Positions 1-64,000 of a DNA stretch of 64,000 nucleotides are shown in pieces. The first letter of the stretch is position 1; each line of letters starts with the position of its first letter. The translations under genes were made by a program, and so were the position numbers. The DNA is from Bacteriovoracaceae bacterium (GTDB lineage: Bacteria > Bdellovibrionota > Bacteriovoracia > Bacteriovoracales > Bacteriovoracaceae): positions 1-64,000 of the forward strand of contig JADHTQ010000002.1 in the NCBI GenBank assembly GCA_016784965.1, given 5' to 3'. The notes beneath the pieces are model-generated. The model was not told the origin of the DNA, searched no databases, and worked only from the letters and a program-made list of their open reading frames with translations.

Positions 1-28
1 GAATTTGTTGTTTTGGTGTAAGATGCAT
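1..28 (-). CDS. 5' end of an unidentified gene running off the window
   Basis: Only nine codons lie inside the window, reading M-H-L-T-P-K-Q-Q-I on the minus strand. Support comes from the start region: an AAGGAG ribosome binding site lies eight bases before the ATG (plus positions 37-42), which is a very good match. The beginning resembles the first helix of helix-turn-helix DNA-binding proteins that open with an L-T-P-K/R-Q pattern, but nine residues cannot identify a family. It would be transcribed divergently from everything to its right. Confidence 0.35.
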
Positions 29-30
29 TT

Positions 31-87
31 GACCGGCTCCTTTTTGTATTGGGAACTTCATTATCTTAATGAAGCAGGGGGTCGGTC
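31..87. repeat. Imperfect inverted repeat with an inner perfect hairpin
   Basis: The outer arms GACCGGC (31-37) and GTCGGTC (81-87) are nearly complementary. Inside them TTCATTA (57-63) and TAATGAA (67-73) form a perfect 7-bp stem with a 3-base loop. It overlaps the ribosome binding site of the partial minus-strand gene, so it could be an operator or leader hairpin for that gene. No function can be assigned. Confidence 0.4.
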
Positions 88-184
88 AATATTCTTTAAT
101 TCGTGACTCGGGACATTTTTACTTATTAGCTACACACTTTTTTAACCAATATAGAGCTAGTGAAAAAGCACCATGAAAATATGT

Positions 185-234
185 CGTATTTAGGGAAAAC
201 ATGAGCAAAATAGTCCGTATATCGGAAATTGTGG
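185..234 (+). promoter_or_regulatory. Two operator-like motif copies (upstream set)
   Basis: Two ~20-base imperfect copies of a CGTAT-N-GGGAAAA-type motif start at 185 and 216, 31 bases apart. They match the three copies at 668, 699 and 731 before the ATPase gene, including the spacing. About three helical turns between copies suggests one protein binding one face of the DNA. No intact gene follows this set, so it is probably a duplicated or orphaned control region. Confidence 0.5.
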
Positions 235-329
235 CTTAAACAAAATTGCCAATAGGGATATGGCTTTCGTGCACCGCTCACTTCTATATCCATGCTCCTA
301 ATTATTCAGAGTTAGTTAATCAAAGCTGA

Positions 330-404
330 TACCCCCTACAAGCTTTCAAGGAACAGACTCAAGAAATAGAGATTGTCCCGTCACTAGCAGTTACAAGATC
401 ATCT
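330..404 (+). pseudogene. Possible relic of a DUF4143-type ATPase
   Basis: A 25-codon stretch, open between stops at 327 and 405, reads Y-P-L-Q-A-F-K-E-Q followed by an E-I-E-I-V-P-S-L-A-V segment. It resembles the Y-S-R-L-R-F-F-K-E-Q ... V-V-A-A-G-S-L-L region just after the Walker B motif of the ATPase at 754-2139. The stretch also lies downstream of a duplicate of that gene's operator-like repeats. The match is short and made by eye, so this is a weak call. Confidence 0.25.
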
Positions 405-437
405 TGAGTAACAAGATAAATAAGCTCCAGCAACGAA

Positions 438-653
438 GTGGTTGAGTCCAACTCGGGTGATCAAATCAAATGGCTGCTGCACGATTGGAGTACTGACCCC
501 ATATTCTTTGACAAGCCCGATCTACAAAAGAGAATTCTAGATGCACAGAGGGTAAGCTTAGCCATGATCAAAACAGGCAGCAGCACTGAAAATGCGGTGT
601 CGGACTTTCTAAATATGTCAGGGATCTACAATGAAGTACTAAGCTCTTTCTAG
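438..653 (+). CDS. Small hypothetical protein, 71 aa
   Basis: A GTG-initiated frame of 71 codons with mixed, globular-looking composition and two D/W-rich segments near its start. No signal peptide, membrane segment or known motif is visible, and the ribosome binding site is weak. It lies between the two sets of operator-like repeats, so it may be the tail of a decayed gene rather than a functional one. Nothing in its neighbours reveals a job. Confidence 0.3.
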   Translation: MVESNSGDQIKWLLHDWSTDPIFFDKPDLQKRILDAQRVSLAMIKTGSSTENAVSDFLNMSGIYNEVLSSF

Positions 654-667
654 AGTTCTACCATGTT

Positions 668-750
668 GTAATTTCGGAAAAATAACTTGAAATCATGTCG
701 TATTTTTGGGAAAATATGAGTAAAACAACACGTAATATTGGAAATTATGG
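668..750 (+). promoter_or_regulatory. Triple operator-like repeat before the ATPase gene
   Basis: Three related ~20-base motifs start at 668 (GTAATTTCGGAAAAATAA), 699 (CGTATTTTTGGGAAAATATG) and 731 (CGTAATATTGGAAATTATGG), spaced 31 and 32 bases. The middle copy contains a TATTTT/AAAATA inverted repeat. The last copy ends three bases before the ATPase start codon, where a ribosome binding site would be expected. Binding there would block translation initiation or transcription, which suggests autoregulation (inference). Confidence 0.55.
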
Positions 751-753
751 CCT

Positions 754-2139
754 ATGTATACTCGACACTCATTGCAAACACTTGATATTTGGTACAATTC
801 CCCTATTCGGTCCCCATTAGTTATCAGAGGTGCTCGCCAGGTAGGTAAAACTCAATTAGTTCGTTCATTTTGTGAACAAAAATCGATCAATCTCATAGAG
901 ATCAACCTCGAGCAGATTAAGGTGCAAGAATTTTCAAAAGAAAGTTTTGATGTTAATAGGGCAATAAGTGAGATCTGTGCATTGACTGGGAAATCACTAT
1001 CGAAGAATACTCTTTTATTTATTGATGAAATTCAAGAACAGAAATTGGCCTATTCTCGACTTAGATTTTTTAAAGAGCAGGCCATTGAACTTGCTGTAGT
1101 CGCTGCGGGAAGTTTATTAGAGGTTAAGGTCGCACCTTTAAAATTGAGTTCTCCGGTTGGAAGAGTTGATTATCTTTATCTTGGACCAATGACTTTTAGT
1201 GAATTTTTAATGGCCCAAAAAGAGAATTTACTAATTGATATGCTTAATGATTTCTCCAAGTTTCCATCAAATATTATTCCTTTAACTGTCCACAATAAAA
1301 TTATTGATTATTACTATGATTATCTCTTGGTTGGAGGAATGCCTGAAGCTGTTAGTGCCTTCTTAAACAACAATAGAAGTTATAAATTAGCAAGAACTAT
1401 ACACAATAGAATTATTGCTTCATATAAAGAAGATATCCCCAAATATTCCACAGGTAAACAAGAACTGGTTTTACTTGAAGTATTTGATAAATTGGTTTTT
1501 CATATTGGCAAGAAAGTTAAGTTCTCAAATTATTCACAAGTAAAGTCTACCTACGTTTCTTCCGCCCTAAATTTATTAAGTGATGTTTTTCTCATACATA
1601 AAATATATTACTCTCATTGTAGTGAACTGCCGCTAAAATTAGGAGAAGATACCACGCTTTTTAAAACTTATTTTTTAGATGTTGGCCTTTATAACTCTTT
1701 ACTGGGTATTAACTTTAAGGATTTCTTTGCAAAAAGAGCTGATAATAATTCTTTAGGTAAAGGAGCAGTTGCTGAACAATTTTGTGCTCAACATTTGACC
1801 CTAGGGTCGGGAGTAAGTAAAAAGCCTCAGGTCAATTACTGGCTTAGTAATAAAAAGCGTGAAAGTGCAGAAATAGATTTTGTACTCTCTAAAGGAAACG
1901 TCATTACCCCCTTAGAAATAAAGTCAGGTAAAACTGGAACCTTAAAATCTTTGAGTCGTTTTATGTACGAAAAAAGAACTCAGAGCTTGGCACCAATGCG
2001 CTTGGACCTTACTTATCGCAAATTGCTGGAACAACAATTTTCAACAAAAGTAGTAAAACCTGATGAGACCAAGGAGGTCTCTTTTAGGCTCTCAAATATT
2101 CCTCTATATCAAATTGAATATATCAATAACATCCAGTGA
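754..2139 (+). CDS. AAA-type ATPase with DUF4143-like C-terminal nuclease fold
   Basis: The 461-residue protein has the layout of the COG1373/DUF4143 ATPase family. A P-loop G-A-R-Q-V-G-K-T lies near residues 25-32, and a Walker B L-L-F-I-D-E-I-Q-E near 88-96, followed by the family's A-A-G-S-L-L sensor and P-V-G-R-V segments. The C-terminal part carries A-E-I-D-F-V followed by L-E-I-K-S, the D...E-x-K pattern of a PD-(D/E)XK fold. The family is widespread, frequently transferred, and its cellular role is not established. No clear ribosome binding site precedes the ATG. Its 3' end overlaps the start of the next gene (GTGA), so the two are probably translationally coupled. Confidence 0.85.
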   Translation: MYTRHSLQTLDIWYNSPIRSPLVIRGARQVGKTQLVRSFCEQKSINLIEINLEQIKVQEFSKESFDVNRAISEICALTGKSLSKNTLLFIDEIQEQKLAYSRLRFFKEQAIELAVVAAGSLLEVKVAPLKLSSPVGRVDYLYLGPMTFSEFLMAQKENLLIDMLNDFSKFPSNIIPLTVHNKIIDYYYDYLLVGGMPEAVSAFLNNNRSYKLARTIHNRIIASYKEDIPKYSTGKQELVLLEVFDKLVFHIGKKVKFSNYSQVKSTYVSSALNLLSDVFLIHKIYYSHCSELPLKLGEDTTLFKTYFLDVGLYNSLLGINFKDFFAKRADNNSLGKGAVAEQFCAQHLTLGSGVSKKPQVNYWLSNKKRESAEIDFVLSKGNVITPLEIKSGKTGTLKSLSRFMYEKRTQSLAPMRLDLTYRKLLEQQFSTKVVKPDETKEVSFRLSNIPLYQIEYINNIQ

Positions 2140-3329
2140 AAAGCGAGAAAATGCCTATGTTAAAAATTAAATTAATTTTCATGTTAATACCATTTCTTGT
2201 TGGACTTTGGACAATGAGAGATCATATTTCTTTAGTGCTAAACAAAAAATTTAATAAAGAGATAAAGCTAACATCAAATCCAACGTCACAAACACACCCG
2301 CTTGTGATAGATGAAAAAATCGAAGACACTACTTTCTATAAACTGCCAGCAGGTATTGATAAAACACAGTTGTACAATATGGTGGAACTTGATGGCTCTT
2401 TGTGGCTTGGGACAGGAAAGGGTCTATTAAATATCAAAGAAGATAAAATTCATGTGTATAAACAATTTAGTGATTGGAAACATGAGTTTTTTCAAAATAT
2501 TGCAGTTATACCTCTAGGAATTGTTAGCACTGTTTTTGTCTCTCATAAAGAAACAAGCCGTGAATTTGCCGGAGTTTATATATTTGATACAAAAAAACAT
2601 AGCTGGCATAAAATAAGCTCGTCCTATCTAGGGCTACGAGTATGGCATAAAGGATATCTTTACCAAAGAGAAGGGGATCAAATTTTTAGAATAGACTCTA
2701 AAAAATCATGGAAAAAAGAGGCCCTAAAATTAGAAAACGATATATGTCGTGGATTATCAAGAAATTCCGATTTAAAAGTTATAGGAGACGATCTTTGGAT
2801 TACAGGAACATGGGTATCAAGTGGGACCAGGAGCAGAAGTGGCCGCACCAGTGGTTTCAAACAAGGTTGTGGAGTTATTCGCTATAATTTAAATAGTGGC
2901 AAAGAGACTTTTTATGGGGAAAAGACACTCCCACCCCAAACTAAAAAAATATTTTATGACCCTTGGGAACAAGCCGTTTACATTTCTGCTTATGAAAGTG
3001 GAAAATTAAGCGTTTATGATATTAAAAAAGATCAATGGAGTAGAAGAACTTTTTTAGGAAAAGGGCGTTCTGAATTCTTAAATTTTAGCAAAGATGAAAT
3101 TTGGCTATATGGCTCTGGGCACTGCTCTTTTTGTAAATACATCAGAGAAAGAAGGTCTTACTATAACGGCCCCAAGGGCTTTCCTAAAAAGTATTATCGC
3201 GACGAGATCTTCATAAACAAAAGAAACATCTGGAGCACATTCTATAAATCAGTATGGACAAAAGTTAATGGTAAAAATGAAATGTCTACTTTTTCTAAGC
3301 TTGGTCTTTATCAAGACAAAATAGAATAA
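2136..3329 (+). CDS. Membrane-anchored beta-propeller-like protein
   Basis: The GTG start overlaps the stop of the ATPase gene by four bases (GTGA); an in-frame ATG at 2151 is a second candidate. After a short basic lead there is one membrane segment (about residues 12-27). The remainder has recurring aromatic/glycine blades such as L-W-L-G-T-G-K-G-L and D-D-L-W-I-T-G, as in sensor-type propellers, so a periplasmic or extracellular propeller is likely. No enzymatic motif is visible. Coupling to an AAA/DUF4143 ATPase is unusual and may be accidental cargo or a real functional pair. I do not recognise the family. Confidence 0.6.
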   Translation: MKSEKMPMLKIKLIFMLIPFLVGLWTMRDHISLVLNKKFNKEIKLTSNPTSQTHPLVIDEKIEDTTFYKLPAGIDKTQLYNMVELDGSLWLGTGKGLLNIKEDKIHVYKQFSDWKHEFFQNIAVIPLGIVSTVFVSHKETSREFAGVYIFDTKKHSWHKISSSYLGLRVWHKGYLYQREGDQIFRIDSKKSWKKEALKLENDICRGLSRNSDLKVIGDDLWITGTWVSSGTRSRSGRTSGFKQGCGVIRYNLNSGKETFYGEKTLPPQTKKIFYDPWEQAVYISAYESGKLSVYDIKKDQWSRRTFLGKGRSEFLNFSKDEIWLYGSGHCSFCKYIRERRSYYNGPKGFPKKYYRDEIFINKRNIWSTFYKSVWTKVNGKNEMSTFSKLGLYQDKIE

Positions 3330-3343
3330 ATAATTCTATTTTG
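3317..3343. terminator. Bidirectional terminator-like hairpin between convergent genes
   Basis: CAAAATAGAAT (3317-3327) and ATTCTATTTTG (3333-3343) form a perfect 11-bp stem with a 5-base loop. It contains the stop codons of both convergent genes. The stem is AT-rich, so termination would rely on the A/T runs at each arm rather than a GC-rich stem. Confidence 0.45.
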
Positions 3344-4280
3344 ATCTTTCACAAACATTTCTTTTAATGATTCTACATTTCTCACAAACTTCTTTCATCT
3401 TACAAATATATTGGGCAATGAGCTCTTGTTTTTTTTGAGCTAAATATTTTGGAAAGTCCACACTAAATCCTTGAAAATAGTGAATTACAACCTCATAGTT
3501 TGAAAGAAGTGTCTGAAAATGATCTACTGTGTAGTGGTCAATTCGTTTGTAAAGCACAGTGTGTATGATCATAACCGCATAGGCGTTTCCAAACAATTCA
3601 GCTGCTATTTTTTCTCCAAACTGTTTTTGCAGTATGAAATAAAATTCTGACATTTGCAGTAATGTAATATTTATTTCGCTAGTAAATTCCCTCATATGGC
3701 CACTTGGTAGTTTTGCATTTACGTCAAGGTCTTTGACCTTATGTTTGGCCTTTACAACTACAGACTTTATATGTTCAACATGACGAGGGATCTCTTTTTG
3801 TGCTTGGGATGATAAAGTTTTAAAATGTTTAATGTTAACTAAATAGTCTTCGGCTTTTGTTGCAAGAAAACCCTCAACATCACTCTCAATTTCTCTCACA
3901 AGCTTCTTATTGCGTACTTGTATGGCACTTAGCTGTTCACTTCGCCTACTCTTTCTAGTTATGGCCTTAATGGTTTCTACTAAATGAGTAATCGTTCTAA
4001 GCGACAATAATTGGCTAAGATCACTTTGATGTTCCTGTAGGAGAGTTTGAAACTCATCTTGATAACAACTTAGAAGTCTTTGGGTCAAATTAAATTTTAT
4101 CAGAACCTTTGCTCTATCATATATTGATGAACCAAGAAAACTTGCTGAATCTTCTAGACACAATCCTGAGATGGCATTCATTTTATCGCGTGTTGAGGGA
4201 GAAGTTGAATCGGCATAAGAAGTAATGTCAAAAAATAAGAGGCTTAACATTGTTATTATTCTGATCATTTTTTTAGTCAT
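3336..4280 (-). CDS. Secreted helical protein of unknown function
   Basis: The 314-residue product starts with a basic K-K-M-I-R lead and a hydrophobic core ending in S-Y-A-D, a typical Sec signal peptide cleaved near residue 24. The mature part is mostly charged helix, with a cysteine-rich end (C-K-M-K-E-V-C-E-K-C then a further Cys) that could form disulfides in the periplasm. No known domain is recognised. It is transcribed alone toward the propeller gene; the promoter region holds a tandem 12-base repeat. Confidence 0.6.
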   Translation of the reverse strand: MTKKMIRIITMLSLLFFDITSYADSTSPSTRDKMNAISGLCLEDSASFLGSSIYDRAKVLIKFNLTQRLLSCYQDEFQTLLQEHQSDLSQLLSLRTITHLVETIKAITRKSRRSEQLSAIQVRNKKLVREIESDVEGFLATKAEDYLVNIKHFKTLSSQAQKEIPRHVEHIKSVVVKAKHKVKDLDVNAKLPSGHMREFTSEINITLLQMSEFYFILQKQFGEKIAAELFGNAYAVMIIHTVLYKRIDHYTVDHFQTLLSNYEVVIHYFQGFSVDFPKYLAQKKQELIAQYICKMKEVCEKCRIIKRNVCERSK

Positions 4281-4355
4281 ACCTTCTTCTCACACCAAAA
4301 AAGATCGAGATGAGAGTATAAGTTAAAAATGTTAAGAAAAAATGAAGAAAAGATT

Positions 4356-4378
4356 AAGTATGTACCTAAGTATGTACC
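4356..4378. repeat. Tandem 12-base repeat AAGTATGTACCT
   Basis: Two adjacent copies (the second lacking its last base) lie between the start of the secreted-protein gene (4280) and the end of the membrane-protein gene (4435). Each contains the palindromic core GTAC. It could be a paired regulator site for the gene at 3336-4280, but only the repeat itself is observed. Confidence 0.4.
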
Positions 4379-4434
4379 AGCAGACATGTGGGACTCAGCG
4401 CACCACTCACCTATGTACCCCAAACCAATACAAA

Positions 4435-5460
4435 CTATGCATGGGCCTTCAAAGCTGTTTTTATAGCGCTTTTGATTATAATTTTACAAACTCCGTTGGA
4501 TGTATGATAGCCACTATTTTCTGTTGTCTCTTGCCTTATAATCAACACCTCTACATCTGTTTGCTCTTGAAACTCAGTTATGATTGTTGTTTTAGGGATG
4601 ATTCCCAACCATTTGCTTATTCCCTCTGCCTTATATTCAGCATCTAATTCAAATCTATGTTTACTCAGACCAAAACCTTTTTTGGCAACAAGAACCATAT
4701 AAAAATATGGATAATCGGTACCTTTAACTTCATTTGCACACACTTGTCCCTGTATCCCGATAAAGTCCTTGGAAGCCGCTTTTAATTTAAGATTTAATTT
4801 AAGATCAAGGGGCACTTTAGCTTTTTTGCCACAAAGTTGCATTTGATATTCTACATCAACATACTTACTATATTTTTTCTTTATTAACTTAGCTAGCTTT
4901 TGGATTATGCTAAGTTTCAAAGAAAATGCGGGTGTTAACACTTGATCAATTCTTGTTACACCAGTAATAAATTGAGGAACCACAAGGATTAAAAAATCAA
5001 TGATAATAATTTTAATATATGGGAATACTGGTTCATCGACAAACCTGTAATATATTAAAGCCGGAAGACCTACAGCTAATACAAAGCAAAGCATTCCGGA
5101 ACCATTTGTTATATCAAAGTAGTTATTGTCCCATTGATTCATCTTTTTTTGCATCTGTTTTACTTCTACTAACTTTTGTTGTGTAACTTGAGTCCACTTT
5201 GCGTCTGGTTGAAATTTTCCAACGGCCACCCTGTTGTCATATCCCTTAATGAGCAAAAACATATTTCCAATAAACAACAATACATACCCCACGTAGGGCC
5301 CGGGTAAACGTTGTTGCATAAGTATGCCTATGACCATTAATCCAAAAGCTATAAAATAGCGGTTACTAGGTGCTATATTTCGCCCTATAAGAAAGGTTGA
5401 AACATTATTGGCAGGTCTCTTTTTAGATTTTTTTTGTACTTTTGACTTTACACTGTCCAT
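4435..5460 (-). CDS. Membrane protein, third gene of the ACHX/radical SAM locus
   Basis: The 341-residue protein has a very basic N-terminus. Hydrophobic segments follow at about residues 34-50, 55-70, 125-140 and 150-168, and then a long soluble C-terminal half with alternating strands (about 190-310). No enzyme motif is recognised. It overlaps the end of the radical SAM gene by 13 bases and has its own GAGAG-type ribosome binding site, so it is part of that operon. From context it could be a partner, transporter-like or sensor component for the modified tail protein, but this is inference. Confidence 0.65.
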   Translation of the reverse strand: MDSVKSKVQKKSKKRPANNVSTFLIGRNIAPSNRYFIAFGLMVIGILMQQRLPGPYVGYVLLFIGNMFLLIKGYDNRVAVGKFQPDAKWTQVTQQKLVEVKQMQKKMNQWDNNYFDITNGSGMLCFVLAVGLPALIYYRFVDEPVFPYIKIIIIDFLILVVPQFITGVTRIDQVLTPAFSLKLSIIQKLAKLIKKKYSKYVDVEYQMQLCGKKAKVPLDLKLNLKLKAASKDFIGIQGQVCANEVKGTDYPYFYMVLVAKKGFGLSKHRFELDAEYKAEGISKWLGIIPKTTIITEFQEQTDVEVLIIRQETTENSGYHTSNGVCKIIIKSAIKTALKAHA

Positions 5461-6788
5461 TGTAGACTCTCTCTTTTTGTTAATACATTTTGTGTATGTA
5501 ACTCATCTGTACCAATTTTATCCCAATAAAGTGGGCACGATCCGTGACACATAGAAAATTTCTCACATTCAAGACAAACTTCTGGGGCCAGCTGTTTCTT
5601 TCTAATTTTGGTTGCGACTGCTCCCTCCCAGACCTCACTAAAATCTTTGTGCAATATATTTCCCACGGGTTCAGGATAAGATGAACAGGGCAAGACGTCT
5701 CCGTTACAGGCTATCGACAACAATCCATCACAAGCACTACATCCTTTATTACCCAAATTGTTCGAAATGGTATTGTAAATACACATAGGTACCGGTGAAT
5801 ACCACATGAACTCCACACCCACATCTTTTGCATTTTGCTTAATTATATCTATATACTGCCCAATTTCAGAGTATTTAACTGTCAGTTCAGTATCTTTAGT
5901 AGCAGTTCCTACAGGTATCATCATATTCATACTAAAACGTTCAAGACCTAAGACATTTTTTACAAAACCTGGCATCTCTAAGCAGTTATCTACATTATGC
6001 GAAGAGAGGGTGGTGTTGGTGTGTGTATGTATATCGGCCTTAACAAGGTGTTTTATACCTGCCAAGGATCTTAAAAATGATTTATTTACCCCCGTAATTT
6101 TATCGTGAAGCCTAGTATAGGTCGCCTCCAAGCTAACTTGCGCGGAATCTAAACCACTTTCATGATATCTTTGTGCCAGCTCCCTAGTTAATAATGTTCC
6201 ATTTGTAATCAAGTTAACTCGCATTCCTAAATTCTTTGCAAAAGTTATGAGCTCAGGCAACTCTGTTAGTAGTGTCGGCTCACCTCCGGTGAAACTAATG
6301 GAAGGCACTTGGGAATCATGAAATATTTTGTAAATAACAGATTTCATCTGCTCAGTATTCATTTCCTCTTTGTCAGGCAACACTGAACAATTTGAATTTG
6401 CTCCTGCATAACAGAAATTACATTTTAAATTACATCGATAAGTAACTGCCAACTCTGAAAGTACTGGTAACTTAAATGGCCCTTCTTTAAATGGATGGAC
6501 ATCGATTGCCGGATGGCCAAATAGCTGTTTTTGATTTCCTTCGAGTTGATTTTTAAGAGCATGGAAGAACAAATAGATATCCTTTTTTTTTCTTTCATCA
6601 AGGTTTTTTGTAATAAGTTTGATCGAGGCACCATCTAGTAGAGACTTCAATATAGTTGCAGCATTAAGATTGAGCTTTTGTACTTGATTGGGTCTTTTGA
6701 TTAAAAGTAGATCTTCCATCCTCACAAAAATATAAGGTCTTACTTTTTCAATAAATTCATCTATCCAACTTAATTCTACAGTAGACAT
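5448..6788 (-). CDS. PqqD-like/radical SAM/SPASM maturase
   Basis: The 446-residue enzyme has a PqqD-like peptide-recognition domain (about residues 15-85). A radical SAM domain follows with the 4Fe-4S motif C119-x3-C123-x2-C126, and a G-G-E-P SAM-binding motif lies further on. The SPASM-type region (about 345-435) is rich in cysteines (C-x2-C, C-N-G-D-V-L-P-C, C-L-E-C, C-H-G-S-C). Enzymes with this layout modify ribosomally made peptides, typically making thioether or C-C crosslinks through auxiliary clusters. It starts 12 bases after the stop of the gene whose tail carries eight A-C-H-X units, which is the obvious substrate. A GAGGAAAAGG ribosome binding site supports the ATG start. Confidence 0.85.
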   Translation of the reverse strand: MSTVELSWIDEFIEKVRPYIFVRMEDLLLIKRPNQVQKLNLNAATILKSLLDGASIKLITKNLDERKKKDIYLFFHALKNQLEGNQKQLFGHPAIDVHPFKEGPFKLPVLSELAVTYRCNLKCNFCYAGANSNCSVLPDKEEMNTEQMKSVIYKIFHDSQVPSISFTGGEPTLLTELPELITFAKNLGMRVNLITNGTLLTRELAQRYHESGLDSAQVSLEATYTRLHDKITGVNKSFLRSLAGIKHLVKADIHTHTNTTLSSHNVDNCLEMPGFVKNVLGLERFSMNMMIPVGTATKDTELTVKYSEIGQYIDIIKQNAKDVGVEFMWYSPVPMCIYNTISNNLGNKGCSACDGLLSIACNGDVLPCSSYPEPVGNILHKDFSEVWEGAVATKIRKKQLAPEVCLECEKFSMCHGSCPLYWDKIGTDELHTQNVLTKRESLQWTV

Positions 6789-6800
6789 CCTTTTCCTCGA

Positions 6801-8408
6801 TTAATGTGACCCACCACTTACACATGCTGAATGACAAGCGCTATGACAAGCAGAGTGGCAAGCACTATGACAAGCGTTGTGGCAGGCATTATGGCAAGCA
6901 TCGTGACAAGCATTTAGGTTTGCAAGTGTATCCATTGAAAACCCTTGATTTATATGATCAACGTTTACATCAATATGTCTTTCATATGCATAAGGGTTCC
7001 TATTATAGTAATAAGTATTCCGATATCTTCTGTTAGAATTATGATACCAAAAATACCAAGCCTCATCTTTATCTTTGGAAGCTGAATTTTGTTGTTTGTT
7101 TTCTTTGAAGTGGACTGCTGTATAGTGATTAATCTTTTTATGATAGTAGCTTGTCGTTGCCTCAATATCTGCATCCCACGCTTTCTTTTTGATATTTTCA
7201 ACTATCCTATTCATGAAGTCTTCAAGCTCTTTTTGGTCAAGCAGACCATCATCTGCAAAGCAGTGATAAAGGAGTTGTTCATACTCTTCTGCATGAGTAA
7301 ATTTTGGTATTTTTTGTGGCGAAACTCGCAGAGGATCACTACTAACTAATTCAAAAATATCTTCACTAAGCATAGAGTCTATCATGGCACTTACTACTCT
7401 CTTTAACGGAAGCCCTATATAAAAGGCCGCCTCCAAAGTTGTCAGGTCCTTACAAACCTTACCTGGCACATGAAAACTTGATAGCTCAATCCTAGGGGGC
7501 GTCCAGTCTAGAGTATCCCAGTTAATTGTTTCCGCCTGTTTAAAGGCCCTATCCAGTGATTTTTTTTTCGATCTAAAAAACAGATAAAATGCTATCAGAA
7601 TGAGAAAGGGTAAAAAGTTGTAGAGAAAGTTATTGTTCATATTACTAAAAACTGCAAAAGCTGACTTGGCAGTTGGCAACTCGCCCAGATCAAACCACTC
7701 TTGGGGCATATAAAACTGTACCCTCATATGAAACCTATTTTCTGGATTTTCCTTATGAAATACCAAGTGAAGTCGATCATCATCTGCTCTTTGATAATCA
7801 ATTTTATAATTTTCGTTAACCCACTTTTCTGTTGGCACCAAGTCATTCTCATAAACATATTCCCTAATAGACTCAGACTCAATATCGGGGGGCAAAACCA
7901 AAGGCGTCATAACCCTTAATGTATAATGGTCCTGGTTGTGTCCTTCATCCCATTGTGCTGGCGACCAATTAAACACTACCAGTTTTCTACCATCAGCATC
8001 TGTTGTTTTATCAACATATCCAGCGTTATAAAAGTTTGCCGTAAAAAAGAAAAAATAGGTCAGATTTCCTCTACGTACTCCCTGCCCGTCAGCTAAAACA
8101 ATATCCCACTTTTTTCCTCTCACTTTTTTTATTGAAAGATCAAACCTGCCGCCGTCAGAAGCCACAGCAAATGATTCATCTTTTAAAAATGAAGGATATA
8201 TAAACTTCTCATCCATTTGAAAGTAAAAACCATGGAGCTCCCCCGAAACTACTCGCCAGTCAACTGCATATTTTATAAGTGCCGACCCGTCTTCCTTTAG
8301 CTCAACGTCGGTTTCAACAAAATTTATTGTCCCCCTTCCTCCATAACAGAAAACTCCATAGAATAGACATAAAATGAGGATGATAACTTTCGATATATTA
8401 GAAGTCAT
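6801..8408 (-). CDS. Membrane protein with Cys-rich (ACHX)8 tail, probable maturase substrate
   Basis: The ATG at 8408 follows AAGGTG by five bases and gives a signal peptide (about residues 1-22); a longer TTG start at 8471 lacks a ribosome binding site. The 535-residue product has a ~240-residue exported domain like DUF2207 proteins, one membrane segment (about 263-283), and a cytoplasmic region. The segment around L-T-T-L-E-A-A-F-Y-I-G-L-P resembles the TIGR04222 'near-uncomplex' domain. It ends in eight tetrads, A-C-H-D/N/S seven times then A-C-V-S, plus G-G-S-H. With one membrane span the tail faces the cytoplasm, where the adjacent radical SAM enzyme acts. It is first in the three-gene operon. 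The modification is inferred. Confidence 0.75.
   Translation of the reverse strand: MTSNISKVIILILCLFYGVFCYGGRGTINFVETDVELKEDGSALIKYAVDWRVVSGELHGFYFQMDEKFIYPSFLKDESFAVASDGGRFDLSIKKVRGKKWDIVLADGQGVRRGNLTYFFFFTANFYNAGYVDKTTDADGRKLVVFNWSPAQWDEGHNQDHYTLRVMTPLVLPPDIESESIREYVYENDLVPTEKWVNENYKIDYQRADDDRLHLVFHKENPENRFHMRVQFYMPQEWFDLGELPTAKSAFAVFSNMNNNFLYNFLPFLILIAFYLFFRSKKKSLDRAFKQAETINWDTLDWTPPRIELSSFHVPGKVCKDLTTLEAAFYIGLPLKRVVSAMIDSMLSEDIFELVSSDPLRVSPQKIPKFTHAEEYEQLLYHCFADDGLLDQKELEDFMNRIVENIKKKAWDADIEATTSYYHKKINHYTAVHFKENKQQNSASKDKDEAWYFWYHNSNRRYRNTYYYNRNPYAYERHIDVNVDHINQGFSMDTLANLNACHDACHNACHNACHSACHSACHSACHSACVSGGSH
6816..6911 (-). repeat. Eight 12-base coding repeats (Ala-Cys-His-X)
   Basis: Eight consecutive 12-base units encode the A-C-H-X tetrads. 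The DNA units differ at synonymous sites: GCT, GCC and GCA for Ala; TGT and TGC for Cys; CAT and CAC for His; several Ser codons. The amino-acid pattern is nevertheless nearly invariant. This is the signature of a repeat kept by selection on the protein rather than a recent slippage expansion. Confidence 0.85.
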
Positions 8409-8505
8409 TGAGTCACCTTGGTTTAAATAAATATATATAGCTATTAATATGATAAGTGCTGATATTACCAATTAAAAGAGAAAAAGATCAAGAAACCTAT
8501 TTTGT

Positions 8506-8600
8506 GATTTGGCCAGTTATAATATATATATAATCCGCCAAATCTATTTAAATATTGCAAGATTTGGCGGATTATATTATTATTATTGTGAGCCAAATCT
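8506..8600 (+). promoter_or_regulatory. Nested inverted-repeat operator before the second ATPase gene
   Basis: A perfect 18-bp inverted repeat (8528-8545 and 8560-8577) surrounds a 14-base spacer. Its core GATTTGGC occurs two more times, at 8506-8513 in direct and 8592-8599 in inverted orientation. The four cores alternate in direction, with like-oriented cores exactly 55 bases apart (8506/8561 and 8537/8592). This is a strong candidate operator for autoregulation of the ATPase gene at 8621. It also lies about 100 bases upstream of the divergent ACHX operon and could influence it. Confidence 0.6.
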
Positions 8601-8620
8601 GTTAAGAAAGGGCAAGACAA

Positions 8621-10084
8621 ATGGAAAAAAGCATTATTGGGAGAGAGAAATCAAAAAAGATATTGAGGGATATTTTGAACTCAGACAACTCAGAATTCCT
8701 TGCTATATATGGTCGTCGGCGTATTGGAAAAACTTTTTTAGTCAGAGAAATGTTTAGAGATATTAGAAACATTCTTTATATGGAGGTTACTGGTAAAAAA
8801 GGGGGAAGTATTGATGACCAGATTGATCATTTTTGCCAACAAATTGAAAAAACCTTTACTCTAGTTATCCCTATACAAAGGCCAAAAAACTGGAAGAGAG
8901 CATTTCTGATTTTGGATGAATTAGTTAAACAACAAAGTAAAAAATCAAAGATCGTGATTTTTCTTGATGAGCTTCCCTGGCTAGCATCTCCAAAGTCAGG
9001 AGTGTTGGGAGCTATAGATCACCTATGGAATAGCGAATGGACTCAAGATAATCGTGTAAAGCTCATTATTTGTGGTTCTGCCGCTTCATGGATGCTTAAT
9101 AAAGTTATAAATGATAAAGGAGGCTTGCATAACCGATTAAGCGAAAGAATAAACCTCATGCCCCTTTCCTTGATGGAAACAAAGATCTATCTTGAGAAAA
9201 AGCAAAAAGTTCGATTGAACACAAAAGACCTTATTACCGTTTACATGGCCATAGGTGGAGTACCTCTGTACTTAGATCATGTAAAGAGTGGGCAAACGGC
9301 CGTGGAAATTATAAACAATCTATGTTTTTGTGGTACAGGCATTCTATTTGATGAGTTTGACCTTATTTTCAATGCTTTATTTAACGAATCACAAAAGCAT
9401 GTAGAGATTATTAAGCAAGTCACAAAAAAGAGGAAGGGAATTACTAGAAAAGAGTTGCTTTCATGTCTGAAGCTTGAGTCAGGGGGAGGCTTTAATAAGA
9501 TTTTAAACGAGTTAGTGGCTTCAGGTTTTGTTGATATCTATACTCCCTATGGAAAAAGCAAGAAAGATTCATTAATTAGAGTCAATGATGAGTATTGTTA
9601 TTTCTATCTAAAATGGATTAATCCAAAGAAAAACAGTATTAAAAGGACGAAGAATTATTGGCATACACATGGTGTTGGTAGAAGATTTGAATCTTGGGCA
9701 GGCTATGCCTTTGAAGCCGTAATGTTAAAGCATGCTTACGAAGTATCAGTGGCCCTAGGTATTGAAAAGTTAGTATTGGAAGTAGGATCTTGGAGTTATA
9801 TATCAAAATCTAGAGAAGAAAAAGGCGCGCAAATTGATATGCTTTTTGATAGAAGTGATGAAAATATCACTATTGTAGAAATTAAATTTTCAGTGAATCA
9901 ATTTGTAATTGGGAAAAAATATGCTGATGAACTAGAAAACAAGCTTGTTACATTTAAAAGGAAAGTGAATAGAAAAAAGGGGCAACTCCTAGTCATGTTG
10001 ACTATAAATGGAGTCCAAAAAAATGCATTTTATAACAAACTCGTAGACAGAGAAGTTCTCGCAGCAGAACTATTAAGTGTATAA
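8621..10084 (+). CDS. AAA-type ATPase with DUF234-like C-terminus
   Basis: The 487-residue protein matches the PF01637/DUF234 type of ATPase, common in archaea and sporadic in bacteria. It has a P-loop Y-G-R-R-R-I-G-K-T near residues 31-39 and a Walker B I-V-I-F-L-D-E-L-P-W near 110-119. A C-S-A-A-S-W-M sensor and a winged-helix-like segment (about 270-320) follow. The C-terminal A-Q-I-D-M-L-F-D ... I-V-E-I-K-F-S has the PD-(D/E)XK pattern. The family's biological role is unsettled. It is a different family from the ATPase at 754, yet has the same overall plan and is also preceded by a repeat array. It has no operon partner, and transfer is likely. Confidence 0.85.
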   Translation: MEKSIIGREKSKKILRDILNSDNSEFLAIYGRRRIGKTFLVREMFRDIRNILYMEVTGKKGGSIDDQIDHFCQQIEKTFTLVIPIQRPKNWKRAFLILDELVKQQSKKSKIVIFLDELPWLASPKSGVLGAIDHLWNSEWTQDNRVKLIICGSAASWMLNKVINDKGGLHNRLSERINLMPLSLMETKIYLEKKQKVRLNTKDLITVYMAIGGVPLYLDHVKSGQTAVEIINNLCFCGTGILFDEFDLIFNALFNESQKHVEIIKQVTKKRKGITRKELLSCLKLESGGGFNKILNELVASGFVDIYTPYGKSKKDSLIRVNDEYCYFYLKWINPKKNSIKRTKNYWHTHGVGRRFESWAGYAFEAVMLKHAYEVSVALGIEKLVLEVGSWSYISKSREEKGAQIDMLFDRSDENITIVEIKFSVNQFVIGKKYADELENKLVTFKRKVNRKKGQLLVMLTINGVQKNAFYNKLVDREVLAAELLSV

Positions 10085-10136
10085 GTTCAGACTTATAAAT
10101 TTATAAAATAATTACAATTAGGGGCAGTCTTGAATC

Positions 10137-11138
10137 CTAGAAGTATACAGAAAAAACGATATCTGCTTTGTCTCGATCGTTATCTTCATCTTTGTTTGGG
10201 TCAACGATCCTGCTAAAGCGTGCACCAACAGAATATCTCTCGCTCATTTGATAATTAACTCCAAGAGTAATGATGCCATGTAAGTTGACCTCATCTGTAC
10301 CAAGCTCATTTCTTGCAACATAGGGACCAACGCCCGCTAGTGTAGACCATTCATCAGTCAGTGGTAACTCATAGTACACCATAGCAGCAACACCTTCACG
10401 ATCAACTCGCTCATCGACACCTTCATCTATGTAAGCTAAGGCCACTTCGATATTTTCAGATATCTGCTTTCCTGCTTCAATTTGAAAACCCTGAGCTGAA
10501 GTAGTTCCTCCATGATTTGTTTTATAGTGGCTACCAATGAGTGATAATCTAAACATTTTAGGATCATCTGATGAACGATCAATTCCTTCTCCATCAAAAT
10601 CTTGTCCAATGCCAATCATAAGTGATGTTGTTTTAAACTCTCCTGGTATCTCTACATGATCTAATTCTGTTCTAATATGAAGTCCTGGGTACAATTCATT
10701 TAAATAATATAGGGCCGCTACAGAGGCCAATACTCCTAAGTTTTTATCATCAACTTCTACACCATCTATGTCGGTTGTATTCATGCTAAAGTATGGACCA
10801 GCACTCAACTCAATTTTTAAATCCTCGTTTACGTCAACCCTATAAGCCCCAAGTATCCCAAAACCGTCGCGATGATCTTTTTCCCCGCGATCATTTTCGG
10901 GGTGACCTTCGTTTGCATGTACAAACTGGACACTTATATGTTCATTGATTTGTTGACCAATTCGGATGTTAAAAACGGGCATGCTGGTGCGATCACCTTT
11001 GCTTGTCATCCCATTTCCTAAAACGGCAGAAACATAAACGTTTGATCGCCTATTTGTGTCTTCTTCATTGTCATCACCATAAGTGAGAAATGATACGCCC
11101 AAAAGTAGCACTAGAAAAATTAACTTCAACTTGTTCAT
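10137..11138 (-). CDS. Outer-membrane beta-barrel with internal duplication
   Basis: A signal peptide ends near T-Y-G-D (about residue 22). The 333-residue protein then contains two similar ~140-residue halves (about 35-180 and 195-333). Each has an I-x-x-G-x-Q/K-I-x-E-x-I-x-V start, an E-G turn, a G-P-Y strand and a Y-x-L/M-x-E/S strand before its end. Alternating amphipathic strands and the terminal Phe are typical of outer-membrane barrels. A GGAGG ribosome binding site lies eight bases before the ATG. No substrate or enzymatic role can be read. It is monocistronic. Confidence 0.75.
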   Translation of the reverse strand: MNKLKLIFLVLLLGVSFLTYGDDNEEDTNRRSNVYVSAVLGNGMTSKGDRTSMPVFNIRIGQQINEHISVQFVHANEGHPENDRGEKDHRDGFGILGAYRVDVNEDLKIELSAGPYFSMNTTDIDGVEVDDKNLGVLASVAALYYLNELYPGLHIRTELDHVEIPGEFKTTSLMIGIGQDFDGEGIDRSSDDPKMFRLSLIGSHYKTNHGGTTSAQGFQIEAGKQISENIEVALAYIDEGVDERVDREGVAAMVYYELPLTDEWSTLAGVGPYVARNELGTDEVNLHGIITLGVNYQMSERYSVGARFSRIVDPNKDEDNDRDKADIVFSVYF

Positions 11139-11453
11139 TATAAGCCTCCACCACTTATGTTAAAACTGGCGGTAACATATACAAAAATTGCGCTGCGCGC
11201 ATCTTAAAACCTCTTAGTTTGTCATTTTTACATTTTTTTGCATTTTTAAATTGTGTTGAATTCTTTACATTTGGTTAATAATTCCTGAACAAATCATTTG
11301 TATATTAGTAACAAATAAAGAAACAAAGAATAAACAAAATAACAAAAGGAACAAGTAATGCCTTCAAACAAAGATCCCCCCGATGCAACTTGATTAATAC
11401 GGCAAATTTGGCCTCTCATTGACCACAAATTTATTGCCGTTTTAAATTGATAT
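11139..11453. other. Divergent intergenic region with a leader hairpin
   Basis: This is the control region between the beta-barrel gene (minus) and the M14 peptidase gene (plus). It is very AT-rich, with long A-runs around 11320-11350. ACGGCAA (11399-11405) and TTGCCGT (11434-11440) form a 7-bp stem, with AAATTT repeated inside both arms. The stem ends 13 bases before the peptidase start codon and may affect its translation. No further gene is visible. Confidence 0.45.
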
Positions 11454-12800
11454 ATGAGGCCATGTTTTATAAAAAGTTTTACATTTATATCTCTTCTAAT
11501 TTTCAACTTATTTACTGCACACGGAAAATCAATTGTTTTCGAATCACTATATGTCTTTGATAGTGATCATAACCATTTGAAAATGCTTCAAAATCAATCT
11601 GACCTTACTATTGATCAAGTAAGTAAATATGGTTATGAACTGTATGGGCCAAAAGGTTTAACTAAATGGGCCAAACAAATTAACTTAAATTTCATAGATC
11701 TAGGTCAATTAGAAAATAGTAACTCAAAGAATTTTAGCGGCTATCCGACCACTGCTGAGATTGAAAGTCAGCTTAAAAGATTGCAAGACAAATATCCAGA
11801 AATCCTACACTTAATTTCAATTGGTAAGTCAGTAGATGGCAAAGAGCTGTATTTTATGAAGATTTCTGATAATCCAGAAATCGATGAGGTTGAACCAGAG
11901 GTCAAGTATATTGCAAATATGCATGGAAATGAGATTGTTGGTCGAGAACTCATGGTTAAATTAATTGAGGATCTCGCCATAAGTTATACAAATGCAGATC
12001 AAAGAATCAGACAGTTAGTGGACAATACAGAAATTTATATTATGCCTACGATGAATCCAGACGGTAGCGATAAAAAAAGAAGAGGTAATTCCAGGTGGGT
12101 AGACCTAAACCGGGATTTCCCAGATTTTACCACCACTGACAATCAAAATAATTATAACAATCGCGCACCGGAAACTGTTGCGGTCATGAAATTTCAAGAC
12201 TCTAGGAATTTTTGTTTATCTGCAAACTTTCATGGCGGTGCTGTGGTTGTAAACTACCCCTGGGATACTACAGGTGACACTCCCCCACTTCATGATTTGA
12301 TTGTTGATCTTTCCAAGGAATATGCTTCACAAGTTCCCGGAATGTATAATTCTACCCGGTTCGCTGGTGGCATTACAAATGGATACGACTGGTACCATAT
12401 TAATGGAGGGATGCAAGATTGGAGCTATAACTGGTATGATGACCTACAGGTTACCATCGAGCTCTCAGATAACAAGTGGCCTTCATATTCAGAAATTCCA
12501 AAGTTTTACACAAGCAATAAGGCCTCACTTATCAGATATCTTGAACGTATTCATCAAGGTGCAGGGTTTACAATTTCTAAATCATTAAGTGGAGAGGTGA
12601 CGATTAATAAAATAAGCTCTCAGAGTAACTCAAAAACACTTGTTGGCCGCTATCATTTTAGGAATGGGGAATATTATAAAGTTTTGGAAGCTGGCCTTTA
12701 TGAATTTGCAATTTCAACCACTTCTGGAAATGACCTTTCATTTAACACCACTGTAAAAAAGGACACTACTTCTATAAGGGGCAACTACACTCGTTTATAG
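11454..12800 (+). CDS. Secreted M14-family zinc carboxypeptidase
   Basis: The 448-residue protein begins with a signal peptide (to about A-H-G-K, residue 25). The M14 catalytic domain (about 75-360) contains H-G-N-E for the first zinc ligands, N-P-D-G and L-N-R-D-F-P substrate-binding motifs, and N-F-H-G-G for the second His. T-I-E-L-S supplies the general base Glu. A short beta-rich extension at the end (about 375-448) resembles the transthyretin-like domain of carboxypeptidase D/N types. It probably trims C-terminal residues from extracellular peptides; exact specificity is unknown. The ribosome binding site is weak and a hairpin lies just upstream. Confidence 0.85.
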   Translation: MRPCFIKSFTFISLLIFNLFTAHGKSIVFESLYVFDSDHNHLKMLQNQSDLTIDQVSKYGYELYGPKGLTKWAKQINLNFIDLGQLENSNSKNFSGYPTTAEIESQLKRLQDKYPEILHLISIGKSVDGKELYFMKISDNPEIDEVEPEVKYIANMHGNEIVGRELMVKLIEDLAISYTNADQRIRQLVDNTEIYIMPTMNPDGSDKKRRGNSRWVDLNRDFPDFTTTDNQNNYNNRAPETVAVMKFQDSRNFCLSANFHGGAVVVNYPWDTTGDTPPLHDLIVDLSKEYASQVPGMYNSTRFAGGITNGYDWYHINGGMQDWSYNWYDDLQVTIELSDNKWPSYSEIPKFYTSNKASLIRYLERIHQGAGFTISKSLSGEVTINKISSQSNSKTLVGRYHFRNGEYYKVLEAGLYEFAISTTSGNDLSFNTTVKKDTTSIRGNYTRL

Positions 12801-12872
12801 ATAAATTTTCTAATTAAATATAAAATTTTTCCGACAAGTCCATATTAAACAATCCATTTCATGGAGAGTTAT

Positions 12873-13781
12873 ATGGATCATAAATTACAATACCTATTTA
12901 TCACTACAATACTCATTATTTATTCCTGTGCTTCTTATATGCCGGAGCCGATAGAGGAAAAAATCAGCCGGTTTGAGCCATCAAAAGATAAAAATGTAAA
13001 CGCCGTCCCCAATATACCTATAAATAAAAGGGCAAGCTCCTTTAGTTCAACTGGTAGAGGGCTGGCATCAATAGAATCTGAAGATCACAGAGCTCAAAGA
13101 GCAAGTTTACATTCCAATAAACGCTTGTATTTTTTAACTCTACTTTCTCAATACAATGACCTTACAAGTTTTGTAAAAAGTACTCCCCCACCACTTAACC
13201 AATGCCCACACTTTCATAGTAGTTTAATAACTCACAAAGAGCGCTATGGGGCCACTCCAAAGCTAAAAAAGCAGTATTTAGTAACTTTTTCTAAGGATCA
13301 AAGCACTTGGCAAACAGACTACATATCCCAGTATCCCGAGCTCTCCTTACCTGTTGCTCTCCATGAAAGCACTCCAACAGTTGTAGATATTCTAAAAAAT
13401 AAAAAAAATCCAAACTACCAATCTGTGATAAATAGTGCCGTAGAGACACACACCATGAAGATTCGCCATGAGCTAAAAGAGCTTTGTACCAATGGCGTCA
13501 GCGATAATTATTACAATTTTGAAAACCTTGTTACTTTTACACAAAGACAAAAGCACGGCTTTAAGGCAGTAGCATCTAACATGCAAATTATTATGAAAAC
13601 CTCGGTTATATCCAACATTGCACTTATTAACTCACTCAATAAATCCGCAAAATCTGGACCATCGCGAGGACTCGCATCAGCAGATCAAGGGCCTTCGTCG
13701 TACAATGATGAGATACTTGGACGCCTAAGTGCTAGGTGGGCAAAACAATATTTTAAAGAAGTTATTAGACTGAGAGAGTAG
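12873..13781 (+). CDS. Lipoprotein of unknown function
   Basis: The ATG at 12873 is preferred because GGAG lies eight bases before it; the ATG at 12861 has none. A hydrophobic segment ends in the lipobox I-Y-S-C-A, so the 302-residue product is probably a lipoprotein. The mature part has no recognised domain. It contains a low-complexity polar stretch, then a helical region with C-P-H-F-H and a conserved-looking R-W-A-K-Q-Y-F end. It lies 70 bases after the peptidase gene and may be cotranscribed with it. Confidence 0.6.
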   Translation: MDHKLQYLFITTILIIYSCASYMPEPIEEKISRFEPSKDKNVNAVPNIPINKRASSFSSTGRGLASIESEDHRAQRASLHSNKRLYFLTLLSQYNDLTSFVKSTPPPLNQCPHFHSSLITHKERYGATPKLKKQYLVTFSKDQSTWQTDYISQYPELSLPVALHESTPTVVDILKNKKNPNYQSVINSAVETHTMKIRHELKELCTNGVSDNYYNFENLVTFTQRQKHGFKAVASNMQIIMKTSVISNIALINSLNKSAKSGPSRGLASADQGPSSYNDEILGRLSARWAKQYFKEVIRLRE

Positions 13782-13804
13782 CCCCACAATTCACTTGTTA
13801 ATCT

Positions 13805-14917
13805 TTACTTAAATACGTAGAGACGATTTCTTGAAGAATAGGCGATTAAATTATCTCCACTGACAAGTAGTTTGCCAAATAGCGAAGAACTATCAGCGCC
13901 AAATCTAAACGTTTCTTCAACAGTAAAGTTAACTGGATTAACAAGAAAAATTTCTCCTGTAACTGTAGAAATAGCAAACTTTTTCTTCCACTCAATGATA
14001 GAAGAAATTGCTGAGGTAGATATTTTTTTCTTCATTCTTGTCTTGTATTTAGTATCAGTGAGAATTATCTCTCCGCTTGTCGTTCCAAAGATAATTCTAT
14101 TTTTAAAAAACATAGGCTCAAGAGAGACTATGTGAGAGAGCCTCGAAATAACATTACCTGTTTTTGGTGACAATATATATATCGGCTCTACTTTAGACCC
14201 TATAAAGAGCTTATTATCATAAAAAGTCGGGGTTAAGTCAGCATCGATAAACTTAGAGGCAGAAGCTAACTTCCTCTCCCACAAAGGCCTCCCATCTTCT
14301 ACCGACAAGGCACAAACAAAACCATCAGCAAATCCCACAAAAAGCTTACCCTTATAAATTTTTGCAATGGATACTCCCTGTAGTGTTGTTAAAAAGGGAA
14401 CTGAACGTTTATAGGCCCAAAGAATTTTCCCCGTCTCAACATCAAGACTGAAAATTTTGTGATTTCTTAAATGAAAAAACACTCTGCCTTTATACAAAGT
14501 ACCTTCTGACTCTATAGGTGATCCAACATCAACACTATACTTGATCTTTCCTGATACCTGATGGCGGGCATATATTCTTCCTTGAACAGTCCCGTATACA
14601 ATATAATCTTTATAGACAACTGGAGCTCCGTGACAGGAAGATCCGTCGTCTTTGCTCCATATTGGTCGCCCATTTGATAAGTCGTAAGCAGACATATGTC
14701 CGTTTCCTTGACTAATATAGACTATACCGCGATGAACCAGAGGGTAATTTAAGGCTATTGGTAAGTTACCTGTTCTGTAATCCGGCTCTAGGTTTTTTGA
14801 CCACGCCAGTTTAAATTGTTTATTACTTACCTTTGGTCTCTTAATTCCAACTTTACTTACATACGAGCAAGATACTAGGTGTAAAAGAGATAAAACAATT
14901 AAAAAATTTTTCATCAT
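13805..14917 (-). CDS. bamB: BamB-like PQQ beta-propeller lipoprotein
   Basis: The 370-residue protein has a lipobox L-V-S-C-S after a short signal. Repeated propeller blades follow, with G-x-x-Y/W-x-x-x-x-x-x-G-x-x-x-W features such as G-R-P-I-W-S-K and G-K-I-L-W-A-Y, the pattern of the PQQ-like repeats in BamB. BamB is the accessory lipoprotein of the outer-membrane barrel assembly complex. Its start overlaps the stop of the upstream yfgM-like gene (ATGATGA), the same yfgM-bamB order known in other proteobacteria. Here der is not adjacent but lies at 29 kb. Confidence 0.75.
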   Translation of the reverse strand: MMKNFLIVLSLLHLVSCSYVSKVGIKRPKVSNKQFKLAWSKNLEPDYRTGNLPIALNYPLVHRGIVYISQGNGHMSAYDLSNGRPIWSKDDGSSCHGAPVVYKDYIVYGTVQGRIYARHQVSGKIKYSVDVGSPIESEGTLYKGRVFFHLRNHKIFSLDVETGKILWAYKRSVPFLTTLQGVSIAKIYKGKLFVGFADGFVCALSVEDGRPLWERKLASASKFIDADLTPTFYDNKLFIGSKVEPIYILSPKTGNVISRLSHIVSLEPMFFKNRIIFGTTSGEIILTDTKYKTRMKKKISTSAISSIIEWKKKFAISTVTGEIFLVNPVNFTVEETFRFGADSSSLFGKLLVSGDNLIAYSSRNRLYVFK

Positions 14918-15600
14918 TTACCTATTTTTTTTAAATATAAAGCAGCAATCTTGGCCAAGTCATTGCTTGCAAAATTATCCACAACATGCTGTAGGGAGAC
15001 ACTTGCTTTATCTTTGTTTCCTTGCTTGAGGTACAACCTACCCAAATCAAAGTAGACTCTCTCCTCAAGAATTTTCACAGATGATGCATTAATCTGCTCT
15101 AGTACAGAAATTGCATCACTGGGGCGATCAAGATCTTCATAGACGACCGCCAAACGCATCAAGAGAAACCTTTTAACATAAGCATTTTCATTTAGGAATC
15201 GCTCTCTTCCCATCTCCAATAACTTTCTTGCAGAATCAAGTTTACCCTGTTTAATTAGCTTATCTGATACCTCAACAATTAGCGGTATTAATCCTACAAA
15301 CGATCCCACTTCTTCGCTTAAAGAAAATATTTTCTCCATTAGCTCCGGTGTTTGTAATTTTTCTGCATTGTAATCAGCATAGGCACCTTTTGTGAATGAA
15401 TATATTTTTGCAGACAGTTTTTCGCTTTGTGCGGAGTCATATTTCGAATAAATCCCATAGCCAACAATTGCTACAAATATCAATACCACCACTGAGATAA
15501 ATTGGACTTTATACTCCATTATGATGCCATTTATATCCATACTCTCAGAGTTACTACTTTTTGACTGACCAACAACTTTTTGTTTAGACTTGTTATCCAT
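14914..15600 (-). CDS. yfgM: YfgM-like membrane-anchored TPR protein
   Basis: The 228-residue protein has a polar cytoplasmic N-terminus, one membrane segment (about residues 33-50) and a periplasmic helical-repeat region whose last part (G-R-L-Y-L-K-Q-G-N-K-D-K-A) is a clear tetratricopeptide repeat. This is the YfgM layout; in E. coli YfgM works with periplasmic chaperones and the Sec translocon. The four-base overlap with the BamB-like gene supports the assignment. Confidence 0.65.
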   Translation of the reverse strand: MDNKSKQKVVGQSKSSNSESMDINGIIMEYKVQFISVVVLIFVAIVGYGIYSKYDSAQSEKLSAKIYSFTKGAYADYNAEKLQTPELMEKIFSLSEEVGSFVGLIPLIVEVSDKLIKQGKLDSARKLLEMGRERFLNENAYVKRFLLMRLAVVYEDLDRPSDAISVLEQINASSVKILEERVYFDLGRLYLKQGNKDKASVSLQHVVDNFASNDLAKIAALYLKKIGK

Positions 15601-15692
15601 TTATTAATCCAATTTTATTGTTTATTATTACTAAACTTTACCCATAAAACCCAAATCTACTCTAGGGGTGATTTTAGTTAGCAAAACCCTCG

Positions 15693-15722
15693 TTGTCAAA
15701 AATAAGAATATTGGGATACAAT
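15693..15722 (+). promoter_or_regulatory. Sigma-70-type promoter
   Basis: TTGTCA (15693-15698) and TACAAT (15717-15722) are separated by 18 bases and lie 45 bases before the start codon at 15767. Both boxes fit the consensus well, and the position is right for the small beta-barrel gene and the larger one after it. Confidence 0.5.
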
Positions 15723-15766
15723 AATCTAGCACCCGTTTAATATATTTATAATACGAGGATAATTAC

Positions 15767-16267
15767 ATGCTTTATACTAGATGGTACCAATTCATAATTA
15801 CTTGCGTAATTTTAATGCTTTTTGTTAGTTCGTCCTATGGCGCTAGTCGCGTTAGCCGGCTCGGCATTGGAATAAGCACTCAATTAACTAATGATCTTCC
15901 CGCTATTTCATTTAAATTTCAACGCTCAAAATCATTCGCCCTCGGAGGCATTACAGCCATTAGCACAAAAAAGGAAGGGGGAGGATATAGTGTTGGACTA
16001 AAGCTTTATAGAGTCTTATTTGATGAACCCCAGCTTAATTTCTATGCTGCAGTTATGGGTGCATTGATGAGTATTACACATGAAACCACTGAAAACGAAT
16101 CGGGCTTCCAAGTCAATTTTACAGTTGGTTCAGAGTTTCACTTCGCGGGTCTAGATAGCATCGGCTTTAGCTTTGAGTGCGGCTTCTCCATAAATAAACT
16201 TGCAACCCTAGATATAGAGACAGTTGGTTATAATTTTCTAACAGCGGGTATTCACTTTTATCTCTAA
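15767..16267 (+). CDS. Small outer-membrane beta-barrel-like protein
   Basis: A signal peptide ends near S-S-Y-G-A (about residue 26). The remaining ~140 residues alternate short hydrophobic strands with glycine turns and end in H-F-Y-L, as in small outer-membrane barrels. No cysteine pair, enzyme motif or named family is recognised. An ACGAGGA ribosome binding site precedes the ATG. The following barrel gene begins 33 bases later and is probably cotranscribed. Confidence 0.6.
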   Translation: MLYTRWYQFIITCVILMLFVSSSYGASRVSRLGIGISTQLTNDLPAISFKFQRSKSFALGGITAISTKKEGGGYSVGLKLYRVLFDEPQLNFYAAVMGALMSITHETTENESGFQVNFTVGSEFHFAGLDSIGFSFECGFSINKLATLDIETVGYNFLTAGIHFYL

Positions 16268-16300
16268 CATATAAAAAGGATCGTGGAGGGATCAATTAAT

Positions 16301-17137
16301 ATGCAGTTAGGCAGCAAACATCCCATAATTTTTTTTGCACTAGCAGTCTTGTTGCAAATGTTAACCAGTAGTTTGAACTTGGCCCGTGGGTCAGGTGAAG
16401 CAGACTTTGGAGATGACATGAATATTGGTGGCGATATTTTTGATGACTTCAATGAAGATATCGAGGCAACTAGAGTACTCGAAGATGAGCGCTTCTATCG
16501 CTACGGTCGCTTCTTTTCTTTTAACCTGGGACTAGGACTCACCGATTTTGATGGAAACAGAGGTGCAGCTTATGACAATGAACCCCCAACATATGGGCTA
16601 TCATTATACTTTTTTAGTGATTTTAAAGCTTCATATGGCATAGGAGTCGAATATTCCAAACATCATTTCATACTCGATAGACCCGTTAATGCCCATCACG
16701 TTTTTATAGACGAAGACGCAGCAGATCCAGAGATAGATATGCAAAAGGGAGTTGGTCTCATTGAAGTCAACTTGATTAGAATCTATTTTGCATATCGATA
16801 CTATTTAGATACCGCAAACTTAGGGACGGCCATCACCTACTCCAACCCTTACGCCACGGCTAGGGCAGAATACTGGTATGCAAACCTACAATTCACTGAT
16901 CAAAAAAACTACCCTGACGACAAGGGGGGAGGTATGGGTATTGGATTCGGGGGAGGCTTTGATTTTCCAATTCGCCTAAAAGAAACTTACCTAAATGTCG
17001 AATTTCTTTTGCATCTCGTTAATTTCCACGATAAATTCACCCACGATTATGCTCCAGTTCCAAATGGTACTTTCGGGTATGACGATATGACGGGTAGTGT
17101 TTATTCGGTTATGGTTTCTTACGTCATGAGTTGGTAA
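16301..17137 (+). CDS. Outer-membrane beta-barrel protein
   Basis: The ATG at 16301 is preferred over a GTG at 16283 because GGAGGG lies about ten bases before it. A signal peptide ends near L-A-R-G-S. An acidic linker (about residues 31-55) is followed by a barrel region of strands with aromatic girdles (F-F-S-F-N-L-G-L-G-L; Y-G-L-S-L-Y-F-F). Its last strand is Y-S-V-M-V-S-Y-V. The 278-residue product has no family I can name. Confidence 0.6.
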   Translation: MQLGSKHPIIFFALAVLLQMLTSSLNLARGSGEADFGDDMNIGGDIFDDFNEDIEATRVLEDERFYRYGRFFSFNLGLGLTDFDGNRGAAYDNEPPTYGLSLYFFSDFKASYGIGVEYSKHHFILDRPVNAHHVFIDEDAADPEIDMQKGVGLIEVNLIRIYFAYRYYLDTANLGTAITYSNPYATARAEYWYANLQFTDQKNYPDDKGGGMGIGFGGGFDFPIRLKETYLNVEFLLHLVNFHDKFTHDYAPVPNGTFGYDDMTGSVYSVMVSYVMSW

Positions 17138-17146
17138 ATCAGGCCC

Positions 17147-17713
17147 CTAGTTCTCTTTAAAATTGATGACCATTTTTTTACCATTTCGGGCAATCCTCTT
17201 CCACGATATGAGCAGTCCATTATTAAAAACGAAACTATCTCTTAGGACACTTTTATCATCGGAGGGGTAGATAATACTAGATAATCCCTTTTTATCCTTT
17301 GCAATTTTTAAATTACAAACTCCTTTTTTAGCATAATTTTTAAGTGCAATAGCTGCGGAAGTGGCCCAAACGAGTTCTTTTCGAGGATTTATTTTTGGGA
17401 AGGTGACAAAACCTTTTGAATTAGCATCGGGATGCTGTGGGTAAAATTTAACAATACCGGTGGGTTCTTTTTTTACCTGACATTTGTCCCGTCTACAGTT
17501 AATCAAGGCCCTTCTTTTAAAAAAGCTCCCTTCACTGGTTTTGGTTGTTGACCTGTTATACCAGTTAGTAGATGAAATTATTAGCTTTTGCTTGGCGAGA
17601 TTAACGTCTGAACAATCACACATGGCTGTGCGCACAAAAAATAGAAGCATCATAGCTATGAACATAATTTGTCTAATAACTACCTCCATTAAACAACTTA
17701 GACCATGTAACAT
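17147..17713 (-). CDS. Small secreted hypothetical protein
   Basis: The 188-residue product has a hydrophobic export segment that ends near T-A-M-C-D-C. The start is uncertain: ATGs at 17713, 17689 and 17665 are all in frame, and none has an ideally spaced ribosome binding site. The mature part is basic, contains several cysteines (C-D-C, C-R-R-D-K-C) and a C-terminal segment of strands. No domain is recognised. It is divergent from the sigma-54-preceded lipoprotein operon and convergent with the barrel gene nine bases away. Confidence 0.5.
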   Translation of the reverse strand: MLHGLSCLMEVVIRQIMFIAMMLLFFVRTAMCDCSDVNLAKQKLIISSTNWYNRSTTKTSEGSFFKRRALINCRRDKCQVKKEPTGIVKFYPQHPDANSKGFVTFPKINPRKELVWATSAAIALKNYAKKGVCNLKIAKDKKGLSSIIYPSDDKSVLRDSFVFNNGLLISWKRIARNGKKMVINFKEN

Positions 17714-17767
17714 TTTTTCTCAAGATAGTAAAATATGTCTGCCCGTGTTAATTTTTATTAATATAAA

Positions 17768-17788
17768 AGTGTATAAATATTATACACT
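17768..17788. promoter_or_regulatory. Perfect 9-3-9 palindrome, candidate activator/repressor site
   Basis: AGTGTATAA (17768-17776) and TTATACACT (17780-17788) are perfect inverted repeats with a 3-base spacer. The centre lies about 113 bases upstream of the -24 element of the sigma-54-type promoter, the distance usual for an enhancer-binding protein site. A near-identical palindrome occurs at 63752-63774 beside another sigma-54-type promoter. Confidence 0.5.
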
Positions 17789-17890
17789 ATTTACTTTTTT
17801 ACATATCTATGATACAGTGCATCATGCCAGTAGTGTGTATATTTTACTCAGTTATTAATATGTTATGATTAATATGAAATCGGAGGATTG

Positions 17891-17906
17891 TGGCACATTT
17901 GTTGCA
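17891..17906 (+). promoter_or_regulatory. Sigma-54-type (-24/-12) promoter
   Basis: TGGCAC, five bases, TTGCA matches the RpoN consensus TGGCAC-N5-TTGCW exactly. It lies 44 bases before the ATG of the outer-membrane protein gene at 17950, giving a ~30-base leader, and should drive that gene and at least the first large lipoprotein gene (their coding sequences touch). Such promoters need an enhancer-binding activator; one with an intact G-A-F-T-G-A motif is encoded at 35068-36411. Confidence 0.7.
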
Positions 17907-17949
17907 GCAAATAGTAAAAAGAACTTAATTTTAGTAAAAAGGCATTTTT

Positions 17950-19053
17950 ATGAAAAAGTATTTGCTCTTCAATTCATTAATTACAACAATCACCACTTTG
18001 TTGGTCCTGCTGACCTCTAACTATGCATACGCCAAAAACCTAACCATCCAAAAAGAATCATCCTTCTACGCGTTTTCAGTCGACAGTGCTAAAAATGAAG
18101 CTCGTATTTTCGGGATAGATTTTAAATTTAAGGTTAACTACGGAATCAGCGATAACCTTACCGCCTCATTAAAGGCCGGCGTCGTCCTTGAGACAGGGAG
18201 CCAAAAATCCTTAAATGTCGACGAGTTTGCGCCAGGTTATCGGATAAAGCTAGATGAAGGTTACTTGCGATGGCAGCCATTATCTCAAGTTGAGCTAAAG
18301 TTTGGAGGCATCAATCAAAAGGAATATGGTGTTCCAATATTTTTAGACTCAGTAGTCTTTGTAGGTGCAAAGCAAAAAATATCAGTACTAAAATTCGATA
18401 ATTTCCTAGATACATATCTTTCTGCCCAACAAGCAATTCCAAGTAACCATGCTCTGTCAACGAGACTTGGCGCAGTAATTGAGGGCACACCTTCTTTATT
18501 TATAGAATCTTTAGGGATTAACTTAAAAACCAGATACTTACAACTAACAACAGAGGGCTCTTATTTTTATTTTAGCAACCTATACGGTAATGTGGCCAAA
18601 ACCTCTGGGTTTATGGGAAATTCCGTTACAGGAACTGAAAATGATGACACTGCCAAATTTCTTTATAACTTCCAAGGTATCGTCCTAAATGCAGTTGCAA
18701 CTATCTATATCAACGACGAACTCAACATTGACGTCCATGGTAGCTACTTAAACAATACTGAAGCACCAGTCAACAAAGCAATGGGATATATTGCAGGTGC
18801 AGGTCTTGTATATAATAAGATCTATTCCTCTTTTGACATCTTTTATAATGAGCAAGATAGCTCCCCAGCATATTACAACAGCTCCAAATTCGGTCACAAT
18901 AATAGAGAGGGCATCTCCTTGATATTAGGACATAAGTGGCAAAATGATTTAATGGATTTAAGCCTACAATATGTTGATTCTAAAGTTATAAATATAAGTG
19001 CACATCAATCAGACGCGAAAATTATAAGCCTAACCTTTGCAAAGGAGTTTTAA
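17950..19053 (+). CDS. Outer-membrane beta-barrel, first gene of the lipoprotein operon
   Basis: The 367-residue protein has a signal peptide ending near A-Y-A-K (about residue 28). A porin-like series of amphipathic strands follows, including G-Y-R-I-K-L-D-E-G-Y-L-R-W and F-G-G-I-N-Q-K-E-Y-G, and it ends in F-A-K-E-F. The terminal Phe is the usual Bam recognition residue. It follows a sigma-54-type promoter, and its TAA overlaps the ATG of the next lipoprotein gene (TAATG). The coupling suggests the barrel and the lipoproteins act together at the outer membrane. Confidence 0.7.
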   Translation: MKKYLLFNSLITTITTLLVLLTSNYAYAKNLTIQKESSFYAFSVDSAKNEARIFGIDFKFKVNYGISDNLTASLKAGVVLETGSQKSLNVDEFAPGYRIKLDEGYLRWQPLSQVELKFGGINQKEYGVPIFLDSVVFVGAKQKISVLKFDNFLDTYLSAQQAIPSNHALSTRLGAVIEGTPSLFIESLGINLKTRYLQLTTEGSYFYFSNLYGNVAKTSGFMGNSVTGTENDDTAKFLYNFQGIVLNAVATIYINDELNIDVHGSYLNNTEAPVNKAMGYIAGAGLVYNKIYSSFDIFYNEQDSSPAYYNSSKFGHNNREGISLILGHKWQNDLMDLSLQYVDSKVINISAHQSDAKIISLTFAKEF

Positions 19054-21425
19054 TGAAGTTGAGTTGGTTACTCATATTCATATTGCCAATCTTGCTGCTG
19101 TTGACTAGCTGTAACCGCGAACAGGAGGATGTTCTATCTTCTTCAATATTTTTCAACAAAGTCACAATTTCAAAAGGAACCTACTTACCACAATACGAGT
19201 TAAAAGATAAAATAGTGAGGTATCGAAAGGCCCACTTTAAAGTTTGTCTCAATGATCCAGTCAGTAAAAAGCCAATAGCCCATTATGGATTTAAGGCTTC
19301 TTTAACTCTTAAACAGGCAAAACCAGCAATTGTCATAGACCAAAAAATTACAAACTTTAACCAGCGCTTTGAGCCTTTACTTACTGACTCTTCAGGCTGC
19401 CTGGAATTTTATAAAATCATTCAATTTAATACTACAAACTATAGCGATTGGTCCCGGTACCTGCTAACTATAAAAGACGGCGGTGCTGGTATTTACAAAG
19501 ATAACACTATGACAAGAAATGTCTGTGTTAATGGTCGCATTAATAACGAAGATTTTGGCATAGACTCCGATGCACCAGGAAATTCGTGTCCTGAGGCAGA
19601 AGCTTCTTCACCACAATTGTACATAAGTGATGTGGAGTATAAATACTTAGAAAATGTTACCAACTCCGTGAAATTAAATAAGCACATGCATCTAGCATTA
19701 AAAAAGCGTGTAGAAATCACACTTAAACCAAGAATGCTTGTCGCTAATGATTTTAATGGCAAAGAGTCTGATCGAAGCGTGCATAAAGGTAAATACCATA
19801 TTAAAGTTTTATTCTTTACCCCAAAAAAAGCCGGTGCTCTATTTGATAAACAGGATTTAATAAATTCCAGCTCTAGTGATTTTGAATTTTTAACTGGGGC
19901 AATTTCAACTGATGCCCAAAAAATTAGAAATGGGGAAGTTGTCTTCAATATTGACCTACCTATACTTTATGGGGATTACTCTAAGATGATGACCAGAGGG
20001 CGTATCTTAATTGAAATGTATCCAAGCCAAGATAAGTTGCGGCACAAATCACATCAAATTAGCTACTTGCCAGCAATTTCCATTGCAAACTTCACAGGCG
20101 TTGACAACTCAAAACAGACAATACGAACTTTCATTACTGACTCAGAACAAAAGCAAAAAGTTGTAAATCAAATAAGTGACTACATGACTCACTTTATAAA
20201 GACAAAAATTAAAACCTTAGAGCCTGATACAAACCTCGAATCTCCACGCAAAATGTACTCTGAGTTTTTAAACTTAGACCTCAAAAGGAATAATATCCGC
20301 AGTAAAGTGGTAGAATGGAGCATTGATAAATTTAATTCTAAATTAGAACCGGTTTATAAGGTTCTTGATACTAAAATTTTTAATGCCTCAAAGTCACATG
20401 CAGATTATAAGCTTAGCGCTAAGGATGTTGATGCAATAGTGAGTTTAGATCCTTCAAAAAGTGATGCATCTGTAAGTCTTAATACATTACAGGCCAAATT
20501 CTGTAAACTCTTTGATAAAAGGCCAATCCAGTTAATATTTCACCATACAAGTTATACTGGAAGATACAAAAAGTGCCTCGAAAACCCAAGCAAGTTTTTG
20601 AATATCTCAGCGACAAAACACATTGAAAAAATTCACTCTATTAAAAAAGTCGTTGAAGATAGACCTAGATATTTAAATACTGGTGATTCATATATGGCAA
20701 ACGCTAGTAGGCAGGCGTTGATCGAAAATGGTACTAGATTAGTTAAAGGGCTAACCTTGGTTGGTGCGACAGCTAGCCTTTCAAAAGCTTTGCGCAAGCT
20801 ACCTTCTCTTGTTGGATCCCTCACGGGTGGTATTCTTGGAACATATGATGTTTATACAACTGAAAGTCAACTGGAGTCCTTAGGTGAAACTTCCCGTATT
20901 TTTCAAGGCATAACCTTGCGTTATGATGTTAGTGGTCTATATATTAAATTTCAAGCCGACACTGCAAGTTGTGTATATGTCTCTAAAAAAACTAAACCAA
21001 AAGTAAAAAACTCCTCTTCGAGGTGGTATAGACGAACTTACGCAAAGCCTGAAAAACCAAACAACATTTACAAGATCTGTATTGAAAATAAAGCTGAGCA
21101 ATTGACTGAGAAGTGGCATTTTATCCACGACACCAACCGTTCAAAAAATAATGGAATGTTTAAAGATCCATATGCCGTTGATGCTGTCAGCAGTAAGGTC
21201 ATCCGAGGTGAAGCTGTATTTTTTGATTTTAGACGAAGGTGTGAAGACAAGAAAAAGAAAGTCGTGTTCAAAATGGCCAGAAACAACGAATTAGCCAATA
21301 ACTACATAGAAGCTTATGGTGGTACAAACAAGTCAACCATAAAGTCTTTAAAAGAACATAACGACAATTCTTTTCCAGGCTTATTTATTCCATTTATTGG
21401 GTCTATGTCCCCTGAATCACTATAA
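19053..21425 (+). CDS. Large lipoprotein, paralogue 1 of 3
   Basis: The 790-residue protein starts at a TAATG overlap with the barrel gene. It has the lipobox L-L-T-S-C, so it should be lipid-anchored. It shares with the next two genes a conserved block (about residues 110-170): a G-C-L/F residue pair, Y-S-D-W-S, a D-x-x-x-G-x-Y segment and D-F-G-I-D. All three also share a K-L-C-K-L region near the middle and an end reading F-P-G-L/M-I-L/F-P-F/Y. No known domain is recognised. Cysteines in the C-terminal third (S-C-V-Y, I-C-I-E) may pair. Confidence 0.7.
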   Translation: MKLSWLLIFILPILLLLTSCNREQEDVLSSSIFFNKVTISKGTYLPQYELKDKIVRYRKAHFKVCLNDPVSKKPIAHYGFKASLTLKQAKPAIVIDQKITNFNQRFEPLLTDSSGCLEFYKIIQFNTTNYSDWSRYLLTIKDGGAGIYKDNTMTRNVCVNGRINNEDFGIDSDAPGNSCPEAEASSPQLYISDVEYKYLENVTNSVKLNKHMHLALKKRVEITLKPRMLVANDFNGKESDRSVHKGKYHIKVLFFTPKKAGALFDKQDLINSSSSDFEFLTGAISTDAQKIRNGEVVFNIDLPILYGDYSKMMTRGRILIEMYPSQDKLRHKSHQISYLPAISIANFTGVDNSKQTIRTFITDSEQKQKVVNQISDYMTHFIKTKIKTLEPDTNLESPRKMYSEFLNLDLKRNNIRSKVVEWSIDKFNSKLEPVYKVLDTKIFNASKSHADYKLSAKDVDAIVSLDPSKSDASVSLNTLQAKFCKLFDKRPIQLIFHHTSYTGRYKKCLENPSKFLNISATKHIEKIHSIKKVVEDRPRYLNTGDSYMANASRQALIENGTRLVKGLTLVGATASLSKALRKLPSLVGSLTGGILGTYDVYTTESQLESLGETSRIFQGITLRYDVSGLYIKFQADTASCVYVSKKTKPKVKNSSSRWYRRTYAKPEKPNNIYKICIENKAEQLTEKWHFIHDTNRSKNNGMFKDPYAVDAVSSKVIRGEAVFFDFRRRCEDKKKKVVFKMARNNELANNYIEAYGGTNKSTIKSLKEHNDNSFPGLFIPFIGSMSPESL

Positions 21426-21555
21426 AAATAAACCATGTAAATCCTACACGGTGCATTGCATCGCGAGAAAACAAATGTTAAATTATACTATGCTAAGAAG
21501 GAATGCCCTCTCAAATTACTTTTAGATGAGGCATATACTAATTAGGAGATAAAGC

Positions 21556-24027
21556 TTGAAGAGATTTTTTTACCTGGCCATTCTACTTCTAAATTTCATC
21601 TTACTATTTAGTTGTAGAAACGAAGAAACGGCCACCAGTGATCTCTTGCAGTATGGATCATCTTCTTCATCACTCATTGATAGAGTTACAATAGTACCAG
21701 CTTCACTTGTAGAAAAAAGCTCATACAGTGCATCGCCAATTCGTCACCTTTCTGTAAATTTTGAGATTTGCTTGATGGACCCTCAGGCAAAACAACCAAT
21801 CAAGCATTATGATTTTGGTGTTTCCTTAGAAACCATCAAAAGGAACCCATACCTTAGCGCAAATGAGACGTTAAATACCGAAAATAGACGTTTCACATCC
21901 GCCACAACTGATGGCCGAGGGTGTTTAGTAGTAGACAAAACGATCGATTATAACATCACCAGCTACAGTGATTGGTCAGAATATAAGGTCAAACTACAAG
22001 ATTTTGAGGGAGGTGTTTACAAGGGCATTGATATCTCCAGAACCGTTTATATCAATCCACATATAAAAAATAAAGATTTCGGGATAGATCAAAAAAGGAA
22101 GTTGCCCCCCAGAACTTTTAAAATCAGTCCTCGTATTCAAATACCAAAATTAACAGTCACACACCTTGGCGATGACGAATCAAGCTATAAAATGAATAAG
22201 TATCTTCACCTTGGTTTGGATAAAGTATTTAATATCCATTTTAACCCCGCAATAAAGCGCGCCAATAGCTACGATGGAATCAAGCCAAACGATCTATTGT
22301 TAATTGGTAAATACTCTGTCAGGACCGTTGTCTTAACACCTAAACATTCAAAAGTTAAAGCAACAAGAAAAAATATTGTTAATGCTATCGCTGGAAAAGG
22401 AAAAAACTACACAATTCTAACAACTTCAACGACAAAGCTTGAAAATGAAGACGATTCCGCTTCAAATTTGATAAACGGATTAGCATCGGCAGAATTGGCC
22501 TTTCCTCTGTACCATGCTGAGCTTTCGGACCTAGCAAACAACAACATACTTGTTTTAGAGTTTGCTCCAATCGTTGATAGCAGAGTTGACAAAAGCAGAC
22601 AATCTCAAATTACCCCCCAAATCGTTTATATACCGTTTAGTTACAATGGTTTTCGAGAAAACTTCACAAGAGTATCAAAATCGTTGATACATATGCCCCA
22701 AGATCACAATAACGCTCACGCAGTGACAGAGCTTTTAAGAAACGCCATTAGAACTAGAACCAATACAAAAGCTTTTAAATATTTTAAAAAATCAATATCA
22801 TCTTATGAAATTTACAAACAAGAGATAAAAAAGAAACATGTTTTTGTTTCCCATGAGTCTGAAGAGGACACTTTTTTTACAAGAAAGGAATTCAACATTA
22901 AATGGCAAAGATTCCGAGAAGAAGTAGTCTTGCCACAAAGAGCATATAGGCCAGTTATGATGCCTCTTGTCCTTTATGCTGCAAATAAGTTATATGAAGA
23001 AAAAAAGCCAGAAGAGAGTATTACCCATGATGAGATGAATGATCTCGTCCACAACAACCCCAGTCACTTAACACTACAAAAACTTTGTAAACTATTCATA
23101 GCCCCCCCCATACAATATGACAAACACGATGCTAAAAACCGCGCAACTCTGGATCAATATATGTTCTGTATTGAAAACCCCCAGAAGTTTTTTAGCATAA
23201 CCCCCACCAGGCACACAATGAAGGTGCAGCAAGATTACCCTGTCACCAAAGTAAAAGATGAGGACGGTGTAATGTCTATTGGAGACACTTTTTTCATCAT
23301 GCACAACCACAACTTTGTTCAAGAAAAAGGGGATCGAAATATCATTGGGATAAACCCCGCAAGCTTTTCAACAAGAAGGAACCTCGTATCCTCTGCCTTT
23401 AAAATTATCAAACCTGCCGCCATATTAAGTGCTCTGGATTTTGGTGTATATTTAAGATCAGAAACTTATCATGTAGATGCTCATCAAAAAGTTATCTCAG
23501 AGGTAGGTAGAAATTATATAGATGCTTCGATTAAACATAAGTACCTAGAGCAGCGATTTGAGTTCAAAGCAAGTGTAAAAAAGTGTGTCCTTCTCACCAG
23601 TACAGCACTAGCTAATTATAGAATTTTTAAGAAAGAAAAAGTTTTTCACATGTGTAAAGACAATGACGAAAAACAAGTAATGACAGAGAACTTCTACTAC
23701 CTAACCGGAAAAAGATCTTCTGCCCCATATGACAGTGGTGCCAGAGTTATTAGGGGAAGTGATAACTTTCAACTCCTAAAAAATGTTGAAGAACAAAAAG
23801 GAAGGATCATTCTTCTAAATAAAGTAAAGGATACAAAGATCACTGGCCGCTTTCAACAATATCTTAAGCAGGGACCAGTGGATAGCACAAGCCTTGATAA
23901 AGGCAATGGATCATTTCCAGGCCTTATTCTACCATATTACCAAAACAGTATTATCCAACAAAATAAAACAGAGTTTCTGGCCCCTTTCCCCTACTCCGAC
24001 TACTTAGAAAAGTGGGCAAACAGATAG
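21556..24027 (+). CDS. Large lipoprotein, paralogue 2 of 3
   Basis: The TTG start is supported by TAGGAG seven bases upstream. The 823-residue product has lipobox L-L-F-S-C. It matches paralogue 3 more closely than paralogue 1: both carry Y-I-N-P-H-I/L, D-E-M-N/D-N/D-L-V-H near the middle, G-I-N-P near residue 590, A-R-V/A-I-R-G near 735, and G-S-F-P-G near the end. The 130-base gap before it holds no obvious sigma-54 box, so it may be read from the upstream promoter or a weak local one. Function is unknown. Confidence 0.7.
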   Translation: MKRFFYLAILLLNFILLFSCRNEETATSDLLQYGSSSSSLIDRVTIVPASLVEKSSYSASPIRHLSVNFEICLMDPQAKQPIKHYDFGVSLETIKRNPYLSANETLNTENRRFTSATTDGRGCLVVDKTIDYNITSYSDWSEYKVKLQDFEGGVYKGIDISRTVYINPHIKNKDFGIDQKRKLPPRTFKISPRIQIPKLTVTHLGDDESSYKMNKYLHLGLDKVFNIHFNPAIKRANSYDGIKPNDLLLIGKYSVRTVVLTPKHSKVKATRKNIVNAIAGKGKNYTILTTSTTKLENEDDSASNLINGLASAELAFPLYHAELSDLANNNILVLEFAPIVDSRVDKSRQSQITPQIVYIPFSYNGFRENFTRVSKSLIHMPQDHNNAHAVTELLRNAIRTRTNTKAFKYFKKSISSYEIYKQEIKKKHVFVSHESEEDTFFTRKEFNIKWQRFREEVVLPQRAYRPVMMPLVLYAANKLYEEKKPEESITHDEMNDLVHNNPSHLTLQKLCKLFIAPPIQYDKHDAKNRATLDQYMFCIENPQKFFSITPTRHTMKVQQDYPVTKVKDEDGVMSIGDTFFIMHNHNFVQEKGDRNIIGINPASFSTRRNLVSSAFKIIKPAAILSALDFGVYLRSETYHVDAHQKVISEVGRNYIDASIKHKYLEQRFEFKASVKKCVLLTSTALANYRIFKKEKVFHMCKDNDEKQVMTENFYYLTGKRSSAPYDSGARVIRGSDNFQLLKNVEEQKGRIILLNKVKDTKITGRFQQYLKQGPVDSTSLDKGNGSFPGLILPYYQNSIIQQNKTEFLAPFPYSDYLEKWANR

Positions 24028-24190
24028 AATCTTTAAGTTTAATGAGTTTTTCACACTTCATCCAAATATAAATAATACATGGTACGTAAATTTTACACTC
24101 CTATAGAAACCATCATATATTCATGCTATATTCAGCTCATAACTCATGCTTATTAGCACTTTGATACTACAGACAAAGGACAAGCTCTTA

Positions 24191-26629
24191 ATGAAAAATA
24201 TGCATTTAATATTTTCCATCATCTGCTTAACATTATTTATAAACTGCAGGCAAGATCAAAGCGAGCTAAGCATGTCAGCTCTTAGTAATTCAACATTTTC
24301 CCTGATAGATACAGTTAAAATCACACGCGGCTCATTTATAAGAAATAAAACATATAGCAACTCTCCGCTTAGATACGTCTCCACACAGCTTAGGATATGT
24401 ATGACAGATCCCGTAAGTGGTAGACCTATCCCTTACTATAACTTTGGGGTAGCCCTTCATTTGATCGAGCACAAACCTGCTTTAAACATCAATCAAGAGG
24501 TTGAGCTGGACAACAATTATTTTACCAAAAAAATGACCAATGCTTCAGGATGTTTCAATGTAGACAAAACTATCGAATATAACCAAACCACCTACAGTGA
24601 CTGGTCGACATATAAGATCGTTATGCAGGATATGGATAAAGGTGTATATGGTGATATAAAAAGCGAAAGGTTGGTTTATATAAATCCACATCTCAGAACT
24701 AACGATTTTGGAATTGACAGCAAAGATAAAGACCCACCTGTAGCATTTAAGGTAAACCCTCAAATTCACATTAAAGAAGTTACAGTTACACCGGCAGGAG
24801 ATGACAGGGATTCATACAAAATAAATAATTACTTACACCTTTACTTAGAGAGAAAGTTTGATATCGACTTTACAGCTACTGTACAGCTTGACCACAATTT
24901 TGAGGGTGAAAAACCAAATGAATTGTTACTATCTGGCAATTATCGTTTGAAGGCCTTAGTTTTAACCCCCATTAATGAAAAAGTACGCTTTAGTGATGAG
25001 GTGGTAAGAAATATTAATGGCAGCGATTACAAAGTAATTAGCAGTACTGAAGCTATCCATCAAAACAAATTCGAAAAAGTTCTAAAGCCAATTAAAGTCC
25101 AAAATGGAAGCGCTTATGTTTCTTTATCTCTACCTCTATTTTTTAAAGATTTGCCCCAAATGGCAAAAAACAATATCCTTTTACTAGAGTTTTCACCATA
25201 TGACCTGATTAAGGCCCAACATGATTCGCGCCTTTCACAACTTAGACCTGCGGTAGTGACTATACCTTTTACTTACAACGGGCAAAAGGATGTTATTAAA
25301 AAAAATGCACGTAATCTATTTAGAGAAGTTTCACACAAGGAGTTGGCTTCTATATCCCAACAAATCTCAAATACTGTAGAGCAAAATAAAAAGACTATCG
25401 TAATAAATAATCCTACAGATTCCTACGATTTATTTGAGAAAGATTTCTTGAAAAAACACCCACTTAGAAATATTAATTTAAAAAGTTCACTAATTTTTAC
25501 TCAGAGTGAATTCAATAGAAAGTGGAAAAAAGTTGAAGAAGATCGCTGGGATTATCTTAAACACAATTTAGACAAGGCCCTGTTTGAGTTAATTAGAAAC
25601 AGAATTAGCTATCCATTTAACACCAAATATAAAAACCACTTAAAGCCAATTTCAGATGCTGAGATGGATAACCTCGTACACGATAAAGCAGACATAACTA
25701 CCCTCCGCAAATTATGCAAATTGCTAACTGAAGATATTCCCCCCCCACTTTCTGATTCGTCTAATCCCCATCAAAATTGGATTGCAACCCTTTACTCAAA
25801 TTGTCTGAGCTCCCCCTCAGAATACTTTACGACAACACCAACAAAACATATAATAAATATCAAACCCTATAAAATAAAAAAGCGATACAATGCTGGCAGT
25901 GTCAACGTTGGCAAAACTTATTTCATTACTAAAAATGATTCTCTCATTGAAGAAACTGGAGACCGGATAACTGTCGGAATAAACCCCTTTAGTGCATCTA
26001 CAAGACGAAATTTAATCCCCTCCTTGCTTAAATATATCAAGCCCAATGCCATTGTTAACGCTGTAGATATGGGTGTCTATTCCAGGTTCGACTCATATGA
26101 AGTTATTGCCGTCCAAGAATCACTTATTGAGACCGACAGAAATTATAGACAAACCTCTATTGAGTATGCATATCAAGAGCATAGGTTTAGTTTTAAGGCC
26201 CGCACCAGAAGTTGTGTTCATATTCAGGGCATATCCTCTAAATACTCTTTTAAAGCATATCAAATGTGCAAATATTACGATGAATACGAAGTTTTAGAGG
26301 AAAGTTGGTTTTATCTTTCTACCAAGAACCCAGAAGACCCAGAGGACAACCATGCTCGTGCTATACGAGGAAGAGATAACTTTCTCGCTCTTGAAAACCT
26401 TCATGACAATAAAAGTCGGGTTCAAATTTTAGAACAGGTAAACACTATCGGACTTAAAGGTCGCTTCAAAGAGTATCTAGCTAGAGGTTACAATGAAGAT
26501 GATCTGCTAGATAGAGGAGATGGCAGCTTCCCAGGTATGATTTTGCCTTTTGCCAAAGCCGATAGAATTGAACATAACAACAATAAACTATTACGCGGAT
26601 ACGACACCCTCATAATGGACCGTCTCTAA
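24191..26629 (+). CDS. Large lipoprotein, paralogue 3 of 3
   Basis: The ATG at 24191 is chosen because it places a normal-length signal before the lipobox L-F-I-N-C; the ATG at 24146 would give an overlong lead. The 812-residue product has the family block with Y-S-D-W-S and D-F-G-I-D and the C-terminal G-S-F-P-G. The three genes in a row with diverged sequence indicate old tandem duplication. They could be variants of one surface component, for example subunits displaying alternative binding surfaces, but this is inference. Confidence 0.7.
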   Translation: MKNMHLIFSIICLTLFINCRQDQSELSMSALSNSTFSLIDTVKITRGSFIRNKTYSNSPLRYVSTQLRICMTDPVSGRPIPYYNFGVALHLIEHKPALNINQEVELDNNYFTKKMTNASGCFNVDKTIEYNQTTYSDWSTYKIVMQDMDKGVYGDIKSERLVYINPHLRTNDFGIDSKDKDPPVAFKVNPQIHIKEVTVTPAGDDRDSYKINNYLHLYLERKFDIDFTATVQLDHNFEGEKPNELLLSGNYRLKALVLTPINEKVRFSDEVVRNINGSDYKVISSTEAIHQNKFEKVLKPIKVQNGSAYVSLSLPLFFKDLPQMAKNNILLLEFSPYDLIKAQHDSRLSQLRPAVVTIPFTYNGQKDVIKKNARNLFREVSHKELASISQQISNTVEQNKKTIVINNPTDSYDLFEKDFLKKHPLRNINLKSSLIFTQSEFNRKWKKVEEDRWDYLKHNLDKALFELIRNRISYPFNTKYKNHLKPISDAEMDNLVHDKADITTLRKLCKLLTEDIPPPLSDSSNPHQNWIATLYSNCLSSPSEYFTTTPTKHIINIKPYKIKKRYNAGSVNVGKTYFITKNDSLIEETGDRITVGINPFSASTRRNLIPSLLKYIKPNAIVNAVDMGVYSRFDSYEVIAVQESLIETDRNYRQTSIEYAYQEHRFSFKARTRSCVHIQGISSKYSFKAYQMCKYYDEYEVLEESWFYLSTKNPEDPEDNHARAIRGRDNFLALENLHDNKSRVQILEQVNTIGLKGRFKEYLARGYNEDDLLDRGDGSFPGMILPFAKADRIEHNNNKLLRGYDTLIMDRL

Positions 26630-26775
26630 TATATAGTACTTCTTTTTAAATATTTCAAAATACACACAATTTATTCATAAATAATTAATAAACTTGTGGT
26701 TCTCTATTTCTTATACACTCCAATAGGCTTAAGAGAATAGTAGCCGGGAAACTGAGAACTTTAACGGAGTAATAC

Positions 26776-27717
26776 GTGAGCAGATGTTGGTACAATTTAT
26801 TGCAGTTTGGGCTGATTATATTGTTATTTTTTAGTGAATATTCATATTCTACTTTGAGTGAAGATGTAGAAAGGGCACGCACCTCCTGTATGACTTTCAT
26901 GGAATCAATAGCTTCCAGTAGTAAACCACAGACAATTGACTTACCTGCGCTGGTAGCACCTGCGGTCAAATACTTAAAGCATATGCAGCAAGAAGAGGAT
27001 GTTATAAGTGAGAAAATAAGTACTATAAAACATCAGTTATCTCAAACAAACTTGCTCGATATAGTACAACGCCAAGATCTCCAAGAGGAGTTACACAAGA
27101 GTCAATTGGCACTATATGCTTCTCAACAACAAATTACCGCTACAAAAAGCCATATTACTTCGCTTGCAACGTTGTCTTTAGAGGGTAAGAATGATTTTGG
27201 AGAATTTATGGCAAAAATCACTAGCATGAATCACATCCACAGTACACAAATCCCTAACCTAACTGCTTTGGCGATAAAATCGGAACCGTTGGTAGTGGCG
27301 GCAATGAAAGCTATACAAGATGGAGGTGAAAACACGACAATATTATCTGATGAGCTTTTGGAAAATTTAAAAAATATTATGTCATTAGTTAAATCCCTAA
27401 ATTCAACTTTGAGCAGCTATTATGGTCAAGCAGAGACATTACAAATGTTTGGTGAAGCACTTAGGGCGGCCTTGACAAACGGCCATATTTTTTTGAAACC
27501 AAATAATAGCCTGAAAGATTTAAACAAACTCGCTACATATTTATTAATTATCCAAAAAGAGTTGAGTCACCTCAAAAGGGAGATTCGTTCTCATGCTGGG
27601 CACGACACCGATGCTCTTATTACAAAATACTTTTGCAACAATGTTCCAGAAGATTTATTGCAGTATTGTGATACTAGTAAAGTTGCTTTAATTTTTTCAC
27701 ACTTAAATCCACATTAA
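26776..27717 (+). CDS. Secreted coiled-coil protein of unknown function
   Basis: The GTG start has GGAG six bases before it. A signal peptide ends near S-Y-S-T (about residue 24). Most of the 313-residue product is predicted helix with heptad-like patterns, for example around V-I-S-E-K-I-S-T-I-K and L-Q-E-E-L-H-K-S-Q-L. Two cysteine-containing segments (Y-F-C-N-N and Y-C-D-T) lie at the end. Its stop overlaps the stop of the convergent clpX-like gene by four bases. No family is recognised. Confidence 0.6.
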   Translation: MSRCWYNLLQFGLIILLFFSEYSYSTLSEDVERARTSCMTFMESIASSSKPQTIDLPALVAPAVKYLKHMQQEEDVISEKISTIKHQLSQTNLLDIVQRQDLQEELHKSQLALYASQQQITATKSHITSLATLSLEGKNDFGEFMAKITSMNHIHSTQIPNLTALAIKSEPLVVAAMKAIQDGGENTTILSDELLENLKNIMSLVKSLNSTLSSYYGQAETLQMFGEALRAALTNGHIFLKPNNSLKDLNKLATYLLIIQKELSHLKREIRSHAGHDTDALITKYFCNNVPEDLLQYCDTSKVALIFSHLNPH

Positions 27718-29081
27718 TGGGTGTTTAAATCAGTTAAAAGGTGCAATAGTTCTTTTTGTGGATCTTTAACCGTTTCTTTGGTGATGGTGAATGCGGTAAT
27801 ATGAGTAGATGGTAGTTCGAATTTAAAGTCTCGTAGAATGCTCTCACAAACTGTCATCAAGGCCCTAGCACCCGTTTTTTCTTCCAATGCCAAATGGGCA
27901 ATTTCTCTCAATGCACAATCTGTAAACTCAACAGCTATGCCATATGCTCTAAATGCTTTTGTATATTGATTTATGATTGATCCCTTGGCGTTTTTTAGGA
28001 TCAGATAGAGATCCTCTTCACTCAATCGATTACAATTTGATCTAACGGGTAGTCTACCGACAAATTCTGGTTCTAGGCCAAAATCAACTAAATCTTTGGT
28101 GCTGACATATTGAAAAATATTTTTCTCATCTTTTTGTAATTGGACGGGCTTTGTTACGTTGAGGCCGATGGTATTCATCTTTAGCCGTTTTTTGATTATA
28201 TCTTCAAGACCATAAAAGGCTCCACTTACAATGAAAAGAATATGCTTGGTATTAACAACTTTTTTGGTGACCTTGCCATTTTTTTGAAAATCCATGAAAG
28301 CGCGCATTTGAGAGATCATATCGTGGGAGCCAGACAAATCGATATCTGTCTCTTCCATAAGTTTAAGTAGTGCATTTTGTACACCACGACCACTTATATC
28401 TTTGCCGCCCATATTTGAGTGGCCACCTGCAATCTTGTCGGCTTCATCAAAGTAGATTATTCCATATTGTGCCTCTTCGATATTATCATCTGCCATAGAA
28501 ACAAGGTCTCTGACCATATCATCAACGTTTGCACCAACAAATCCAGTTTCAGTAAAGCGAGTAGCATCGGCCTTAACAAATGGAACTCCAATTAATTTAG
28601 CTATCATTTTAACTAAATAGGTTTTGCCAACTCCTGTGGGGCCTAAAAGCAATACATTTTGTTTAGTATAATTATCACCATCATCTTCATAGTTCTGAGA
28701 ATTTAGCTCATTGCACTCTTGGATATGATTGTAATGGTCACAGACTGCAATACTTAATACTTTTTTTGCTTGTTCTTGGCCTATTATATATTGGTCTAAA
28801 TATTCCTTCACCTCTTTGGGCCTATAGTTAAAACTAAGATCTAGCTCCTCAATTTCCTCAAAATCATCTACATCTACAACCTCGTTGAGATTTGGATTAG
28901 GTGGTAAAACTGCTGGTTCTTTGGTTTTTTCATTGGGGGCGGCTTTAACTTCTTGGGTTATAATTTTAATATCATCACCAAATTTCTGACGCATAAATGC
29001 TTCAATTTCGCGCTGTACCTCCTCCGGCTTTGGAGGAGATTTTTTTTCTGGTTGTGAATTTTTTTCTGGTTCTATGTCCAC
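27714..29081 (-). CDS. clpX: ClpX-like AAA+ unfoldase lacking the zinc-binding domain
   Basis: The AAA+ core matches ClpX: Y-I-I-G-Q-E-Q-A-K, P-loop G-P-T-G-V-G-K-T, pore loop G-F-V-G (usually G-Y-V-G), Walker B F-D-E-A-D-K-I, and an arginine-finger region P-E-F-V-G-R-L-P. The ClpP-docking tripeptide appears as I-G-L, close to the usual I-G-F. The first ~85 residues are acidic, proline-rich and contain no cysteines, so the usual N-terminal C4 zinc domain is missing. GTG start with GAGGT five bases before it; three bases after der. It may be a second, specialised ClpX rather than the general one. Confidence 0.8.
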   Translation of the reverse strand: MDIEPEKNSQPEKKSPPKPEEVQREIEAFMRQKFGDDIKIITQEVKAAPNEKTKEPAVLPPNPNLNEVVDVDDFEEIEELDLSFNYRPKEVKEYLDQYIIGQEQAKKVLSIAVCDHYNHIQECNELNSQNYEDDGDNYTKQNVLLLGPTGVGKTYLVKMIAKLIGVPFVKADATRFTETGFVGANVDDMVRDLVSMADDNIEEAQYGIIYFDEADKIAGGHSNMGGKDISGRGVQNALLKLMEETDIDLSGSHDMISQMRAFMDFQKNGKVTKKVVNTKHILFIVSGAFYGLEDIIKKRLKMNTIGLNVTKPVQLQKDEKNIFQYVSTKDLVDFGLEPEFVGRLPVRSNCNRLSEEDLYLILKNAKGSIINQYTKAFRAYGIAVEFTDCALREIAHLALEEKTGARALMTVCESILRDFKFELPSTHITAFTITKETVKDPQKELLHLLTDLNTH

Positions 29082-29084
29082 CTG

Positions 29085-30614
29085 TTACCTCGTTTCTGCT
29101 TTAACCTTATCTGTATCAGTACCAGACCGGAAAATCAAATGTACCGGGGTATTGTACAGGCCAAACTCTTCACGTAAACCTTTTTGTAGATATCTTCTGT
29201 AATTATCTGGAACGCCAAGGGACTTATTAGAAAATAACAAAAAAGTGGGGGGGGATTTTTTTACCATAGATGAATACTTTACTCTAAAGCGCGCTCCACC
29301 AGACTTTTTTAAAACAATTGAGTGTTTTTCAACTAACTGATTCACAAAGCGGTTTAACTCTCCGGTAGGAATCTCTTTTCTTCTTACCAAAATTGTTTTT
29401 TTAATGGAGTTTTTTAAGGCCTTTAGGTGCTTATTAAACTTAGCAGAAATTGGAATTAAATCACAGTAATCGAGCCAGGGAATAGTATCTCGCAAATCAA
29501 GTAACCACTCTTTTTTATCGCGCTCAGTTTGTAGTTTGTCCTTTAAAAGATCAATCTTATTCACACACATTATCACTGATTTGCCCTTTTCAAGGGCAAT
29601 ATCTATGATTCTACGATCTTGGTGGCCAATGCCCTTTACTGCATCAACCAAACAAAGGACAATGTCTGCCTCAGTTATACTTTTTAAAGAGCGAAAAACT
29701 GATTGTGACTCAATAAAATCCTCTATCTTCTTTTGCTTTCTAATTCCGGCAGTATCAACAATCTTTAAGGATCGCCAATAGCTTTGCTCTTGCTCAACTT
29801 GTTCGCTTTTATTGTCGTCCAGCTGCTTGGCATCAGGTCCGAAATATAAGTCAAAGTAGCCTTCAATCGGATCAACAGTTGTACCTGGAATGTCACTAAC
29901 CAGTGCTCTTTTTGCTCCAACTAATTGATTTAATAGAGTTGACTTGCCAGCGTTGGGTCCCCCAATAATGGCCAGCTTGGCAACAACATTTTCTCTGGGC
30001 TTTACTCCCTTTTGAAAATGTAAATATGCATTCTTTTTTTCCTGTGTGTGATTAAACTGGATTGCTTCGCGATGAATTCTCTCTCTTAGGTATCCCATAC
30101 CTAATCTGTGTGCCGCTGATGTTTTAAACATATTCTCATCTGCACAGCCCAAGGCATAAAATTCACTCTCTGAGCCCATTTGCTTGTCAGAATCATATTT
30201 GTTGATAATGAGTAAGAAGTTTTTCTTTTGGGCACGCAAATAGTCTGCAATGGCCTGATCAAAAGGAAGTACACCTTCTCTGACATCAACGACAAATAAA
30301 ACCAAATCTGATTCTGCAATTGCTAACTTGGCGTGCTCGGCCATGATATTAAAGAATTTATCAACATTAGAGTTAGTATCATCTATCACTTGAGGGTAAA
30401 AGCCGCCAGTATCAACTAAAATAGTCTCGGCCATATCTTCATCGTGAAGGTCATCGAATGTAGCAATACCGTAATGCCTATCTCGAGTTACCCCAGGGGT
30501 ATCAAAAGTTATGGCCTTTTTGGCTTGCCTCATCAAGGCATTAAAAAGAGAGCTTTTACCCACATTGGGGCGCCCAATTAAAGATATGGCCATAGTTCTT
30601 TGTGAAGTGGTCAT
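29085..30614 (-). CDS. der: GTPase Der (EngA), ribosome assembly
   Basis: The 509-residue protein has two tandem GTPase domains. The first carries G-R-P-N-V-G-K-S, D-T-P-G-V-T-R-D and N-K-Y-D. The second carries G-G-P-N-A-G-K-S, D-I-P-G-T-T-V-D and N-K-I-D, followed by a KH-like C-terminal domain. Der assists 50S subunit maturation. The ATG at 30614 (GGAG six bases upstream) overlaps the era stop codon as ATGA; a TTG at 30626 would be longer but is less well placed. It is third in the rnc-era-der-clpX operon. Confidence 0.92.
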   Translation of the reverse strand: MTTSQRTMAISLIGRPNVGKSSLFNALMRQAKKAITFDTPGVTRDRHYGIATFDDLHDEDMAETILVDTGGFYPQVIDDTNSNVDKFFNIMAEHAKLAIAESDLVLFVVDVREGVLPFDQAIADYLRAQKKNFLLIINKYDSDKQMGSESEFYALGCADENMFKTSAAHRLGMGYLRERIHREAIQFNHTQEKKNAYLHFQKGVKPRENVVAKLAIIGGPNAGKSTLLNQLVGAKRALVSDIPGTTVDPIEGYFDLYFGPDAKQLDDNKSEQVEQEQSYWRSLKIVDTAGIRKQKKIEDFIESQSVFRSLKSITEADIVLCLVDAVKGIGHQDRRIIDIALEKGKSVIMCVNKIDLLKDKLQTERDKKEWLLDLRDTIPWLDYCDLIPISAKFNKHLKALKNSIKKTILVRRKEIPTGELNRFVNQLVEKHSIVLKKSGGARFRVKYSSMVKKSPPTFLLFSNKSLGVPDNYRRYLQKGLREEFGLYNTPVHLIFRSGTDTDKVKAETR

Positions 30615-31588
30615 TTCTGTCTCCAAACGCGATTTGAATCTTTTGCCCGTGGAAGCCCGATTTCTTCTAAAACAAAGTTATTTTTAAACCAATTGGGTGA
30701 AACTTTTACATGTAAATTCAAATAAACTGAGCCACCAATCATAGCTTCAATCTTTTTTCTGGATCTCGTGCCAATTTCTCTGATCATACTTCCCTTAGAG
30801 CCCACGACTATTGCCCTTTGTGAGGGACGGTTTACTAGAATTGATGCAGAAATATGGGAGGAAACTTTCTCAGTACTTTCTTTTCCTCGTCCAAAATCCT
30901 GATATTCTTCAACTACAACAGCAACTTCATGTGGAATTTCATCCCGTAGTAATTCAAATGCCTGCTGCCTAATATATTCAGTGGCAAAAAATCTCTCATT
31001 TTTATTAGAGATATCTCCATTGGGGTACAAATGATAACCAGATTTTGCCTCATCGCAAATAGCTCCAGTCAACAGATGTAGGTTATCACCCGTTTTTGAA
31101 CTCACGACAAAATGCTTCTCAATTGATGGCAGAAATTGGCGTACTTGCTCAATAGTTTCCTCTAAGGGCCATTTATCAATATCTTTTGCCAGATCACCCT
31201 TGGTAAAAACAACCCAAATGCGCCCAAGCGTAATGTCTTTAAAACTTTTTCTAAAATGGACAAACTGATCTAAAATTTTCTTGTTTAAATCTATTAACAA
31301 CAGATTAATATCTGCTCCATCACAGCTGTCAATCGCCTGTTGGTTCATTCTTTTATTAAATTCCTTATTTGAATTATGAAGTCCCGGAGTATCAACTAAA
31401 ATTACCTCTGTATGGTCAATCGTGAGTACACAATGAAAACGATTTCTTGTAGTTTGTGGTTTACTCGTTACAATGGAGAGGTCCATTCCCATTAAATAAT
31501 TTATCATCGAGCTTTTGCCAACATTAGGTGCTCCAAGTACCGACACCATAATTGATTTGTTAAGTGGATGTTGTGACTCAATCAACAT
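30611..31588 (-). CDS. era: GTPase Era, 30S ribosome maturation
   Basis: The 325-residue protein has G1 G-A-P-N-V-G-K-S, the switch region T-T-R-N-R, and G3 D-T-P-G-L-H. The G4 position reads F-T-K-G-D instead of the usual N-K-x-D. A C-terminal KH domain carries V-G-S-K-G-S-M-I-R-E-I-G for 16S rRNA binding. AAGGAG lies before the ATG, inside the end of rnc, which it overlaps by 11 bases. The rnc-era order is conserved across bacteria. Confidence 0.92.
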   Translation of the reverse strand: MLIESQHPLNKSIMVSVLGAPNVGKSSMINYLMGMDLSIVTSKPQTTRNRFHCVLTIDHTEVILVDTPGLHNSNKEFNKRMNQQAIDSCDGADINLLLIDLNKKILDQFVHFRKSFKDITLGRIWVVFTKGDLAKDIDKWPLEETIEQVRQFLPSIEKHFVVSSKTGDNLHLLTGAICDEAKSGYHLYPNGDISNKNERFFATEYIRQQAFELLRDEIPHEVAVVVEEYQDFGRGKESTEKVSSHISASILVNRPSQRAIVVGSKGSMIREIGTRSRKKIEAMIGGSVYLNLHVKVSPNWFKNNFVLEEIGLPRAKDSNRVWRQK

Positions 31589-32441
31589 GAGAATTCTCCT
31601 TGCAATATTTATCTAATAATTTTTCTTCAAGTACTTTTGAAGCCAACTCCATTTGCGCTTTCTTTTTTGAATTGGCAACACTCATGCTGAGTGCAGTGCC
31701 ATCAACCATGAGCTGAGCGGAGTACAGGCCATTTTCTAATTGGGTAATTTCATACTTAGGCAGCTTCCCAAACAACTTTATAGTCAGCTCTTGTAACCTG
31801 GATTTTGAATCAAATGCCTGTAGGTACGAGGCAGAAATAAGTTCCCGATTCGTCTCTTTTTTATAAATTGAAAATAATGACTCTAAAGAATTTTTAGCAC
31901 CCTCAAGGCCCCCATCGAGATAAATTGCGGCCAAGACAGCTTCAAACACATCTGCTAGCAAGGCCTCTTTGCTCTCACCACCAGAGTTGAGTTCACCTTT
32001 GCCCAAAAGAATACATTGTCCAAGCCCCATAAAGCTGGCCCAACTTGCAAGGTTTTGCCCATTAACCAACGAGCTTCTAAATTTTGAAAGCTCTCCCTCC
32101 GAAAGGTCCTGGTAGCCCTCAAATAGAAGGGAGCTAATTAGCATTCCCAAAATTGAATCACCCAAAAATTCTAGCCGCTCATTATCACTCAACTCAAAAA
32201 GATCAAATTCATGGACGAAAGATTTATGGCAGAGGGCCTTGGTTAAAAGTAGATTATTTTTAAAACGATAGTTTAGACAATTAAGAGGCCAAAGAAGCGT
32301 ACTGTGCTTTGCAATAAACTCACTTAGATCCTCAATTTGCTGAATTTCCTTACGGTGCACCCCGTCTAATACCGCACGTGATAAATGTATATCACTTACA
32401 AACTCTGCACAGTAATTGTGATCTAAGGTCGTCTCTTGCAC
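31578..32441 (-). CDS. rnc: Ribonuclease III
   Basis: The catalytic domain carries the signature N-E-R-L-E-F-L-G-D-S, with the second acidic pair in A-D-V-F-E-A. A double-stranded RNA-binding domain follows, ending with A-N-S-K-K-K-A-Q-M-E-L-A. The enzyme processes rRNA precursors and double-stranded RNA. At 287 residues it is longer than the usual ~225 because of about 50 extra N-terminal residues; the GTG start has only a weak ribosome binding site and no internal Met offers an alternative before the domain. It leads the rnc-era-der-clpX operon. Confidence 0.92.
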   Translation of the reverse strand: MQETTLDHNYCAEFVSDIHLSRAVLDGVHRKEIQQIEDLSEFIAKHSTLLWPLNCLNYRFKNNLLLTKALCHKSFVHEFDLFELSDNERLEFLGDSILGMLISSLLFEGYQDLSEGELSKFRSSLVNGQNLASWASFMGLGQCILLGKGELNSGGESKEALLADVFEAVLAAIYLDGGLEGAKNSLESLFSIYKKETNRELISASYLQAFDSKSRLQELTIKLFGKLPKYEITQLENGLYSAQLMVDGTALSMSVANSKKKAQMELASKVLEEKLLDKYCKENSHVD

Positions 32442-32623
32442 TATGGCTCACTTATATTTAAATTTTGGTTAGTTGTGTAACTAATGTAAGATTCTTTAAA
32501 CCACACAGCACAAAAGATCAAGCTTTCTCTTTTATAATCGCATATGTTTATCTATCATCTTTAGTATCTAAACTAGACTCTGTAATAATTACCAGCGATA
32601 CTGGTTATTTGGAAAGCAGCACT

Positions 32624-33580
32624 ATGGATTTTTTTAAACTACAAAAAGAATTTGGCGACAAACTAGAGCGCATAGGGCGTGGTCTAAACACAAGACGCAA
32701 TTACCTGCACGATTTGGATTGTTTCGAGCGTTTCATGAAGGGGCGGCATGATAACTGGAATTTATCCAGTTTCAGTATTGGAGACGCAAAAGATTACAAC
32801 TCATTTTTAAAAAAGACATACAACTCAGATAACTCCATTAGAAGAAAAGTACAGGTCCTTAGAATTTTTTTCGACTTTCTCATGGAGAAGAGCATTGTCT
32901 CTACAAATCCAGTCAGAAAGCTCCCAACATCACCCAAAGTACTTGATATTCCAAGGCCAACTCCTCTAATTGATATCAAGACTCTTTGGACTTACCTTTT
33001 AGAAGAAAGCTACTCTAGTAATAACTTAAGTAACCTTCTGGCCCAAAGAAATCAAGTCCTCATGCTGCTTATTTACAGTGGAGGGCTCAAGGTTTCGGAT
33101 TTATCAGATTTGCAGACTGGTCAAATAAAATTAGGCAACAAGCCTAGAGTTATGATTAAAAAAACCCCAAGAGACCCGTATACTATCCCACTTCCCCCGG
33201 TTTTTACGCCAGTTTATAAGCTATACTTACATAATTTAGAGGTCGAAAAACAAAAATCAAAGCTTGAGTTTAGTTATGTATTTTTTAACGCCAACCACTT
33301 CCAAATTTTAAGTAGCAAACTATCAGTTCGGGGTATTGAGCTGGTTTTTGCAGAATATCGTGAGAAATTACAAATTCAACTTACTCCCAAATCCTTACGC
33401 CAAGCATGTATTTTTAAATGGCTCCACCAAAAGAAAGAAGATCTTCTAATTAAAGAGTGGATGGGGTTTGCCCCTTCATACTCGCTTAAACTTTATAAAG
33501 AAAATATGTCTTCACACATCTATAATGACGATTTTCTAGAAGATCTATTCAACCTCTATTCCAAACAACTAGCAAATTGA
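32624..33580 (+). CDS. XerC/D-like tyrosine recombinase with altered active site
   Basis: GGAAAG seven bases before the ATG at 32624 supports this start rather than the upstream TTG at 32465. The 318-residue product has an N-terminal core-binding domain (about 5-95) and a catalytic domain. In the latter, the first catalytic Arg is Lys (S-G-G-L-K156-V-S-D). The H-x-L-R-H motif reads K-S-L-R-Q, and the later L-G-H reads M-G-F. The Lys of the beta-hairpin, the second Arg and the Tyr (L-Y-K-E) remain. It is probably impaired or inactive as a recombinase and may act as a DNA-binding protein. It is divergent from rnc. Confidence 0.75.
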   Translation: MDFFKLQKEFGDKLERIGRGLNTRRNYLHDLDCFERFMKGRHDNWNLSSFSIGDAKDYNSFLKKTYNSDNSIRRKVQVLRIFFDFLMEKSIVSTNPVRKLPTSPKVLDIPRPTPLIDIKTLWTYLLEESYSSNNLSNLLAQRNQVLMLLIYSGGLKVSDLSDLQTGQIKLGNKPRVMIKKTPRDPYTIPLPPVFTPVYKLYLHNLEVEKQKSKLEFSYVFFNANHFQILSSKLSVRGIELVFAEYREKLQIQLTPKSLRQACIFKWLHQKKEDLLIKEWMGFAPSYSLKLYKENMSSHIYNDDFLEDLFNLYSKQLAN

Positions 33581-33607
33581 GTAAGGGGCATAACTTATAG
33601 ATATAAT

Positions 33608-33691
33608 TGGTAGCCGAGGCGAGACTTGAACTCGCACACCCGAAGATAGCAGATTTTGAATCTACCGTGTCTACCATTCCACCACTCGGCC
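33608..33691 (-). tRNA. tRNA-Leu(CAA)
   Basis: Read on the minus strand, the sequence folds into a class II tRNA. The acceptor pair is GGCCGAG/CTCGGCT with discriminator A and an encoded CCA. It has a D-arm, an anticodon stem around loop TTCAAAA (anticodon CAA), a long variable arm, and a T-arm with GTTCAAGTC. It decodes UUG. It stands alone between the recombinase-like gene and a small hypothetical gene, downstream of an integrase-like gene as tRNA target sites often are, although no duplicated end was seen. Confidence 0.95.
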
Positions 33692-33905
33692 ATTTTTTGT
33701 TTTAGTATACTAAGAGAGTGAGGGTAAAAATGTCAATCTGTTTCCTACAAGCCAACTTAATAAATTATATATTTAATTTCAAAGGCAAATTAGAACATAT
33801 CTGGTAAAACCGACCATAATGGGTTAGAATATGTGTGGTCCAAAATTTAAATTGCCAATACATACTTTTGGACCCTATCGCTTAAAGATAAACACGGAGT
33901 TTATT

Positions 33906-34223
33906 ATGCCAAAAGAAGTGACTAACTGGTCAGCAAAACTGCAGGATATTTTTCACACTTGTCAAAGCGAAATTTCTAAGACGACTTCAATAGGTAAAAA
34001 AATGTTAAGGGCCTCTAAGACTAGTACGACCCTACAATATGCATTGAAAGAATTAGGGCAATTAGCTGCTGATGAGATGAGGCAAGGAAAGCTCAAATGG
34101 GACAACCCCCATGCCCTAAATTTAGTTCAAACAATTGAAAAATGTAACAATAATTTATATGAAATAGAACACGAAGTTAAAGAAATAAAGTTCCCTGAAG
34201 ATAACGACCAACCACACGTCTAA
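33906..34223 (+). CDS. Small helical protein, 105 aa
   Basis: The ATG at 33906 has CGGAG about eight bases upstream and is preferred over an earlier frame opening at 33831. The product is charged and almost entirely helical, with no signal peptide or cysteine pair, and an acidic end (F-P-E-D-N-D-Q). Its stop overlaps the engB stop by four bases on the opposite strand. It may be a small cytoplasmic adaptor; no family is recognised. Confidence 0.55.
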   Translation: MPKEVTNWSAKLQDIFHTCQSEISKTTSIGKKMLRASKTSTTLQYALKELGQLAADEMRQGKLKWDNPHALNLVQTIEKCNNNLYEIEHEVKEIKFPEDNDQPHV

Positions 34224-34888
34224 TGCAACTGTTGGGCCTGAATTATATTGTCAATTATTGATTGTTGAAGCTCTAAGGTACCAGTACCTTTTTCAGCAGA
34301 AACTAGCATGACCTCATCAATACCATTATCTTCTGCTAATATTGCTTTTTTCAATTTAGCTAATTGTGCTCGCTCTTTTTGAGTTTTTAGTTTATCAATT
34401 TTGTTTAATACATTTATTGTTGGAAAATTATATTTATTTATGAAGCTTCTGAACCTTAAATCGGCTTTTTGACCGGGATGTCTGGCGTCTTGAATGTTGA
34501 CCAGAGTCATATGGATTCCGATAGATTCAAATAGAATTGACATTAACTCATCCCAATTTTTGGACATCTCCTTAGAAACATTTGCATGACCGTATCCCGG
34601 CAAATCAAACAAATAGAGGGTTGGAAGCGAGTTGTCGACTTCACCATCATTTACTAGATCAAAGGTAAATATATTAACCATCCTTGTTCTGCCCGGGGTT
34701 TTTGAAGTGCGAGCTACCCGCTTACCAAACAAAGAATTAATTAAGCTGGATTTTCCTACATTTGATCTACCGACAAAACAAACACCAATCAGCCTATCAG
34801 ATAGGTTCTGGAACCACTCTACTAGTTGGGCGGGATCACTAATGCCATAGCAAAACTTGGCACTACCTTTTAATATTTCATACTGCAT
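34220..34888 (-). CDS. engB: GTPase EngB (YihA/YsxC), ribosome assembly
   Basis: The 222-residue protein has G1 G-R-S-N-V-G-K-S, the conserved R-T-S-K-T-P-G-R-T switch segment, G3 D-L-P-G-Y-G, G4 N-K-I-D and G5 S-A-E-K. All are characteristic of the EngB family involved in 50S assembly. TAGGAG lies nine bases before the ATG. The gene is monocistronic, and its stop codon interlocks with that of the convergent small gene. Confidence 0.92.
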   Translation of the reverse strand: MQYEILKGSAKFCYGISDPAQLVEWFQNLSDRLIGVCFVGRSNVGKSSLINSLFGKRVARTSKTPGRTRMVNIFTFDLVNDGEVDNSLPTLYLFDLPGYGHANVSKEMSKNWDELMSILFESIGIHMTLVNIQDARHPGQKADLRFRSFINKYNFPTINVLNKIDKLKTQKERAQLAKLKKAILAEDNGIDEVMLVSAEKGTGTLELQQSIIDNIIQAQQLH

Positions 34889-35067
34889 GGATTAGCACTC
34901 CTAACTATAAGCTTGTAAAGTTAAAAAATAGTTACATGGTACAATTTGTATCCCACTTGCTCTAAGAACCTTGCAAGCATTTCTCATAACATAAACCACA
35001 TTTTAACTGGCATGGCTTTTGTATAGATTCTGATTGCAACTTGTCAACAATATAAAAGGAGTAGTAT

Positions 35068-36411
35068 ATGGAATGTAATGCACATAGTGATTTTTACAAT
35101 GTAGTACCTTTGCGCTTTTTACCAAAGCAAGGTCTACATATTTTACAAAAGCGCGGTATTCGTATTGGTGATAAATTATCGATTTTTCCCATGCAGGGTA
35201 GAAAGAAAACAATAACATTAAATCGCACAAAATATCACCTTATATCCAACCCATCATATAAAGTCGAAACCAATGATATCAATATCTTGCTGCCATCCAT
35301 GCAGGATGATAACTACTCGTTCTCCCTAATTTTATGCAGTAAAGCAAGTAGCAGTAGAAAAGACAAAACTGCTCGTTTTTTACTCAAATCCACTTGCTCT
35401 AACCCCTTTTTTGTAAACGGTACCTTAAGTTATGAAACTTTCATAGAGCGCGGCGATGTCATTGACCTTGGTCACAATCGATTAAAAGTGGTGGCAAGTG
35501 ATTCAGACAAAACAATTGATGATGTTTTTGCAACCAACTTAATACTAAATAAACAACTAATTGAGTCCGACCTCAATATCTTAATTGAAGGAGAAACAGG
35601 TACTGGCAAAACCCATCTGGCAAAAAAGATACATGTAGCAAGTGGGCGGGTGGGTGAATTTGTACATATAAACCTCTCCTCCTTTTCTCCTAACCTAATT
35701 GAATCGGAGCTTTTTGGGCATATAAAAGGTGCTTTTACTGGGGCTGTTTTAAACAAGCATGGGGCCTTTTTGGATGCTAATCGTGGTACGTTATTTTTAG
35801 ATGAAGTTGATTCTTTGCCATACTCATTACAAACTAAATTGCTACTCTTTCTAGACTCAAAGGAGGTAAGACCAGTTGGAGGAAGCATCAACTACAAAAC
35901 AGATGTCCGACTCATTTTTGCTTCTGGTAGACAGCTTTTACCACTGGTAGATAAGGGCACTATAAGGCGTGATTTTTACTTTCGAGTTACATCGGGCGGA
36001 ACTATTACCCTACCGCAAATTAACAAACACCCCGAAGTTATCAAGCAACTTTGTGAGGCCTTCGAAAATCAACACAACGTAACTATTTCAAAAAAATTGC
36101 TAAGCTACTATCAAAAGATTAATTGGCCGGGCAATATTAGGCAACTCCTCGGGCATTTAAACAAGAAAAAAATAATGGGCAAAGGTCCCAAACTTGAATT
36201 TGATCGTACCGATGAGGAGCTCACCTTGGGGCAACATTTGCTAAAAGAAAGACTTGAAGAACAATTTATGACTATGCAATCTTTAAAAGCAAATTATGCT
36301 CGCAAAGTTTTTCACCACTTAGATTGCAACTATCAAAATTGTGCTAAAGTCTTAAAAATCAGCAATAATACTCTAAGAAGTCTATTGAGTCAGAGTGAGT
36401 TGGCAACTTAA
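35068..36411 (+). CDS. FHA-domain sigma-54 enhancer-binding activator
   Basis: The 447-residue protein has an FHA-like domain (about 60-145, with N-G-T and G-D-V-I-D-L-G) where NtrC-type proteins carry a receiver domain. The AAA+ domain follows: Walker A G-E-T-G-T-G-K-T, the sigma-54 contact loop G-A-F-T-G-A, Walker B T-L-F-L-D-E, and arginine finger R-R-D-F-Y-F-R. A Fis-like helix-turn-helix ends the protein. An intact G-A-F-T-G-A indicates real sigma-54 activation. FHA domains bind phosphothreonine, so input from a Ser/Thr kinase is likely. AAAAGGAG precedes the ATG. It is a candidate activator for the sigma-54 promoters in this window. Confidence 0.88.
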   Translation: MECNAHSDFYNVVPLRFLPKQGLHILQKRGIRIGDKLSIFPMQGRKKTITLNRTKYHLISNPSYKVETNDINILLPSMQDDNYSFSLILCSKASSSRKDKTARFLLKSTCSNPFFVNGTLSYETFIERGDVIDLGHNRLKVVASDSDKTIDDVFATNLILNKQLIESDLNILIEGETGTGKTHLAKKIHVASGRVGEFVHINLSSFSPNLIESELFGHIKGAFTGAVLNKHGAFLDANRGTLFLDEVDSLPYSLQTKLLLFLDSKEVRPVGGSINYKTDVRLIFASGRQLLPLVDKGTIRRDFYFRVTSGGTITLPQINKHPEVIKQLCEAFENQHNVTISKKLLSYYQKINWPGNIRQLLGHLNKKKIMGKGPKLEFDRTDEELTLGQHLLKERLEEQFMTMQSLKANYARKVFHHLDCNYQNCAKVLKISNNTLRSLLSQSELAT

Positions 36412-37349
36412 CCGCCGATTACAGAATAAAAGAATACCGTCTCTATCTCACCACCAATCTCGAGACGCTTTATAAGCTTGTTGACCTCGGCCCGAACCTT
36501 CTGCTTTATAATTTCTTTACCTTCTGGAGTAAGAGGAAATTCAGGAACAACTGCCTGCATAGAGTTGTTAATCGTGTTTTTAACGAGGTGTTCATTCTCA
36601 TAGAAGTACGCTTTAATATAGCGATTTGATGACTGTAACACTAAGTCTGCATTAAGAGACTTAATTGATGTTGTAGACTCTATATAGATAGGAATGTGGA
36701 TATTGGTGATAAGAATCTGTTTTGCATCTAGCATATGATAAAAAGGTCTTGATGAAATTTCTCTTTTTGGCTTTATTGCAGTTTTAAGTTTTATCTTAGC
36801 TGTATCTTCTAATATATTTTTAGAAGCAATAAAAATGCTAGTCAAGGCCAACAGTATAACAACGCTAGAGGTCCCTGCAATTATCAATGTCGTCGACTGT
36901 AACCCCAATATATAAGCTTTAACAATATGTGAATACTGCTTTACTGCTGAGAAAACGAGCTGAAAGGGTCTTTTAAAGTTACTCTTATGAACTTCCCAAA
37001 ATGTTTTAAATTTCGAAAGCATCATTGGCACAAAATTTAGTGCCTTTTTGAGCAACTCCTTACTAAAAGGAACTATTTGGGAGATCACCCTACCGAAACT
37101 AAATTGTTCCTTTTCATGTTTGGCCATCTCCTCAACTTCATGTGCTTTTTGAATTAGATCCTGCTTCATATGAGACAGCTTATCGCTGACTTTGGACCGG
37201 TTTTTTTTGATAGTATCAACAATCTTTTGTTGATATAAATCTTTGTATTTTTGAGGGATTAGCTTTTGTATATAGCTAACAATCATAACTTTTATAGTTA
37301 TAAGAAGCTTATTAATCTTTTCTTCAATCATATGCAATTTACTACTCAT
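36408..37349 (-). CDS. Membrane protein with FliL-like C-terminal domain
   Basis: The ATG at 37349 has GAGG nine bases upstream; an ATG five codons earlier overlaps that site. A long helical basic N-terminal region (about 1-150) precedes one membrane segment (about 160-180). The C-terminal ~120 residues follow the FliL pattern: strands, a helix, then T-P-E-G-K-E-I-I-K-Q-K, V-N-K-L-I, and a final strand V-F-F-Y-S-V. FliL stabilises flagellar stators and has stomatin-like relations, but no flagellar gene is nearby and the N-terminal extension is unusual, so the role is open. Confidence 0.6.
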   Translation of the reverse strand: MSSKLHMIEEKINKLLITIKVMIVSYIQKLIPQKYKDLYQQKIVDTIKKNRSKVSDKLSHMKQDLIQKAHEVEEMAKHEKEQFSFGRVISQIVPFSKELLKKALNFVPMMLSKFKTFWEVHKSNFKRPFQLVFSAVKQYSHIVKAYILGLQSTTLIIAGTSSVVILLALTSIFIASKNILEDTAKIKLKTAIKPKREISSRPFYHMLDAKQILITNIHIPIYIESTTSIKSLNADLVLQSSNRYIKAYFYENEHLVKNTINNSMQAVVPEFPLTPEGKEIIKQKVRAEVNKLIKRLEIGGEIETVFFYSVIGG

Positions 37350-37507
37350 TGCACCAAACCTCATTAGTTATACTGGGCCAGACACTGTATCGGACTATCA
37401 AAAAAAAAATCAAGTTTCTGATAGTTTTAATCAAATTTAATTTGCAAAACCATTTCGAAATGAAATAATGTTCAGCAAACAAATTGGGAGCATCACGGGA
37501 GCATCAT

Positions 37508-38380
37508 ATGAACACCACAATAACTACAATCTTTATCTTTTTACTTTCAGTAATACCTCTTACTTCTTATGGAAAATACATGATTTACGATACAAAACTC
37601 GAACAAAGCATCGAGTATGAAACCTTCATTGAAAGCCTTCCGGAGTCTATGAGGATGGTTTTGGGCGAATATCACTACATGGAATCTATTCAAAGCGCAC
37701 AGGCCCAAGTCATAAAAGATACCGTTAACCGTAATAATTCAGCTAGTGCCTTCACTGTCGGATGGGAGTTTTTGAATTATATTGATCAACAAAATATTGC
37801 ATCGGCCTTAGTGGATTACAAATCAGAGTTATTAGACGATCAGGCTTTTTTTGCAAAGCTTTTTCCCAACTCCTCAAATCCGGGACTTAACTCCCCATAC
37901 TCACATATAATGCGAGTATTAAAGGAGCTAGATGGTCAACTAATTGGAACCAATGCCACCCGAGCAACCAAGCGCAAACTCAGGCTAGAAGGCATAGACG
38001 CCCTTGAACCTGAACAAGTACCACCAAATCACCGTTTGGGAGGTGAAAACTATCTTGAGCGTTTCAAGGAAGCCATGCAAGGGCATATGTCAGAAGAGCT
38101 GTTACAGGGTTATTTTTTGGCCCAAAGTTACACCGACAGTGTGATCAGCTATCAACTAGAAAAACTTGCTACCAATTCCCTTGCTTTTTTGGTCGTCGGC
38201 TCTTTCCACTCAGACTACAACGATGGCGTTGTTCCTCATCTTATTGAAATTTCAAGTGAACCGGTCATAACCACTAAATTTATTGATGGATCAGAGTTAA
38301 CTGAAGCGGAATTAGACGAGCTTATAGAGCCATCTCCCAAATATGGTCCACTTGCAGATTACTTAATAATTATTATTTAG
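37508..38380 (+). CDS. ChaN-like haem-binding-fold secreted protein
   Basis: The ATG at 37508 has GGGAG upstream; an earlier frame opening at 37484 lacks one. A signal peptide ends near S-Y-G-K. The mature ~270 residues show the Cofac_haem_bdg (PF04187) hallmarks: L-G-E-Y-H near the start, W-E-F-L followed by Q-Q at the second conserved site, and V-V-G-S-F-H-S near the end. Related proteins bind haem or resemble Tiki-type peptidases, so the actual role is uncertain. Confidence 0.65.
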   Translation: MNTTITTIFIFLLSVIPLTSYGKYMIYDTKLEQSIEYETFIESLPESMRMVLGEYHYMESIQSAQAQVIKDTVNRNNSASAFTVGWEFLNYIDQQNIASALVDYKSELLDDQAFFAKLFPNSSNPGLNSPYSHIMRVLKELDGQLIGTNATRATKRKLRLEGIDALEPEQVPPNHRLGGENYLERFKEAMQGHMSEELLQGYFLAQSYTDSVISYQLEKLATNSLAFLVVGSFHSDYNDGVVPHLIEISSEPVITTKFIDGSELTEAELDELIEPSPKYGPLADYLIIII

Positions 38381-38515
38381 GGTAAATGGCCCTTAAAGTC
38401 CATTAGGAAGATTCTTCCACTACATTTGTTGGTAAGTTAAAAACCTATTCTTTAAAGCAGAACTACCGATCAAGGTTAAGTCATTATGACTAAAATTGTG
38501 TCGGAGGGTGTACTT

Positions 38516-39175
38516 ATGACCAACAAACTTCTTCTTATAGTAATTGTGTCTTTAATTAGCTGTGCCGAGCTTTACACAGATCGATCCCATTATGACGCCA
38601 TGACCCATGACGATGAGCCAATTTTTCAAGCAGGCAGGGATTTTCCCATTATGGTAGGAGATTCTGGACGCGTCGGCAGAACCAAGGAGGAAATTCAAAG
38701 TCGGACTCCCGCTTCTAAGAAAGTTCAAAAAAATTGGATCAATGAAGATTCAATAAAGCAAGAACTGCTAGAAAAAGAAAGGAGACTCACAGAGGTAGAA
38801 TTCAAAGAATATAATAAGCATAATACCTATTTTGCTTCCACATCAGAGAAAATTTATTACCTAGATCTGCCTCCACCTAGAAAAAAGCTATATTTAAAAA
38901 AGAAAGTTGAAGAATATAACTCAATGGTGAACAGAGAAAAAGAGCGAAGAAGAACCGTCATGTCGCTTTTGCGTGGTCATACCAATCAAAGAAAGGGGCT
39001 ATACGTAGGTATGGACAAACAGGCAGTAATTAGAAGCTGGGGAAAACCATACAGAATAGAAGTCGCCGGAAATCCCAAAAATCAAAATGAACGTTGGATC
39101 TTTAATAAAGGAAATAGTAGAATAGACTACGTTTATTTTGAAAGTGGCATTGTACAGGGCTGGGAGATAGAATAA
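38516..39175 (+). CDS. Lipoprotein with BamE/SmpA-like C-terminal domain
   Basis: GGAGG about seven bases before 38516 fixes the start. The lipobox is L-I-S-C-A. A long charged helical middle (about 80-145) leads to a ~65-residue end with G-M-D-K-Q-A-V-I-R-S-W-G-K-P and E-R-W-I-F, then V-Y-F-E-S-G-I-V. This is the fold pattern of the SmpA/OmlA (BamE) family of small outer-membrane-associated domains. It lies 14 bases before yicC and is probably cotranscribed. Confidence 0.6.
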   Translation: MTNKLLLIVIVSLISCAELYTDRSHYDAMTHDDEPIFQAGRDFPIMVGDSGRVGRTKEEIQSRTPASKKVQKNWINEDSIKQELLEKERRLTEVEFKEYNKHNTYFASTSEKIYYLDLPPPRKKLYLKKKVEEYNSMVNREKERRRTVMSLLRGHTNQRKGLYVGMDKQAVIRSWGKPYRIEVAGNPKNQNERWIFNKGNSRIDYVYFESGIVQGWEIE

Positions 39176-39189
39176 TTTAGGAGAAATAG

Positions 39190-40068
39190 GTGAGCGTTCA
39201 ATCTATGACGGGACTTGGAAACTATGTTTTCACCAACGATTTATGTGATCTTTCCATTGAAATTAAGGCGGTTAATCATCGATTTAAGGATATCCGTTTT
39301 AAAATTCCTCAAATGTTAAGTACTCTCGAACCAGATTTAAGAAAGTTGCTCAATGAAGAGTTCAAACGAGGCAGTTTTGAAGTTTTTATTAGCTATAAAA
39401 CCAACAAAGAGCAAAATCTTTTTGATAGCTTAGATCATACAAAAATTACCAATTATGTAGATAGTTTGAGTAAACTACTTAACAAAAAAAGAAGTTTATC
39501 ATTAACAATTGATCCCTGTAATTTTCTTCGCAGTGAATTTTCTCTCCCCCAAGAGGACCAATGTCATAGTTTATTGCAGGAGCTCGTTAAAGAAAACTTT
39601 AAACATGCTTTATCGAGCTTAAAAGACTCCAGATGTACAGAGGGAAAAAAGCTACTTGTAAAAATTAAAGAGCATAAAAATAATTTTTTTGATGAATTTA
39701 AAAAAATACCTCCACTTACTAAACTATTTCAGGAACATGTTAAAGAAAAATTTAAAAAGAAGTTTAGTGACTTAAAGCAAGACATAGACCTAGAGGACCC
39801 TCGTTTTTATCAAGAGGTAGTATACTACCTAGAAAAACTTGATATCGATGAAGAAATTAATAGAATCAAAGCACATCTATCAAAGCTAGATACAATCTTA
39901 AAAGATGGTGGTGAAATTGGTAGACAGATTGATTTTTTAGTTCAAGAGTTAAACAGAGAGACCAACACTATCGGCTCTAAGTCAGGTATTGTAGAAATTT
40001 CTAATGCAGTTGTTCAAATGAAGGTACAGTTGGAAAAAATAAAAGAACAGGGGCTCAATATTGAATAA
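39190..40068 (+). CDS. yicC: YicC-family endoribonuclease
   Basis: The 292-residue protein starts with S-M-T-G-L-G, the invariant opening of the YicC family. It continues with E-I-K-A-V-N-H-R-F-K-D and ends in the DUF1732-type C-terminal region E-I-G-R-Q-I-D-F-L-V-Q-E-L-N-R-E. Members act as endoribonucleases in RNA turnover under stress. A GTG start follows AGGAGA. The gene overlaps gmk by eight bases; yicC-gmk-rel order is common. Confidence 0.9.
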   Translation: MSVQSMTGLGNYVFTNDLCDLSIEIKAVNHRFKDIRFKIPQMLSTLEPDLRKLLNEEFKRGSFEVFISYKTNKEQNLFDSLDHTKITNYVDSLSKLLNKKRSLSLTIDPCNFLRSEFSLPQEDQCHSLLQELVKENFKHALSSLKDSRCTEGKKLLVKIKEHKNNFFDEFKKIPPLTKLFQEHVKEKFKKKFSDLKQDIDLEDPRFYQEVVYYLEKLDIDEEINRIKAHLSKLDTILKDGGEIGRQIDFLVQELNRETNTIGSKSGIVEISNAVVQMKVQLEKIKEQGLNIE

Positions 40069-40636
40069 GGTTAAAGAAGGAAAAATCATTGTAGTAGTGG
40101 CTCCGTCAGGGACGGGCAAATCCACTCTCATAAAAAAACTAAAAGAAGACTTCAAGCAACTTGTCGAATCTACCTCTTGTACGACAAGACCTATACGTAA
40201 AGGGGAAATTGATGGTGTCCACTACTTTTTTCTAAGCAAAAAAGAATTTTTACAAAGAAAAAATGAAGGAGAGTTTTTAGAGTGGGCAATTGTACACAAT
40301 AACTACTATGGTACTTCAAAAAAGTTCGTTGAAAAAAAAATAACTGAAGGGCAAAGTTTAATCTTTGATATTGATATTCAAGGAGCTGATGCTTTTTTTA
40401 AATATTTTAAAAAAAAGTCACATAGCATTTTTATATCCCCCCCAAGTATTAAAGAATTAGAAAAACGGCTAACAAGCAGAGGAACCGATACCGAAAGAGT
40501 CATCAAGACAAGAATTGAAAATGCTAAAAAAGAGATCTTAAGAAAGAATGATTATGAGCATTCTCTGGTAAACGATGATCTGAAAAAAACTTACTCTGAA
40601 TTATACACAATTGTAAAAAATATACTTGAGGAATAA
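40061..40636 (+). CDS. gmk: Guanylate kinase
   Basis: The 191-residue enzyme phosphorylates GMP to GDP. It has the P-loop A-P-S-G-T-G-K-S-T, the GMP-binding S-C-T-T-R-P-I-R-K-G-E and G-V-H-Y-F-F segments, and E-F-L-E-W. The start is TTG, overlapping the end of yicC. It sits directly before the (p)ppGpp synthetase gene, linking guanine nucleotide supply to the stringent response. Confidence 0.93.
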   Translation: MNKVKEGKIIVVVAPSGTGKSTLIKKLKEDFKQLVESTSCTTRPIRKGEIDGVHYFFLSKKEFLQRKNEGEFLEWAIVHNNYYGTSKKFVEKKITEGQSLIFDIDIQGADAFFKYFKKKSHSIFISPPSIKELEKRLTSRGTDTERVIKTRIENAKKEILRKNDYEHSLVNDDLKKTYSELYTIVKNILEE

Positions 40637-40637
40637 T

Positions 40638-42830
40638 TTGCTACATAGAATTGATTTTTCACATGAACGATACTTAAAAATAGAAGATCTTGTTCGCAGA
40701 ATCAAAGGATACTACCCAGAAGCTGACTTTACAATGCTAAGAAAGGCATATGCATTTGCCAAAAGGGCACATGATGGCCAAAAGCGCAGCTCTGGTGAAG
40801 AGTTCATCATTCATCCAATGAATGTTGCAGCAACTATCATAAAGCTACACTTAGATATGGATAGTATCGTTGCCGCCCTTTTACATGACACAGTAGAAGA
40901 TTGCGATGTTGCACCAGAGGAAATAGAAAAGGAGTTTAACTTAGATGTTGCACGAATTGTTGTTGGCTTAACAAAAATTTCTAAAATTAAGTTTAAAACA
41001 AAAGAAGAATCACAAATTGAAAATTTCCGCAAGATGGTTGTGGCAATGGCAAAAGACATCAGGGTGATAATTGTAAAGTTAGCAGATAGAATGCACAACA
41101 TGAGAACCTTGCAATATATATCACAAGATAGACAGATGAAAATTGCTCAAGAAACTCTAGATATCTACGTTTCACTGGCCAGCCGTCTAGGGATTAACTC
41201 TGTCAAGTCAGACTTAGAAGATCTCTGTCTTAGATTTCTAAAACCAGAAATTTATTACCGGCTTGCTGAAAAAATTGCAATGAAAAAGAATGATCGGGAT
41301 AAGTATATTAAAGAGGTCGTTGATATCGTAAAAGATAAACTCCTTGAGTATTCACTTAAGGCAGAGGTCAAAGGAAGATCTAAGCACTTTTACTCCATTT
41401 ACAAAAAGATGTTTGCCAGAGGAGTAGATTTTGACCAAATCCAAGATATCTTGGCATTTAGAATCATCGTCAACAACATCACTGAATGCTATAAAGCACT
41501 AGGTATTATTCACTCCTCATTTACCCCAATTCCTGGTCGCTTTAAAGATTATATCGCCATACCAAAACCCAACAACTATCAAAGTTTACACACAACTGTT
41601 ATCGGTCCTGCAGCCGCTAGAATTGAAATCCAAATTCGAAATTATGAAATGAATGAGGTTGCCGAAACAGGTATTGCTGCCCACTGGAAATATAAAGATG
41701 GGATGGCAAATAGAAATACTAAATTGGCCTGGATTCAAGAGCTAGTAGAATTTAATCAGAATATGGATAATCGTGAGTTAATGGATGCAGTTAAAAACGA
41801 TTTAGAAATAGAAGGTGTCTTTGTCTTTACTCCCAAAGGTGAAGTCGTCGAATTGCGATACGGTTCCACCCCCTTAGATTTTGCATACTCCGTTCATACA
41901 GAAGTGGGACATACATGCGTCGGCGCCAAGGTTAATGGCAAAATGGTACCACTTAAGTATCGTCTAAAGTCAGGAGACTCAGTAGATATCTTAACCAGCA
42001 GAAGTCAAACCCCCTCAAAAGACTGGCTTAATATTGTTAAATCTAGTCGTGCTAAGACAAAGATAAAACAGTGGCTTCTCAAGGTTGAGCGAGATCACAA
42101 CAAAGAAGTAGGTAAAGAGATACTAGATAAAGCACTTAGGATTTTTTCTACATCTGCAAAAACACTCAAAAAAAATAATGAGTGGGACTTAGTTATGAGC
42201 AGATGTACGGCCAGCAATGATGAGGAAGTGTATATCAACATCGGCATGGGGAAAGTGTCGACTCAAAGTATAATTGCGACAATTCCATCTTTACAAAAAG
42301 TTGGTACTGAAGATGCAAATACTACTAAAAAAATTGATGAGATTGATAAATATTCGCAAAAGATCTCTCAAACTGCTCGTAAAAAATCCAGCAAGGACAA
42401 TGCGATAATCGTTGATGGCATAAGTGATTTAATGGTAAGAATGGCCCGTTGTTGTAACCCCATTCCGGGCGACTCCATAGTCGGGTATATCACAAGGGGC
42501 AGAGGGATAACCGTTCACACCTCCTCTTGCCAAAGAGTAGACTCTTGTGAAGCGGGAAGAAATATAGTAGTTACATGGAATAGTGATTTTAACTTCAAAC
42601 ATCCCGTTAATATAAGAGTTATCACTCATGATAGACCCGGAATGCTCTCTAAGATATCTAATAAAATTGATAGCCAAAGTGTTAATATTAGAAGTGCCAT
42701 AGCAAAATCTCTTCCAGATAGAAAGGGAAGCTTTATTTTTGAAATTGAAGTTAAAGATTATAGCGAGCTAATCGGTGTTATTAACGGCCTAGAATCTGTC
42801 AAGGATGTCATCAGTGTTTCTAGGGTTTAG
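40638..42830 (+). CDS. spoT: Bifunctional (p)ppGpp synthetase/hydrolase (Rel/SpoT)
   Basis: TTG at 40638 has GAGG six bases upstream and lies just past the gmk stop; an earlier TTG at 40626 is less likely. The 730-residue protein has the HD hydrolase domain with L-L-H-D-T-V-E-D and D-R-M-H-N-M. The synthetase domain has G-R-F-K-D-Y-I-A and Y-Q-S-L-H-T. A TGS domain (V-F-V-F-T-P-K-G-E-V) and a C-terminal ACT domain (D-R-P-G-M-L-S-K-I) follow. Intact HD and synthetase motifs indicate both making and degrading (p)ppGpp. Confidence 0.92.
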   Translation: MLHRIDFSHERYLKIEDLVRRIKGYYPEADFTMLRKAYAFAKRAHDGQKRSSGEEFIIHPMNVAATIIKLHLDMDSIVAALLHDTVEDCDVAPEEIEKEFNLDVARIVVGLTKISKIKFKTKEESQIENFRKMVVAMAKDIRVIIVKLADRMHNMRTLQYISQDRQMKIAQETLDIYVSLASRLGINSVKSDLEDLCLRFLKPEIYYRLAEKIAMKKNDRDKYIKEVVDIVKDKLLEYSLKAEVKGRSKHFYSIYKKMFARGVDFDQIQDILAFRIIVNNITECYKALGIIHSSFTPIPGRFKDYIAIPKPNNYQSLHTTVIGPAAARIEIQIRNYEMNEVAETGIAAHWKYKDGMANRNTKLAWIQELVEFNQNMDNRELMDAVKNDLEIEGVFVFTPKGEVVELRYGSTPLDFAYSVHTEVGHTCVGAKVNGKMVPLKYRLKSGDSVDILTSRSQTPSKDWLNIVKSSRAKTKIKQWLLKVERDHNKEVGKEILDKALRIFSTSAKTLKKNNEWDLVMSRCTASNDEEVYINIGMGKVSTQSIIATIPSLQKVGTEDANTTKKIDEIDKYSQKISQTARKKSSKDNAIIVDGISDLMVRMARCCNPIPGDSIVGYITRGRGITVHTSSCQRVDSCEAGRNIVVTWNSDFNFKHPVNIRVITHDRPGMLSKISNKIDSQSVNIRSAIAKSLPDRKGSFIFEIEVKDYSELIGVINGLESVKDVISVSRV

Positions 42831-42881
42831 CCCCCCACTCCATAACCAATAAAAAATTCCTCTCTCAGTCTGGCCCAAACT

Positions 42882-42929
42882 GAAAACAGTGACAGAAACA
42901 GCAACGGCAACGGAGACCGCAACCGTAAC
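42882..42929. repeat. Degenerate hexanucleotide repeat NNNNAC, eight units
   Basis: Eight successive 6-base units each end in AC: GAAAAC, AGTGAC, AGAAAC, AGCAAC, GGCAAC, GGAGAC, CGCAAC, CGTAAC. The array lies in the 209-base gap between the rel gene and the lipoprotein gene at 43040. Read on the minus strand it would encode alternating Val with Ala/Ser/Thr, but the frame there has no other coding features. Slippage or a transcript structure are possible explanations. Confidence 0.6.
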
Positions 42930-43039
42930 CCGTTCCTGTTCGACAAAATATGACGATATCTTATTTATTTCCCCATCAAAATGTAACAAAACTTAATTAC
43001 CTATTCTTAATATAATTAATTGACATGAAGGAGCACTTA

Positions 43040-45340
43040 ATGAGGCCGATAAATCCACTTTTTATCTTATTTTTATTATTTTTTTCATTTGGCAGTTTGG
43101 TCTCATGTGACAATGATGAGAAGCTAAAAAAAACTTTCAAACCATCAACTCCTAAAATTAAAAAAAATAAGGTACCAAATACACCTGAACCTCAAACCTT
43201 CGTCTCTCTCTCTGGGGTTACAGAAGATACAAGTATAGATACAAGAAAAGATGAAAGCCAAAAAAAGGCAAACCAAATCGCTTACTTAACTTCTGCTGTA
43301 GAGACAATGGAGCTGGCTTTTGCCAATAATCCTTTAAGAGTTGGGCATATGAGCAACCTTGCAAAAGAAGTGCTGCCATATGCTTATGAAATCCTTTCTT
43401 TATCTAACGACGTTGTTGACACCAATAATCTAGCCAGCTTGTATTTGCGAGCAGAACTATTTTTAACAGTTACAGGTGAATTTGATTATCCTATCAAACA
43501 TAGACCTTTGGTAAGGTCTTTTTTTGATGGTTTCGGAAGAGGTATACAATTTGCTACATTAAAGCGCGATGTCGATTATTTGCAACAGATTGATGAAAAA
43601 GTAAGTATTAAAGATGCTGATGATATCGCCACTCTACTAGCCTATAGTATTACTTCTGAGCTAACCAGTATTAAAAAAAGGGCCCAAAAGTTATACAAGC
43701 AATACAATAGCCGAGCAAAATTATTAAAATTTTTAACAAGCATTAATCAGCAGATAAAAGACTTAAACCTTGCGGTGAATGAATTTAGCAATGCTTTAGA
43801 TAATAATGAATCCAAAGAACAATTGGCCCAAAAATATTTGGTCTACTATCAAAAGCATTCTGAATTGTTGGACAACCCAAGTGTACGTTTTTTATGCCTC
43901 GATTCAGCATTGGCGGCTAAATTTGGTCGTTTTGTCGCTATGGAAGATGCCAGACTCAATACTTTTGATGATCTAGTTACTCCAGGTGAAATCACCTCTG
44001 CTATTGACAAAACTATCTATTTAAATTTGGACGAAATGATTTCACAAGTTAATAGCAAAAGTGGCGAGCAGCTTTTAGATGATATTATTTTTTATCCATC
44101 AAGTGTTGCAGAGATCTTGGTCAATGATCCAACTCTTATGAGACCAGTTGTTGATATTTTAAGTAATAGATTTGAGGAAGTTTATAACGATCAAGTATTT
44201 GCTAATAGAATCGTAACATATTTAGACTATGCAAGTTTAGCATCAGTTGCAACAAGTCTGTCAACATTTGGTGTTGCAACATCACTAACATGGGGAGCCA
44301 AGTGGGCGGTTAAGAGAACTATAAAGGCGGCTTTAGTAAAAAAAGTTGCAAATGGCATAATGTCGACATCTGCTTTTACGTTAGCGACAGCGACGTCGAT
44401 AACTGGATATAATACCTATCAAAACAACTATGACCACGAACATTTTGAAAAAGCATTTATGGCCGGGCTAAGTCCTAGTGCTAAGTATGATGCTCAAAAA
44501 GCTCTTGCTCAGTATAATGAAAACCTTACTCGATTAATCATTACTGGCGCATTTACAGCGATTCCTATTGGTACAATTTTAAGCTTTAGTAAGCGCATGT
44601 ATAAAAAATTCCCTAATCTAAAGCTTGTTCAAGATGATATTGGTATTATCGCAAGTCTATCCAATACTGTATTAAGTGGGCTAAATAAAGTTGGATTAAT
44701 GAAAAACTTCAATCAAATTGCAAAGAGAAATCCAATGATGTCAGCTTTTGCCAGACAACACGTGGATATGGGCCCTACTGCAAGATTACCTGAAATGACA
44801 GCTGCCCAAAAATCAATACCAAGAGTGCAACGAAATTTAAAAACTCTAAATGATCAGCTCGCAGCCAGAGGTGCCGCAAAGAGCACTACAAAAAGAGATT
44901 ATTTTGCTGGCATCCAAGCAGATGCATCAGGGTACAATCAAACAGCATTTGGGAGTAGGCTTGAAGCTACAAGGGCAAAAACCCATAGGTCTAATCCATT
45001 TGCCTTCAACCATGTAAATGAGCTACCAATAGAGCCTGGATCTGCACTCGCTGCATCCATGACTTCTGCCAAAAATGCTAAGTTACTTCTAAGGACCAAA
45101 CGGTTTGCAAAGCAACGGGCGAGAATTCAAGCTAGACGAACCGCTAGAGCAAGGAAAAAAGAAGCACGGATATTTCTAAATCTACCTCGTCCAAATACTC
45201 CAAAAGCAATTGGAGATGGAAGAGCCAAACTGTTACTTGAGCATAAGCCAAGTGGTCCAGAGTCATGGAATGTTATAGCTCTTCCTGGTAAAATTGCTAA
45301 AAAAGCTAAAGGCAAAGTTAAAGCAAAAAAGAAAAAGTAG
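43040..45340 (+). CDS. Large lipoprotein with hydrophobic middle and basic tail
   Basis: AAGGAG six bases before 43040 sets the start. The lipobox is L-V-S-C-D. The 766-residue protein has a helical region (about 70-390) and two hydrophobic alanine/threonine-rich segments (about 395-455 and 495-515). Its last ~100 residues are very rich in Arg and Lys, ending K-A-K-K-K-K. The order anchor, helices, hydrophobic segments, basic tail recalls delivered effectors or DNA/membrane-binding proteins, but no domain is recognised. It stands alone. Confidence 0.6.
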   Translation: MRPINPLFILFLLFFSFGSLVSCDNDEKLKKTFKPSTPKIKKNKVPNTPEPQTFVSLSGVTEDTSIDTRKDESQKKANQIAYLTSAVETMELAFANNPLRVGHMSNLAKEVLPYAYEILSLSNDVVDTNNLASLYLRAELFLTVTGEFDYPIKHRPLVRSFFDGFGRGIQFATLKRDVDYLQQIDEKVSIKDADDIATLLAYSITSELTSIKKRAQKLYKQYNSRAKLLKFLTSINQQIKDLNLAVNEFSNALDNNESKEQLAQKYLVYYQKHSELLDNPSVRFLCLDSALAAKFGRFVAMEDARLNTFDDLVTPGEITSAIDKTIYLNLDEMISQVNSKSGEQLLDDIIFYPSSVAEILVNDPTLMRPVVDILSNRFEEVYNDQVFANRIVTYLDYASLASVATSLSTFGVATSLTWGAKWAVKRTIKAALVKKVANGIMSTSAFTLATATSITGYNTYQNNYDHEHFEKAFMAGLSPSAKYDAQKALAQYNENLTRLIITGAFTAIPIGTILSFSKRMYKKFPNLKLVQDDIGIIASLSNTVLSGLNKVGLMKNFNQIAKRNPMMSAFARQHVDMGPTARLPEMTAAQKSIPRVQRNLKTLNDQLAARGAAKSTTKRDYFAGIQADASGYNQTAFGSRLEATRAKTHRSNPFAFNHVNELPIEPGSALAASMTSAKNAKLLLRTKRFAKQRARIQARRTARARKKEARIFLNLPRPNTPKAIGDGRAKLLLEHKPSGPESWNVIALPGKIAKKAKGKVKAKKKK

Positions 45341-45392
45341 ACGTCACTACTTGTCTATGTAAAAATATGTTTCTAATTCAAAGGAGAAACAT

Positions 45393-46049
45393 ATGTCTAA
45401 TTCACCCAAATTTGCAATTATTCTTTCAGGTTGTGGTGTATATGATGGGTCTGAAATCCATGAGACAGTCACAACTATGTTGGCCATCGATCAACAAGGA
45501 GCAACTTATGACTGTTTTGCCCCAGACATTGACCAACATCACGTTATCAATCACATCGATGGACAAGTTATTGATCAAAAAAGAAATGTGTTAGTTGAGT
45601 CGGCCCGCATCGCTAGAGGAAAAATCCAACCACTTTCCACTTTCCAAGCAAGCCAGTACAATTGTCTCATTTTACCAGGTGGTTTTGGTGCTGCAAAAAA
45701 TTTAAGCTCCTATGCATTTGAGCAGGGAAATCTTAACGTTCACAAAGATGTTGCAAATGCTATAATGTTGATGAAAGAGCAAGGCAAGCCAATTGGAGCA
45801 CTTTGTATTGCACCGGTTATTTTAGCTAAATTACTTCCGGGTATTGCATTAACTATTGGTCAAGATAAAGATACCGCTTCTGTCGTTGAAACACTGGGTG
45901 CTAACCACCAAAACACAAACAACGGTGAAATAGTAGTTGATAAAGATAACAAGGTAGTAACATCTCCATGTTACATGTTAGAAGCTTCTATAAAAGATGT
46001 TGCCTTGGGGGCCTACAATACAGTCAAAGAGTTAATTGCTCTGATGTGA
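45393..46049 (+). CDS. elbB: ElbB/ES1-type glyoxalase-like protein
   Basis: The 218-residue protein matches the ElbB family of the DJ-1/class I amidotransferase fold. It has L-S-G-C-G-V-Y-D-G-S-E at the start, the L-P-G-G-F-G-A-A-K-N-L loop, and the nucleophile Cys in G-A-L-C-I-A-P. E. coli ElbB shows glyoxalase activity; the biological role is modestly understood. AAAGGAG precedes the ATG. Its end is three bases from the convergent uvrB. Confidence 0.9.
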   Translation: MSNSPKFAIILSGCGVYDGSEIHETVTTMLAIDQQGATYDCFAPDIDQHHVINHIDGQVIDQKRNVLVESARIARGKIQPLSTFQASQYNCLILPGGFGAAKNLSSYAFEQGNLNVHKDVANAIMLMKEQGKPIGALCIAPVILAKLLPGIALTIGQDKDTASVVETLGANHQNTNNGEIVVDKDNKVVTSPCYMLEASIKDVALGAYNTVKELIALM

Positions 46050-46052
46050 TTG

Positions 46053-48071
46053 TTATAATAGTAGCCTTGCTTCGGATAAAACCTTAATCTCATCGCGAAA
46101 AACCACTGCATCTTCAAAACGCAGCTCTCGGCTTGCATCCTTCATCAATTTTTTGAGTTCTAAAATTCTTGCATCCAAATTTTCGGTTGTTAATTTACCC
46201 TCAACTGATACTTGTTTGATTTTTTTGCTTTTACCAGTCTTTGATCTGCGCAAAGTTTCAATTACACCGCCTGTTATTTGTTTGCTGATAGTTTGAGGAA
46301 CTATATTGTGTTTTTCATTATGAGATTGTTGAAGTTTTCGCCTTCTATTTGTTTTACTAATTGCAGCTTTCATACTCCGAGTTTGTTGGTAGGCATAAAG
46401 AATTACCTTTCCTTCAACATTTCTAGCTGCCCTGCCAATTGATTGAATTAAAGAGCGCTCTGATCGCAGGAAACCTTCTTTATCAGCATCTAAAATACCA
46501 ACTAATGCAACTTCGGGTAAGTCCAACCCCTCTCTTAGCAGGTTAATTCCCACTAATATATCAAATTTACCCTCTCGAAGCTGTTTAATAATTTCTATTC
46601 TTTCTAAAGTTGTTACGTCTGAATGTAAGTAGCGCACTTTCATGCCAATACTTTGATAGTATGAGGTAAGCTCCTCTGCAAGTTTTTTAGTTAAAGTAAT
46701 AATGAGCACTCTAAAGCCATTTTTTATGGTATTTTTGGCCTCCACTAACATATCATCAACCTGATTTTTTGCGTCCCTTACTAAAACTACTGGATCTAAA
46801 AGACCTGTTGGTCTAATAATTTGTTCAACATATTTGCCCTCAGTCTTTGCCAACTCAAAATCACCTGGTGTAGCTGAAACATAAAGTACTTGGTCGATCT
46901 TACTTTCAAATTCATCAAAGTTTAAAGGTCTATTGTCCAAAGCACTAGGTAGTCTAAATCCATGCTCTACCAGAGTTGTTTTTCTAGCGCGATCACCGCG
47001 GTACATACCTCCAATTTGCGGAACAGTTATATGAGACTCATCAATAATTAATAAAAAGTTCTTTTTAAAGTAATCTACAAGTGTAGGTGGTGGCTCCCCC
47101 TCTTTGGCACCAGTGAGATGCCTGGAGTAGTTTTCTATGCCAGAACAAAAATTCATCTCCTCCATCATCTCTAAATCAAAAAGGGTTCTTTGCTGTAGCC
47201 TTTGTTTTTCTACAAGTTTATCTGATTCTTCGAGCTGAATTAGGCGTTGCCTCAATTCTATTTTAATATTTTCTATTGCCTGCTCCATTTTCTGCTTTCC
47301 CACAACATAGTGAGATTTTGGGTATATGGTAACTGCATCTATAGTTTCCAAAATCTTACCCCTTAATGGATCGACAATAAAAATACCATCTATAGTATCT
47401 CCGAAAAAATCAATTCTAATGACATTACTTGCTTCATGGGCAGGAAAAATTTCTACAGTATCGCCCCTGACTCTAAATGTTCCTCGCACAAAATCGATGT
47501 CATTTCTTGCATATTGAATTGATACCAATCTTTTTAAAAAAAGGTCTCTATCTAAATCTTCCTCTAAAAATAGTGTGATCTTTTGAGATTCATATTCTGC
47601 AGGTGATCCTATTCCATAGATACAGCTAACACTTGATATTACAATTACATCATCTCGCTCCAACAGGTTTCTAGTAGCTGCGTGCCTTAACTTATCAATT
47701 TCATCGTTAATTGCTGAATCTTTTTCAATATAAGTATCTGTGCCTGGAATGTATGCTTCTGGCTGATAATAATCGTAGTAAGAAACAAAATATTCAACTG
47801 CATTTTTTGGAAACAATGCTTTAAATTCTGCATAGAGCTGGGCTGCAAGGGTTTTATTATGGGCCATTATCAAAGTCTTCTTTCCCAGCTTTTGAATTAC
47901 ATGTGCCATAGTGAAGGTTTTGCCCGAACCCGTCACACCCAACAGTGTTTGATACTTTTTATTTTTCAAAAAAGTAGATGTTATACTATCGATCGCTTGG
48001 GGTTGATCACCACTAGGGTTAAAGCTAGACTCTAAGCAAAAAGGAGAATGTTTTTTACTCTTTGTATTCAT
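46053..48071 (-). CDS. uvrB: UvrABC system subunit B
   Basis: The 672-residue helicase-like damage-verification subunit of nucleotide excision repair has Walker A G-V-T-G-S-G-K-T. The [10 protein letters not shown] beta-hairpin is used to probe DNA, followed by D-E-S-H and the Q-S-I-G-R-A-A-R-N helicase motif. A C-terminal UVR domain (about 630-670) binds UvrC. Length is normal. It begins two bases after gshA, so the two are probably cotranscribed. Confidence 0.95.
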
Positions 48072-48073
48072 AA

Positions 48074-49657
48074 CTAAAGCAAATCAAACTGATTATAGTA
48101 CTTCTGTAGGTACTCACAAAAACTCAGCGTATCAGACTCTTCCAGTTGCTGTTGTTCCTTAACTGATTTTATAGCAATATCATGCAACAGATTTTTCATT
48201 TTCTGATCAACACTCTTGCCAAGTATATCTTTTTTATTTTTTCGAGCCCTTTCTAAAGCATACTGACAAAATGAATACTTATTATCTTTCATCTGTTTAA
48301 GCATGACTCCAGACATAGTTAACTCTGGATTTTCTATACATGCACTTAGACTTTTAAGGGTATCAGAATATTCAGTAGTCTCATTCCCGACATCTAGTAA
48401 GTTTGCTATTGGCAACATGTCCTCAAAGAGCTTAGAGGCAAATTCAAAAAACAATACTTTTTTACCCTCATTACTAAGAATCGTAATATTAGGTTTTCTA
48501 CCGTATATTACAACTTGCTCCCAATTGCTTTTAATAATATCTTCATCATTTTTTGTCAGAGGAGGACTGTTTTGTAAAAGGCAATAGCAAAGAAAAATAT
48601 CTAGAAATAAAACCTGCTCTTTTGTAATTCCTACAGCAGAATTAGGATTAATATCAAGTGCTCTAAGCTCAATATATTCTACCCCTCGCTTTATTAAAGC
48701 TGCCCCCGGAGACTCACCACTTTTTATAACTCTTTTTGGTCTAACTAACGAGTAGTATTCATTTTCAATTTGTAAAATGCTATCATTGAGTTGCCTACGT
48801 GTTCCGTCTTTGTTTGGTAATATTTTTTCCCACTTTGGATCTTTAGTTCTAACTGCCTTAATAAGCCCTTTGGTATATGACTCCAAATCATTGTATGAGA
48901 TATTTATTTGTGCTTGTCCATCATTTTGGTAACCCAAATTGCTCATTCTTAAAGATGTGGCATAGGGTGAGTAATAAGTTGATCCATCATCCAACAGCTT
49001 CAAATGTTTTGCTCCATGGGCCTTAATATTATCTACAAAGTTTGAGCACATAGTTGGAGATGCTCCAAATAAATAAGGAATTATCGAGCTATATCTAAAG
49101 ATATTGCGCAATTGAGCAAAGTAGGTCTTAGTTTTTAAATCTACAATACAGTCATTAATTTTATAAAAATCCTGATAATATGACCAAAATTCATGAGGCA
49201 TTGAAAAATTGTAGTGAATCCCAGCTATAACCTGCATAGTCCTACCATATCTATGGCTCAAACCTTGGCGATACAACTGCTTCATCTTTCCAACATTAGA
49301 GCTACCATAGTCTGCAATGGGAATTTCAGACTCATCTTCTAAGACGCAAGGCATACTCATGGGCCACAGCAGCTCACTTCCAATATTGTTATATGTATAA
49401 TGATGAACACTTTGTAAAAACTGAAGAGAATTTGCAACACTTCTTTCGGCAGGAGTTATAAACTCTAACAGCGCTTCTGAATAATCCGTTGTAATAAATG
49501 GATGAGTCAAGCTAGAGCCCAAACCTACAGGATGTGTATTTTGTGACAATTTACCTTTTGGAGTAATTCTTAAAGCTTCTTTCTCTATTCCACGCTTTAT
49601 GGCCCTAAAGAGCGATCTTCGTTTAGATGCTTTAAAATAACTGCATATATCTTCCAA
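48074..49657 (-). CDS. gshA: Glutamate-cysteine ligase (E. coli type)
   Basis: The 527-residue protein matches the proteobacterial type I enzyme that makes gamma-glutamylcysteine, the first step of glutathione synthesis. It has G-I-E-K-E-A-L-R-I near the start, [10 protein letters not shown], and G-I-H-Y-N-F-S. The [11 protein letters not shown] segment lies further on. The start is TTG. No gshB is nearby. It forms a pair with uvrB. Confidence 0.92.
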
Positions 49658-49812
49658 GCTTATATCCAGATTAGTTTCGTGATCCCTTATCTTATAGGAG
49701 AAGTTATTACTTTGCCAATCATATGCTTAAACTTTTATATAAGGCTTCAAAATACCTTTGAGTATGCTTTTAAAGTCATGTATTATTACCAAAACACAAT
49801 ATATGAGTAATA

Positions 49813-50907
49813 ATGAGCTCTAGTAATAAATTTAACATTATTTTTACAGGTGGCGGCAGTGGTGGACACCTCTTTCCCGCTGTCACCATGATTTCACACC
49901 TAAAATCAAGTAATCACTACAAAATTTATTACATAGGCAGCAACCAGGGCATTGAACGAGATGTTATGTCAGAGCTTAAAATTCCCTACTATAATATTCA
50001 AACTGGTAAACTTAGACGTTATTTTTCATTAGAAAATTTTATTGATATTATCCGTTTAATCGTTGGAATCATACAGGCAACAGCAATCCTGCTGAGATTC
50101 AATAAAAACACTTTAGTCTTCTCAACAGGTGGTTTTGTTGCAGTTCCAGTAGTTGTAGCGGCAAAAATTACTCGTAAACATATTTTTATCCACGAACAAA
50201 CTAGCCGAATCGGTTTAGCAAATAAAATATCATCCTTTTTTGCAGATAAAATTTTTATAAGCTTCAAAGAATCTATGCAATTTTTCCCAGCAAAAAAAAC
50301 ATATTATTCAGGTTACCCCTTGCGAGCAGAGTGTTTTTCAGACCAAAGCAAAAAAATTGTACTGGGTAAGTACCATCTCAATGATAGCAAGAACCCGATT
50401 TTGTTCATTACAGGGGGAGGCAACGGCTCAAAACTGTTAAACGAGTTTGTAGAGACAAGCTTAGAGCAACTCAAAAAAACATATTTCATAGTCCATCAAG
50501 TAGGTCAGCAGTTTATTGAATACTACCAAAAATATCAAGATGAACATTACCATCCGATAGGTCTTATAAAAGAGGATATGATCGACTTATACAAGTTATC
50601 AGATATCATTATCTCTCGAAGTGGAGCTGGAACAGTTTGCGAATTAATAGCATTAAATAAAAGATCCATCTTGGTACCTCTTAAAATAGCACAACTTAAT
50701 GAACAGTTCCATAACGCAAAAGAGGCACACAGAAGGCTTGGCTCGATGATTGTTGAAGAGGATGAACTTAAGAAGTGGACCATATCCAGTTTAATCGATG
50801 AGTTTAACTCCGAATCAACAGACAGAAAGACCCATTACCATGAAGAAGTAAGCGATGCCAAGGTTTTTCTTGCTAAAGAGATTAATAATTTATTGATCTA
50901 TACCTAA
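49813..50907 (+). CDS. murG: MurG glycosyltransferase, lipid II synthesis
   Basis: The 364-residue enzyme adds N-acetylglucosamine to lipid I on the cytoplasmic face of the inner membrane. It has the N-terminal G-G-G-S-G-G-H-L-F-P-A loop, the H-E-Q motif and the C-terminal I-S-R-S-G-A-G-T-V-C-E-L UDP-GlcNAc-binding motif. No other mur or fts gene adjoins it here, unlike the usual division and cell-wall cluster. The ribosome binding site is weak. Confidence 0.92.
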   Translation: MSSSNKFNIIFTGGGSGGHLFPAVTMISHLKSSNHYKIYYIGSNQGIERDVMSELKIPYYNIQTGKLRRYFSLENFIDIIRLIVGIIQATAILLRFNKNTLVFSTGGFVAVPVVVAAKITRKHIFIHEQTSRIGLANKISSFFADKIFISFKESMQFFPAKKTYYSGYPLRAECFSDQSKKIVLGKYHLNDSKNPILFITGGGNGSKLLNEFVETSLEQLKKTYFIVHQVGQQFIEYYQKYQDEHYHPIGLIKEDMIDLYKLSDIIISRSGAGTVCELIALNKRSILVPLKIAQLNEQFHNAKEAHRRLGSMIVEEDELKKWTISSLIDEFNSESTDRKTHYHEEVSDAKVFLAKEINNLLIYT

Positions 50908-50924
50908 AAATGAGGCTCGCGAGA

Positions 50925-50952
50925 TTTTTTTTTAAAAAAAAATTAAAAAAAA
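50925..50952. repeat. T9-A9-TT-A8 homopolymer tract
   Basis: Nine T, nine A, two T and eight A run without interruption just after murG and about 80 bases before the HU gene. The tract should be intrinsically curved and could serve as a weak terminator for murG (T-run after CTCGCGAG) or as an upstream element of the HU promoter. Homopolymers of this length are also prone to slippage. Confidence 0.5.
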
Positions 50953-51034
50953 GCTTTAAACCCCTTTCAATTCTACAAATTTTAGTGCACACTTTTACTA
51001 TATGCTTGAGACATATTAATTGAAGGAGGTTTTC

Positions 51035-51313
51035 ATGAACAGAAAAGAATTAGTAGAAGCAATTTTGAAAAACAAAGACCTAGAAAATTGGACAAAAAAA
51101 GAATGTGACATGTTCCTAACAACTATGATTGACACTGTCAAAAAAGCTGTTAAGAAGGGAGATGACGTCTCTTTGATCGGTTTTGGATCTTTTACAAAAG
51201 TTAGAAGGAAAGCTAGAATAGGCGTAAATCCATCAACTGGAGAAAAAATTAAGATTAAAGCGAAAAACGTTGTTAAATTTAGACCAGGGAAAGCCTTTAG
51301 CGAAATGCTATAA
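51035..51313 (+). CDS. HU-family DNA-binding protein
   Basis: AAGGAGG six bases before 51035 selects this ATG over an upstream in-frame start at 51020. The 92-residue product has the HU/IHF features: M-N-R-K-E-L-V-E-A, G-F-G-S-F, and the DNA-binding arm with R-I-G-V-N-P-S-T-G-E, ending in F-R-P-G-K-A-F. It is a nucleoid protein that bends DNA. The perfect ribosome binding site and the strong terminator after it indicate a highly expressed single gene. Confidence 0.93.
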   Translation: MNRKELVEAILKNKDLENWTKKECDMFLTTMIDTVKKAVKKGDDVSLIGFGSFTKVRRKARIGVNPSTGEKIKIKAKNVVKFRPGKAFSEML

Positions 51314-51334
51314 TTTTCTAAAAAACTTATAAAG

Positions 51335-51375
51335 AGCCCCCTTTTCATACACACTATGGATAGGGGGCTTTTTTT
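51335..51375 (+). terminator. Strong intrinsic terminator of the HU gene
   Basis: AGCCCCC (51335-51341) pairs with GGGGGCT (51363-51369) and is followed at once by seven T (51369-51375). It lies 21 bases past the HU stop codon. This is the clearest factor-independent terminator in the window. Confidence 0.9.
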
Positions 51376-51391
51376 ATTAGGGTTACTTAAA

Positions 51392-52978
51392 ATGCGCAAT
51401 CACTTCCTAATTACAATAATTATTATCCTTTTATACCCCTTTGCAGCCGAAAGTTACACTTCAGATAGGACCTACAAGCTCACCATACTTCATACCAATG
51501 ATCATCACGGCCATTACTGGCATAACAAATTTGGCGAATATGGTATGGCCGCGAGAATGACGCTAATACAGCGGATTAGAAAGGAAGTTAAAAAAGCAGG
51601 TGGACACGTACTACTTGTCTCAGGAGGAGACATCAACACTGGTACCCCGGAATCGGACCTGGCAGACGCAGTTCCAGATTTTTTAGCAATGAATCTTATA
51701 AAATACGATGCTATGGTAGTTGGTAATCATGAGTTTGACAAGTCAAATGATTTATTAATGAAGCAAAAAAATATTGCTAAGTTTCCCTTTTTAAGTGCCA
51801 ATATCTTTTATAAGGGAACATCTGGCAGACCATTTTACCCTTACACCAAAAAAAAATACGAAGATTTACGGGTAATTATCATGGGTTTTACCACTCTAGA
51901 CACACCTAAACAGTCACTTCCAGCAATGGTAAAAAACTTTGACTTCTTTGCTCCTGTCCAAATTGGGAAAATGTTACTACCCTTTTTAAGAAACAATAAC
52001 GATATTATTATAGCTGTTACTCACTTGGGATACTACCCAGATGCAAAACATGGAAACTTGAGCCCTGGTGATGTTACGCTGGCACGCAAGCTAGGTGGGA
52101 TAGATATCATAATTGGTGGGCACACTCAGAAGCCGCTACATAAGCCACAACGAGTTGGTAAAACTACAATCCTGCAAGCACATGAGTGGGGGAAATATGT
52201 AGGACGTATGGATTTAGAGTTTTTAAATGGAAAAATTAAAATAATTAATTACCGCTTAATTCCAGTCAACTTGAAAAGAAAAGTTAAAGCTAAAGCTAAA
52301 GGTGGTAAATCAAAAAGAGTATTCATTGAACCTGAAATTCCAAAAGATCCAAAAATGCTCGCTCTACTTGAACCATATTATAAAAAATCAAGGGAAAAAT
52401 TATCAATGAAGCTAGCTTCACTCACCGGCAAGCTTGAAGGACACCGAGATGTAATTCGCAGAAAAAAAAGCAATCTAGTAACCTTAGTAATACGTGCACA
52501 AATGAAAAAGTTATCTGCAGATATTGGAATCGTTAATGCTGGAAACATTAGAAGCGATATATTTGAGGGGAACATAACTGCCGCTGATATATTAAAAGTT
52601 CACCCATATGGCAATACCATCTGCACTGTTTCATTAACTGGAAGAAAACTTCGGCAATACCTACAGTCAATCATAAAGTTTCGCATTATAGATGAGGGTG
52701 GATACCCACATCTTGAGGGAATCAAGATTCATGTAAAAAACGGGCTAATCTCTAGTATGAAAATTAAGGGAATTCCTGTAGATGAAAAGAAGCGATACAA
52801 GCTTTCTATCAATGAGTTTTTGGTTGTTGGAGGAGATGGTTACCCAAAACTTGACACTCACCCTACTTTTGTTGATAGCGGTTACACTTCCGAGATGATT
52901 TTAAGAGAATACATTAAAGAGTTGGGAACCATTGACGCAAAAAAAATACCGGTCGAGGATGACTTTATAATTGATTAA
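51392..52978 (+). CDS. UshA-like secreted 5'-nucleotidase/metallophosphatase
   Basis: The start at 51392 lies past the HU terminator; an in-frame ATG at 51356 lies inside it. A signal peptide ends near A-A-E-S. The 528-residue protein has the metallophosphatase motifs H-T-N-D-H-H-G-H, G-G-D, G-N-H-E-F-D, and G-G-H-T-Q. The C-terminal 5'-nucleotidase domain carries N-A-G-N-I-R-S-D and G-G-D-G-Y-P. It probably hydrolyses extracellular nucleotides for nucleoside uptake, which would suit a predator or scavenger. A basic lysine-rich insert (about 285-300) is unusual. Confidence 0.88.
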   Translation: MRNHFLITIIIILLYPFAAESYTSDRTYKLTILHTNDHHGHYWHNKFGEYGMAARMTLIQRIRKEVKKAGGHVLLVSGGDINTGTPESDLADAVPDFLAMNLIKYDAMVVGNHEFDKSNDLLMKQKNIAKFPFLSANIFYKGTSGRPFYPYTKKKYEDLRVIIMGFTTLDTPKQSLPAMVKNFDFFAPVQIGKMLLPFLRNNNDIIIAVTHLGYYPDAKHGNLSPGDVTLARKLGGIDIIIGGHTQKPLHKPQRVGKTTILQAHEWGKYVGRMDLEFLNGKIKIINYRLIPVNLKRKVKAKAKGGKSKRVFIEPEIPKDPKMLALLEPYYKKSREKLSMKLASLTGKLEGHRDVIRRKKSNLVTLVIRAQMKKLSADIGIVNAGNIRSDIFEGNITAADILKVHPYGNTICTVSLTGRKLRQYLQSIIKFRIIDEGGYPHLEGIKIHVKNGLISSMKIKGIPVDEKKRYKLSINEFLVVGGDGYPKLDTHPTFVDSGYTSEMILREYIKELGTIDAKKIPVEDDFIID

Positions 52979-52981
52979 CTA

Positions 52982-54823
52982 TTATTGTAAAAGTTCCAAT
53001 GATTCATTGAATTTTTTTTCATTCACTTCTAGCTCCTCTACTGTGCTATCTAATTGTTCAAAAAAACTTTCAATTTGAATTTCTAGATCTTTAACTTCTT
53101 TTGAGAGCACATTGATCAAAGTACCATCACCTTGATGTGATGCTGTAATCAATTCATCATTTTTTGAATTTAGGGAATCTTCCATTTTCATTATTTGGTC
53201 TTCGAGATGTGCAACCTGTTTTTTAAGAGGATTTATCACTTTGGATTTTTCAGCTATTAAGTCAGCTCTTCTACTTTTAAGTTCTTTTTTGCTCAAACGT
53301 GTAGTAGATGGACCTCCTGTTGGTACAGCTATTTCTTCTTCCCAGCCAATCTTTTCTAAAAACTCATTATAGGTACCGTCAAAAAGCTCCACCTTACCCC
53401 TGTGAAACACAATCAACTTTGTAGCCAAACGTTTCAAAAGCATCTCGCTATGGGTTACAATAATAACGGCCCCTGGATAATTTTCAATTGCTTGAGATAG
53501 CGATTCAATCGCCTCTATATCTAAGTGATTGGTTGGCTCATCTAACAATAATAAGTTTGATGAGTTTGCCAAAATTTTTCCAAGCAAAACTCTACTTCTT
53601 TCTCCTCCAGACAAGACTTTTACTTTCTTTTTGGCCAAATCCCCCTCAAACATCATTTGACCGCAAACCCTGCGCACATTACCTATCGACAATTCATTAT
53701 TGGCAGAAGTTATCTCATCAATTACAGTGAAATCTTCATTCAGACGCCCAATATTCATTTGTCCAAAGTGACCTAAGACTGCATTTGGGTGCACCTTGAT
53801 TGTACCTCCGAGTGGAGATAATTCATTACCCAGCAGATTTAGAAGAGTTGACTTACCCTTACCATTTTTTCCAATAATCGCTACTCGATCATTGCGACCC
53901 ATCTCAAAGGATAGGTCTTTAATTAAAAATGGATACTGGCTCTTGTCATAGGTAAAATCAAGCTCCCGAGTTGACATGATAGTTTTGCCAGGACATTCTT
54001 TGTAATTAAAAGAGAAAGCTAAATTCTTCTCATGTACAAGTTTTTCTAAAACATTTTCCTTTTCCAGCATTTTAAGTCTAGACTGGGCCTGAGTTGCTTT
54101 AGATGCCTTGGCACGAAATCTTTCGACAAAACTTTCTAAATGTTGGACTTTCTTTTCTTGATTAAGCCTAGTTTTTTCATGTATCAGTTCAATGCTACTT
54201 AGTTCTTCATAGTACTTAATGGTGCTTCCTGGCATCTTACGCAACTTTTGTCTAGTAATTCCCATGGTGTGGGTTGTCACTTGATCCATGAACTCTCTGT
54301 CATGGGTGATAATTAAAACCTCTCCCTGAAAGCTCCTTAAAAAACTACTCAACCACCTTAAACTGACAATATCTAAATAGTTAGTAGGCTCATCCAAAAG
54401 CAGCAAATCAGGGTTTTGAACTAATACTTTTGCTAAATTAATACGCAGTTGGTAGCCACCAGAAAAGATTTCTGGTGGCTTTTGCATATCAATTGAAGAA
54501 AAACCAAGGCCCGATAAAATCTTTTCTGCTTTGTAAAAGTCGTATTGCTCATCACCTTTTAAAAACTGGCAACACTCAGCTAAAACCGTTGGCCTTGTAA
54601 ACTTAATATGTTGCTCTAGTGCCCCTATGCAATAATTTTTTGGAATGACAATTTCTCCAGCATCGGGAATTTCTAAGCCTTGAATCAAACGAAAAAGAGT
54701 CGATTTACCAGAGCCATTTCTCCCAACAACACCAACTTTTTCTTTTGTTCCAAGAATAAAAGAAATATCTTCGAATAATATTTGTGGACCAAATTGTTTG
54801 CTTAAGTTATTTACTTGAATCAT
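52982..54823 (-). CDS. ABC-F family ATPase (Uup-like)
   Basis: The 613-residue protein contains two ABC ATPase domains without membrane segments. The Walker A motifs are G-R-N-G-S-G-K-S-T and G-K-N-G-K-G-K-S-T. The signatures are F-S-G-G-Y and L-S-G-G-E, with L-L-L-D-E-P-T-N in both halves. An arm/linker lies between the domains. The C-terminal coiled coil (about 520-613) points to the Uup/YheS side of the ABC-F family, which act on ribosomes. It follows the MazG-like gene by two bases. Confidence 0.88.
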   Translation of the reverse strand: MIQVNNLSKQFGPQILFEDISFILGTKEKVGVVGRNGSGKSTLFRLIQGLEIPDAGEIVIPKNYCIGALEQHIKFTRPTVLAECCQFLKGDEQYDFYKAEKILSGLGFSSIDMQKPPEIFSGGYQLRINLAKVLVQNPDLLLLDEPTNYLDIVSLRWLSSFLRSFQGEVLIITHDREFMDQVTTHTMGITRQKLRKMPGSTIKYYEELSSIELIHEKTRLNQEKKVQHLESFVERFRAKASKATQAQSRLKMLEKENVLEKLVHEKNLAFSFNYKECPGKTIMSTRELDFTYDKSQYPFLIKDLSFEMGRNDRVAIIGKNGKGKSTLLNLLGNELSPLGGTIKVHPNAVLGHFGQMNIGRLNEDFTVIDEITSANNELSIGNVRRVCGQMMFEGDLAKKKVKVLSGGERSRVLLGKILANSSNLLLLDEPTNHLDIEAIESLSQAIENYPGAVIIVTHSEMLLKRLATKLIVFHRGKVELFDGTYNEFLEKIGWEEEIAVPTGGPSTTRLSKKELKSRRADLIAEKSKVINPLKKQVAHLEDQIMKMEDSLNSKNDELITASHQGDGTLINVLSKEVKDLEIQIESFFEQLDSTVEELEVNEKKFNESLELLQ

Positions 54824-54825
54824 CT

Positions 54826-55188
54826 CTACAGCTCATTGTACTTTTTTGCATTTCCCCTAGCTTTGTCTACAGGATATTTTAGAGCATTTTTTTTCATTTT
54901 ATTTGATATTGCGTTGGGTAAATCAATATCTAAATACTTACATAGCAAAATTGCATAAACGACTACATCTGCAATCTCATCTTGAACTTTGCCAAATGTC
55001 TCTTCATCTTTATTAATTCTAGCGGCCTGTTTTTCAGTTAGCCACTGGAAAATCTCCAGCAGTTCACCCGCTTCAGTTGATAGTGCCATCGCAAGATTTT
55101 TTGGAACATGAAACTGTTCCCAATCTCGCTCTTTTGCAAATTCTTCAAGAGTCTTTTTTAATGCACCAATATCTAACACTTCAGACAC
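54826..55188 (-). CDS. MazG-like nucleotide pyrophosphohydrolase
   Basis: The 120-residue protein has the all-alpha NTP pyrophosphatase pattern E-A-G-E-L-L-E ... D-E-I-A-D-V-V-V-Y. It is of the short RS21-C6/dCTPase-like type that hydrolyses non-canonical or excess dNTPs to monophosphates. GTG start with GGAAGG five bases before it. It leads the two-gene operon with the ABC-F gene. Confidence 0.85.
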   Translation of the reverse strand: MSEVLDIGALKKTLEEFAKERDWEQFHVPKNLAMALSTEAGELLEIFQWLTEKQAARINKDEETFGKVQDEIADVVVYAILLCKYLDIDLPNAISNKMKKNALKYPVDKARGNAKKYNEL

Positions 55189-55256
55189 ATTGACCTTCCC
55201 TTTTTAAGTAAATTAATCTATGTAGATACAATAATATATAGTAGGCCTAAAACAAT

Positions 55257-56171
55257 ATGAAAACCCCTTTTAACCAATATTCTCAGTATTTGAAAAATAA
55301 ATATGGAGCACGCATCCAAAAAATAACTGTCCATGGAGGCTTTAGTTGTCCAAACCGTGACGGAACTGTAGGCGTGGGTGGCTGCACTTATTGCAATAAT
55401 AAAACATTTGCTGCCCCGGATTACATTGCTGATTACACCATTTTGGAGCAGGTAAACCACGGTATTAAAGTTAGCAAACTAAGATACAAAGCTGATCAAT
55501 ACATAGTCTATTTCCAGGCATATTCAAATACTTATGCTCCTTTGGCCAAACTTAAAGTACTTTTTTCTGAAGCCCTTTCTCACCCTCAGGTGGTGGGCCT
55601 ATCTATTGGTACAAGACCAGACTGTATCGACTTTGAAAAGATAAAGTATCTGCTGGAGCTTGCACAACATCATGACATTACTGTTGAATATGGTTTGGAG
55701 TCGATGTCTAACGAGACCCTAAATAAAATAAATCGAGGGCACACCTTTGAGTCCTTTGAAAGTGCAGTAAACCTGACCAGCTTTGGTAAAATTAAAATTT
55801 GTACCCATCTAATTATTGGATTTCCCTGGGAAACCAAGGCCCAGATACTTCAAACTGCACAGGTCATAAATAAATTACCCATCGATTTTTTAAAGATTCA
55901 CCAGCTACACATTGTAAAAGATACGGTAATGGGAAGAGAGTACGAACAAAACCCTTTTAAAATGCAATCCATGGATGAGTATATGGACGTCTTAATCGAC
56001 TTTTTAGAGCTTTTAGATCCCAAAATTGTCATCCAAAGAATGTATGGGGAATCTCCTAAGGAATATCTTCTTTCCCAACCTTGGGGAGTCTCAATGTCAG
56101 AATTCTTGAAAATTCTAATCGATAAAATGCACTCAAAGGGTGCCTATCAAGGAAGGTTATTTAACCCGTAA
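55257..56171 (+). CDS. YhcC-type (TIGR01212) radical SAM protein
   Basis: The 304-residue protein has the family's opening Y-G-x-R-I-x-K-I-x-V-H-G-G-F-S-C-P-N-R-D-G. A spread cluster motif follows, with C-T-Y-C, then G-T-R-P-D-C and Y-G-L-E-S. Members are widespread radical SAM enzymes; those studied are linked to tRNA or nucleotide modification, but this protein's reaction is not shown by sequence. It is divergent from the MazG-like gene. Confidence 0.85.
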   Translation: MKTPFNQYSQYLKNKYGARIQKITVHGGFSCPNRDGTVGVGGCTYCNNKTFAAPDYIADYTILEQVNHGIKVSKLRYKADQYIVYFQAYSNTYAPLAKLKVLFSEALSHPQVVGLSIGTRPDCIDFEKIKYLLELAQHHDITVEYGLESMSNETLNKINRGHTFESFESAVNLTSFGKIKICTHLIIGFPWETKAQILQTAQVINKLPIDFLKIHQLHIVKDTVMGREYEQNPFKMQSMDEYMDVLIDFLELLDPKIVIQRMYGESPKEYLLSQPWGVSMSEFLKILIDKMHSKGAYQGRLFNP

Positions 56172-56251
56172 CGACTAATAAGTTGATTGCTTTTTTACAT
56201 ATTTAGTAGTTATGCTTATATAAAATTATAAAACTAGATGTGAGGTCACAT

Positions 56252-57499
56252 ATGCTTGATATAAATTTTATCCGAGAGAATGTAGATATCGTTAAAACTG
56301 CTGCCAGTGAAAAAGGAGTCAATGTTGATATTGATCAACTACTTATTGTTGATAAAAACCTCTTAGATATAAAACGACAACTACAAGAGTTACAAGAGCA
56401 AAAAAATAAAAATGCAAAAAAAATAAAAACGCTAAAAACTCAACAAGAGCGCGACGAATGTATTGGGTTGGGTAGAGAGATTGGACAAAAAATATCCAAG
56501 CTAAAGCCCTCTGTTGATGAATTACAACAAACGTACAATGGAATTATGTACAGAGTACCAAACATTCCGGCCATTGATGCTCCTCGTGGAGAGAGCGAAA
56601 AAGATAATGTTGTTGTTAAAAAGTGGGGAGACCTTCCTCAATTTGATTTTCAAATTTTGGATCATGTAGATATTTTAAATAAAAATAATTGGGCCGATTT
56701 TGAAAATGTAGCAAAAGTCGCCGGCACGCGCAGTTACTCTCTTTGCAACAAGGGGCTACTACTGGAGTGGGCACTTCTTAGATTTGCAATGGATAAGTTG
56801 ATCAAAGAGGGATTTAAAGTAATGAGTTTTCCATCTTTTGCAAGTGAAAGTGCTTTTATGGGAACTGGACACTTCCCTACTGGACGCGATCAAGTTTACC
56901 ACATCGAAAAGGATGATAAATTACTAACAGGTACCTCAGAAGTTTCCATGAATGGCCTACATCAGGGCAAAATTATAAATGTCGATGACCTACCTTTACT
57001 ATATGGTGGTTTTTCAACTTGCTTTAGGCGTGAAGCAGGAAGTGCAGGCAAGGACGTGAGGGGACTTGTGCGCGTCCATCAATTTTATAAAGTTGAACAG
57101 TTTATCTTTTGTAAAAATGATCCCGAAGAATCAAAAATTTGGCACAATAAATTATTAGCAATATCAGAGCAGATGCTACAAGAGCTTGAAATACCCTACC
57201 AAATCGTCGAATGCTGTACTGGAGATATGGGAACTGGGAAGTTTAGAATGAACGATATTGAGGCCTGGATTCCTACTCAAAATAGATATCGAGAAACCCA
57301 TAGTTGTTCCACCTTGCACACTTGGCAAGCCAGAAGAACCAATACTAGATATCGGGACCAAGATGGTAATGTTCAGTTTTGTCACACTCTCAACAATACT
57401 GCCATTGCTACCCCTAGGCTTCTTGTGCCATTAATTGAGAATCACCAAACTAGAGATGGTGATGTTAAAGTACCGAGTGTACTAGAAAAATATCTATAA
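56252..57499 (+). CDS. serS: Seryl-tRNA synthetase
   Basis: GAGGT before 56252 and the invariant M-L-D-I-N-F-I-R-E-N start define the coding region. The 415-residue enzyme has the N-terminal coiled-coil arm (about 30-100) that grips tRNA-Ser. Its class II core has T-G-T-S-E-V, F-R-R-E-A-G-S-A-G-K-D, E-T-H-S-C-S and the motif 3 segment T-A-I-A-T-P-R-L-L. Length is standard. Its stop is two bases from the convergent nth gene. Confidence 0.95.
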   Translation: MLDINFIRENVDIVKTAASEKGVNVDIDQLLIVDKNLLDIKRQLQELQEQKNKNAKKIKTLKTQQERDECIGLGREIGQKISKLKPSVDELQQTYNGIMYRVPNIPAIDAPRGESEKDNVVVKKWGDLPQFDFQILDHVDILNKNNWADFENVAKVAGTRSYSLCNKGLLLEWALLRFAMDKLIKEGFKVMSFPSFASESAFMGTGHFPTGRDQVYHIEKDDKLLTGTSEVSMNGLHQGKIINVDDLPLLYGGFSTCFRREAGSAGKDVRGLVRVHQFYKVEQFIFCKNDPEESKIWHNKLLAISEQMLQELEIPYQIVECCTGDMGTGKFRMNDIEAWIPTQNRYRETHSCSTLHTWQARRTNTRYRDQDGNVQFCHTLNNTAIATPRLLVPLIENHQTRDGDVKVPSVLEKYL

Positions 57500-57501
57500 C
57501 T

Positions 57502-58128
57502 TTAGACTTCCTTAAGTGTATTGCATATAACGCATTTATTAAGGTCGTGTCCTTTTGCTGGACAATATTCCCTCCCATAATATATAAATTGCAAGTGTAA
57601 AAGATTCCATTTATCCCGAGCAAATAGTTTTTTTAGATCTTCCTCTGTTTGTCGCACATTGTTGCCAGCACTCAATCTCCATCTCTTGGCCAATCGGTGA
57701 ATATGGGTATCAACTGGAAATGCAGGAATACCAAAGGCCTGGGACATAACCACAGAAGCTGTTTTGTGGCCAACTCCAGGAAGGGCCTCTAACTCCAAAA
57801 AAGTTCGAGGGACCAATCCATCGTGTTTTTCTAAAAGAATCTTTGATAAATTATATATCGCATTAGATTTTCTGACGACAAGCCCACATGGGCGAATGAT
57901 CTGCTCAATAAATTCTACCGAGAGCTCCACCATCTGCACAGGCGTACAAGCCTTTTCAAACAGTGTTGAAGTTACTTGATTCACTCTCTTGTCAGTGCAT
58001 TGGGCCGACAAAACAACTGCAATTAAAAGAGTATAGTCATTTTTAAAGTTCAAAGTTATGGCCGGATTTGGATACAGCTTGGTTAGCTTTGATAATACAA
58101 TTTTTGCTCGTTTGTGTCGGTTATTCAA
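57502..58128 (-). CDS. nth: Endonuclease III
   Basis: The 208-residue DNA glycosylase/AP lyase of base-excision repair has a helix-hairpin-helix motif L-P-G-V-G-H-K-T-A with the catalytic Lys in G-H-K, and the catalytic Asp in F-P-V-D-T-H. The C-terminal iron-sulfur motif is a variant, C-x9-C-x2-C, and lacks the fourth Cys of the usual C-x6-C-x2-C-x5-C. Start is TTG with a weak ribosome binding site, divergent from sodB. Confidence 0.9.
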   Translation of the reverse strand: MNNRHKRAKIVLSKLTKLYPNPAITLNFKNDYTLLIAVVLSAQCTDKRVNQVTSTLFEKACTPVQMVELSVEFIEQIIRPCGLVVRKSNAIYNLSKILLEKHDGLVPRTFLELEALPGVGHKTASVVMSQAFGIPAFPVDTHIHRLAKRWRLSAGNNVRQTEEDLKKLFARDKWNLLHLQFIYYGREYCPAKGHDLNKCVICNTLKEV

Positions 58129-58218
58129 ATTTATCTCGTAAACTTATTATTTTCTTAAAAATTTATATATAATTCCACTATAATTATATAAAAAGCCTTT
58201 AGAGACAAGGAGTAAATT

Positions 58219-58803
58219 ATGAAGTTTAAGCTGCCAAAGCTTCCGTATTCTGGTGAGGCCTTGGGCCCATACATTTCAACAGAAACTTTGGCCTTTCATT
58301 ATGGTAAACATCATCAAGGATATATCAACAACCTCAATGAGTTGATTAAAAATACAAGTTTTGAACAAAAGAGCTTGGAAGAGATTGTTAAAACTTCAGA
58401 TCATGCTCTATTTAATAATTCCGCACAAGTTTGGAATCATGAATTTTACTGGAATTGTCTCTCTCCTTATGGTGGAGGGCAACCAAAAGGAATCATCAGT
58501 GAGTTAATTGATGCAAAGTGGGGAAGCTATGATGCCTTTAAACAAGCTTTTTCCAAACAAGCAAAGGATCTTTTTGGTTCGGGGTGGGTATGGTTAATAC
58601 AGAACAGTTCTAATAAGCTAGACATTGTTTGTACCCAAAATGCCTCTAATCCACTGGTCAGCGATCAAAACCCCCTTTATGTCATAGATCTATGGGAGCA
58701 TGCCTACTACATAGATTTTAAAAACTTACGGCCCAAGTACCTAGAAGCAACTTGGAATATAATTAACTGGGATTTTATAAATAATAATTTAAACAAACTG
58801 TAA
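58219..58803 (+). CDS. sodB: Superoxide dismutase, Fe type
   Basis: The 194-residue enzyme has the metal ligands in H-Y-G-K-H-H, Q-V-W-N-H and D-L-W-E-H-A-Y. The active-site context A-Q-V-W-N-H-E-F-Y-W-N-C-L is typical of iron-type enzymes. No signal peptide, so cytoplasmic. ACAAGGAG lies about eight bases before the ATG. The peroxiredoxin-like gene follows 23 bases later and is likely cotranscribed. Confidence 0.93.
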   Translation: MKFKLPKLPYSGEALGPYISTETLAFHYGKHHQGYINNLNELIKNTSFEQKSLEEIVKTSDHALFNNSAQVWNHEFYWNCLSPYGGGQPKGIISELIDAKWGSYDAFKQAFSKQAKDLFGSGWVWLIQNSSNKLDIVCTQNASNPLVSDQNPLYVIDLWEHAYYIDFKNLRPKYLEATWNIINWDFINNNLNKL

Positions 58804-58826
58804 ATAATTTAACTGGGGGGAATATT

Positions 58827-59255
58827 ATGGATAGTTTACTTAATCAAGAGGCACCTGACTTTACGGCAACTGCTGTTATGCCAAATAATACGCTTAAAGA
58901 CATTACTTTAAGTGATTACAAAAATAAAAAAAATGTTTTGCTATTTTTTTATCCACTCGATTTTACCGAATCAAATCCATCTGAAATGCAGACTTTCGAT
59001 GAGTATGTTTCTGAATTTGATAAAAGAGATTGCGAAATAATAGGCGTTTCCGTCGATTCACCTTTTACCCATCTAGCATATAAAAATACAACCGTTGAAG
59101 AAGGGGGTATTGGCGATATTCATTTTCCACTAGTGGCTGATCTCTCAAAGAATATTTCTAAAAAATACAATGTCCTGTGTGATAACTCTTTTTCAATGCA
59201 CGAAATGTTTTTAATTGATAAAAGGGGAATTGTAAAAGAGGCCAACTATTATTGA
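58827..59255 (+). CDS. Peroxiredoxin homologue without catalytic cysteine
   Basis: The sequence clearly follows AhpC/Prx: P-D-F-T-A-T-A, L-F-F-Y-P-L-D-F-T, I-G-V-S-V-D-S, F-P-L-V-A-D, and F-L-I-D-K-R-G. Where the family has V-C-P-T-E with the peroxidatic Cys, it reads S-N50-P-S-E. It also ends at 142 residues, before the region carrying the resolving Cys (family about 190). A strong GGGGGG ribosome binding site and intact frame argue that it is expressed. It cannot be a normal peroxidase; a structural or regulatory role next to SodB is possible. Confidence 0.8.
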   Translation: MDSLLNQEAPDFTATAVMPNNTLKDITLSDYKNKKNVLLFFYPLDFTESNPSEMQTFDEYVSEFDKRDCEIIGVSVDSPFTHLAYKNTTVEEGGIGDIHFPLVADLSKNISKKYNVLCDNSFSMHEMFLIDKRGIVKEANYY

Positions 59256-59258
59256 TGA

Positions 59259-60038
59259 TCACTTGCGGGTATAGAAATAACTCCATCGGTATCTACCGGG
59301 ATAAAATTTTGACTCCTGATTTTCTTTTACTTCTAACTCTGGAACTTTTGATAGACAGTTGAGTAGTAGATAAGGATCAATCCTATTCCCTAAAGCCAGA
59401 GGCCTTGAACTTTTCATTTTGCGTTTTGTAAGACAGTTTTTGCTAAAAGATTTCCTAAACTCTCCCATCCATGCTCCACTTTTATAATTTCTTAAAGTAT
59501 GCTTGTCATTCATCGCTTCTTTTTTATTATCAAAAACACTCACCTCTAGGTGAACATGTGGTTTGGTCCCTCCAGCATTCCCTGACTGTCCTACCAGCGC
59601 AACCACCTGCCCCTTAAAAACCTCGATATAAGTATTTTTTCGTGTTAACAAAACTAATCCACCATCTTTGGATACGTGAGAGAATCTCATAGACATAAAG
59701 TATTTTTTCTTGGCAACACTCGGTGGAAGTTTGCAAACAAGGTCAACAGAATAACCAAATATCCTATCATATTCCCACCTGGCAATACCCGTACAGGGAG
59801 CATACAAGTGTGTTTCTACATCAAATAAAAAATCAATTCCTGTATGTGCCCTTTTGCCTCCACCGCCTCTTGGGGCGACAAAATCTCCACGCCCATAAGA
59901 GTCATTTCGAATACCAAAATCGTAATCACTTATGTATTGCCAAGGCCCTTTTTCACTTGCAAAAAGAGAAAGGCAGACGCTAAAAATAATAATTGTAAAA
60001 ATTGTTTTCAAGCTTTTTCTCCAAATTGATCTATTCAT
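59259..60038 (-). CDS. Secreted M23 (LytM-type) peptidase
   Basis: The 259-residue protein has a signal peptide (to about L-F-A-S, residue 27). Its M23 domain carries the zinc-binding H-T-G-I-D in the first half and H-V-H-L-E-V in the second. An extra ~65-residue basic end with one Cys follows. Such enzymes cut peptidoglycan cross-links, or lie as inactive activators; here the residues are intact. It overlaps the DUF1402 gene by eight bases, so both probably act on the cell wall. Confidence 0.85.
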   Translation of the reverse strand: MNRSIWRKSLKTIFTIIIFSVCLSLFASEKGPWQYISDYDFGIRNDSYGRGDFVAPRGGGGKRAHTGIDFLFDVETHLYAPCTGIARWEYDRIFGYSVDLVCKLPPSVAKKKYFMSMRFSHVSKDGGLVLLTRKNTYIEVFKGQVVALVGQSGNAGGTKPHVHLEVSVFDNKKEAMNDKHTLRNYKSGAWMGEFRKSFSKNCLTKRKMKSSRPLALGNRIDPYLLLNCLSKVPELEVKENQESKFYPGRYRWSYFYTRK

Positions 60039-61032
60039 TCAATAAAGATGTTATAGTTTGAATATTTTGGTTAACAAAATATCCATAGTAATTTTCCCGA
60101 GGATATCTAATCTTTCTACCTCGCTTTAGTCTTCTAATATTTGACTGGTAAAGTGAAGTGGCCCTTCTACTTTCTTTTCCCAGATTATAGAGAGTTGCTG
60201 TGATTCCATAGTTTTTAGTAATATCAAAACCAGCAATATCTCTATAGATCTCCATGGCAACAACAATGTTTGCAGCAATATAATGAATATTTGATTCAGT
60301 TTCTAAAATGACATCATAAATCTCCTCAGGGCGATCAATACTTAAACGAGGGAACTTACTAGTGTGCCTTGCTACAATATCTGAAACCATTAGTGCTCGA
60401 ACGGGTCCGAGTTGCCCAAGGCCATAGGTAAATCCAGAACCAATGGGATTAAAAAAAGCAAACTTTAAGCTATTGTCGGGATACTTATTTCCACCAATTG
60501 TTTTCCCGCGAAATTTACTTTGCCAAACGGCGCTGTAACACGACCATTTGTAATACTCACTCGCTTTTGTTTTACACTTTTGAAATGCCGACTCTTGCAG
60601 GACATCTCTAAGCTCAAATTTATTGGCAGAAAATCTCAAGCTCCATTTCGGTGCCATCCATACCACGTATTTTTGAACATCATCAATGATGGTAACATTG
60701 AATGTGTGTTCTCCAATTAATGCTCCCAAAATATGAACTGGATCAATGTTATACATAGCGGCAACAGATTTTATCTGAGGTATTATGTCATTTTCTCTAA
60801 GAGTTTTTAAGGCCTTTTGAAACTTCTCTTGAATGTTGCTATCAATGTTTCCAATTCTTGAAAGTCTTCTACGCGTACTGCCCGGAAGGCTTGGCATCTT
60901 TTTATAATGGTTTCCAGCAGGAACAATCAAAACAGACTGTCTACTTCTATATTCTTCAAGACTAACTCCAAAACAAAAGGCCTGAAAAGTTAGTAAGCTG
61001 ATAATGAAAGTTAGTTGTTTGTAGACATTCAT
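60031..61032 (-). CDS. DUF1402-family secreted protein
   Basis: The 333-residue product has a signal peptide (to about F-C-F-G). The conserved DUF1402 core reads Y-N-I-D-P-V-H-I-L-G-A-L-I-G-E-H-T-F, G-L-G-Q-L-G-P, A-G-F-D-I and Y-G-I-T-A-T-L-Y-N-L-G, ending P-R-E-N-Y-Y-G. The E-H and G-L-G-Q features recall lysozyme-like transglycosylases, but activity is not established. It is upstream of, and translationally coupled with, the M23 peptidase. Confidence 0.8.
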   Translation of the reverse strand: MNVYKQLTFIISLLTFQAFCFGVSLEEYRSRQSVLIVPAGNHYKKMPSLPGSTRRRLSRIGNIDSNIQEKFQKALKTLRENDIIPQIKSVAAMYNIDPVHILGALIGEHTFNVTIIDDVQKYVVWMAPKWSLRFSANKFELRDVLQESAFQKCKTKASEYYKWSCYSAVWQSKFRGKTIGGNKYPDNSLKFAFFNPIGSGFTYGLGQLGPVRALMVSDIVARHTSKFPRLSIDRPEEIYDVILETESNIHYIAANIVVAMEIYRDIAGFDITKNYGITATLYNLGKESRRATSLYQSNIRRLKRGRKIRYPRENYYGYFVNQNIQTITSLLNE

Positions 61033-61084
61033 AAAATCCCCCGCAATAAATTTATAAAGTTACTAGCGAGGGATCAGTAGCATC

Positions 61085-61105
61085 CGTTGCCCTGCTTGGG
61101 CAACG
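61085..61105. terminator. GC-rich hairpin, terminator-like
   Basis: CGTTGCCC (61085-61092) and GGGCAACG (61098-61105) form a perfect 8-bp stem with a 5-base loop, 39 bases past the stop of the minus-strand DUF4360 gene. No T-run follows on that strand, so it may be a processing or rho-assisted end rather than a classic terminator. Confidence 0.5.
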
Positions 61106-61143
61106 CATTATTTAATACACTGAATTATTTTCATTACAGAATT

Positions 61144-62016
61144 TTAACGTCTTCTTGAAAATCTTCTACTACGAGGTCTTCTTCTTCCTCTTCTGGGACT
61201 ACGTGGGCTTTCAGTAGTTGTACATTTTTCCCATAACATATGGTACTCAAGCTTACTGTCTTCTCTAACTGTATCAACACTATCTACTGTTGCCATTGTC
61301 TCTTCAAGGTCTCTGTTAGTGCTTGATATGGCAGCAATCCTAACATTCATATTAAAGTTTTTACCACAACCAGACCAAGCTTCATTAGTGTAAAGCTCAC
61401 TGGTCATTGTATAGTCATCATCAAGAGGGCCTACAAAATTACTAAATCGTGTAACACTATTTGAAATTCTACGACCTGTTGCGTTGTCAAAGAACGTGTA
61501 ACGCGTAGTGTAGATATTCTTGCCACCCTCAGGTATCATATTAAATCCACGATAATCGATTCGAACAATTTTTGCTCTAAACCCTTCAGGCACTTGAAAT
61601 GGGATGTTTAAAACACAATCTTTTCTCTGCCTTTTAGCTGTGTTTCGCACTACTACTGTACGTCCATTTCTGCTGCTTCTGCGTGCTGCATTTGCATCAC
61701 CTTCTTCTCCGCCGGCTTCTACGATAAATTCGTCAAAAATCATACTGATACTTCTTTTATCGGGAGATAGAGTAACGCTAGCAGATCCATCGGGACAACC
61801 TGTTCCTGAGTAGTTTGGTGCAGTTACTTGTATCGAATTAGACATCTGAGAATTATGATTTCTCACTCTTGGTAATCCTCGGCGTCCAACTACCACAAAT
61901 GGTTCCTCGTCTCTTGCAGCAATTGCTGTTGACTCAAATACGCCCAGTAGAGCGACGCCAGCAAGTAGCAAGTTAAATGACATTTTTACTAAATTGTTCT
62001 TTTTTGTATTTTTCAT
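61144..62016 (-). CDS. DUF4360-family secreted protein with Arg-rich tail
   Basis: GAGGTG before the ATG and a signal peptide (to about A-I-A-A) define the start. The DUF4360 hallmarks are present: Y-S-G-T-G-C-P-D-G-S-A-S, L-S-P-D-K-R-S-I-S-M-I-F-D-E-F, a C-V-L-N-I-P-F strand, W-S-G-C-G and a late Cys. A ~30-residue insert follows D-E-F, and the 290-residue protein ends in about 20 residues rich in Arg and Ser. It is last in the three-gene minus-strand cluster. Function of the family is unknown; it is found in fungi, actinobacteria and Bdellovibrio relatives. Confidence 0.8.
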   Translation of the reverse strand: MKNTKKNNLVKMSFNLLLAGVALLGVFESTAIAARDEEPFVVVGRRGLPRVRNHNSQMSNSIQVTAPNYSGTGCPDGSASVTLSPDKRSISMIFDEFIVEAGGEEGDANAARRSSRNGRTVVVRNTAKRQRKDCVLNIPFQVPEGFRAKIVRIDYRGFNMIPEGGKNIYTTRYTFFDNATGRRISNSVTRFSNFVGPLDDDYTMTSELYTNEAWSGCGKNFNMNVRIAAISSTNRDLEETMATVDSVDTVREDSKLEYHMLWEKCTTTESPRSPRRGRRRPRSRRFSRRR

Positions 62017-62025
62017 AGCACACCT

Positions 62026-62637
62026 CTATATTATGTTACATTTTTCTTCATAAAATTTAAGGACTAGCTTATCTATAAAAGAATTTTTAACTGTCCTGTT
62101 TGAAACTTTACGTGAATTTTTATTTTTTATATTTGTCCCCATATTTACTCTAAGTAGGTGACTTCCACCGCATCCAGACCACTGGTCTTCACTTTTGCCG
62201 TCTATAATATTAAGTTTTAAATCTTTATTATAAAGACCAGTCTCTCGATGCTTAACTTTAACTGATTTATATCCCAAACCAAAAAGCTCACCACTTATAT
62301 TCACAATTTCATCTTCTTGTAACTCAAGGTGTACAAAAGCATCTGCCTGTATGATCTTTAGCTTATACCCTGCTTTTACTTGAATAGGAATTGCAATATT
62401 GCACGTCTTCCTTACTCTTTTTTTTGCACTCATTGGTTTATTATTTAAATAAATATTTAGCGAATTGCTTGGTTGGATGAATTCAACCTTCTTTTGCTGA
62501 TGAAAACAGGATGTTCCTCCTGAGCTTACCTCATTAATAGTAAACAGTGAGTTATCGATAACACTACTGTCAACCCTAAAAGATAAAAGAAGCATCAAAG
62601 TAGAAAAAGTAGTTGTATTCAATTTAAGCCTCAACAT
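62026..62637 (-). CDS. Divergent DUF4360-like secreted protein
   Basis: The 203-residue product retains the pattern S-S-G-G-T-S-C, R-K-T-C-N-I-A-I-P-I, W-S-G-C-G-G and a late Cys, but has lost the G-C-P-S-G-S-A-S and F-D-E-F segments of its neighbours. ATG 62637 lacks a ribosome binding site, while TTG at 62622 has GAGG six bases upstream, so the true start may be 15 bases later. It lies nine bases before the next DUF4360 gene in the same direction. Confidence 0.65.
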   Translation of the reverse strand: MLRLKLNTTTFSTLMLLLSFRVDSSVIDNSLFTINEVSSGGTSCFHQQKKVEFIQPSNSLNIYLNNKPMSAKKRVRKTCNIAIPIQVKAGYKLKIIQADAFVHLELQEDEIVNISGELFGLGYKSVKVKHRETGLYNKDLKLNIIDGKSEDQWSGCGGSHLLRVNMGTNIKNKNSRKVSNRTVKNSFIDKLVLKFYEEKCNII

Positions 62638-62653
62638 GTAATTTTTAAGTCAA

Positions 62654-62686
62654 GTTCAACCACATACATATTGTATGTGGTTGAAC
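62654..62686. terminator. 15-bp perfect hairpin between DUF4360 genes
   Basis: GTTCAACCACATACA (62654-62668) and TGTATGTGGTTGAAC (62672-62686) form a 15-bp stem with a 3-base loop, in the 67-base gap between two minus-strand DUF4360 genes. There is no T-run behind it. It could attenuate readthrough or protect the upstream transcript's 3' end, making the first gene more abundant than the two after it. Confidence 0.65.
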
Positions 62687-62704
62687 AAATCAACGATATA
62701 ATTT

Positions 62705-63367
62705 CTAGAACCAATCATCATCATCTGCGTCGTCACCCCAATCATCTTCTGGTTGAGACTCATAACAACTTTTCCACTGAAATTTATAGATAAGGCCAGC
62801 ATTGAAATCTGCACTATCTACAGTGGCCATAGCTTCTTCTCTACGGCTAGTATTTCTAACCATCATACTTGTGTTAACTCTTAGATTCACATCAGCGCCA
62901 CACTCAGACCAGACTAGAGCATAACCAACTAGAGTGTTGTCAATGACGTATTCATCATCATGTGGACCTCTCCAGTTTCTTGTGTAACGAGGACCTCTAG
63001 ATCCAGCGAAGAAATACTCAGCAGTAAAACGAGCTCTTGCCTTACGACTTGGAAGGTAAACAAACCCTCTGTAATCAACATCAATAACAGCAACACTGAA
63101 ACCTTGTGGTACATGAACTGGGATAGCAATATTACAAGTTTTACGAGAAACCCTTCTTCCTGCACTTCCGCCAGCTTCTGCTAAAAACTCATCAAAAATC
63201 AAACTTAGTGATTTTTTGTCTGGTGATAAAGTAGCTGATGCTGAACCTGATGGACAACCTGTACCACCGTATCCTGGCTCTCCCAAAGAAATGTCATTCA
63301 TTGAAGCAGCAAGAACAGTAGATGTGGCCCCTAGTACTAGTAAAGCGATAAGTAGTAATTTTTTCAC
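62705..63367 (-). CDS. DUF4360-family secreted protein
   Basis: The 220-residue product has a standard signal peptide (V-L-A-A-S, about residue 21), then G-Y-G-G-T-G-C-P-S-G-S-A-S, S-L-I-F-D-E-F, R-K-T-C-N-I-A-I-P-V and W-S-E-C-G, with four conserved cysteines likely paired. It ends with an acidic D-D-W-G-D-D-A-D-D-D-D-W-F tail, in contrast to the Arg-rich tail of the gene at 61144. AAAGGAGA precedes the ATG. A sigma-54-type promoter lies 134 bases upstream. Confidence 0.85.
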   Translation of the reverse strand: MKKLLLIALLVLGATSTVLAASMNDISLGEPGYGGTGCPSGSASATLSPDKKSLSLIFDEFLAEAGGSAGRRVSRKTCNIAIPVHVPQGFSVAVIDVDYRGFVYLPSRKARARFTAEYFFAGSRGPRYTRNWRGPHDDEYVIDNTLVGYALVWSECGADVNLRVNTSMMVRNTSRREEAMATVDSADFNAGLIYKFQWKSCYESQPEDDWGDDADDDDWF

Positions 63368-63500
63368 AATTTTCTCCTTTCAAGTTAGTGATAGTTATTG
63401 CCTATCAGTTTTTTAAATACAACATATCAAAATCGGTAAACGCGTATAAAACCGGTTTGCATTAATTCATCATCCTGATGGGTGTACAAAAAACTTGAAA

Positions 63501-63516
63501 TGCAAATAAAATGCCA
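63501..63516 (-). promoter_or_regulatory. Sigma-54-type promoter (minus strand)
   Basis: Read on the minus strand it is TGGCAT, five bases, TTGCA, one mismatch from the RpoN consensus with the key GG and GC in place. It points toward the DUF4360 gene starting at 63367, leaving a ~120-base leader. Confidence 0.55.
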
Positions 63517-63634
63517 ATTAATTCTGAAGAAATTGATCGTTCTCAGAGTCACAATAGCACCAAAAACTTACATCTGGTGGCAAAAGATAGCGTTCAAATG
63601 CCCCTTGCGCCGCACAACAAACAAGTTGCCTTCT

Positions 63635-63674
63635 CAAAGTGCACCCTGCATAGCACCAATGCACAAAGTGCACC
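63635..63674. repeat. Direct repeat CAAAGTGCACC
   Basis: Two exact 11-base copies (63635-63645 and 63664-63674) lie 29 bases apart between the divergent sigma-54-type promoters. Each contains the palindrome GTGCAC. They are well placed for activator binding to either promoter, but no function is shown. Confidence 0.5.
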
Positions 63675-63751
63675 TCCTTACTAATTTGATGTCACCGCAA
63701 GCAAGATGCCGAATCACCCGTATCCATCGGCGCATACGAAATTTAATCACT

Positions 63752-63774
63752 AGTGTAAAAATTATTTTTACACT
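63752..63774. promoter_or_regulatory. Perfect 10-3-10 palindrome near sigma-54 promoter
   Basis: AGTGTAAAAA (63752-63761) and TTTTTACACT (63765-63774) flank TTA. The outer AGTGTA/TACACT is identical to that of the palindrome at 17768-17788, and both stand upstream of a sigma-54-type promoter. Here the centre is only ~22 bases from the -24 element, closer than an ordinary enhancer site. Confidence 0.5.
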
Positions 63775-63784
63775 TTCTTATTTG

Positions 63785-63800
63785 TGGAACAACAATTGCA
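63785..63800 (+). promoter_or_regulatory. Sigma-54-type promoter (plus strand)
   Basis: TGGAAC, five bases, TTGCA keeps the invariant GG and GC with correct spacing. The predicted transcript start lies ~27 bases before the ATG of the DUF4360 gene at 63839. Confidence 0.6.
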
Positions 63801-63838
63801 ATGATAAATTCAAAACAAAATTCTCCAGGAGGAAAATT

Positions 63839-64000
63839 ATGAAGACAAAATTTTTTGCACTTATAATGTTTTTAATAATACCAATTATTTCACACGCAAC
63901 AGATATACAACTTGGAGCCCCTTCTTATGGTGGAACTGGATGTCCTGCAGGTACTGCCTCCATAGGCATGTCAGCTGATGGTACTGTTGGCATCTACACT
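63839..64000 (+). CDS. DUF4360-family secreted protein, 5' part only
   Basis: The frame runs off the window after 54 codons. CCAGGAGGA precedes the ATG, and a signal peptide ends near I-S-H-A-T. The mature start Y-G-G-T-G-C-P-A-G-T-A-S is the DUF4360 opening also seen in the divergent gene at 62705-63367. It is the fourth copy in this cluster and is preceded by a sigma-54-type promoter. Confidence 0.85.
   Translation, partial: MKTKFFALIMFLIIPIISHATDIQLGAPSYGGTGCPAGTASIGMSADGTVGIYT

Follow-up and report, generated by a model that had tools for sequence, protein, structure and literature searches.

Operon encoding a membrane protein with a cysteine-rich repeat tail

Can a peptide-modifying radical SAM enzyme act on the tail of a membrane protein that stays where it is? 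This question is raised by a locus in a 64,000-nt stretch of a Bacteriovoracaceae bacterium genome (hereafter, the window), in which a membrane protein ending in evenly spaced Cys residues is encoded beside a radical SAM/SPASM enzyme. As the initial annotation had described, the minus strand carries a three-gene operon comprising the genes for the tail protein (positions 8408–6801, a 535-aa ORF), the radical SAM/SPASM enzyme (6788–5448, 446 aa), and a protein with four transmembrane (TM) helices (5460–4435, 341 aa). The first two genes are separated by 12 nt, and the enzyme gene and the third gene overlap by 13 nt. No MNIO gene (DUF692, MbnB_TglH_ChrH) was present among the seven ORFs at 2136–11138 when these were scanned with Pfam. 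The third-gene product combines its four TM helices with a cytoplasmic alpha/beta domain (residues about 200–340) and has no relative in Pfam or NCBIfam or among PDB folds (best PDB fold E 0.05), in agreement with its earlier description as a membrane protein of unknown family. Protease and exporter identities were considered for this product and rejected, as neither a family nor a PDB fold matched. The gene is conserved in the third position of class A operons (45 loci among the matches listed).

The tail protein ends in a C-terminal repeat (6804..6911, minus strand) of eight Cys, seven H-X-A-C units, and a terminal GGSH, with the sequence NLN-ACHD-ACHN-ACHN-ACHS-ACHS-ACHS-ACHS-ACVS-GGSH. The eight Cys tetrads reported for the first gene product are thus seen in the translated 535-aa ORF, in which Cys occupies every fourth residue from 501 to 529 and is directly followed by His in seven cases. 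The codons of the repeat are mixed (TGT and TGC, CAT and CAC, and AGY and TCN Ser), which rules out recent DNA duplication, and repeat expansion at the DNA level was therefore rejected as the origin of the tail. The amino acid pattern recurs in at least about 30 phyla and therefore does not reflect chance. Among the matches listed, Cys was found at position +3 of 613 of the 617 tail His residues, versus 574 with Cys at −1, and H-X-[A/N]-C was kept in all 50 inter-Cys intervals of 4 or 5 residues. Because H-X-A-C survives such breaks in register, whereas A-C-H-X does not, the aligned tails indicate that the repeat unit is better read as H-X-A-C; the array and its seven His residues stand as first noted, but the A-C-H-X unit does not. 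Ala precedes 758 of the 809 non-first tail Cys residues (matches listed), and some Cys residues at the N-terminal flank lie in [F/Y]-X-G-C, with an aromatic residue (Phe or Tyr) at −3 and Gly in place of Ala.

Domain composition of the tail protein and the enzyme

The predicted body of the tail protein consists of a signal or TM segment (residues 5–23), an extracytoplasmic DUF2207-like beta domain (about 25–240), a TM helix (260–278), and a TIGR04222-like cytoplasmic domain (about 305–435), followed by a variable linker and the H-X-A-C tail. A cytoplasmic location of the tail, as initially proposed, is plausible because one predicted TM helix precedes a basic stretch. The trimmed window protein scored 18.4 bits (E = 0.0027) against DUF2207 (PF09972), under the gathering score of 24.4, and this model matched 19 of the 49 relatives (best 4.1e−7). 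TIGR04222 matched 13 of the 49 relatives (best 32.9 bits, against a curated cut-off of 43 bits) and gave no match in the window tail protein or elsewhere in its genome. At the sequence level, the kinship with DUF2207/TIGR04222 is real but remote; the earlier assignment to this type of membrane protein thus holds as a relationship, but the window protein itself lies below both cut-offs. None of the curated families covers the tail protein or the enzyme above its cut-off.

The window enzyme scored above the Pfam cut-offs for both Radical_SAM (88.9 bits) and SPASM (38.3 bits), and SPASM was found in 57 of 58 family enzymes. Cys 119, 123, and 126 of its CX3CX2C core motif (residues 119–126) are invariant in 58 homologues, as are seven further Cys residues (336, 350, 368, 405, 408, 414, and 418); seven is one below the eight needed for two fully Cys-ligated clusters, which would leave room for an open site for substrate binding. 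PqqD (PF05402) was detected by Pfam in 20 of the 58 family enzymes (best 6.6e−11) and was below detection in the window enzyme, whose alignment with the rest of the family begins near residue 5. Its N-terminal RRE (PqqD-like) region is putative, and of the PqqD/radical SAM/SPASM architecture given in the initial annotation, the latter two domains and the three core Cys residues were recovered directly. Among the solved structures closest to it are those of the peptide modifiers SkfB, PqqE, SuiB, and CteB. PADLOC anti-phage matches to viperin reflected the shared radical SAM core only, and this identity was rejected.

Distribution and pairing of the tail and the enzyme

GTDB genomes were scanned with a DNA pattern for the repeat, and pattern matches lacking an SAC tail were left out as chance or low-complexity matches (e.g., L010, L036, L037, L038, L040, L055, L079, and L105). 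We obtained at least 100 proteins ending in this tail, spanning at least about 30 phylum-level groups that include archaea, among them Asgard archaea; what had appeared to be a one-off new fusion is instead a widespread family. The cultured Desulfobulbus alkaliphilus (L043) is one of the carriers. A search of genome contigs with peptide patterns from the window tail protein, which were too near this one sequence, returned nothing, and a phylum scan returned one coiled-coil chance match only. Among the matches listed, median identity was 85% for the tails versus 28% for the protein bodies.

Of 85 tail loci with sufficient downstream sequence (matches listed), 79 carried the enzyme gene, immediately downstream in 76, and the genomes of the remaining six encoded the enzyme elsewhere (E 1e−82 to 1e−116). 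In evenly drawn samples, tail and enzyme occurred in exactly the same 11 of 198 Spirochaetota genomes, with the genes adjacent, and in the same 3 of 151 Chloroflexota genomes. Homologues of the tail protein in genomes without the enzyme, which had been named as grounds for refutation, were sought in these loci and samples and none was found. The tail-protein bodies and the enzymes were also correlated with each other (Mantel r = 0.74; none of 2000 permutations as high). One locus, L012, is a second, tail-only copy, and adjacency of the enzyme is therefore not obligatory. These genomic data strongly support the proposition that enzyme and tail belong together, and the strict association of a dedicated enzyme gene with an encoded putative substrate gene is a RiPP-like feature.

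Proposed modification of the tail and alternative explanations

On balance, we favor a membrane-bound RiPP-like modification system in which the enzyme acts on the H-X-A-C tail in place. Judging from the pairing, modification of the tail by the enzyme is very likely, and its occurrence in place is likely; retention on the membrane protein is favored because no peptidase or exporter gene is conserved beside the two genes among the matches listed. The enzyme would bind the tail protein, probably via its RRE-type N-terminal domain, and modify the array in the cytoplasm, and the product would stay on the membrane protein, neither cut off nor exported. We tentatively propose, at somewhat less than an even chance, a thioether between each Cys and the His three residues before it (His(−3)-Cys). 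Each H-X-A-C unit would contribute one bridge, linking the Cys sulfur to a carbon (Cbeta favored) of His, so that in the window tail only the first Cys (C501) would stay unbridged, the other seven each forming a bridge. Through the single TM helix, the extracytoplasmic DUF2207-like domain would be coupled to the modified tail, which may act as a rigid Cys/His module responsive to metal or redox state, although a metal or redox role is itself doubtful.

The Cys residues might instead be free metal ligands, with a carbon–carbon link of the cyclophane/triceptide type joining the His ring to Ala in H-X-A. We consider this improbable: H, X, and A are mutually fixed, Ala at −1 being so frequent, Tyr also occurs at −3 (CYSAC), and His and Tyr are reported triceptide residues, but the link would leave Cys, the most invariant residue, unexplained, the Gly of [F/Y]-X-G-C lacks a Cbeta, and Ala is unusual as the third triceptide residue. 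Three observations weigh on the thioether in turn, namely that the near-invariant Ala fits other bonds such as His ring to Ala, that Phe or Tyr at −3 may mean that an aromatic residue rather than the imidazole matters, and that unmodified H-X-X-C is an ordinary metal-ligand spacing. The array could also serve in metal buffering or sensing (Cu, Zn, Fe, or Fe-S), with direct metal coordination by its Cys and His; the enzyme would then make a minor adjustment or modify the tail only in part. Eight Cys and seven His within about 30 residues would suit such a role, but metal buffers usually show a less strict period and less cross-phylum identity, and the neighborhoods of the matches listed share no conserved gene for a metal transporter or metal regulator, so that we regard it as unlikely. 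In the same reading, and with as little likelihood, the array would work like the copper-binding bufferins, but in the cytoplasm and anchored to the membrane; TIGR04222 membrane proteins with Cys-rich tails, proposed MNIO substrates, are found beside bufferins (PMC12452194).

A C-terminal tail and an RRE-type domain in the enzyme family also recall the precursor systems of ordinary RiPPs, in which case the membrane protein would serve as an oversized leader for the tail, and the tail, as the core peptide, would be released by cleavage, exported, and active outside. This is very unlikely: the leader would have to be a protein with a signal peptide, an ectodomain, and a TM helix, the tail is predicted to be cytoplasmic, the matches listed show no conserved peptidase or exporter gene, and hardly any core variation across at least about 30 phyla is unlike secreted weapons or signals. 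Finally, the tail might be no substrate at all but a docking or cluster-carrying extension that tethers the enzyme to the membrane, the target of the enzyme lying elsewhere. An obligate complex would give the same perfect co-occurrence, but docking needs no 8–13 evenly spaced Cys and His residues, and a radical SAM/SPASM enzyme with a PqqD-type domain beside a Cys-rich C-terminus is a standard enzyme–substrate arrangement; we give this explanation very little weight.

Comparison with known systems

The closest precedent is the group of MNIO-associated TIGR04222 membrane proteins (Microb Genom 2025), whose C-terminal Cys-rich tail is proposed to be modified by the MNIO (PMC12452194). A Cys-rich tail on a TIGR04222-type membrane protein is thus not novel in itself, since it is known with that enzyme class. 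Both systems share a TIGR04222-type domain, a Cys-rich C-terminal tail, a gene beside that of a peptide-modifying enzyme, and a proposed modification of the tail. Here, however, the enzyme is radical SAM/SPASM rather than MNIO, the tail is a strict H-X-A-C array rather than Ser/Gly-rich with scattered Cys, one TM helix and a predicted cytoplasmic tail replace several TM helices and a periplasmic tail, and the window protein fails the TIGR04222 model. A literature search, largely of open-access journals, returned only this precedent and general papers.

Among ranthipeptides, a Cbeta thioether between Asn20 and Cys23 is described in NxxcA of Streptococcus, made by the SPASM enzyme NxxcB, and six Cys-Asp thioether bridges in freyrasin (PMC8326336). 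The acceptor-to-Cys(+3) spacing of NxxcA is that proposed for H-X-A-C, but NxxcA is a small free peptide with a single link and an Asn acceptor, whereas the H-X-A-C bridges here are putative. In freyrasin and the SCIFF ranthipeptides, one SPASM enzyme likewise makes thioethers in a Cys-rich peptide; their acceptors, however, are Asp or Thr, and the peptides are small and free. With respect to the defining non-alpha Cys thioether of ranthipeptides, only the H-X-A-C spacing agrees here. The CXXX-repeat targets (TIGR04117) and their maturase (TIGR04115) also combine a period-4 C-terminal Cys repeat with a neighboring radical SAM enzyme, but the targets are peptides of about 100 aa. TIGR04117 weakly matched 14 of the 49 tail proteins (10–16 bits in the proteins tested, 10.3 bits in the window protein, cut-off 50), and TIGR04115 (cut-off 350 bits) had no match in the window genome at E ≤1e−5. 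The ACGX peptide system (TIGR04340), named in the initial annotation, pairs an A-C-x-X repeat with a SPASM enzyme, and the window enzyme scored 82.7 bits against its cut-off of 400. Membership in the ACGX, CXXX-repeat, or TIGR04222 families was rejected on these scores.

Significance

An extremely conserved low-complexity tail is shared between phyla together with an enzyme of its own, although curated models do not describe it, and the sequences probably point to an apparently undescribed, ancient kind of protein modification. In its fullest form, which we put forward as possible but not probable, this would be an ancient bacterial and archaeal membrane signaling or metal-handling protein bearing an in-place poly-thioether (His-Cys) rod, an undescribed cross-link, as a permanent structural or redox module. 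Such a rod would belong for good to a receptor-like protein and would not be set free as a natural product, and the H-X-A-C reading makes a precise, testable claim: in the window protein, every Cys but the first should be bridged, seven in all. If tail modification by the enzyme holds true, radical SAM peptide chemistry would no longer be confined to small peptides but would reach integral membrane proteins, and its occurrence in both bacteria and Asgard archaea would point to a housekeeping function. The system also links DUF2207/TIGR04222 proteins of unknown function with tail modification by MNIO in one case and radical SAM enzymes in the other, a connection that might clarify what such proteins detect or transport.

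Operon and tail protein in the window

The three genes form a compact operon on the minus strand, in which the tail protein gene (positions 8408–6801) is followed by the radical SAM/SPASM enzyme gene (6788–5448) and a third membrane protein gene (5460–4435). The first two are separated by 12 nt and the last two overlap by 13 nt, so the genes are probably translationally coupled. The tail protein ends in NLN ACHD ACHN ACHN ACHS ACHS ACHS ACHS ACVS GGSH, and this Cys/His array occurs only once in the window genome. When the ORFs and the C-terminal sequence were re-read, the initial annotation of operon and tail proved accurate. An inverted repeat (8506–8599; 40-nt arms, 80% complementary, 14 nt between them) lies between the tail protein gene and a divergent AAA ATPase gene, and is possibly a regulatory or terminator element. 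The ATPase_2/DUF234 AAA protein encoded by the latter (8621–10084, opposite strand) adjoins the operon, with no indication that it belongs to the tail system. Three large ORFs in a row at 19053–26629 (790, 823, and 827 aa) start alike, have ends in common (DNSFPGLFIPF, GNGSFPGLILPY, and GDGSFPGMILPF), and look like tandem paralogous secreted lipoproteins.

Hydropathy analysis of the tail protein showed a signal-like segment (residues 5–23) and one transmembrane segment (260–278) followed by FRSKKK, which predicts an extracytoplasmic N-terminal half and a cytoplasmic C-terminal half that includes the tail. A cytoplasmic tail had been proposed from the single span, and it is moderately supported: among 46 relatives, Lys and Arg were more abundant C-terminal to the last transmembrane segment than on the other side in 27 and less abundant in 10. 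DUF2207 matched nearly the whole ectodomain of the window protein, at a score below the gathering score (E = 0.0027), and was matched by 19 of 49 relatives; TIGR04222 was matched by 13 of 49 over the transmembrane segment and cytoplasmic domain (residues 268–385 in the best case). An AlphaFold model with a mean pLDDT of 83.8, based on the alignment of the family, contained a confident beta ectodomain resembling the M1 aminopeptidase N-terminal domain and ribophorin I (E about 1e−7; the aligned part of the query was deduced from the aligned length). Residues 487–514, including the start of the array, were modeled as disordered (pLDDT below 50), and the last five residues were more confident.

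Distribution and conservation of the tail

Because the tail protein is too divergent for protein-level searches, which failed to recover the family, GTDB genome contigs were scanned for DNA of (CHXA)3C with third positions free. At least 115 stretches were found, at least 100 of them coding for proteins that share the C-terminal tail; among the matches listed, the tails mostly ended in VSGG(S/A)H or R, or VS(R/S/N)F. By record titles, the tail proteins listed represent at least about 30 phylum-level groups, including the bacterial Spirochaetota, Planctomycetota, Desulfobacterota, Chloroflexota, Bacillota, Myxococcota, Acidobacteriota, WOR-3, and Aminicenantes and the archaeal Thorarchaeota, Heimdallarchaeota, and Thermoproteota; most of the genomes are metagenome bins, and single phylum placements may therefore be wrong. 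Nearly all listed members have 8 to 13 Cys per tail, and median pairwise identity was 85% for the tail against 28% for the remainder of the protein. Both AGY and TCN Ser codons were used in 84 of 99 tails, and both Cys codons and both His codons were present in 85 of 99. This mixed usage indicates that selection on the protein, and not recent DNA duplication, maintains the array pattern.

Pairing of the enzyme with the tail

The window enzyme has homologues (35–52% identity) in 79 of the 85 tail loci for which 1.5 kb or more of downstream sequence was available. The enzyme gene directly follows the tail gene on the same strand in 76 and is divergent from it in three (Thorarchaeota); all six remaining genomes encode the enzyme elsewhere (E 1e−82 to 1e−116). 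Independently of adjacency, enzyme and tail were searched separately in evenly drawn genomes of two phyla. In Spirochaetota (n = 198), the enzyme (E ≤ 1e−60) and the tail each occurred in 11 genomes, the identical 11 (3 already known), adjacent in each; in Chloroflexota (n = 151), both occurred in the same three genomes (1 already known). The co-occurrence anticipated from the window held in the genomes of these 85 tail loci and in both samples. In the sample of the window's phylum (n = 291), the only real tail-protein match was in the window genome and the only close enzyme homologue was the window copy; other enzyme matches were general radical SAM proteins (E 1e−20 to 1e−23). Distances among tail-protein bodies were correlated with those among enzymes (Mantel r = 0.74, a value reached in 0 of 2000 permutations). 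Judged from sequence, the original observation is confirmed and much extended, and genomic evidence could hardly make a stronger case for an enzyme–substrate pair.

Two tail arrays are present in some genomes (G318:C185:6177–6275 and 10366–10464; L012 and L018 in genome G291). G291 has one close enzyme homologue, which suggests that a second tail protein can be served by the enzyme in trans. The enzyme homologue of locus L134 (G296:C217:3172–4440) has one in-frame TGA, which is a sequencing error, a pseudogene mutation, or recoding.

The enzyme tree split cleanly into two classes (support 100/96) differing in tail style and third gene. Class A (45 loci) has the four-transmembrane protein of the window, modeled with an additional alpha/beta domain (pLDDT 86.9); no PDB relative was found, and the protein may hold tail and enzyme at the membrane. 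Class B (14 loci) has a coiled-coil protein of roughly 415 aa, joined in 7 loci by a small zinc-ribbon-like membrane protein. In the class B loci L011, L047, L058, L062, L066, L076, L080, and L123, the four-transmembrane protein is replaced by the coiled-coil protein and, in several of them, by a membrane protein of roughly 180 aa with a zinc-ribbon-like CxxC...CxxC end. In the loci of Thorarchaeota (Asgard archaea) with divergent enzyme genes (L009, L061, and L114), the gene of a small conserved protein (about 130 aa) lies between the pair; in WOR-3 and Aminicenantes this gene likewise precedes the tail gene.

Enzyme, repeat unit, and proposed modification

The enzyme has clear radical SAM and SPASM domains, and PqqD, the RiPP recognition element family, was detected in 20 of 58 family members. 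The solved structures nearest to the enzyme profile include SkfB (6efn), PqqE (6c8v), SuiB (5v1q), and CteB (5wgg). Membership in the ACGX family was rejected (82.7 bits against 400 required), as was membership in the CXXX-repeat maturase family (negative profile test). Besides the three core Cys, seven are invariant, one short of the number required if two auxiliary clusters are ligated by Cys throughout. Thioether-forming enzymes are classically proposed to leave a cluster site open for the substrate Cys, which this count fits but does not prove.

The regular array alone is compatible with the readings ACHX, CHXA, and HXAC. Wherever four or five residues separate successive Cys (50 intervals; for example, CVHDAC, CVSHDAC, CYVHTAC, and CFAHSAC), H-X-A-C was intact, twice as H-X-N-C. 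Among the 617 His within distinct tails, Cys stood at +3 in 613 but at −1 in only 574. Upstream variants have the form [F/Y]-X-G-C. These irregular spacings and counts make a His and the Cys at +3 from it the most likely functional pair; the eight Cys tetrads of the initial annotation stand, and its A-C-H-X unit is better read as H-X-A-C.

Thioethers often result when a dedicated radical SAM/SPASM enzyme acts on a Cys-rich C-terminus. The H-X-A-C reading shares its residue-to-Cys(+3) spacing with NxxcA, the best spacing precedent, in which Cys23 is bonded to Cβ of Asn20, and freyrasin, with six links, is a precedent for multiplicity (PMC8326336). Given these precedents and the stability that a His Cβ radical would gain from the ring, we propose that each unit carries a single His(i)–Cys(i+3) thioether, which would give seven in the window protein and leave C501 free.

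In the closest published proposal, MNIO enzymes act on TIGR04222 membrane proteins whose Ser/Gly-rich tails contain Cys (PMC12452194). The present family is a counterpart that differs in enzyme class, in tail grammar, and probably in the side of the membrane. Neither the string ACHSACHSAC nor a DUF2207–radical SAM pairing was found in the open-access literature searched. In curated NCBIfam/Pfam, no model covers the window tail protein, and only generic radical SAM and SPASM domains cover the enzyme. Since no conserved peptidase or exporter occurs in the neighborhoods of tail loci, the product is probably retained on the membrane protein. The modified tail would then form a stiff module of Cys and His facing the cytoplasm, and could plausibly serve a role linked to metals or redox chemistry.
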